From a virus, in IMG/VR virus record IMGVR_UViG_3300034104_003060, positions 1 through 23,885 of that record: a stretch of 23,885 nt of DNA; one strand, given 5' to 3'. Within the stretch, counting starts at the first letter, position 1. The number at the start of each line of letters is the position of its first letter. The position numbers and the translations under genes were made by a program. The notes under the pieces were generated by a model. That model made no database searches, was not told the DNA's origin, and saw only the letters and a list, made by a program, of their open reading frames with translations. Positions 1 through 23,885 of this stretch are shown here, in pieces.

Positions 1-852
1 TTTGGTGTCAGATGGTAATTTTTTCAAAATTAACTCATTTTGCATAGTTTCCTTGATTTCTTTTACTTTTTTCATCACCTCATCTTTTTTGTCTGACAAT
101 TCGTCAGGGTGAATCTTTGTCCAAAGGGTAAAATGTTTCCTTTGTATCACTTTTGGGTTATCTTCAAAAAAGATTTGAAGAACATTAAATCCAAGGTTAA
201 ACGCGTGGTTTGCAATCTTTGTTGTTAGAGTTGATTTTCCTACTCCGGTTGGGGCTAATATTACACCAATTTCACCTTTTGCCAATCCTCCTTTTAACAA
301 CCTGTCTATTCCTGGTATTCCCATTGGGATTGGGTGTCTGTAATCGTCATCTAGCACTTGGTCTAGGTTTGAAAAGACATCCATAGCACTTGTGTCTTTT
401 GAACCAACCAATAAGGCTTCTCTTACTAATTCTTCTAGGGTGTCATAGTTTTCAAACTCTCCACCATCAATAATTTTTTGAGCCTTTTTCATCACTTTCT
501 GTAACTCTTGTTGTTTACAGAATTTAAGTGCCTTTTCTTGTACGAAATCCACTCCCTCGATAGGTGCATCCTTGATTTTCTTAATTGTATCAAGAACAAC
601 TTTAATAGCAGTTTCCTGTTGTAATTCGGATTTGGCTACTTGTTCCAGAGTATCAAATGATGGTGTGTGGTCGTATTTTTTATAATACTCCTTTATCATT
701 TGAATGATAATTTTGAAATACTTGTTTTCAAAATAACTATTCTCAATTACGTCAATGATTGAATGTGAAAATTCTTTGTCTACAATAATTTGGTTAAGTA
801 ATTGAATTTGAAAATTGTTTCCGAGATACTCAAAGTTTTTGTTAGTCGCCAT
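1..852 (-). CDS. 41: Replicative DNA helicase, T4 gp41/DnaB-like (C-terminus cut off by window edge)
   Basis: This is the hexameric helicase that unwinds DNA ahead of the phage replication fork. The reading frame is open for 284 codons from ATG at 850-852 to the window edge; an in-frame TAA six codons upstream fixes the start. Residues 1-180 form the helical N-terminal domain expected of DnaB/gp41 proteins (the first residues read MATNKNFEYLG). The RecA-like motor follows, with Walker A APTGVGKST at residues 200-208 and the catalytic-glutamate strand NVLQIFFED with Glu230. The remaining C-terminal part of the motor lies outside the window. It is one of the few genes here with a Shine-Dalgarno-like leader, AGAAGG eight bases before ATG. 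A TATTTATCA motif lies further upstream. Helicase family assignment is sure; equivalence to gp41 is supported by neighbouring uvsX, rnh and gene 32. Confidence 0.93.
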   Translation of the reverse strand, partial: MATNKNFEYLGNNFQIQLLNQIIVDKEFSHSIIDVIENSYFENKYFKIIIQMIKEYYKKYDHTPSFDTLEQVAKSELQQETAIKVVLDTIKKIKDAPIEGVDFVQEKALKFCKQQELQKVMKKAQKIIDGGEFENYDTLEELVREALLVGSKDTSAMDVFSNLDQVLDDDYRHPIPMGIPGIDRLLKGGLAKGEIGVILAPTGVGKSTLTTKIANHAFNLGFNVLQIFFEDNPKVIQRKHFTLWTKIHPDELSDKKDEVMKKVKEIKETMQNELILKKLPSDTK

Positions 853-874
853 ATATTTTTCCTTCTGTTAGTAA

Positions 875-883
875 TGATAAATA
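875..883 (-). promoter_or_regulatory. TATTTAT motif, putative phage promoter before gp41
   Basis: TATTTATCA on the minus strand, 22 nt before the gp41 start, in the 40-base gap after the 147-residue gene. The same core precedes six other genes in the window. The promoter role is inferred from position and recurrence only. Confidence 0.4.
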
Positions 884-892
884 CTACTACTT

Positions 893-1336
893 TTAGATAA
901 ATTGTGGATAAAAATAATTAAATTTCTTATCTGAAAAAATGTCAGTAAGTTCCGACAATATACTTTTCAGCTTTGGGCGTAGGTCTACGGTATATCTCAC
1001 CTTTGGTGGGTATACTTTTGCGTCAAATGATCTCTGACAAATTGTCAGGTTTTCTACCTTAATATAAAGGTTAAAATTTTCATCTCCCTCCGTAATTGAA
1101 GTATTTAATACTTCCGGATTTTCCATAATTTCATATTGGTTGTCCAACATATAAACTACAGACCTCATCTTTAAATCATTTTGTAGGGAGTTACAAAACG
1201 ACTTAATGTAGTCATAAAACTCTTCTGATTTGTGGGCATTTTTATTAAACCCTTTAACATTGAAAAATCTTTGTACTACAATGTTGTCATTACACATTAA
1301 CAAAAACTCAACTTTTGTTACATCTTGTTCTCTCAT
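893..1336 (-). CDS. Hypothetical protein between RNase H and helicase genes
   Basis: A 147-residue soluble protein that I do not recognise. It has no signal peptide or membrane segment. The N-terminal part (about residues 8-30, KVEFLLMCNDN then QRFFNVKGFN) looks like a beta-strand-rich start, and the C-terminal third is rich in Lys, Tyr and Phe, ending NYFYPQFI. It starts four bases after the RNase H stop and is followed within 40 bases by the helicase, so it is almost certainly co-transcribed with replication genes. A role in replication or recombination is a guess from context. The frame is clean over its whole length and the start is the first ATG after the upstream stop. Confidence 0.8.
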   Translation of the reverse strand: MREQDVTKVEFLLMCNDNIVVQRFFNVKGFNKNAHKSEEFYDYIKSFCNSLQNDLKMRSVVYMLDNQYEIMENPEVLNTSITEGDENFNLYIKVENLTICQRSFDAKVYPPKVRYTVDLRPKLKSILSELTDIFSDKKFNYFYPQFI

Positions 1337-1340
1337 TTTT

Positions 1341-2357
1341 TTACTTTTTTGGTTTGTTTCTAAAATTTGTTTTTTCTTTTCTTGATAGTTTTAAAAATGG
1401 TCTTAAAAAATTTACCCAAGCGTCATCACCTTTTGGTAGAAATTTGAAGAATCCGTCCTCCATCATCATCCTAATTAAGTTTCTATGTCCTCTTCCGTCT
1501 GGATCCAATGACTCGGAGTAATATAAACTAACTAGTTCTTTTCCTTCATCTGAAATAAGTGGGTTTGCAAGGTCCACCAATTTCTCATTTATGATAAAAA
1601 ACTCTTCTCCAAAAATCCCTTCTTTGGTTTTTCCGCTAAGTAAATTTTGTAAGGCAACATTTCCTTTTTGTTCTGTTAATAACTGTTCAGCCTTTGTTAA
1701 AATATCGGTATATTTAACCTCACTTTCAAGTATTTCTGGAAATAATTTAAGAAATGTTTTCTCACCCAAATAAAAAATACCATCAATATTATCCGAACTA
1801 TCACCGGTTAATATCTTATAAGTTTTGATATTATAGTGGGGGATTTCAGATGTATCCATCTTAATTCCATCCCCCAATTTATAATATCTCTTATGTTGTG
1901 GTGAGTATATAGAGACCCTATCAGAAATAAGTTGTGTTAAATCACGGTCAGAAGAAAAAATGGTCTTATCTTCATCCTGGGATATTTGACAATAGTAAGC
2001 AACCAAATCATCGGCCTCTGATTGTTCAACTTCTAATTGTCTTACAAACATTTCTTCAAGGTATTGTTTTACCCTTTCTTTTTGTTTTAAAAAAGATTGT
2101 TCTTTAAAATCTTCGTCGTCTTTTTGTTTACGATTTAATTTGTATTTTGGGTATATAATTCTTCTTTGTGATGAGCCGGTTTCACTATCCCAAAACACAA
2201 CAACTTTATTGTAATTATTTTCTTCTAAAAATCTTCTTAGAGTGTTTAAAAAATGCCAAGTACCACCAACGTGTTCACCTTTGTTAAAAAAGTCTCTAAC
2301 ACCGTGGAAACCGATTTTTAGAAGGTTATTACCATCTACCAATAAAGTTTTAGTCAT
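1341..2357 (-). CDS. rnh: RNase H / 5'-3' flap exonuclease, T4 Rnh-like
   Basis: A 338-residue nuclease of the FEN1/T4 RNase H family, which removes RNA primers and 5' flaps from lagging-strand fragments; T4 Rnh is slightly shorter (about 305 residues). The PIN-type metal-binding acidic residues appear in order: LLVDGNNLL (Asp8), FWDSET (55-60, Asp57), EQSEADD (111-117, with Glu114, Asp116 and Asp117), FSSDRD (134-139, Asp137 and Asp139) and GDSSDN (185-190, Asp186 and Asp189). The last leads into a helix-hairpin-helix-like segment, DGIFYLGEKTFLKLF. The basic bridge region YPKYKLNR (69-76) also fits the family. The start overlaps the end of the methyltransferase gene by eight bases, suggesting translational coupling. 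Family membership is confident; substrate preference is taken from T4. Confidence 0.9.
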   Translation of the reverse strand: MTKTLLVDGNNLLKIGFHGVRDFFNKGEHVGGTWHFLNTLRRFLEENNYNKVVVFWDSETGSSQRRIIYPKYKLNRKQKDDEDFKEQSFLKQKERVKQYLEEMFVRQLEVEQSEADDLVAYYCQISQDEDKTIFSSDRDLTQLISDRVSIYSPQHKRYYKLGDGIKMDTSEIPHYNIKTYKILTGDSSDNIDGIFYLGEKTFLKLFPEILESEVKYTDILTKAEQLLTEQKGNVALQNLLSGKTKEGIFGEEFFIINEKLVDLANPLISDEGKELVSLYYSESLDPDGRGHRNLIRMMMEDGFFKFLPKGDDAWVNFLRPFLKLSRKEKTNFRNKPKK

Positions 2358-3372
2358 TTAATTCTTCGTTTGATTGGTTTGACAATACTGGTTCTTTTTC
2401 TACAATGTAATCACCAAGAAATTCACTAAATATTGCTTCCATAACTGGAACACATATTGAGTTACCAGCAAGAGATACGTGTCCTTTTGTTGATAGTGAT
2501 GTTGTTAATAATAAATCAATATCTTCATCACGAACACCCATAAATCTATATCCCTCTCTAGCGGTAATTGTTCTTACTCTACCATCTTCAGTCATAATCT
2601 GTGGTGAACCACTTGTTGTAAGACAAGGTGAGCAACCATCAACCGAATAAATTCTTCTTGTTTGATCATAATTCACATCATCTCGTCTTGCAATTAATTT
2701 ACATACAGTATTACTTTTTGGTTGGTGGATTGTATAAGGACAATCAATAAATAATTCTGGGTCCTGTGTATCCTCAATAAATGGTCTCATAGGAACTCTT
2801 GTTTTTTTATAGTTGTCAACATTTTCCATTCTTTGTTTTACATCTTCTCTTTCACCATCTAAAACTGAAATCATAAACACTCTTTCTCTGTTTTGTGGAC
2901 AACCAAAGTCAGCACCATTAAGTAATCTCCAATATGATGTATAACCAAGACCTCTTAAAAAATAGATATGTTTTTTAAAATTTTCATAATGGTTTTTTGA
3001 AATAAGATTTTTAACATTTTCCATTAACAAATACTTTGGTCTATTTGTTGACAAAATTCTTTCAACATCAAATAATAATCCACTTCTTGTTCCTTCTTTA
3101 ATTCCTCGTTGAACTCCGGAAATTGAAATGTCTTGACACGGAAATGAATATGTTAATAAATCACATTGTGGGAAATTGTTATGGTCAATCTTTGTAATGT
3201 CACCTAGATTTCCCATTTGTGTATTGTGTAATACATCATAACATTCGTTCGCTTGTTTGAAATTGTCACAATTTGCAACATTTTCATAATCAACACCAAT
3301 ATACTTTAAAGCCAATTCTTGTGTTCCGTATCCGGAAAAAAGTGAAATAACTTTTAACTTATTCTTGTTCAT
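2350..3372 (-). CDS. DNA (cytosine-5)-methyltransferase
   Basis: A 340-residue enzyme that transfers a methyl group from S-adenosylmethionine to C5 of cytosine in DNA. The conserved motifs are in canonical order: motif I LFSGYG (11-16, SAM binding), motif IV SFPCQ with catalytic Cys79, motif VI ENV (118-120), motif VIII QNRERV (160-165), a target-recognition region at roughly 180-265, motif IX around RTITAREGYRFMGV (267-280), and motif X GNSICVPV (303-310). All catalytic residues are present, so it should be active. No restriction endonuclease gene is adjacent, so it is probably a solitary phage enzyme that protects the genome or marks cytosines for further modification. It overlaps uvsX by 14 bases and rnh by 8. 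The recognition sequence cannot be read from the protein by eye. Confidence 0.93.
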   Translation of the reverse strand: MNKNKLKVISLFSGYGTQELALKYIGVDYENVANCDNFKQANECYDVLHNTQMGNLGDITKIDHNNFPQCDLLTYSFPCQDISISGVQRGIKEGTRSGLLFDVERILSTNRPKYLLMENVKNLISKNHYENFKKHIYFLRGLGYTSYWRLLNGADFGCPQNRERVFMISVLDGEREDVKQRMENVDNYKKTRVPMRPFIEDTQDPELFIDCPYTIHQPKSNTVCKLIARRDDVNYDQTRRIYSVDGCSPCLTTSGSPQIMTEDGRVRTITAREGYRFMGVRDEDIDLLLTTSLSTKGHVSLAGNSICVPVMEAIFSEFLGDYIVEKEPVLSNQSNEELND

Positions 3373-4369
3373 ATGTCTTTTCTTCTTTTAAATCAAATTC
3401 ACCATCTACACCTATAATTGTTTTCCAATATTCGGCGTACTCATTTTTGTAAGTCTCAATAGATTTCTTTTCTTCTGTAGCATCCTTTCCAGGTAAAAAC
3501 CCATGTGGTGTTACAATAATTTTTCCGTCTTCAAAACCAAGTCCATTGATATGATTTTTCATAACAGATACTTTTGTTCTTGATGCAAACTTAACAGTTC
3601 TTTTATCTTTTGTTGCTGTAATTTTTGTTGTTCCAGCACCCTTTTGATTTCCAAACAAAAATACTAATGAAGAGTTTAACCAGATTGCTTCACCGCCTTT
3701 TGCTTTAATTTTTGGTTGTCCAAATGGATTATCAGGTAATTCAACCCAAGGTTGATTAACAATAATTAAAGTGTTCTCATATTTTGAGTCTGCTTTTCTT
3801 GATCCGGAAATTCTTTGGTTAATTCCCATACCAATTTTATCAGCTAAAACACTAGCATTGTGTTGTTTACCACCTTTACCTTCATATGTCATTTTACAAG
3901 GAACTGAACCAACTGAATCCCACATAATACATAATGAATAATCTAATTCACCTTTTTCTTGTGCGTCTAACAACTCATTTATATATTCTGTAATTTGTTC
4001 AATATACTCAAAATTATTATTGAATAAAAAGAACCCATCCCAACCTAATTCACCTGTCTCTTCATCAACAACTTCTTCACATTCAAAACCCATAAGTTTT
4101 GCGTGGTCAAAAGACCACTTTTGTTCTGTAATAATAAAAACTGGTAGTATTTCTTTTTTTTGTGCATCAACAGCTGTTTTTACAAGTGCTGTTGTTTTTC
4201 CAGTGTCCGAGTGTCCTAAAAACATATTTATATGTCCCATAGCAGGTCCTGGAAGACCGACTGCGTCAAGGAATGATTCACCCAAATCAAAATACCTTTG
4301 TGGTTTGTATTTTGCGTCAGATGAAAACTTTTTCTTAATAGAACTAAAATCTTTTTTCTTAATTGCCAT
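3359..4369 (-). CDS. uvsX: UvsX-like RecA recombinase
   Basis: A 336-residue strand-exchange ATPase of the RecA/UvsX family, which forms filaments on single-stranded DNA and drives recombination-dependent replication and repair together with gp32. Walker A is GHSDTGKTT (52-60). Walker B is LCIMWDSVGSV (Asp151), followed by the loop-like region with Lys/Gly/His that resembles L1 (about 158-172), and IIVNQPWVELP near 205, the usual place of the motor core before loop L2 with KAKGGEAIWL. The layout and length fit T4 UvsX (about 390 residues) with a shorter tail. The start ATG has no Shine-Dalgarno sequence, only an AT-rich leader, and lies four bases after the glycosyltransferase stop. A bacterial RecA is unlikely because the classical RecA C-terminal domain and flanking motifs are missing. 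Confidence 0.9.
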   Translation of the reverse strand: MAIKKKDFSSIKKKFSSDAKYKPQRYFDLGESFLDAVGLPGPAMGHINMFLGHSDTGKTTALVKTAVDAQKKEILPVFIITEQKWSFDHAKLMGFECEEVVDEETGELGWDGFFLFNNNFEYIEQITEYINELLDAQEKGELDYSLCIMWDSVGSVPCKMTYEGKGGKQHNASVLADKIGMGINQRISGSRKADSKYENTLIIVNQPWVELPDNPFGQPKIKAKGGEAIWLNSSLVFLFGNQKGAGTTKITATKDKRTVKFASRTKVSVMKNHINGLGFEDGKIIVTPHGFLPGKDATEEKKSIETYKNEYAEYWKTIIGVDGEFDLKEEKTYEQE

Positions 4370-4373
4370 ATAT

Positions 4374-5036
4374 TTAATTTTTTATTAAAAATTCAGAAGT
4401 TGAGGTATTTTTACCGTGAATATACCAAATTATATTTTCTGTATTATCAACTTCTGCAATCTTACAGTTATTACACCACATATCTCTCCACATATTATCT
4501 TCAAAACCATAAATTGATTTTATATCTTTAATCAAATTAAGAGCTTTAAGATTAAATGCAAAAGTTGCCGGTATTTTAAAATCACAACCTTCTGGGTTTG
4601 CACCCAAATTGTGATAAACCCCACGCCTCATTAAACTACCATTTAACTGATATTTCATTCTTGATGATAAAACATCAACCTCATTATTATCAAAATAATC
4701 AACTATTGTTTTAATATAATCTTTTTTATAAATGTCATCATCATCAATCTTTACAAAAATATCATATGTTTCATAATCTTTAACCGACATTATAGCTTTC
4801 ATATGATTTACTTGTTGATGTTGATTTAATGAAAAGATAAATGAATTTTTATCGGTTTTCAAATCATCAATCAATATTTTAAAATCTCCGTGACGATTAA
4901 GTTCTCTTTGGTCTAAAGTTATGTTAATTGAATGAAAAATATTTTCATAGCTTTGTGTTGCAATATCTTGTACACAACCTCTTAACATTTTATATCTTTT
5001 ATAACTTGGTGTAAAACACAATACTTTTTTGTACAT
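4374..5036 (-). CDS. Family 2-like (GT-A fold) glycosyltransferase
   Basis: A 220-residue predicted sugar transferase. The N-terminus VLCFTPSYKR (5-14) is the typical first strand and nucleotide-binding loop of GT-A enzymes. The metal and nucleotide-sugar binding DxD-type motif is KIDDDD (96-101). A later FED segment (178-180) in IYGFEDNMWRDMW fits the position of the acceptor-side catalytic acid, and WYIHGKN (204-210) resembles the C-terminal His metal ligand seen in some relatives. There is no membrane anchor, so it should act in the cytoplasm. It sits between gene 32 and uvsX, close to a cytosine methyltransferase, which raises the possibility that the acceptor is a modified DNA base; a host glycan or a virion protein is equally possible. 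Donor and acceptor are unknown. Confidence 0.78.
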   Translation of the reverse strand: MYKKVLCFTPSYKRYKMLRGCVQDIATQSYENIFHSINITLDQRELNRHGDFKILIDDLKTDKNSFIFSLNQHQQVNHMKAIMSVKDYETYDIFVKIDDDDIYKKDYIKTIVDYFDNNEVDVLSSRMKYQLNGSLMRRGVYHNLGANPEGCDFKIPATFAFNLKALNLIKDIKSIYGFEDNMWRDMWCNNCKIAEVDNTENIIWYIHGKNTSTSEFLIKN

Positions 5037-5055
5037 AAATGAAATATAATAAAAA

Positions 5056-5084
5056 TCATAAGGTAAGAAAATCCTACCTTATGA
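5056..5084 (-). terminator. Rho-independent terminator after gp32 (bidirectional form)
   Basis: A perfect 10-bp stem (TCATAAGGTA with TACCTTATGA) and a 9-nt loop. On the minus strand it is followed by a TTTTTATTA tract; a T-tract is also present on the other side. It starts 13 bases after the gp32 stop, so it should end or reduce gp32 transcripts before the glycosyltransferase and recombination genes. Confidence 0.85.
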
Positions 5085-5097
5085 CTTTTTTAATAAA

Positions 5098-5964
5098 TTA
5101 AAATGGTAATTCTTCATCAATATCATCATCAGCTTGTGGATCTTCTACTTTTGTTTCAGTTTTTGATTTTCCACCACCAATTGAAATTTCTTCTTCAGAT
5201 GTATTACTATAGATGTATTTTCCAGCATCAGTATCCCATCTTGGTGTTTCACCACGAGCAATAGCTTCAAGATATTCAGTAGGTTTTTTAGAATATACAT
5301 CTTCCCAAGTAAGTTCGTCTTCTAACCAAGATGTCATTGTTTCTTCATCTTCGTGAACCGGACACGGGTCATCGTACATTACTGTTTGAATTACAGTATA
5401 AAAAGCTCCTTTTGGTGTTTTTGCTTTTGTTAATTCAAGGATAAGGTCTCTTCCTTTCTCACCGTCAGCAATATCACCTTTTGCCTTATAGATAGGAATA
5501 ATTTTATCAAAAATTCCTTCTTGTTTGTAATTGTGTTTGAATCTCCAGAATTTAGGTCCATCTTGTTCGTTTTCACGGTCAATTACTTTAACAATATAAA
5601 ACTTACGAGGTTTGTATTGTTTTGCTAATTCTTTGTCAGATTCTTTACCAGTTGACATAAGAACATCATAAACTTCACTTAACGGTGAACGTTCGTTGTC
5701 ATTTTTTCCTGGGTCATAAAATTTCTGCCATTTTCCGTCCACATTAATTTCGTGGAACCATACCTCTTTAAAAGGTGAAGATCCGTCTGGAGTTGGTAAA
5801 ATACGGATTTTCTTTTGTGCTTGCTTTTCATTGTCTTTAAGTATCGCAGCAAAATACTTTTTCATTCTGTCCTCTTGGGACATTTTTGATCCGGATGTGT
5901 AATCTCCAGATTTTGAGTTCTCATACTGTGAGAGAACCGCGTCTAAAACATTGTTTGTCGCCAT
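5098..5964 (-). CDS. 32: Single-stranded DNA-binding protein, T4 gp32-like
   Basis: A 288-residue protein that coats single-stranded DNA during replication, recombination and repair. The core resembles gp32: KKIRILPTPDG (51-61), the FHEINVDGKW block (70-79), SPLSE...STGKESDKELAKQ (93-116), FYIVKVIDR followed by WRFKHNYKQEGIFDKI (about 122-155). The N-terminal LAST-like region is basic and helical. The C-terminal tail is acidic and ends DDDIDEELPF. The start chosen is the ATG at 5962-5964 (MATNNV). An ATG 75 bases upstream in the same frame lies before the predicted promoter and encodes an unlikely Tyr/Cys-rich leader. The zinc-binding cysteines of T4 gp32 are absent; Cys201 is the only cysteine. 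The leader is A-rich without a Shine-Dalgarno sequence. Its own promoter and terminator suggest separate, strong expression. Confidence 0.92.
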   Translation of the reverse strand: MATNNVLDAVLSQYENSKSGDYTSGSKMSQEDRMKKYFAAILKDNEKQAQKKIRILPTPDGSSPFKEVWFHEINVDGKWQKFYDPGKNDNERSPLSEVYDVLMSTGKESDKELAKQYKPRKFYIVKVIDRENEQDGPKFWRFKHNYKQEGIFDKIIPIYKAKGDIADGEKGRDLILELTKAKTPKGAFYTVIQTVMYDDPCPVHEDEETMTSWLEDELTWEDVYSKKPTEYLEAIARGETPRWDTDAGKYIYSNTSEEEISIGGGKSKTETKVEDPQADDDIDEELPF

Positions 5965-5997
5965 TTTTATATTTGTTTTTAAAAGTTTACAATAGAA

Positions 5998-6026
5998 AAT
6001 ATAAGTTAAATTTGTGTCGCAGTCAA
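5998..6026 (-). promoter_or_regulatory. Sigma70-like promoter for gene 32
   Basis: On the minus strand TTGACT, a 17-base spacer, then TATATT (5998-6003). The spacing is ideal for a housekeeping sigma factor, and the -10 region continues as TATATTTTC, close to the TAnnTTTG box of Bacteroidota. Predicted transcription would start about 25-30 bases before the ATG at 5964. It lies just downstream of the terminator of the preceding gene. The assignment is from sequence alone. Confidence 0.7.
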
Positions 6027-6038
6027 TATAGTAAAACA

Positions 6039-6065
6039 TTTAAGGTCGAAAAAATCGACCTTAAA
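6039..6065 (-). terminator. Rho-independent terminator at the end of the structural module
   Basis: A perfect 11-bp stem (TTTAAGGTCGA with TCGACCTTAAA) with a 5-nt A loop, beginning just after the stop of the 219-residue gene. On the minus strand a TGTTTTAC tract follows; the opposite side carries TTTTATTTT. It separates the tail genes from the gene 32 transcription unit. Confidence 0.8.
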
Positions 6066-6067
6066 TT

Positions 6068-6727
6068 TTATTTTCCAAAATCTTCATCATTGTCCCAAAC
6101 ATTAAATGAATCTTCAATTTCGTTTGGTGAGTATTCTTCAACATCATCTGTTGTTAATACATATTCATTTTTACCAGTTTTCTCCATCTCGTCTTGTTTG
6201 TCGGCAAAGAAATCTGATAATTTTTGTTTAAATGGTCCAGAATCTAAACTTCTTAATTCTAATTTTTCTTGAGCTGTTTTTGGTCTATATTTTTCAACCT
6301 TTTGTTCAAGTGAATTAAGTGAAGATACAATATTGTCCATTTCTTTTAATTTGTCTTCCAAACCTTGAATTTGTTTGAACAGGTTATCAAAGTATTCTTC
6401 TTGTTTAGTTTCAATATTTTTTTGAGAATTTACTAAATCCGTAATATCTAATTCTTCTGACTCCTCATCTTCTTTTCCAACTTCTTCAACATCAGGATCT
6501 GTTGCTGTATCTATTGGTGTTGGTCCCGCAGCAGCCGCATCTGGAGCTGGAGCTGGAGCACCACCTGGAGGAGGAGGAACATCACCACCTGGAGGAGGAG
6601 GAACATCACCACCTAGAGGAGGAGGAACATCACCACCTGGAGGAGGGGGAACTTCTTGTTCATTTATGTATCTATTAATATTTCTATATCTAGAAATTTC
6701 ATCTAATATTTTTTGTTCGATGCTCAT
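6068..6727 (-). CDS. Acidic protein with PPPPGGDV repeats and coiled coil, unknown function
   Basis: A 219-residue protein not recognised as a named family. Residues 1-24 are a polar helix (SRYRNINRYINEQ). Residues 26-56 are four copies of an eight-residue VPPPPGGD unit, one with Leu for Pro, followed by an Ala/Pro linker (57-75). Residues 78-95 are very acidic, about 97-150 are heptad-like and predict a coiled coil (KQIQGLEDKLKEMDNIVSS), and the C-terminus is again acidic. The modular layout fits an elongated virion or assembly-scaffold component, and it is the last gene of the structural block, but its role is not known. The start two bases before the upstream stop and the terminator right after the stop define the gene well. 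Confidence 0.8.
   Translation of the reverse strand: MSIEQKILDEISRYRNINRYINEQEVPPPPGGDVPPPLGGDVPPPPGGDVPPPPGGAPAPAPDAAAAGPTPIDTATDPDVEEVGKEDEESEELDITDLVNSQKNIETKQEEYFDNLFKQIQGLEDKLKEMDNIVSSLNSLEQKVEKYRPKTAQEKLELRSLDSGPFKQKLSDFFADKQDEMEKTGKNEYVLTTDDVEEYSPNEIEDSFNVWDNDEDFGK
6560..6652 (-). repeat. Tandem 24-bp repeat encoding VPPPPGGD units
   Basis: Nearly four copies of a 24-base unit that reads accacctggaggaggagg plus aacatc on the plus strand. Differences are few (one cctagagga, one gaggggga), so the copies are recent and probably vary in number by slippage. Confidence 0.9.
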
Positions 6728-6728
6728 T

Positions 6729-6953
6729 TTATCCGTTCAATAAAGTTTTTATTCCAGTTTTTGTTTCAACTTGGATTTTTTTATTTGTTCTCATAGTATT
6801 ATCAACTCTTTCAATAAGACCATCTTTTTCTTTTACAACATAACAATCGCCAGTATCTAAATCACATACTTGTTTCATTCCATTGCCCATATCTTTTTCA
6901 GACATTCTTGTATTTTTACCTAAGTAATTATCTAAAATTAATTTTGTATTCAT
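6729..6953 (-). CDS. Small hypothetical protein (74 aa)
   Basis: A 74-residue protein of unknown function. It is hydrophilic, has no membrane segment, and carries a pair of cysteines in QVCDLDTGDCYVV (28-40) that could form a hairpin or a metal site. It lies between the giant hub-like gene and the proline-rich gene, almost touching the latter (one base between them). A TATTTATAA motif 13 nt upstream of the ATG suggests its own late transcription start, covering itself and the proline-rich gene. It is a small but well-framed gene; a role in the virion is only an inference from location. Confidence 0.75.
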   Translation of the reverse strand: MNTKLILDNYLGKNTRMSEKDMGNGMKQVCDLDTGDCYVVKEKDGLIERVDNTMRTNKKIQVETKTGIKTLLNG

Positions 6954-6966
6954 AATATTATTTTAT

Positions 6967-6975
6967 TTATAAATA
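6967..6975 (-). promoter_or_regulatory. TATTTAT motif, putative phage promoter
   Basis: TATTTATAA on the minus strand, 13 nt before the ATG of the 74-residue gene. Because TATTTATAAATA is a palindrome, the plus strand also reads TATAAATA, the classical T4 late box, but no plus-strand gene lies downstream. Confidence 0.4.
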
Positions 6976-6993
6976 TCATTATAGTTAAAAAAG

Positions 6994-9900
6994 TTATGTT
7001 ACTGATTTATAAATGTCAAATGCTTTTGAGAATTTCTCTTCAAGTCGTTTTATATTATCATCACCTAATTCTTTATAAACATTATTAGGTTGTTCTATCG
7101 GCCAATTTAACACATACACTTCAACATATTTAGATACTGTACCATCTTTTAGTTTAGTTGATTTACCAGCAAATCTACTAATAAAGAAATCAATAAATTT
7201 ATCTAAACTATCAAAAGATGCTAGTGGTATATTGGTTATATTCTCCCCTTTATTTACACAAAAATATTTAGAATTAAAATAAAGATTTCCGGCTGTTGCA
7301 TAATTTTCAGAAATAGCTATTGTTGTGTAATTGTTTTCGTAAGCTGAGAACCCGGTAGAAGTCCCTGAATCTGCATACATTGTACTAAAAATAAATAAAG
7401 CAAACTCGGTCAAACTTTGTTCTGATATTGTTGGGAACTTTGTTTTTAATTTATCTAAAATCATTTTTTTAACTTGAGAAAAAGTTGCTGATTGTGTTTT
7501 TGGTGCATCAACAGTCGTGTATGCTTTATATGATTGATATAATTTGTCTGAACAATTTTGTTCTTTTGATATACTTTCTTGTCCACCAAAAACATTATCT
7601 AAAACAATACTTTTTTGTTTTAAAACATTTTCTGGTGATTGTGTTACTTGTTTGTTTTTTTCTTCAATTTTTTCTTGTATTGTTTTAAGAATTTTTACAC
7701 TTAGAGACTGGATAAATGATTCAATTTTTGGTAAAGCATAAAATGGTTGTCTTGTTCCTTCAAATGTTGTGTCAAATCCATTTTCAGTTATTGTGTGACT
7801 AACACTTGTAATTAAATATGGTCCACTAAACATTGGTACATTTCTCAAATTAAAATACATCATAGGTTGAATAAGTGCGTTACCCATCATATCAACACTA
7901 CAACCATAGCTTCTGTTTTTATAGACATTGTACAACGAATTATTTTGTGTTGATGTTGTTCTGTTTTTATCAATATTTGACATTTGATTTAACACTTCCA
8001 ACGATTCCGCTGTAGGTTTTCCTGCTGTTTGGGAAACATCAAATTGTTTAAAAATTTGTTGATTTTGTCTACCAATATCAACATTGAAACCAACAACTCT
8101 ATTTGATTTGTCCCAATCTTTTTTATCTTGTAAACTTTGAACTAAAGGGTTATCACTAGCTCTTCTCAAATCAAAAGCATCATTTCTAAACCTATAATCA
8201 ATATTGTTTTTCATATCCAAATGTTCACTATTTTTGTTTGCATAATAACAAACAAGTTTTGGTGAAGTTTCTCTATAATCAAGATTTAAAAAGGTACCAA
8301 AAAGAGTATTAGCAAATTCTAGTGTACCCTCATTTTTTGGTATTGGGTTTTTGGTCGCATCCTGTACATTGTAAAAATTTGCAAAAGAAGGTAGGTTGAA
8401 GTATACAAAATTATTTTCTACCAAAATTGTGTTTACAATATCTAAAAAACTATTTTTATATTGTCTTTTGTCAATTAATTCTTTTACTTTAAAAATATCA
8501 ATTATAATCTTTTGACCAACGTCTCTACTGGCTCTATCAAACAATAGAACATCTTCAAATAATGTTTTTGTTTTTAAGTCATATCCGGCAATCCAAGTAT
8601 CATTGATTGATTTAAAAAGTTCCCAAAGTTCATCTCTAGTTTGATCTCCAATTAATTCAGATTTTTTACCTCCATCTGTTGGGACAACATCAATATTTTT
8701 TATTCCACCTCTTACAGCTGGCATCATAGTATTTATAACATTAACCAAGTAAAGTAAAGAATCGTCAAAATATTGATTCATTATTTGATAAAATTTTGCA
8801 GAATTTAAAGTGTTGTCTTTTAATTTTTCTGTTGCATAGATTTTTATAATTGGTGTAAAATCAATAACATTTTTTTCATTAAACTGAACATTCATATCAA
8901 TAAAAAAATCTGTTATATATGAACCATTATCAGAATATTTTAATTGAGGAATTTCAGAAAAACCAACATACGTCTCAAGAGCTTGCCAAGCCGATGGGTA
9001 AATTGCTTTAGATTGTGCTAGAGTTATACTTCCACCACTAAAAGGTAGAAACCCAGGTGTGTCTTGATTGTAACCTTTATATTGAATTGGGTCAACAATA
9101 AATTGATTAGAGAAAGTTAAAAATAATCTTCTATCAAAATTAGTTGGGTTACCATTTCTTAAAATAACATTATAATTTAAAAATTTATCTAGAACTGAAG
9201 TGAAATTTTCTTTTTGTAACGTTGTCAATTCTGTTATTACACTATCTGGTACAGTTTGTGATGGTTTTTTAATTTTCATTAAAGACCTCATCAAAAATTG
9301 GAAGTTTAACGCTTCGTTTTCTGATGGTAATTTTCCTGTGATTTGTAATCTAACAGCATCATTTTCACCACTATCTAATGTAGATTTGAAATCATAACAA
9401 GACCTACTAAAATTTAAAAATTCTGTTTCAAAAATGTCTAGAGTTGACTTATCAAATGTACTAAACATTTCGTCAATTTTGGTATAATTATTACTATCAC
9501 CATCTAGTAAAAAGTTTTGTTGGGTTCTTTGTTCGTTTAATATTTTTTTAAAATATTGTTCTGGATTTGTTTTTACTAAATTATCGTGATTAAAATATCC
9601 ATAATGTGGTGATAACCAAAATGACCTAACAGATCCATTATACATTGCTGTATTTCCACTCAATTCTATTTTTGACAATCCGGCAGGATTAAAACATTCA
9701 GATGCTATTTGATTAACATTTGAACCAAAAGACGGTAGCAAAAATACATTAGTTTTTGTTACGGTTGTACTAGCTACTGACCAAGTTTTAAGATTTAAAC
9801 TTCTTCCTAAATTATTTAAATCAAAACCAGGTGACTTAATTATTTTTGAACCATCAGACGGAATCAAATAAAGTTTACCATCGTCAATTAAATTTTGTAT

Positions 9901-12900
9901 ATCAGATGATTTTATTCCTGTTTTTGGTGCACTTGGTACAACAAATATAGTTCCAGATGGTACAACTTGAGATAAGTTGATTGTGTAGGTACCAGTACTA
10001 CCAGTAGTTCCTGAAATTTGATTTAAAATTGTTGTTCCACTTAAAATATTATTTCCAAATATAACTTGCCCTGGTGCTAAAAAATTATCAGAAATTGTAT
10101 TAACGGTAAGTGTTGTTCCACTTACTGAACAAGTTCCGTTTAATTGTGTTCCACCACTAAATAATTTTAAACCTTGGTAAAATACATTAAAATCATCTAC
10201 AATTTTTGGAAAAAATCCTAAATTAATGTTTGTTGTATATGCGGTACTATTTAATTGTGAATCTTGTTCTAAAACAATTTCATAAGGATTTGTATATGCT
10301 GTAACAGAATAATTTCTGGTAGTTGCGGAATTTATTGGGTCATAGTTTGATTTATAATCAATGTTATTCCAAATATCATTTAAAATATCAGTACCAGTTG
10401 ATTTCCATTCTTTATATCTATGCCATATTGACCCATATTTTAAAATCCAAGAATATGGTAATTTATGTACACCACCAAATTTTTTAATAGTTGCAAGAAT
10501 GTAACTTAAATCATTAGTAGCATTATATGTTTTATATTTTTCTTTTAATGTTGATAATGGTAAACTATTTAAAAACAAATAAGCAGCAACTTTATATGGT
10601 GATTCATCCGAAACATTAAATCTAAAATTGTTTACACCTTTTTGTATTGCGTTAACAAAATATGGTGTGTTGAACATAGATGTTGTTTGGTTGAATACTA
10701 ATGAGCCACTATAATTTATATAGTTTAAATTACCTTCAGTAACAAACTGATCCTCAATTTTTCTGTTTGTATAAAAAATCTTTAGATTAGTTAAATCTAA
10801 AGGTTGATTCATTGTGTTAGTTTTAAAATTAAAATTTGTAAATGGTCTTTTAGTGTCATTTGTGTCTTCAGTTAAAAAATTTGTGATTGTTTTGTAGTCA
10901 GTATTAAATAACATAACATCACTTGTTTTATAAGCATCAACCGCATTTGATAGGGCTAAACCATCCGCTAAATATTTTTTTACATAATCCAAATCTACAA
11001 TTGGGTATATGTCACCAAATTCAAAAATGTTTGATGAAGATGTGTTAGAGAGATATGTATTTAACTTACTTTCATTTGCCAAACTTATATCTGGTTTGGT
11101 CACATCACTTTGTAAAATTGATTGATTTCTTAAAGTTGCTGGACTATTAACTTCATTTTTAAGATATGGAGTTGTAAATTCTCCTCTTACAAATTTTTGC
11201 CAACTCTCACCAAATCCTTGATTAGATATATGACGAAGAAATGCTAAAAAATTACTTCCAGTTAAATTATATTCTTTTAATTTTTTTGATAAAAAAGGAT
11301 TGTTTTCACCTAGAGCTTTTAATATGTCTTCTTTTTCGGCTTCAGATTCAACAGTGTAAACACCATAATCATAACCAGATTTTCTATTTAATCTGGAATA
11401 ATAAGTGTTAATAATAATTCTTTCATATATTTCATAAAAAAACTTAGCTTCTTCAACATTTTGGTAAACCTCATTTGAAACGGGGAAATCTATTGCATTT
11501 AAACTTATTCGGTTTGGTTTTAAAGCAATATCCCCTTGGAAATCCGGTTCTGGTTCTGGTGATTCTCTTTCCGTATAACCTTTAATAAATTCTTCAACAA
11601 ACTGGACTTCCGGCCAAATTTCTGGTATAAAAGCTTTATATTGTGATGCTAAAGCTATATCTCCTGGATATTTTATTTCAAATTTTTCTTCTTTATCTGT
11701 ACCTTGTTTTTCAACTATCAATTGTGGCCACGGATATACCGGTGTATCATCATTGATAACTTCAGTGTAATCAACACTTGGTGCTGTTATGTTTTTATTA
11801 AATATTGCGGCCTTTCTTGTCTTGTCGTTTCTTACATCCCAAGCATCAGTATGGACATCATCTAATAATCTTAAGAAAGCTTCGGCCTGTGCAAAAAATA
11901 CGGCCATCACATTTCTTATTGTTGGGACAAATCCTATACCATTATTTTTATCTGACAACTTTTTTTGGATTGACGCAGTAATTGCTTCCTCAATATTTTT
12001 TTGTGTTGTTTTTACTTGTTTACTCATTTCATTGATTAAATCAATAAATGATTTGGAACCTTCAAACCAATACCCATATAACCCTTCGGCTGTTAAAGTA
12101 GATAGTTCAGTTTTAATTTTTTCTTTAAACTCATCAATTACAGTATCACCACTTATTTTTTTTCCGGGGTTTCTTGCTATATATGTTTCATTTAAATTTA
12201 AATCATTTTCAAATAAAGATTTAACATCTTTATATTTAAGAAATGTATCATATGTTATTGTATTTGTAATTTTAGAAGGTACTTCTTTTCCATCAACAAC
12301 ATATTTACCATTTTCACCATATACCAAGTTTTCTGAAAAAATTTTATTATATAATGGTATAATTTTATCTTTTAATTCATTTTCAGCACTAACCTTGGCT
12401 GTTGCATCAAGTTCTTTTTTGAATATGTAAATTTTTGTTTTTTCTTCATTATTTAAAACAAATGGATTATCAAAATCTAAATATTTTTTTGCCCACCCAG
12501 AAGTTGAGTAGTATACATCTTTTTGATATTCAACTAAAGAATTTGCATAATTTCCACTATCAGTTAGTGGTCCAAGATTTTCTTTACTAAATTTTTCTAA
12601 AATATCTTTAATAAATGTGTCTAATCTTGTTTTTAATTGTGTTATTGTTATTTCCGGAAAATCATCGGCAATCAATCCTTTTGATTTGTATACCGCATAA
12701 AGTTCTTTCATTTTTGCATAACCCTTACTTGTGATTTTTTCTGTGACTGGTGTTTTGGAATTTTGATTATTATTTCCAGAATTGTCAGCAATTTTTAAAG
12801 TTGTGTTATACATATGTGGGACCGCTAACATTCCACCCCAATTTACATAAGACATTATTGTATATTTGTATCCATAAAACTTTAACTTAATTCTAAAATT

Positions 12901-13566
12901 GTGTGTTGATGGATCAAAACTAGATGTGAAACTTTGTAACATTATTGGAAATCTTACAGCTTTTCCATAATAACCTTTAAGTGTTAAAAAGAAAATTGGA
13001 TATGGTAAATTAAAAAAAGCGGCGTATGGTGAACTGTCACCACCTTCAAATAATGCTCTACCTTTAACATCTTCCAAATCTATATCGATTACAGGTTGGA
13101 AAGATGTGTTAATTGTATATTTAATTGATGTAATACCTAAAAGACCATTGTCGGTTGCACCGGGATTTCCATTTGAGTATAAACTTTGTGTTATGTAAAA
13201 GTCCCCGGATTTATTTGGGTTTTCAACAGATTTTAATTTAGGTTGATTAACTCCTTCACCTTTTAATGTATTTTTTCCGGTTAGTTCATCGGTATAGGCA
13301 TTATCTAAAAAAGTTTTTTGTCCTGGATTTAAAAAGTTAATCTTAGCCACAGAAATTGTCCTAATGGCATCGTTTTGTGCTGTACCCAAAGCTAATTTTG
13401 TTCTAGGTAAAACATTACATTCCAAGTTAGCATAGAATACTAAATTTTCTTGTTTGACTAATCTTTCTTGCGCTTTTCCCTCATTATCTATTATTTTATT
13501 TGGGTCAATTATTGAAATATTGTCATAATCAAATTCTACTAAAATATTTTCACCATTATCTACCAT
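6994..13566 (-). CDS. Giant baseplate/tail-hub-like structural protein (2190 aa)
   Basis: The largest gene in the window. The N-terminal region (about 130-255) is a beta-rich block including DIDLEDVKGRALFEGG and FFLTLKGYYGKAVRFPIML, of the sort seen in baseplate and tube-associated proteins. Residues 1143-1213 form a separate Gly/Thr/Ser-rich beta module (SGTTLTVNTISD, then ISGTTGSTGTYTINLSQ) like the add-on domains common in phage virion proteins. Near residues 1890-1942, a stretch ending SHTITENGFDTTFEGTRQPF resembles the last domain of gp27/gpD-type hub proteins. The final 150 residues (about 2040-2190) resemble a glucosaminidase-like cell-wall domain, but with Asp2066 where a catalytic Glu is expected. 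The frame is uninterrupted, and it overlaps the gp53-like gene by 11 bases. The hub assignment is inference from fold-like patterns and context; a virion structural role is more certain. Confidence 0.72.
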   Translation of the reverse strand: MVDNGENILVEFDYDNISIIDPNKIIDNEGKAQERLVKQENLVFYANLECNVLPRTKLALGTAQNDAIRTISVAKINFLNPGQKTFLDNAYTDELTGKNTLKGEGVNQPKLKSVENPNKSGDFYITQSLYSNGNPGATDNGLLGITSIKYTINTSFQPVIDIDLEDVKGRALFEGGDSSPYAAFFNLPYPIFFLTLKGYYGKAVRFPIMLQSFTSSFDPSTHNFRIKLKFYGYKYTIMSYVNWGGMLAVPHMYNTTLKIADNSGNNNQNSKTPVTEKITSKGYAKMKELYAVYKSKGLIADDFPEITITQLKTRLDTFIKDILEKFSKENLGPLTDSGNYANSLVEYQKDVYYSTSGWAKKYLDFDNPFVLNNEEKTKIYIFKKELDATAKVSAENELKDKIIPLYNKIFSENLVYGENGKYVVDGKEVPSKITNTITYDTFLKYKDVKSLFENDLNLNETYIARNPGKKISGDTVIDEFKEKIKTELSTLTAEGLYGYWFEGSKSFIDLINEMSKQVKTTQKNIEEAITASIQKKLSDKNNGIGFVPTIRNVMAVFFAQAEAFLRLLDDVHTDAWDVRNDKTRKAAIFNKNITAPSVDYTEVINDDTPVYPWPQLIVEKQGTDKEEKFEIKYPGDIALASQYKAFIPEIWPEVQFVEEFIKGYTERESPEPEPDFQGDIALKPNRISLNAIDFPVSNEVYQNVEEAKFFYEIYERIIINTYYSRLNRKSGYDYGVYTVESEAEKEDILKALGENNPFLSKKLKEYNLTGSNFLAFLRHISNQGFGESWQKFVRGEFTTPYLKNEVNSPATLRNQSILQSDVTKPDISLANESKLNTYLSNTSSSNIFEFGDIYPIVDLDYVKKYLADGLALSNAVDAYKTSDVMLFNTDYKTITNFLTEDTNDTKRPFTNFNFKTNTMNQPLDLTNLKIFYTNRKIEDQFVTEGNLNYINYSGSLVFNQTTSMFNTPYFVNAIQKGVNNFRFNVSDESPYKVAAYLFLNSLPLSTLKEKYKTYNATNDLSYILATIKKFGGVHKLPYSWILKYGSIWHRYKEWKSTGTDILNDIWNNIDYKSNYDPINSATTRNYSVTAYTNPYEIVLEQDSQLNSTAYTTNINLGFFPKIVDDFNVFYQGLKLFSGGTQLNGTCSVSGTTLTVNTISDNFLAPGQVIFGNNILSGTTILNQISGTTGSTGTYTINLSQVVPSGTIFVVPSAPKTGIKSSDIQNLIDDGKLYLIPSDGSKIIKSPGFDLNNLGRSLNLKTWSVASTTVTKTNVFLLPSFGSNVNQIASECFNPAGLSKIELSGNTAMYNGSVRSFWLSPHYGYFNHDNLVKTNPEQYFKKILNEQRTQQNFLLDGDSNNYTKIDEMFSTFDKSTLDIFETEFLNFSRSCYDFKSTLDSGENDAVRLQITGKLPSENEALNFQFLMRSLMKIKKPSQTVPDSVITELTTLQKENFTSVLDKFLNYNVILRNGNPTNFDRRLFLTFSNQFIVDPIQYKGYNQDTPGFLPFSGGSITLAQSKAIYPSAWQALETYVGFSEIPQLKYSDNGSYITDFFIDMNVQFNEKNVIDFTPIIKIYATEKLKDNTLNSAKFYQIMNQYFDDSLLYLVNVINTMMPAVRGGIKNIDVVPTDGGKKSELIGDQTRDELWELFKSINDTWIAGYDLKTKTLFEDVLLFDRASRDVGQKIIIDIFKVKELIDKRQYKNSFLDIVNTILVENNFVYFNLPSFANFYNVQDATKNPIPKNEGTLEFANTLFGTFLNLDYRETSPKLVCYYANKNSEHLDMKNNIDYRFRNDAFDLRRASDNPLVQSLQDKKDWDKSNRVVGFNVDIGRQNQQIFKQFDVSQTAGKPTAESLEVLNQMSNIDKNRTTSTQNNSLYNVYKNRSYGCSVDMMGNALIQPMMYFNLRNVPMFSGPYLITSVSHTITENGFDTTFEGTRQPFYALPKIESFIQSLSVKILKTIQEKIEEKNKQVTQSPENVLKQKSIVLDNVFGGQESISKEQNCSDKLYQSYKAYTTVDAPKTQSATFSQVKKMILDKLKTKFPTISEQSLTEFALFIFSTMYADSGTSTGFSAYENNYTTIAISENYATAGNLYFNSKYFCVNKGENITNIPLASFDSLDKFIDFFISRFAGKSTKLKDGTVSKYVEVYVLNWPIEQPNNVYKELGDDNIKRLEEKFSKAFDIYKSVT

Positions 13567-13882
13567 AATAAAAGAAATGATTGTCTAGTTCGTTTTTATA
13601 ATCTTGTAAAGAAGCAATTAGTGGAAATGGGATTGTTAAGATAGACCCATCAGGTATATTTGGTTCTAAACCTGACATTTTTGGGTTTGCCTGTAATATC
13701 AACCACCCAAATAATGGTGAACCATAAAATTGTTGAGATATTTTATCAAGTCTAGATTGACCAACTTTATAAATATAATTCTTATCAGTACCTTTACTAG
13801 GTAAATTAATATACGGAACAACGGTTTGTTGTCCATTTATTAAAAAATTACTATATCTATTATAATACTGTAATCCAGACAT
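13556..13882 (-). CDS. 53: Baseplate wedge protein, gp53-like with LysM fold
   Basis: A 108-residue protein with a LysM-like domain at residues 38-87: YKVGQSRLDKIS, then FYGSPLFGWLILQANP, then IPDGSILTIPFP. This pattern is typical of gp53-type baseplate wedge proteins and of the LysM adaptor proteins of contractile injection systems, where the fold joins wedge and hub parts rather than cutting peptidoglycan. The N-terminus (YYNRYSNFLINGQQ) matches the short extension these proteins usually carry. It starts two bases after the stop of the OmpA-containing baseplate gene and overlaps the hub-like gene, so the three are probably translated together. T4 gp53 is longer (about 196 residues), so this is a minimal version. 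Confidence 0.8.
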   Translation of the reverse strand: MSGLQYYNRYSNFLINGQQTVVPYINLPSKGTDKNYIYKVGQSRLDKISQQFYGSPLFGWLILQANPKMSGLEPNIPDGSILTIPFPLIASLQDYKNELDNHFFYYGR

Positions 13883-13884
13883 CC

Positions 13885-16800
13885 TTAATTAAATTTTACT
13901 TTTTTATTAAATGTTTTATTAAAATTTCCATTTGTATTACTGTATACACTTTTCATAATACTCTTTTTTTCGTTTTTATCAACAGTTACTTCTGTAGTAT
14001 ATGCTAACTTGGTCTCTACAGTTTCTAATTCAAACTTGTCGTAAATTAAATATTCTGGACTTGCTTGGTATTCATCAAATTTTTTAATTTCAGCATCAAA
14101 CTCTTCTTTATATAATTTCTTTAAATCTTCCAAAGTTTTTTTAATTTCATTTTCTAAGTATGTATTTAATTTTACTTTTTCCAAGTTTAATAATTCATTT
14201 GAAAAAATTTGATATTTTTCTTCATTTACAAATGTATCGGCATACATCATATAAAATCTACAGTTTTCTGTTCCCGTTAATTTTTCTGAAATAGGATAAA
14301 ATGATGTTTCATCTTTTATATAGTTTTCAGAAAAAGAAATTTCAGTTGTAATTAATAATTGTTCAAATTTATTTAAGGATTCACCAACTTTATTTTTATA
14401 TAAATCGACCATTTTAGAAAAATCAGAAACACCATCAATTTCAGTTAGTTCATATACTTTTACATCACCAGTATCTAGCTTTACACCATCAACACCATTT
14501 TTAATTCCGGTTGGTGATATTGTGTCATATAGAATTGCGTCAACTTTTTTAAGTGTCTGAACATATTCTTCTTGATATTTTGTCATTTCATTTATTGGTT
14601 CAATAACAAATTGATTTAAATCATTTTGTTTAGATTGTGTCAACGATTTTAATTTATCTCTAACTTCTCTAATTGCTGAATTTGGAATGTTTGGAACTAA
14701 TACTAACTTTGACATAATAGGATCTTTATCATCTTTAATATCTCCTATTACATTATTTGTTAAAGATTGTATTCTTTGTTCAACAAATTCCGGTTTACCA
14801 TAAATTTTTGTATTAATACCAGAGTTATCACTATAATCAAATATTTTTCCATCGACATAATTTTTTTCATAACCAACTAATTGTAATATTCCATAGTTAG
14901 TTGTATTTTGAATTGTTCTTAATTGATTGTTAATTGTTTTAAAATATTTGTTAGTATTATCTGATAATTCTTTAAATAATGCAATATATTCAATTTCTCC
15001 ACTTTGGATATTTCCATTATCTTCTAAAATTGTTGTAAGTATATTTCCAATAGCATCACCACCTTTTTGAGGTATTTGATTATCTACAGAGTTTGTTGAA
15101 ACTGTATTTTGTCTTTTTAATATTTGTTCAACAACATATTTGTCCCTAGCTGAAACATCTTCGGTTGGCGTTGCTCTTTCATCATAAATTTCTGTATTTG
15201 CATAATAATTAAACGAAAGTGCGTTTTGAAGTTGTTCAACTGGTTCTTTAAGTCCCATACCACCGATAATATTAAATGCCATTGTAACATTTGCAATCAT
15301 AGGTTGTATTCCAATTCCTTCTGGGTTTAAATCATATAATAATGGTTCATATGAAATATCTAAACTTGTTGGTACAATTTTACTATGATAAAAATCTCCA
15401 ACCCTTAATACTAATATTGGTGGTGCACCAAAAGATGTGTTTAGCGCATCATTATATTTTGGTCTTCCATCTGTTCCAATAACTGGTATTGTTTGACCCG
15501 GTCTCATACACTGATTTAAAAATGTTAATCTAGCATTCAAACCTTCCGGTGTCATCGAATGGAAAGCTGGACTAAAATATTTAATTTTCTCTTTAAATGT
15601 GTCGTATACCATAGGATTTGTTTCTTTAATCACTTGGAAATAGTCGCATTCAGAAAATAATTGTCTAAGAACTTTTTTAGAAATTCCTTCTTTTATTTTT
15701 TGTTGTATATCAACACTTGGTATTGGTTTTATTATTGTTAGTGTTTCACCAGTAATTGGTGGCGGTGGAGGTGTTGTTGTTGTAGTTGTTGTAATTGGTG
15801 GTGGTGGTGGAATTTCTGCTGATATTGCTTTTAAAATAACTCGTCTACAAGCCATTGCTGGTAACGAATTAACCACAGCATTAGCTGTTGCTTTGTTATT
15901 TGTTGTTTCTCTTGGTAAAACATTACAATTTACGGAATCAAAATTACCACCATTTTCCCCTTTTGGAATTGTTTCACCTTCACCTTTAGGTTCAATTTTA
16001 GTATAAAGAATTTGTTTTCCAATGTAATCTTTGTAAGATGTTCCATCAGAAAATTTTTGTTTTTCAATCCATTGTTGTACAGCACTAATTCTTCTTTGAG
16101 ATAATCTAACATTGTAATCCTCAGAAGCTACTGCTGATGCGGAACCTTGTAAGCTTATTTTAACAATTCCTTTTCTTTTAATAATAACTTCTTCCATTCC
16201 TTCCAAAAACTCCTTTGTCATTTTTGCGTAGTTTCCTTTAATAACATCATTGAAGAAGGTTGGTATTAAATCTTTATTATATGTTTTTTTGTCCGTTCCG
16301 CTTCCAACATAAACAGAAGTTGGTGCATTATTTATTGTTGGTTGGTAAAATTTATCTTCATATTCTTTAATATAAAATTCAAAATCAGTTCTTGCTGAAG
16401 TTGATGGTTCTCCAAACGGTATATCATTATAAAAATAAAACCCTACGCCGGCAAAATTTTTGAACGGGTCTATAAAGGTATCACTAGCACTAGTGTTTTC
16501 ATTACCACCAGTATTTTGTGTTTCAACTTTACTTTCTGGATCCTTAACCGGATTCTCGGCTGGAATATTTTTTAATACTTCACCATATTCCTCTTCAGTT
16601 AATCTTGGGTTATTTAAAATTTCTTGATATGTAAATAAATCTTTAGTTGGTATTGTATTAAATTTTATTCCCAATTCATATATATCATATTTCATACATC
16701 CAGCAAAAAATGAATCTACAATAGAGTCCAATCTTTCTTTTGGTATATTTGCTAGTTGTTTTTCAATAATTGTGTTTAATGATGATGGATTATCAACTAA

Positions 16801-18849
16801 AATTTTCCATTTTAAAGTACCACTTCTTGATGTGTTTTTATATGTATATATTGGTTCAGGTCTTCCAAGAAAACTTGTTGCGTTAAAATCTGGTTTTGAG
16901 TTATCACTAAATGATAAATCATAAGGTGGGAACCACATTATTCTACCACCATTTGGTCCTTTTTCACAAACTGGTAATTCATCATAAGTAAACCCTGGTC
17001 TATCAGATGTTCTCCAAGCAAGATTTTCTATTGAGAACATATATTTTTTAACTTTATTATCGACAATGTTTGTTGAACCAGGATTTCTTAATGGTGCTAT
17101 ATTTAAATTATACGTATTATCAAACACAGAATAACTAAACCCTCTACCGGCAGTTGTAATACCATCTGTTTTTTGTAAGTCAGCATATGTAAAATAAGGC
17201 GTATCTTTTTGGAATATACGACAATATTCAATACCGGCCTCTGTACCATCAGATTGATTTTTATATGAAAGTACTTGTGAACCTTTTGTTAATTCTTTAT
17301 AACCATCATTAAAAACTTTAGAAACTTGATTTATTGCGTTTCCAACATGTTTTAACCTAGCTTCACCTTGTAGATTATCTGCGGCTTCAATTAATCTTTG
17401 AGTTTGGTCTAATATTGAACCTTCTTTAAATGTAATATTTGTTGATAAATTTTTATTATAGTTAGCCTCAACAATATTAAATTCATTATCTAGGGATGTT
17501 GGTGCGCCACCAGGTGCAACGTGAAACCCAGCATTATCTTTATACTTTGGTGATGTCCAAACAAATTCACCGTCTATTGTTCCTGAATTTGTATATGATT
17601 TTGCTTTTAAACCAAAATTAATTTGAGTTTGATTTCCTTCATATAAAATACCAAGTTCTGATGGACCATAAACAAGTGTGTCAACTTGTTTTCCATCTGG
17701 TGCTACCGGTAATTGATTTGGTGGTGATTCAACTTTTGACGGGTCAACTGTTGAACTACCGACGTAATAACCACCTGTATTTGGTTTGTCTGGATTTAAT
17801 AAATTAGAAATGCCGGTTGTAATAGTTTGGATAATTCCTCTATTATAATCCGGTCTATATTTGTTATAATCTAGTGTTGAAAAAAGAGCTGATCTTTGTC
17901 CATTACCAGTATTTGCCACAAATATTTCAGATGGATTTCTATATTTGTTTAATATTGGTCCTAAGAATCCGCCGGTTAAATTATTTACAACATTAAGTGC
18001 TCCTTCGGCATTTGAATTTTTTGGTTCTGTATTATCAAAATAATCACCAGGAATAAATGACGCTGGGAAATAAGTTCCACTTAAACGATTAGCAAAACTA
18101 ACAGCTGCTGGAATTGGGTTTTCTGGAACTGTAATTCTCCAATTTTTTTCAACTAAAGGTTGTTTACCGGTTGCAATAAGTGATGCTGAAAAAGGATCCG
18201 AAAGTGAACTTAGATTAACTCTACCAATAGTTAATAATTCAACTTCTCTTGCAATTCTATCTTCAAAATATCCTTTTAATTGTGTTGCACCAATTTTTGC
18301 AATATATGAATCTTGCGATAAACTACCGCCACTACCACCAGGGTTTGAGCTAAATAATATGTCGTATGGACTATAAAAAGACGGGACAAATGTTGGTGGA
18401 TCCCAATATGGTAAATATAATTTTTGTGTTGCAACAATATCGGTTATTGTTGCCAAACTTTTAAAACCACCTTCTGGCCCATAATTATTTTGTATATATG
18501 CAGCGTCAATAAAAAATTCATTAGCCAAATCAATAACAGTATCATTTGGGTCGTAAGGACCTTTGTTTGATTCAACTGGAAGTGGTGGACCCGCTAAATT
18601 TAATGGTTTAGGAAAACCACCTTCTGGACCATATTCATTTAATGGATATAAATTATTTGCTTGATTGTTTGTACTTACTAAATCATTAGGTGAATCAATT
18701 ACATTAGAAACTGTCAAATTTGTCTCGTAGTTAATATTACTTGTTTGTGGTGAAAAACTTCCGGGTACATTATAAGGTGCTAAATTTCTAGCAATTAATG
18801 TATTTCTAAATGAAGATGATGAAGCAAATGACAAAAAACTTTCTGACAT
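13885..18849 (-). CDS. Giant baseplate protein with OmpA-like peptidoglycan-binding domain (1654 aa)
   Basis: A 1654-residue putative virion protein. The N-terminus is low in charge and contains two YGPEGGF copies (73-79, 123-129). Residues 634-690 (GGRIMWFPPY ... FLGRPEPIYTYKNTSR) and 1140-1226 (PILVLRVGDFYHSKIV ... GIGIQPMIANVTM ... IIGG) both resemble the tube/LysM-adaptor domains of contractile injection systems. Between them, 801-1009 is an OmpA/MotB-like domain: GVGFYFYNDIP opening, VKISLQGSASAVASEDYN, LSQRR (916-920), KGEGETIP, and CRRVIL (1001-1006). A rigid linker of five Pro, Ile, seven Thr and five Pro follows (1014-1031). The C-terminal third is Lys/Glu-rich and probably helical. 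Position before gp53 and after the tape measure supports a baseplate role. The OmpA call is strong; the flanking domain calls are tentative. Confidence 0.75.
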   Translation of the reverse strand: MSESFLSFASSSSFRNTLIARNLAPYNVPGSFSPQTSNINYETNLTVSNVIDSPNDLVSTNNQANNLYPLNEYGPEGGFPKPLNLAGPPLPVESNKGPYDPNDTVIDLANEFFIDAAYIQNNYGPEGGFKSLATITDIVATQKLYLPYWDPPTFVPSFYSPYDILFSSNPGGSGGSLSQDSYIAKIGATQLKGYFEDRIAREVELLTIGRVNLSSLSDPFSASLIATGKQPLVEKNWRITVPENPIPAAVSFANRLSGTYFPASFIPGDYFDNTEPKNSNAEGALNVVNNLTGGFLGPILNKYRNPSEIFVANTGNGQRSALFSTLDYNKYRPDYNRGIIQTITTGISNLLNPDKPNTGGYYVGSSTVDPSKVESPPNQLPVAPDGKQVDTLVYGPSELGILYEGNQTQINFGLKAKSYTNSGTIDGEFVWTSPKYKDNAGFHVAPGGAPTSLDNEFNIVEANYNKNLSTNITFKEGSILDQTQRLIEAADNLQGEARLKHVGNAINQVSKVFNDGYKELTKGSQVLSYKNQSDGTEAGIEYCRIFQKDTPYFTYADLQKTDGITTAGRGFSYSVFDNTYNLNIAPLRNPGSTNIVDNKVKKYMFSIENLAWRTSDRPGFTYDELPVCEKGPNGGRIMWFPPYDLSFSDNSKPDFNATSFLGRPEPIYTYKNTSRSGTLKWKILVDNPSSLNTIIEKQLANIPKERLDSIVDSFFAGCMKYDIYELGIKFNTIPTKDLFTYQEILNNPRLTEEEYGEVLKNIPAENPVKDPESKVETQNTGGNENTSASDTFIDPFKNFAGVGFYFYNDIPFGEPSTSARTDFEFYIKEYEDKFYQPTINNAPTSVYVGSGTDKKTYNKDLIPTFFNDVIKGNYAKMTKEFLEGMEEVIIKRKGIVKISLQGSASAVASEDYNVRLSQRRISAVQQWIEKQKFSDGTSYKDYIGKQILYTKIEPKGEGETIPKGENGGNFDSVNCNVLPRETTNNKATANAVVNSLPAMACRRVILKAISAEIPPPPPITTTTTTTPPPPPITGETLTIIKPIPSVDIQQKIKEGISKKVLRQLFSECDYFQVIKETNPMVYDTFKEKIKYFSPAFHSMTPEGLNARLTFLNQCMRPGQTIPVIGTDGRPKYNDALNTSFGAPPILVLRVGDFYHSKIVPTSLDISYEPLLYDLNPEGIGIQPMIANVTMAFNIIGGMGLKEPVEQLQNALSFNYYANTEIYDERATPTEDVSARDKYVVEQILKRQNTVSTNSVDNQIPQKGGDAIGNILTTILEDNGNIQSGEIEYIALFKELSDNTNKYFKTINNQLRTIQNTTNYGILQLVGYEKNYVDGKIFDYSDNSGINTKIYGKPEFVEQRIQSLTNNVIGDIKDDKDPIMSKLVLVPNIPNSAIREVRDKLKSLTQSKQNDLNQFVIEPINEMTKYQEEYVQTLKKVDAILYDTISPTGIKNGVDGVKLDTGDVKVYELTEIDGVSDFSKMVDLYKNKVGESLNKFEQLLITTEISFSENYIKDETSFYPISEKLTGTENCRFYMMYADTFVNEEKYQIFSNELLNLEKVKLNTYLENEIKKTLEDLKKLYKEEFDAEIKKFDEYQASPEYLIYDKFELETVETKLAYTTEVTVDKNEKKSIMKSVYSNTNGNFNKTFNKKVKFN

Positions 18850-18862
18850 AGTGTTACTTTAA

Positions 18863-18871
18863 GAATAAATA
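18863..18871 (-). promoter_or_regulatory. TATTTAT motif, putative phage promoter
   Basis: TATTTATTC on the minus strand, 13 nt before the ATG of the 1654-residue baseplate gene, in the 72-base gap after the tape measure gene. The gap shows no convincing terminator. Confidence 0.4.
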
Positions 18872-18921
18872 TTGGAAAAAGTTTTTTTAATTGAATGGTT
18901 GTTTAATAAATTATTTATTCA

Positions 18922-20895
18922 CTATTTTGGTTTACTCAACATTAATCCACTATTTGGGTCAAATCCAAATAGTTTTACAACATTACTAGTATCACTAAAA
19001 TATTTTTCAATAGCTGAATTTACAACACTTGTGTCTAATGATGCCGTTTTTTCATCTGTTGTAATTTTTAAATCAACTTTTATTTCACTTTTTGCTGATA
19101 GTTCCATAGGTTTTTGTTCAGATGTTACAACATTTTGAACATTTGTTCCTTCGGGAGTAACATTTTCTAATGGTGTTACGTTTTCTTGATTAGTTCCACC
19201 TTCACCAACATTTGTTCCTGTATTTTTCCCAGTATCAGTTGTTTTAAATCTACCACCATAAATTTCTTCAATTACTTTATTACTTCCTTTCACAGTTTCA
19301 TTAACAATTGTTTGCATACTATTTTTAAACCCAGTCTCAACATTACCTAATGTAGTCACTAATTCTTTCATTTTTGTTGATCCTTCTTCAAACTTACCTT
19401 CAGCAAAAAGTAGAGCCATATCTTCAAATGGTTTTGTTAAGTCGTTCATTTGTTTACTTAAATTACCAAAATCACCCATATCACTTCTTGAGATTCCTTT
19501 AGGTATTTCTCTTTGTATTCCAGAAACAACATCATATGCTCTCATAACTGGGGCTGCCGTAGCTCCAGCATATGTTACTCTTTCTCCAACGGCTTTTTGT
19601 GCTTGTTCAATTCTTTTCAAAGTATCCAATTGGTCTATAGCAATTTCTTCCATACTTTTAGCACTCTCTTCTTCACTCAATTTAAGATTTTCAATATCTT
19701 CTGGTGTAAGTTGGTCAACTTCTTTTTCAATTGCTCGTCCTGTTTCGGCATCTTTAACGGTTATAACAGCTTTACCATCTTTCATTTGAGACATTGTAGC
19801 AATCATTTCTTTTGTTTGTTCATCACCAACAAAATCAGGCATTTTAATTTCTTGTAATTTTCTATCAAAATCGGCAGATTTTATTGCCATCTTTGAGAAC
19901 TCTTCGGCTGACATACCTAATTCTTTTGCAACCTCTCTCATCCTTCTTTTAGCTCCGGGCATAATTTCAAATTGACCCTTTTCATTTAATTGGACAAATT
20001 CTTTACTTAAATCAGTCATTGATTTCATAAGTTCATCCGGTCCGTTAAGTCCCATATCCATAAGTCGTAAAGGGTCTAACATTTCTGAATTTGCAACACC
20101 CATTCTTTGTAAACCTGCCGCCATTTCAATTGCGTTTTCAGGATCTAGTAATTTTTCTGACGTATCAAAAACAGTTCTCATATCAATACCTAACCTACTA
20201 GCTTGTGCTGCCATTTTCGTAAGTCCTGCAACTCCATTACTGAAATTGTACACATTTAATTTTTCTAAATTTCCACTTACAAATCCACTAACTTCTTTTA
20301 CATTTCCACCAACAGACCTTGTGTAATCAACAACTTCTTTCATTGTATCACCAACATCATAAATAGAAACACCAACATTTCTAAAATTTTCCGCTAATGT
20401 ATCAATTTCTAGACCAGTAACTTGACCAGTCGCGCCTAGTTCGGTTATTGCTTCAACACCAATACTTGCGGCACCACCAAGAGCCTTACCAATCTCGGTT
20501 ATTACTGTGGCAGGGTCTGTGTCTAAACCCATTTCTGTGAATGAAGGAATTGCCTCACCAATAACAGCTTTAAACTCACCCATTCTAGCTCTTGTTGTAC
20601 CAAAAGCACCCATAACTTTGGTACCTTGTTGGTCTAAAATTTCTAGAGCACCACCTATTTTATTGATAGAATCGGTCATTTGTTTTACATAACCGTCCAA
20701 TGTTTCACTAACATTAAATACTGAACCTTGGATTTCAGAAGTTTGTTCAGTAAGTTTACTTTCTGTCTTTTTTTTAAGTTCGTCTTGGAATGGTTTAAGT
20801 TTTTCACCTATATAGTCGTCAATATCTCTATCGGTGTATTGTGTACCATCAACAGAAATATTACTACCTCTTTTATATGAAAACTTTTTTGCCAT
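18922..20895 (-). CDS. Tail tape-measure-like protein (T4 gp29 position)
   Basis: A 657-residue, largely helical protein. In T4-type phages such a protein sets tail length and sits inside the tube (T4 gp29 has 590 residues). Residues 1-90 are charged and helical (KPFQDELKKKTESKLTEQ). Residues about 90-260 are small-residue-rich, with GKALGGAASIGVEAITELGATG and repeated Gly/Ala helices typical of tape measures. The middle is Met- and Glu-rich. A Thr/Asn/Gly-rich linker at about 550-595 precedes a compact C-terminal domain ending GFDPNSGLMLSKPK. There is no long transmembrane segment. Its place right after the gp26-like gene and frameshift extension matches the usual order of tail-assembly chaperone followed by tape measure. 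At the usual 1.5 angstrom per residue, the tail would be near 100 nm. Confidence 0.78.
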   Translation of the reverse strand: MAKKFSYKRGSNISVDGTQYTDRDIDDYIGEKLKPFQDELKKKTESKLTEQTSEIQGSVFNVSETLDGYVKQMTDSINKIGGALEILDQQGTKVMGAFGTTRARMGEFKAVIGEAIPSFTEMGLDTDPATVITEIGKALGGAASIGVEAITELGATGQVTGLEIDTLAENFRNVGVSIYDVGDTMKEVVDYTRSVGGNVKEVSGFVSGNLEKLNVYNFSNGVAGLTKMAAQASRLGIDMRTVFDTSEKLLDPENAIEMAAGLQRMGVANSEMLDPLRLMDMGLNGPDELMKSMTDLSKEFVQLNEKGQFEIMPGAKRRMREVAKELGMSAEEFSKMAIKSADFDRKLQEIKMPDFVGDEQTKEMIATMSQMKDGKAVITVKDAETGRAIEKEVDQLTPEDIENLKLSEEESAKSMEEIAIDQLDTLKRIEQAQKAVGERVTYAGATAAPVMRAYDVVSGIQREIPKGISRSDMGDFGNLSKQMNDLTKPFEDMALLFAEGKFEEGSTKMKELVTTLGNVETGFKNSMQTIVNETVKGSNKVIEEIYGGRFKTTDTGKNTGTNVGEGGTNQENVTPLENVTPEGTNVQNVVTSEQKPMELSAKSEIKVDLKITTDEKTASLDTSVVNSAIEKYFSDTSNVVKLFGFDPNSGLMLSKPK

Positions 20896-20906
20896 TATTT
20901 ATTTTC

Positions 20907-20915
20907 TAATAAATA
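20907..20915 (-). promoter_or_regulatory. TATTTAT motif, putative phage promoter
   Basis: TATTTATTA on the minus strand, 11 nt before the ATG of the tape-measure-like gene and just after the stop of the frameshift extension. Confidence 0.4.
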
Positions 20916-20922
20916 GTTAAAT

Positions 20923-21078
20923 CTATGTTTTGGGTTTGTTTTCTTCAATAATCTTTTCGACCAAGTATTTTCTTACATAGGTGGGTATTTTTAAAAATTC
21001 AGAATATTGCATTCTAAGGAATTTGGATAAAATATAAAATTCATCCAACATATATTGTGAGTAATTAGAAGAAAGGCC
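20923..21078 (-). CDS. Frameshift extension of the gp26-like tail-assembly protein
   Basis: An open stretch of 51 codons plus TAG that begins inside the 3' end of the gp26-like gene in another frame (+1, equivalent to -2). It encodes GLSSNYSQY and then 42 residues starting at an internal ATG (21049-21051). The peptide includes FLRMQYSEFLKIPTYVRKYL and a charged end, EKIIEENKPKT. The short Y-S-E-F-x-x-I-P-x-x-x-R pattern is like the T-part of tail-assembly chaperones that is added by frameshifting just before tape measure genes. It might instead be an independent 42-residue protein, but its ATG has no good leader and lies 13 bases after the upstream stop. The fusion reading is preferred because of position and the slippery site. 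Confidence 0.65.
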   Translation of the reverse strand, partial: GLSSNYSQYMLDEFYILSKFLRMQYSEFLKIPTYVRKYLVEKIIEENKPKT

Positions 21079-21829
21079 GAAAAAATTCCACCCCAAAAGT
21101 AATGTTTGCCATTACTTTTTCTCCAGACGGGGCCATAACTTCTTTATTTAAATCTAATCTTGGTTCATTTTCTCTTAAAAAATTTCTAATGAACTTTGAA
21201 TCAGCAATTGGCATATTTTCAGAAAAAATTGCAATTTTTCCTTTATCCGTATCACCATTTAATTCAATAATATTTTTTGCTAGTCTCCAAGTAACTGTAG
21301 GTGGTATACGACCTTCTGGGTATGAGTTAATCATTTTATCAATTTCCATTTGTTCAACAAGGGAAAGCAATTTTAATTTAACAGTAGATTTCGACCTAGG
21401 TAATGTTACAATAAAATTTCCATTTTCATCTGGTTTTTGTTCAGTTCTTTTAATGTTTAATTCATCTAACAAAACAGATGTTGTAAAAAACTTATCTGTT
21501 GATGGATCTGTTAATGAAACATTATATTCAGGACCAAAAGATGTATTTCTTAAAAATAAAAGAATTGCCTCAACATCACCTTCCAATAATTCTTCCGGTC
21601 TTAAATCTTTTTCATAAATTTTTGATCTTAATAATGGAAGAATTAATGATTCTCTAATACTCTTTTTTAAATTTGTATTTATTAAAATATTTTCATCTGT
21701 GGCTGTCAAATAACCAACTTTAACAGCTTTTTTATTTGAGTTGTAAAAAATTCCACCACTTGGTAACTGGACTAAATCGTGTGGTAAATTAAAATCTTGT
21801 TGACCTATTTGATATTCATTCATTTCCAT
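21065..21829 (-). CDS. 26: gp26-like baseplate hub / tail assembly chaperone
   Basis: A 254-residue protein (from the ATG at 21829) resembling T4 gp26-type hub subunits. Near the N-terminus is LPHDLVQLPSGGIFY, followed by DENILINTNLKKS, a segment with RPEELLEGDVEAILLFLRNTSFGPEY, and a helical C-terminal half. This LPS-G and GDxxxxLLxxR layout is shared by gp26-like proteins. In related tails it helps load the tape measure or assemble the hub and is not a major virion part. An earlier in-frame ATG at 21856 adds MDIFIIKKI; the later start is preferred because a TTTTTATAA motif lies 11 nt before it, as at neighbouring genes. The end of the gene contains a likely frameshift site that extends the protein by 51 residues. 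The gp26 assignment is moderate. Confidence 0.75.
   Translation of the reverse strand: MEMNEYQIGQQDFNLPHDLVQLPSGGIFYNSNKKAVKVGYLTATDENILINTNLKKSIRESLILPLLRSKIYEKDLRPEELLEGDVEAILLFLRNTSFGPEYNVSLTDPSTDKFFTTSVLLDELNIKRTEQKPDENGNFIVTLPRSKSTVKLKLLSLVEQMEIDKMINSYPEGRIPPTVTWRLAKNIIELNGDTDKGKIAIFSENMPIADSKFIRNFLRENEPRLDLNKEVMAPSGEKVMANITFGVEFFRPFF
21079..21085 (-). other. Putative programmed frameshift site TTT TTT C(GG)
   Basis: The gp26-like frame reads GAA TTT TTT CGG, five codons before its stop. A Phe tRNA on the second TTT can slip forward one base onto TTC, its best match, while the CGG Arg codon, probably rare in such AT-rich DNA, slows decoding. A -2 slip on the T run reaches the same frame. 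Confidence 0.55.
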
Positions 21830-21840
21830 AATCTTTTTTA

Positions 21841-21849
21841 TTATAAAAA
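21841..21849 (-). promoter_or_regulatory. TATTTAT-like motif before the gp26-like gene
   Basis: TTTTTATAA on the minus strand, one mismatch from TATTTATAA, 11 nt before the preferred ATG at 21829. A second candidate, TATTTACAA at 21867-21875, lies 10 nt before the alternative ATG at 21856, so the motif does not settle the start alone. Confidence 0.3.
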
Positions 21850-21877
21850 TATCCAATAATCATTTTTTGTAAATAAA

Positions 21878-21906
21878 AAAGTCCCCATATAAAATATGAA
21901 GACTTT
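21878..21906 (-). terminator. Rho-independent terminator after the tail tube gene
   Basis: A hairpin with a 6-bp outer stem (AAAGTC with GACTTT), a 2x2 internal mismatch, a 4-bp inner stem (CATA with TATG) and a 5-nt loop. On the minus strand it runs into TTTTTTATTT. It lies about 25 bases after the gp19 stop, matching the need for abundant, separate tube mRNA. Confidence 0.72.
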
Positions 21907-21930
21907 AACAAATATATTTTTTTTAAAAAA

Positions 21931-22419
21931 TTAGTAAACTAATATACATCTATCCATACGAATACTTGATGTAATTCCCGCAATTTTATCACTTGAATAA
22001 TCTAGGGACCCACCATCATATCCTGTTAAAAATGCACCTTCTAAAATCCATTTCTCAACAACAACACCGGTTGGGTCAAGCATTTCAAGGTCAACATTCT
22101 TTTTATATCCGGCAGCATAACCCATACGACCAGTTACAGATTCAGCACATAGACGAATCCATTCCATAACCGCTTGTGAAGCTGATGGACCAATTGGGTC
22201 TCTAAACTTAACCGAAATTTCTTCCCAGTTAAATCTACCAGCAACATAGGTTGAGGTGTTCAAAAATGGAATTTCTGTTGAAGCAATTTTCATTTTTGGT
22301 CTTGAGGTACTTTCTACATACCACTCATTTATTCCTAATGACGATGGAAATCTCAAAATCCATCTGTTCTCCCTTTTCGGTTCGTAAGGTATAGGCATTT
22401 TCATTAACAAATCAGCCAT
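21931..22419 (-). CDS. 19: Tail tube protein, T4 gp19-like
   Basis: A 162-residue protein almost the same length as T4 gp19 (163). It forms the hexameric rings of the inner tail tube. Family hallmarks are all visible: PKRENRWILRFP near the N-terminus, IPFLNTSTYVAGRFNWEEI (about 50-68), a DPIGPSASQ turn (about 74-82), the GRMGYAAGYKK segment (about 97-107), LDPTGVVVEKW, and the C-terminal GGSLDYSSDKI block. It is followed by a terminator and preceded by a TATTTATAA motif and an A-rich, Shine-Dalgarno-free leader of about 35 bases. That organisation suits a highly expressed late gene. Confidence 0.95.
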   Translation of the reverse strand: MADLLMKMPIPYEPKRENRWILRFPSSLGINEWYVESTSRPKMKIASTEIPFLNTSTYVAGRFNWEEISVKFRDPIGPSASQAVMEWIRLCAESVTGRMGYAAGYKKNVDLEMLDPTGVVVEKWILEGAFLTGYDGGSLDYSSDKIAGITSSIRMDRCILVY

Positions 22420-22458
22420 AATTTCAGTTTTTAATTTTTTATTTTATTTTTGTTTTTA

Positions 22459-22467
22459 TTATAAATA
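22459..22467 (-). promoter_or_regulatory. TATTTAT motif, putative phage promoter before gp19
   Basis: TATTTATAA on the minus strand, 39 nt before the gp19 ATG, the longest spacing of the set. The following leader is nearly all A with few other bases, so it should be unstructured. The plus strand at the same place reads TATAAATA, with no plus-strand gene to serve. Confidence 0.4.
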
Positions 22468-22491
22468 TTAGCTTTGTAAAAATTTTTCTAT

Positions 22492-23457
22492 TTACTTTGA
22501 TTTAATTTTGGATATTATCCTATTAATTAAACTTTCTAACATAAGTTCTTCTTCACTTTCTTCTTTTTCATTTCCAGTTTCTATATGAATTTTTGAATAT
22601 CCTCCTTCTGATGTATCATAAATTATGAATTTTACTTCTGGATACATTCTTGATAATTCATTTTTTACATACTCAACCATTGCTTTTATATTTCTTGGGT
22701 CATCATCTGAAAATCCTAATGAAGTATTAATATATTTTCCACTTTTAATTAAATCATCATATTTTGAAATGAAATCGGCAAGGGCAATTTTTTTTGCGTG
22801 CTCAGGATTTGCCGCTCCGCCACTTGTCTCTAATCCGAATTTTTCACCAAACTCTTTTGAAGAAACCGGGTAGTAATCCCCTCTCTCATCTAAATAAAAA
22901 TCTAATAATTGATTTGGGGATAAATCATCTAATTTTTCTAAAAAGTTTTTTGAAAACATTTCTTCGTGTTCAAAAGTTCTTTTAATATTTTCTATCATTT
23001 CTTCTTTTTCTTCCGGTGACAAAACTAAATGTATAAACATTTTAACACCTTTTTTAATTACGTTTGGACTATGTCCTCTAGCGGTAATAATTGAAAATGG
23101 GTTAGCATATATTAAATTTTCTTTAAACTTTTTAAAACTTGGTGATTTTCTATCTTTTTTAATTGCTTCTACGGTGTCTTCTAAAAATGTTTCGGAACTT
23201 GTAAAATCTCTATATGGGTTGTTGTCATATCCAACTATTGTGTCCCCTTCATAATCAAAAGGTTCGTTTCCAATCAAATGTCTGTATTCCGCAAAATCTT
23301 CTGTCGACATTCCAATAACATCCCCAAGGTCAGATTTTAAATATATTTTAGTTGGCATTCTCAAAATATTATCATCCCAATCAAAACCATATAAACGTAG
23401 ATTTTTTTTCTCTACCATTTCTTTTATAATCTGTCTAACTAAAATTTTGTGATTCAT
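22492..23457 (-). CDS. HAD-superfamily phosphatase-like protein
   Basis: A 321-residue protein with the signature of haloacid-dehalogenase-type hydrolases. Motif I is LYGFDWDDN, with likely nucleophile Asp26 and acid/base Asp28. Motif II is FSIITARG (121-128, Thr125). A motif III lysine is probably K222 or K223 in NPEHAKKIALADF. Motif IV is LGFSDDDPRN (247-256, Asp251-253). The catalytic set is complete, so it should remove phosphate from a small molecule, nucleic acid end or protein. The last 30 residues are a charged helix. It lies between tail sheath and tail tube genes, an unusual place for an enzyme. Its substrate is unknown. A motif TATTTATGA 13 nt before the start suggests separate transcription after the sheath terminator. 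Confidence 0.8.
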   Translation of the reverse strand: MNHKILVRQIIKEMVEKKNLRLYGFDWDDNILRMPTKIYLKSDLGDVIGMSTEDFAEYRHLIGNEPFDYEGDTIVGYDNNPYRDFTSSETFLEDTVEAIKKDRKSPSFKKFKENLIYANPFSIITARGHSPNVIKKGVKMFIHLVLSPEEKEEMIENIKRTFEHEEMFSKNFLEKLDDLSPNQLLDFYLDERGDYYPVSSKEFGEKFGLETSGGAANPEHAKKIALADFISKYDDLIKSGKYINTSLGFSDDDPRNIKAMVEYVKNELSRMYPEVKFIIYDTSEGGYSKIHIETGNEKEESEEELMLESLINRIISKIKSK

Positions 23458-23470
23458 AATAATAAATATA

Positions 23471-23479
23471 TCATAAATA
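23471..23479 (-). promoter_or_regulatory. TATTTAT motif, putative phage promoter
   Basis: TATTTATGA on the minus strand, 13 nt before the HAD-like gene start, immediately after the sheath-gene terminator. A second copy, TATTTATTA at 23460-23468, lies only 2 nt before the ATG and is too close to serve as its promoter. Confidence 0.4.
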
Positions 23480-23480
23480 A

Positions 23481-23507
23481 AAAATGGGGGTCAATAACCC
23501 CCATTTT
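23481..23507 (-). terminator. Rho-independent terminator after the tail sheath gene
   Basis: A perfect 11-bp stem (AAAATGGGGGT with ACCCCCATTTT) and a 5-nt loop, followed on the minus strand by TTTTTTATTTATG. The GC-rich core makes it the most stable hairpin seen in the window. It starts about 20 bases after the sheath stop. Confidence 0.9.
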
Positions 23508-23526
23508 CTTTAATTTATTTATTTTA

Positions 23527-23885
23527 TCACACATCTTCAAATGAAGCACCGGTTGGTGTAATGTAGAATGTAATGTCAATAAATTCAAGAGACCTTGTTG
23601 GTTTGATGTAGATTTTACCAACTAATTGGTTTTTATCTAAATCTTCCGTATCACTTGAAACAGTTACTCGGAAATCATATAAACCTCTGTCTCTTCTAAT
23701 CGCATCTAGGATTGGGTTAACCGCGTTCAAGAAGTCTTGTCTTACTTGTTCGTCGTTTTGGTCGAATAACAATCTTACAGATACTGCAGAAATTAATTTT
23801 CTTGCTTGTAATAACAATCTTCTTACGTTAATTCTGTCAAGAGCAGATTCTCTAACTTGAAGAGTTTTGTTACCCCAGATTACAG
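23527..23885 (-). CDS. 18: Tail sheath protein, T4 gp18-like (C-terminal 118 residues only)
   Basis: The contractile sheath protein, cut by the right window edge. The frame is open from 23883 down to the stop at 23527. The visible part starts VIWGNKTLQVRESALDRINV, then RRLLLQARKLISAVSVRLLFDQN, GLYDFRVTVSSDTED, VGKIYIKPTRSLEFIDITFYI and ends GASFEDV. The W-G-x-K-T-L, SALDRINVRRLL and xIYxKPxRSxEFI blocks are hallmarks of the C-terminal sheath domain, which carries the strand-exchange arms that link neighbouring subunits. There is no ATG near; the apparent Met of a shorter frame at 23817 is an internal TTG. The order sheath, HAD protein, tube is like T4 18-19 with an insertion. Confidence 0.95.
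   Translation of the reverse strand, partial: VIWGNKTLQVRESALDRINVRRLLLQARKLISAVSVRLLFDQNDEQVRQDFLNAVNPILDAIRRDRGLYDFRVTVSSDTEDLDKNQLVGKIYIKPTRSLEFIDITFYITPTGASFEDV

Follow-up and report, generated by a model that had tools for sequence, protein, structure and literature searches.

Little is known, to our knowledge, of how a contractile tail keeps the end of its tube at the cell wall. At the locus described here, a relative of the OmpA-type module, which in bacteria holds the outer membrane to the cell wall, occurs inside a giant protein of a phage baseplate region. The window (the whole stretch of DNA analysed, 23,885 bases) is probably a fragment of an uncultured phage. Its tail genes are arranged in the order tube, T4_baseplate (gp26-like), tape-measure position, 1654-aa gene, LysM-like protein and hub, and the same order is found in Flavobacterium phage vB_FspM_immuto and Microcystis phage Mel-JY01. 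The genes that matter here are the following:

13885..18849, minus strand: gene of the 1654-aa protein, tail-tube-initiator-like with an inserted OmpA-fold module (open frame and gene order)
13556..13882, minus strand: neighbouring LysM-like small baseplate protein, 108 aa (PF05489 Phage_tail_X, E 0.0021, below cut-off; PHROG baseplate families, E 1.8e-4)
6994..13566, minus strand: neighbouring hub-position protein, 2190 aa (PHROG 52 tail protein, E 2.8e-6; position)
18922..20895, minus strand: 657-aa protein at the tape-measure position (by position; no PHROG match and no Pfam match above cut-off)
21931..22419, minus strand: tail tube protein, gp19-like (PHROG 4542, E 1.1e-23; 42% identity to the Microcystis phage tail tube)

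The 1654-aa gene sits between the tape-measure position and the LysM/hub genes, as expected of the tube initiator of a contractile tail. From this order, from weak fold matches and from parallels with known tube initiators, we infer that its product is the tail-tube initiator. OmpA (PF00691) was the sole Pfam family matched in this protein; LysM gave no Pfam match, remote cases being missed by Pfam, and no Pfam family was matched in the first 589 residues (17083-18849, minus strand), in which recurring YGPEGGF-like stretches were seen by eye. At the end of the hub protein, a sub-threshold Pfam line for a clostridial neurotoxin domain (E 0.031) was taken as chance.

An OmpA fold within a single tube domain

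The first-pass annotation had placed an OmpA-type domain at 15822-16449 on the minus strand (residues 801-1009), and its frame, strand and residue numbers are right, the stretch being stop-free and containing FYFYNDIP, NVRLSQRR, GEGE and CRRVIL. The presence of such a domain within the giant baseplate-region protein was borne out by Pfam, by the structural model, by VIA-align and by the Pfam matches of relatives. The Pfam OmpA profile scored 18.3 bits with the whole protein (E 0.0029) and 21.7 bits with the module alone (E 2.6e-4), both short of the curated cut-off of 27.2, and matched 45 of 60 relatives at E <= 0.01. Among seven wider phage relatives, three that carry the same insertion as the 1654-aa protein exceeded that cut-off (L353, 37.6 bits; L348, 30.6; L344, 28.3), one fell below it and three gave nothing. 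An AlphaFold model of residues 590-1260, built on an alignment of 60 sequences (mean pLDDT 60.5 overall; block means of 66-94 over the module, residues 790-1019), displayed the predicted OmpA core in the order beta-(insert)-alpha-beta-alpha-beta-(insert)-beta, with 120/120 residues aligned to A. baumannii OmpA 3td3 (Z 9.6, rmsd 2.6). In the VIA-align listing, 48 of 50 rows cover the module and correspond to OmpA/Pal/MotB-type structures, 3td3 being followed by PorE (9.5), 3td5 (9.4), Pal (8.9-9.3) and TagL (8.6). Foldseek alone yielded no match at E <= 0.001 for either this model or that of the pocket-less clade described below, and the best hit of a PDB sequence search, Pal at E 0.19, was not significant; the fold is claimed on the basis of VIA-align, applied to the candidates that Foldseek itself proposed, together with Pfam and the alignment. 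On the strength of the Pfam matches, the model and VIA-align, 15808-16455 (minus strand) is confirmed as an OmpA/Pal/MotB-fold module.

With the C-terminal domains of PF00691 (3td3/3td5, Pal, TagL, PorE; fold Z 8.6-9.6) the module shares the Asn, Leu and Arg pocket positions with their spacing and the C-terminal RRV strand. It differs by a Ser where those domains have Asp, by long insertions following the first and third strands, and by being embedded within a phage tube domain, whereas the PF00691 domain forms the C-terminus of an envelope protein. Its surroundings are divided as follows:

16750..17055, minus strand: N-terminal half of the tube-initiator domain, residues 599-700 (aligned by hhalign with the 40 domains that lack the insertion, E 1.2e-8; 0/40 column-shuffled decoys as good)
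15565..16749, minus strand: whole insertion, about residues 701-1095, with linker, OmpA-fold module, proline-rich linker and approach to the second half (absent in 40/40 immuto-type relatives)
15808..16455, minus strand: OmpA-fold module, residues 799-1014 (Pfam OmpA; AlphaFold model; VIA Z 9.6 to 3td3)
15130..15564, minus strand: C-terminal half of the tube-initiator domain, residues 1096-1240 (hhalign alone E 0.0013, 0/40 decoys as good; spliced with the N half, E 4.3e-10)

The module had been described as inserted between two tube-adaptor domains; the insertion stands, and the two domains turn out to be the two halves of one. After removal of the insert, the window-family profile aligned end to end, with its halves in order, with 40 uninterrupted domains (E 4.3e-10, score 69.1), as against scores of 23.1 for the best of 40 column-shuffled decoys and 13.3 for the reversed profile. 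By itself the C half matches modestly, and the module by itself gave no match to the same 40 domains (E 0.2). These are distinct immuto-type domains, five short ones (L182, L183, L184, L218 and L222) having been left out, and none of the 40 displays an insertion of more than 19 residues relative to immuto. Since the halves align in order with the uninterrupted immuto/Mel-JY01-type domain, the insert splits one tube domain rather than lying between two, and insertion of the OmpA-fold module in one tube-initiator domain is confirmed at the level of sequence profiles. On the model of the 1654-aa protein, VIA-align placed two tube-initiator-type structures, 6rao_G (AFP baseplate, Z 6.6) and 8kea_R (cyanophage A-1(L), Z 6.5), over the two halves on either side of the module, with modest values that are below the safe-match level. 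The immuto-type baseplate protein (vB_FspM_immuto gp035; Mel-JY01) has the homologous tube domain and the same gene order but lacks the insertion, and an OmpA fold was not found in it. By eye, a Microcystis phage homologue (L149:24062-30826) carries a long N-terminal part with about twenty near-repeats of some 60 residues.

Relatives of the query are numerous. IMG/VR scans yielded at least 556 stretches encoding them with the N half, at least 590 with L064 and at least 598 with L299, numbers that overlap and are not additive, and the best 80 of each scan were examined. A genome collection gave five loci, one in a single-cell genome of Prochlorococcus and four in metagenome assemblies labelled Paludibacteraceae (two), Bacteroidales and Mycoplasmatota; the labels are those of the assemblies and not proven hosts. 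No named phage with the same insert was found by tblastn among 50,697 records, the queries being the window protein (E 0.01), L064, an L020 module (E up to 10), L299 and L302. PHROG 7897, an unnamed family, was the only one to match the strand-helix segment of the module, weakly (E 0.0025), and reached E <= 0.001 in 6/60 relatives. In one relative, L365, the insertion site is occupied by a 113-residue linker of low complexity, and the OmpA module is absent.

Pocket and cysteines across the relatives

In the ligand pocket, the module keeps three of the four positions that contact diaminopimelate in TagL, and two cysteines stand out further on:

16090..16146, minus strand: pocket segment G902-SASAVASEDYNVRLSQR-R920, with Ser905 at the Asp position and Asn913, Leu916 and Arg920 kept (spacing 0/+8/+11/+15)
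15925..15927, minus strand: Cys975, invariant (126/126 distinct inserts)
15847..15849, minus strand: Cys1001, invariant within two positions on either side (Cys at 999-1003 in 126/126)

The loss of the Asp abolishes wall or mDAP binding in A. baumannii OmpA. According to the TagL report, the contacts in that protein are Asp486, Asn494, Leu497 and Arg501, whose spacing equals that of Ser905, Asn913, Leu916 and Arg920, and loss of Asn494, Leu497 or Arg501 singly has the same effect (PMC8253398), as has loss of Arg223 in PapS.

We followed these positions in three sets. Among 60 relatives, Ser905, Asn913 and Arg920 were each found in 59 and Leu916 in 58, and Asp in none. In a close set of 126 distinct inserts (out of 207 frames), position 905 was Ser in 106, Phe in 12, another residue in eight and Asp in none; Ser, Asn, Leu and Arg occurred all together in 99/126 and Arg920 in 107/126, one clade being without it, and ten of the 126 were missed by the module profile at E 1e-3. 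In a wide set the motif, often as GYASxQG....N..L...RA, was present in 61/64 inserts (counts from a profile iterated on the same set), with Ser (49), Thr (seven), Gly (three), Asn (one), a gap (one) and never Asp at the Asp position, and with Arg in 61/61, Leu in 57/61 and Ser/Thr in 56/61. The three inserts without the motif included one without any module. The ligand-binding Asp and Arg had been expected to persist, and their loss in all relatives had been named as evidence against an OmpA-type domain; Arg did persist (59/60, 107/126 and 61/61) and Asp did not (0/60, 0/126 and 0/61), so this joint loss was not observed. Given these counts for Asp, we do not file the module as a canonical diaminopimelate-binding OmpA domain. 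That Ser is usual and Asp never found, in the close and wide sets alike, indicates a change that is old and constant rather than random decay. Moreover, mean pairwise identity among the 60 relatives (gaps set aside) was 0.44 in the module, compared with 0.79 and 0.80 in the N and C halves, and the constancy of Arg and Ser in a module that drifts so fast points to selection on the pocket, as judged from these alignments.

Asn and/or Arg were missing in 25/126 close inserts. In a rapidly built tree of 80 rows, for which the tube halves were used without the insert, the pocket and pocket-less states need two changes and fall on two sides except for one stray row, L284. The model of one pocket-less insert, obtained with its own alignment of 24 pocket-less sequences only (pLDDT 91.4, pTM 0.89), matched OmpA-type structures, namely the flagellar LPHT-ring protein (Z 8.9), Pal (8.3) and OmpA (8.2). 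The pocket-less clade thus still models as an OmpA fold, and the Arg is not needed for the fold. Exactly two cysteines were found in 85/126 inserts, which, together with the invariance of the two listed above, makes a Cys975-Cys1001 disulfide possible in the virion protein. Since one clade has lost the pocket and retained the fold and the cysteine pair, a role exists that needs no pocket, probably one of packing.

Ser-type OmpA domains in bacteria

To see what the Ser form means we turned to bacterial OmpA loci. Of 25 loci aligned from two Bacteroidales-type assemblies, 23 have Asp and two have Ser, the latter within GYASPEG; 28 loci had been fetched, one of them being the phage insert itself, two being without an aligned stretch, and two pairs having the same stretch. 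One of the two Ser loci, L394, encodes an outer-membrane barrel (Pfam below cut-off) plus an OmpA domain of 56.9 bits, far above cut-off. The GYASPEG pattern occurred in 10/40 related genomes and in 0/40 of the reversed control, and the longer motif fitted 11 of the 12 GYASPEG loci fetched. Once the Asp position was masked, Ser-type windows (n=14, including two pairs from the same gene) received a median score of 42.5 from the phage profile and Asp-type windows (n=23) one of 24.6, the sequences being related and the windows cut in two ways. The Bacteroidales barrel-plus-OmpA proteins resemble the phage module in the Ser at the Asp position and the N..L...RA helix, and have an ASP[EQ]G run in common with some wide phage relatives; they differ in that the domain is a C-terminal module in an outer-membrane protein. 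The sequence likeness suggests that the phage module derives from, or has a common origin with, this Bacteroidales Ser-type subfamily. As the Ser form is also found in Bacteroidales outer-membrane anchor proteins, it need not mean that wall binding is absent; on this comparison, a protein expected to have the wall as its ligand can carry it. The idea that loss of the Asp simply rules out wall binding, which we had considered, is weakened by these Bacteroidales loci (2/25; GYASPEG in 10/40). We know of no wall-binding test of a Ser-type domain, and the GYASPEG motif was not found in the open-licence literature searched (no preprints). The Ser-type bacterial loci collected are L392, L394 and L411-L422.

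Wall contact, packing and other readings

The module could be a part that touches the cell wall, or a building block put to another use. The reading that we favour, while giving it slightly less than an even chance, is that of a putative wall-contact module, borne by the tail-tube initiator and serving in the packing of the baseplate as well. The protein would be the tube initiator of a T4-like contractile tail, forming a hexameric first ring with six copies per tail. A Ser-type OmpA/Pal/MotB-fold module would have entered it early in the history of a large phage lineage, at a point of the beta-barrel domain that lies, to judge from the profile alignment, after a strand and before the next helix. 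The module would lie outside the tube lumen and, in the resting virion, be packed between tube and wedges. Contraction would drive the tube end into the periplasm, where the Arg/Leu/Ser pocket would most likely contact peptidoglycan stem peptides and steady the tube end in the wall; in the clade that lost the pocket, fold and cysteine pair would serve packing. The retention of Arg920, Ser905 and Asn913 in 59/60 despite module drift, and the Ser form in Bacteroidales barrel-plus-OmpA proteins that the masked phage profile scored above Asp-type ones, argue for wall contact. Against it weigh the absence of Asp at the diaminopimelate site (0/126, 0/61), the loss of binding that follows removal of a single pocket residue in known members, the 25/126 close inserts without Asn and/or Arg together with L365, which has no module, the burial of the tube initiator in the resting baseplate, and the weakness of the tube-initiator fold matches (Z 6.6 and 6.5). 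In addition, the comparable LysM module of the Mu gp43 tube initiator, in a helix-rich domain that contacts the wedges, is described as structural (PMC11915804).

Such LysM proteins are a precedent for the alternative that the module is purely structural, an OmpA fold taken on for packing or docking where hub and wedge adjoin, as LysM was in Mu-type tube initiators and in gp16/gp53-like proteins. Here the pocket, with Arg kept and Asp gone, would hold a carboxylate without an ammonium, for example a protein C-terminus or an acidic side chain of a neighbouring phage protein. We regard this as a serious possibility, somewhat more doubtful than wall contact. Milano, A-1(L) and R2 pyocin are also named as having LysM-bearing tube initiators in the source cited for Mu (PMC11915804), and in A-1(L) the hub-wedge gap is described as filled by gp16, a protein that has a LysM domain, so that precedents exist in both the tube initiators and the hub-wedge connectors of Mu and A-1(L). 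The likeness lies in a tube initiator bearing a fold known from peptidoglycan binding; the difference is that LysM stands in an appended helix-rich domain of Mu gp43 (PMC11915804), whereas here the OmpA fold is inserted in the barrel. The loss of Asp everywhere (0/126, 0/61), the pocket-less clade with its fold, insertion site and cysteine pair retained, and the LysM-like protein encoded by the next gene also speak for a structural module. However, Arg, Leu and Ser/Thr are kept across wide divergence, as expected of an unchanging ligand and not of a co-evolving protein partner, and outer-membrane anchors of bacteria have this Ser form too. The two readings are close and both may hold; we give wall contact a small lead, since a small-ligand pocket that stays constant while the module around it changes fast is in keeping with a ligand that does not change.

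The proposal of the first-pass annotation, a canonical diaminopimelate anchor acting through an Asp-Arg pair, accords with the fold and with three of the four contacting positions at equal spacing, but the Asp is absent from all 126 close and 61 wide inserts, and we consider it improbable. Host mimicry, in which the module would imitate an OmpA protein of the host outer membrane so as to bind the partners of that protein, on the cell surface or in the periplasm, is a shade less probable still: the closest bacterial motif is indeed that of the Bacteroidales barrel-plus-OmpA subfamily, but a tube initiator is not in a receptor-binding position and the insert is present in many divergent lineages. 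Chance resemblance with no real domain behind it, for which the sub-cut-off Pfam score of the window protein alone and the Foldseek result could be invoked, has a negligible probability in view of the relatives above the Pfam cut-off and of two models from separate alignments that both match OmpA structures.

A peptidoglycan-type fold in a tube initiator is already known in the form of LysM. An OmpA-fold insert at that place was not described in the open-licence literature searched (no preprints), and with respect to that literature the OmpA fold at the tube initiator, its Ser form and its breadth are new. A second cell-wall fold besides LysM has thus been recruited to the same place in the injection machine, and a wall-type fold built into the tube initiator and common to hundreds of environmental phage contigs is a testable part, with a natural control built in, one clade having the pocket and one lacking it. 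It also draws attention to the Ser-type OmpA domains of Bacteroidales. In its fullest form our proposal, which we advance tentatively and with a little less assurance than wall contact as such, would be that contractile phages of a very large and so far unrecognised lineage carry in their tube initiator a predicted Ser-type wall-binding OmpA module acquired from the outer-membrane anchors of bacteria, that with it the tube end holds on to the victim's peptidoglycan during injection, and that one clade later came to use the module as a structural part only.

Beyond the tail genes, positions 1-6039 (minus strand) hold replication-type genes. They encode a gp32-like protein (5098-6039, Pfam E 4e-9), a glycosyltransferase (4374-5036, Pfam E 2.4e-7), a RecA-like protein (3359-4369, Pfam E 1.7e-4, below cut-off) and, by eye, a DNA cytosine methyltransferase (2350-3372), all on the minus strand. 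The product of 6068-6727, on the same strand, is a small acidic protein in which a PPPPGGDV repeat stretch was seen by eye close to the start.

Follow-up and report, generated by a model that had tools for sequence, protein, structure and literature searches.

A programmed +1 frameshift probably joins a T4 gp26-like protein to its C-terminal extension in a putative tail assembly chaperone locus

In a virus record of 23,885 bases (the window, which is the whole stretch of DNA analysed), the locus between the tail tube gene and the gene in the tape measure position very probably encodes a tail assembly chaperone pair through programmed +1 ribosomal frameshifting. Two overlapping frames sit between these genes (Table 1), with the tail sheath and tail tube genes upstream of the gp26-like gene and the tape-measure-position gene downstream. 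Minus-strand positions 21094-21065 read GGG GTG GAA, then TTT TTT CGG, then CCT TTC TTC TAA, and a gap of 27 nt separates the +1-frame stop from the ATG (20895) of the next gene. The first-pass annotation had proposed a programmed frameshift in a tail assembly chaperone at this place; its coordinates, codons and lengths (the VEFFRPFF end, TTT TTT CGG and the 51-codon frame) were all exact, and its central claim is supported by the conserved frame, site and coding signature described here. It missed the relationship to the family of both T4 gp26 and gp51, the RF2-like helpers (G-rich element and rare A-site codon) and the relatives with a -1 arrangement. It also took the next gene to be that of the tape measure protein, which agrees with its position and with annotated relatives, while the product itself has no family match in the window's Pfam/PHROG-type profile comparison.

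Table 1. Features of the putative frameshift locus, in window coordinates.
Feature	Position	Strand	Remarks
Tail tube protein gene, preceding the gp26-like gene	21931-22419	-	phrog_4542 tail tube, E=1.1e-23
gp26-like gene, short form ('G') of the putative chaperone	21065-21829	-	zero frame; C-terminus ...GVEFFRPFF*
G-rich Shine-Dalgarno-like element GGG GTG GAA, GGGGTGGAA	21086-21094	-	ends 3 nt from the slipping codon
TTT TTT	21080-21085	-	second TTT (21082-21080) is the proposed P-site codon
TTC, landing codon proposed for the tRNA-Phe +1 slip	21081-21079	-	overlaps the second TTT
CGG, rare codon for the A site	21077-21079	-	first base C permits TTT to TTC re-pairing
TAA, zero-frame stop of the short form	21065-21067	-	
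+1-frame extension ('T' domain), 51 codons plus stop, GLSSNYSQYMLDEFYILSKFLRMQYSEFLKIPTYVRKYLVEKIIEENKPKT	20923-21078	-	first codon GGC (21078), stop 20925-20923
Next gene, presumed tape measure protein, 657 aa	18922-20895	-	assigned from position, cf. annotated relatives

Scanning IMG/VR and named phages gathered about 200 loci, from which 159 distinct relatives were kept (less than 90% identical, near copies removed). The long frame is +1 only in 132 of these, in both directions in 20 and -1 only in 6, with one locus incomplete. The +1 frame is open past the zero-frame stop in 152 of the 159, and in each of the 147 +1-type relatives whose end can be read it continues for 41 codons or more (median 63), while a -1 frame of at least 40 codons past the stop is present in 10 of 150; these counts treat related loci as separate, so independence is overstated. 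The +1 frame extends past the stop much more than chance would allow. As the first-pass annotation had anticipated, homologues conserve the shifted frame together with the T run and its following C (mostly as CGG), and in +1-type relatives no stop interrupts the +1 frame over the T run. Among the extensions of the window's clade, codons that differ by a single base are synonymous in 171 cases and non-synonymous in 40 when read in the +1 frame, against 46:212 and 20:249 in the other two frames; judged from these substitutions, the added peptide evolves as a protein in the +1 frame only. The same arrangement is found in Microcystis phage Mel-JY01, Flavobacterium phage immuto, Bacillus phage SP-15, Listeria phage LIS04, Streptococcus phage GXN1 and Rhodothermus phage RM378, and none of these six named phages carries a frameshift annotation.

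An error in sequencing, or the decay of a gene into halves that have ceased to cooperate, would explain the broken frame itself and nothing further. The probability of either is negligible, and both are refuted by the letter-for-letter identity of GAATTTTTTCGGCCTTTCTTCTAATTA in four independently assembled contigs of close relatives (L001-L004), together with purifying selection on the arrangement in about 150 relatives, the extension being conserved in both sets.

Translation of the extension as a separate small protein of 42 residues, from a start of its own such as the in-frame ATG that the window has at the tenth extension codon, would be consistent with the separate small ORF annotated there in several relatives. 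We found no sign of such a product, which the first-pass annotation had raised as an alternative, and consider it very improbable: the window's ATG is not preceded by a Shine-Dalgarno sequence (duplex +2.0 kcal/mol), the first half of the extension contains no ATG in 44 of 147 relatives, a start with a Shine-Dalgarno sequence is absent in 101 of the 147, and in 9 relatives the tested stretch is without any ATG, GTG or TTG. The coding signal begins at the shift site itself, from which the frame codes directly (FF/GLSS.. conserved), and the T4 counterpart, gp51, is a single polypeptide with both parts.

The shift site is conserved at the level of nucleotides. The second Phe codon is TTT in all 75 loci of the window's clade, compared with 539 of 699 Phe codons elsewhere in the same genes, and the codon that follows is CGN in 75/75 and CGG in 38, although the same genes otherwise use AGA, with CGN at 86 and CGG at 2 of 714 Arg codons ('rare' is judged here by phage codon use, which may not match that of the host). 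In the sister clade (clade B) the site is TTT TTT TGG; the second codon is TTT in 59 of 65 members and CTT in five, whose CTT TGG carries the RF2 slip codon. Upstream of the T run, the window's clade is similarly biased towards G-ending codons relative to the rest of the same genes, with Gly as GGG in 64/67 (101/959 elsewhere), Val as GTG in 32/61 (133/1139) and Glu as GAG in 29/63 (262/1418). Pairing of this upstream element with the anti-Shine-Dalgarno tail of 16S rRNA is -6.15 kcal/mol, compared with -4.33 (sd 0.20) in synonymous resampling, the lowest of 200 resamplings being -4.79. Its pairing is weak in the sister clade (-2.70, with a background of -0.77), so the element can be no more than a helper specific to one clade.

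No conserved downstream structure was found at the shift site. RNA folded from the window region has moderate stability (z -2.34), its stems overlapping the slip site or beginning about 30 nt downstream, and none of these stems was seen beyond the closest relatives. A downstream stimulatory hairpin was rejected as part of the explanation for the window, which has none in that place. Strong GC-rich downstream hairpins occur in 14 of 64 clade B loci (shuffled mean 0.65) and in 7 of 75 loci of the CGN group (1.29), and those of clade B are possible +1 stimulators. They lie a few bases past TTT TTT TGG (L030, L034, L036, L054, L056, L060, L062, L067, L075, L076, L083, L086, L094 and L098), with arms that differ in sequence (GCGGGC/GCCCGC, GCCGGT/ACCGGC, GCCGCC/GGCGGC).

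As to direction, the first-pass annotation had left +1 and -2 side by side, and comparison of the relatives indicates that +1 is the most likely. A -2 shift would give the same fusion with one extra Phe (VEFFF-GLSS) and is known from phage Mu (PMC5009743). The TTTTTT of the window and the sites of 143 of 151 relatives would let tRNA-Phe re-pair two bases back, whereas eight +1-frame relatives have TTC TTT C, in which a -2 slip lands on TCT and re-pairing is impossible. Forward re-pairing is allowed in 149 of 151 +1 members at the codon tested and in one further locus (L013) at the neighbouring codon. Only a +1 shift makes sense of the C or T conserved at the start of the following codon and of the enrichment in rare CGG. 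At the RF2 site, a +1 case, a Shine-Dalgarno-like element is likewise spaced 3 nt from the slip codon, and we regard -2 shifting as unlikely. One +1 member, Listeria phage LIS04 (L016:3700-3729), keeps the extension with TTT TTT AGT, where +1 re-pairing would be poor.

Slippage of the polymerase on the T run, yielding mixed mRNAs, would draw on the runs of 6-8 T present in most members. Runs of six are short for polymerase slippage, and fifteen +1 members in which the run is three T or fewer (TTC TTT C, TTT CTT TGG, TTT CTA) keep the extension, which speaks against transcriptional slippage, a very improbable reading.

Ribosomal +1 frameshifting would proceed as follows. Most ribosomes would reach the stop of the gp26-like gene and release the short form. 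Some would pause while the second TTT occupies the P site and the slow, rare CGG the A site, and in a fraction of them tRNA-Phe (anticodon GAA) could shift one base ahead from UUU to the better-matched UUC, with reading resumed at GGC. The G-rich stretch 3 nt upstream may pair with the 16S rRNA tail and put forward strain on the ribosome, as in the gene for release factor 2. The long product would carry a helical T domain of 51 residues after the short form, and, as in lambda, both forms would cover the tape measure protein and bring in subunits of the tail tube. We infer the shift itself, the preference for +1 over -2, its efficiency and the effect of the stimulators from the sequences; the chaperone role is suggested by family, position and the analogy with lambda.

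In a minority of relatives the extension lies in the -1 frame. The classical -1 heptamer T_TTT_TTC occurs together with a -1 extension in L014, L017 (Atu_ph07), L018 (PA5oct), L107, L109, L119 and L122. A T-domain profile built from +1 members only finds six of the -1 extensions at E 9.5e-28 to 8.9e-8 and gives weak matches to those of L017 and L018 (6e-4 and 2e-3); the peptide is thus kept as a C-terminal extension whichever the direction of the shift. The tree of the short form implies three changes of direction, and well supported branches force two of them. A further clade B member (L057:3230-3256) has TTC TTC TGG and a clear T domain in the -1 frame without the T_TTT_TTC heptamer. In three Pseudomonas, Xanthomonas and Rhizobium phages (L015, L019, L020) the short form ends TTT CCC TAA and is followed by a +1 extension, an ending that resembles the CCC_UGA +1 sites of Listeria phages; the T-domain profile detects no relation to the extensions of L015 and L019.

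The zero-frame protein of the window matches PF12322 (T4_baseplate; E=4.3e-7, 30.3 bits against a curated cut-off of 24.5) and phrog_150 (baseplate hub; E=2.7e-12), and T4 gp26 and gp51 each match both of these families. When an HMM built from the 159 relatives was run on 17 kb of T4 and 49 kb of cyanophage syn9, gp26 (3.7e-5) and gp51 (0.0097) were the sole significant matches, with no detectable member in the syn9 stretch. The fused family aligns with T4 gp51 over its whole length, C-terminal domain included (hhalign 94%, E 8.9e-8), and the C-terminal part alone at hhalign 58%. This profile alignment bears out the likeness to a chaperone T-part noticed in the first-pass annotation; the likeness appears in profile-profile comparison only, a plain HMM search with the T-domain profile giving no significant match to gp51. 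Two fused relatives (L175, L200) match phrog_150 end to end. The AlphaFold model of the fusion has a pLDDT of 85.5, the T domain is modelled as two helices (pLDDT about 80-89 over most of the domain), and the structures nearest to the model are those of hub and hub-assembly chaperone proteins. Searches of the PDB by sequence and by fold returned no match, as did tblastn of the extension alone against named phages, and a BrxL_N match of the extension (E 0.002, under the cut-off) is regarded as chance. The best reading of these comparisons is that the fused product would be the counterpart of T4 gp51 and the short form that of gp26.

The arrangement resembles lambda G/GT and its counterparts in P2, Mu and archaeal viruses, in which one gene just before the tape measure gene gives a short and a frameshifted long form, the shift site lying in the final codons of the short form. 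The window differs from lambda G/GT in that its protein is of the T4 gp26 family, and in direction: lambda shifts -1 and Mu -2, whereas the window most likely shifts +1 at TTT_TTT_CGG with an RF2-like upstream element. With T4 it shares the protein family (PF12322, phrog_150), and differs in being one gene, whereas T4 has two separate genes and no frameshift; as T4 genes 51 and 26 lie on opposite strands, the T4 long form is made from its own gene. The putative mechanism is closest to that of RF2 (prfB), where likewise the P-site tRNA slips forward, the A-site codon is slow and a Shine-Dalgarno-like element lies 3 nt before the slip codon. The slow codon of prfB is UGA and here it is the rare sense codon CGG (TGG in the sister clade), and, unlike in RF2, no autoregulation is implied at the window's site. 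Phage Adele and its relatives (Vandenendeviridae/Andersonviridae) have chaperones made by -1 frameshifting at GTTTTT (PMC12846349); they also have contractile tails, a conserved T-rich slip site and an extension annotated as a separate ORF, and are likened to the window by site and arrangement, the direction of the shift being different.

Tailed phages have been described as using -1, -2 and +1 shifts, with T4 named as the exception, and the same source judges +1 very likely for the archaeal myovirus HSTV-2 (PMC5009743). Vladimirov et al. 2022 (PMID 34826709) reportedly identify the chaperones of T4-like phages and argue for a mechanism other than frameshifting there. A literature search that reached few subscription papers gave no earlier description of +1 shifting for the gp26 family; the kind of system is known and its +1 variant in this family is apparently undescribed. 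A more general reading, towards which we lean slightly, is that the T4 gp26/gp51 family would mostly shift +1 by an RF2 type of mechanism (a UUU_Y slip, slow CGG or UGG, and a clade-specific upstream G-rich element or downstream hairpin), with +1 and -1 switched at least twice on homologous Phe-Phe codons and T4 using two genes instead. If true, the T4 lineage would come under the rule, general among long-tailed phages, that a single gene supplies both a short and a long tail chaperone, and the family would offer a large natural collection of +1 sites in addition to those of prfB and antizyme, as well as a natural experiment in which one Phe-Phe codon pair is tuned for a forward or a backward shift. 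Many phage records would then contain a truncated chaperone and a spurious small ORF.

Three other minus-strand genes of the window were noted in passing. Between the sheath and tail tube genes, 22492-23457 encodes a 321-residue protein with the motif LYGFDWDDNIL, which recalls HAD-type phosphatases, its family matches being weak. The product of 6068-6727 has repeated PPPPGGDV units near its N-terminus, and a 1654-residue tail-module protein (13885-18849) contains a sub-threshold OmpA-like stretch (893-959, E 0.003).
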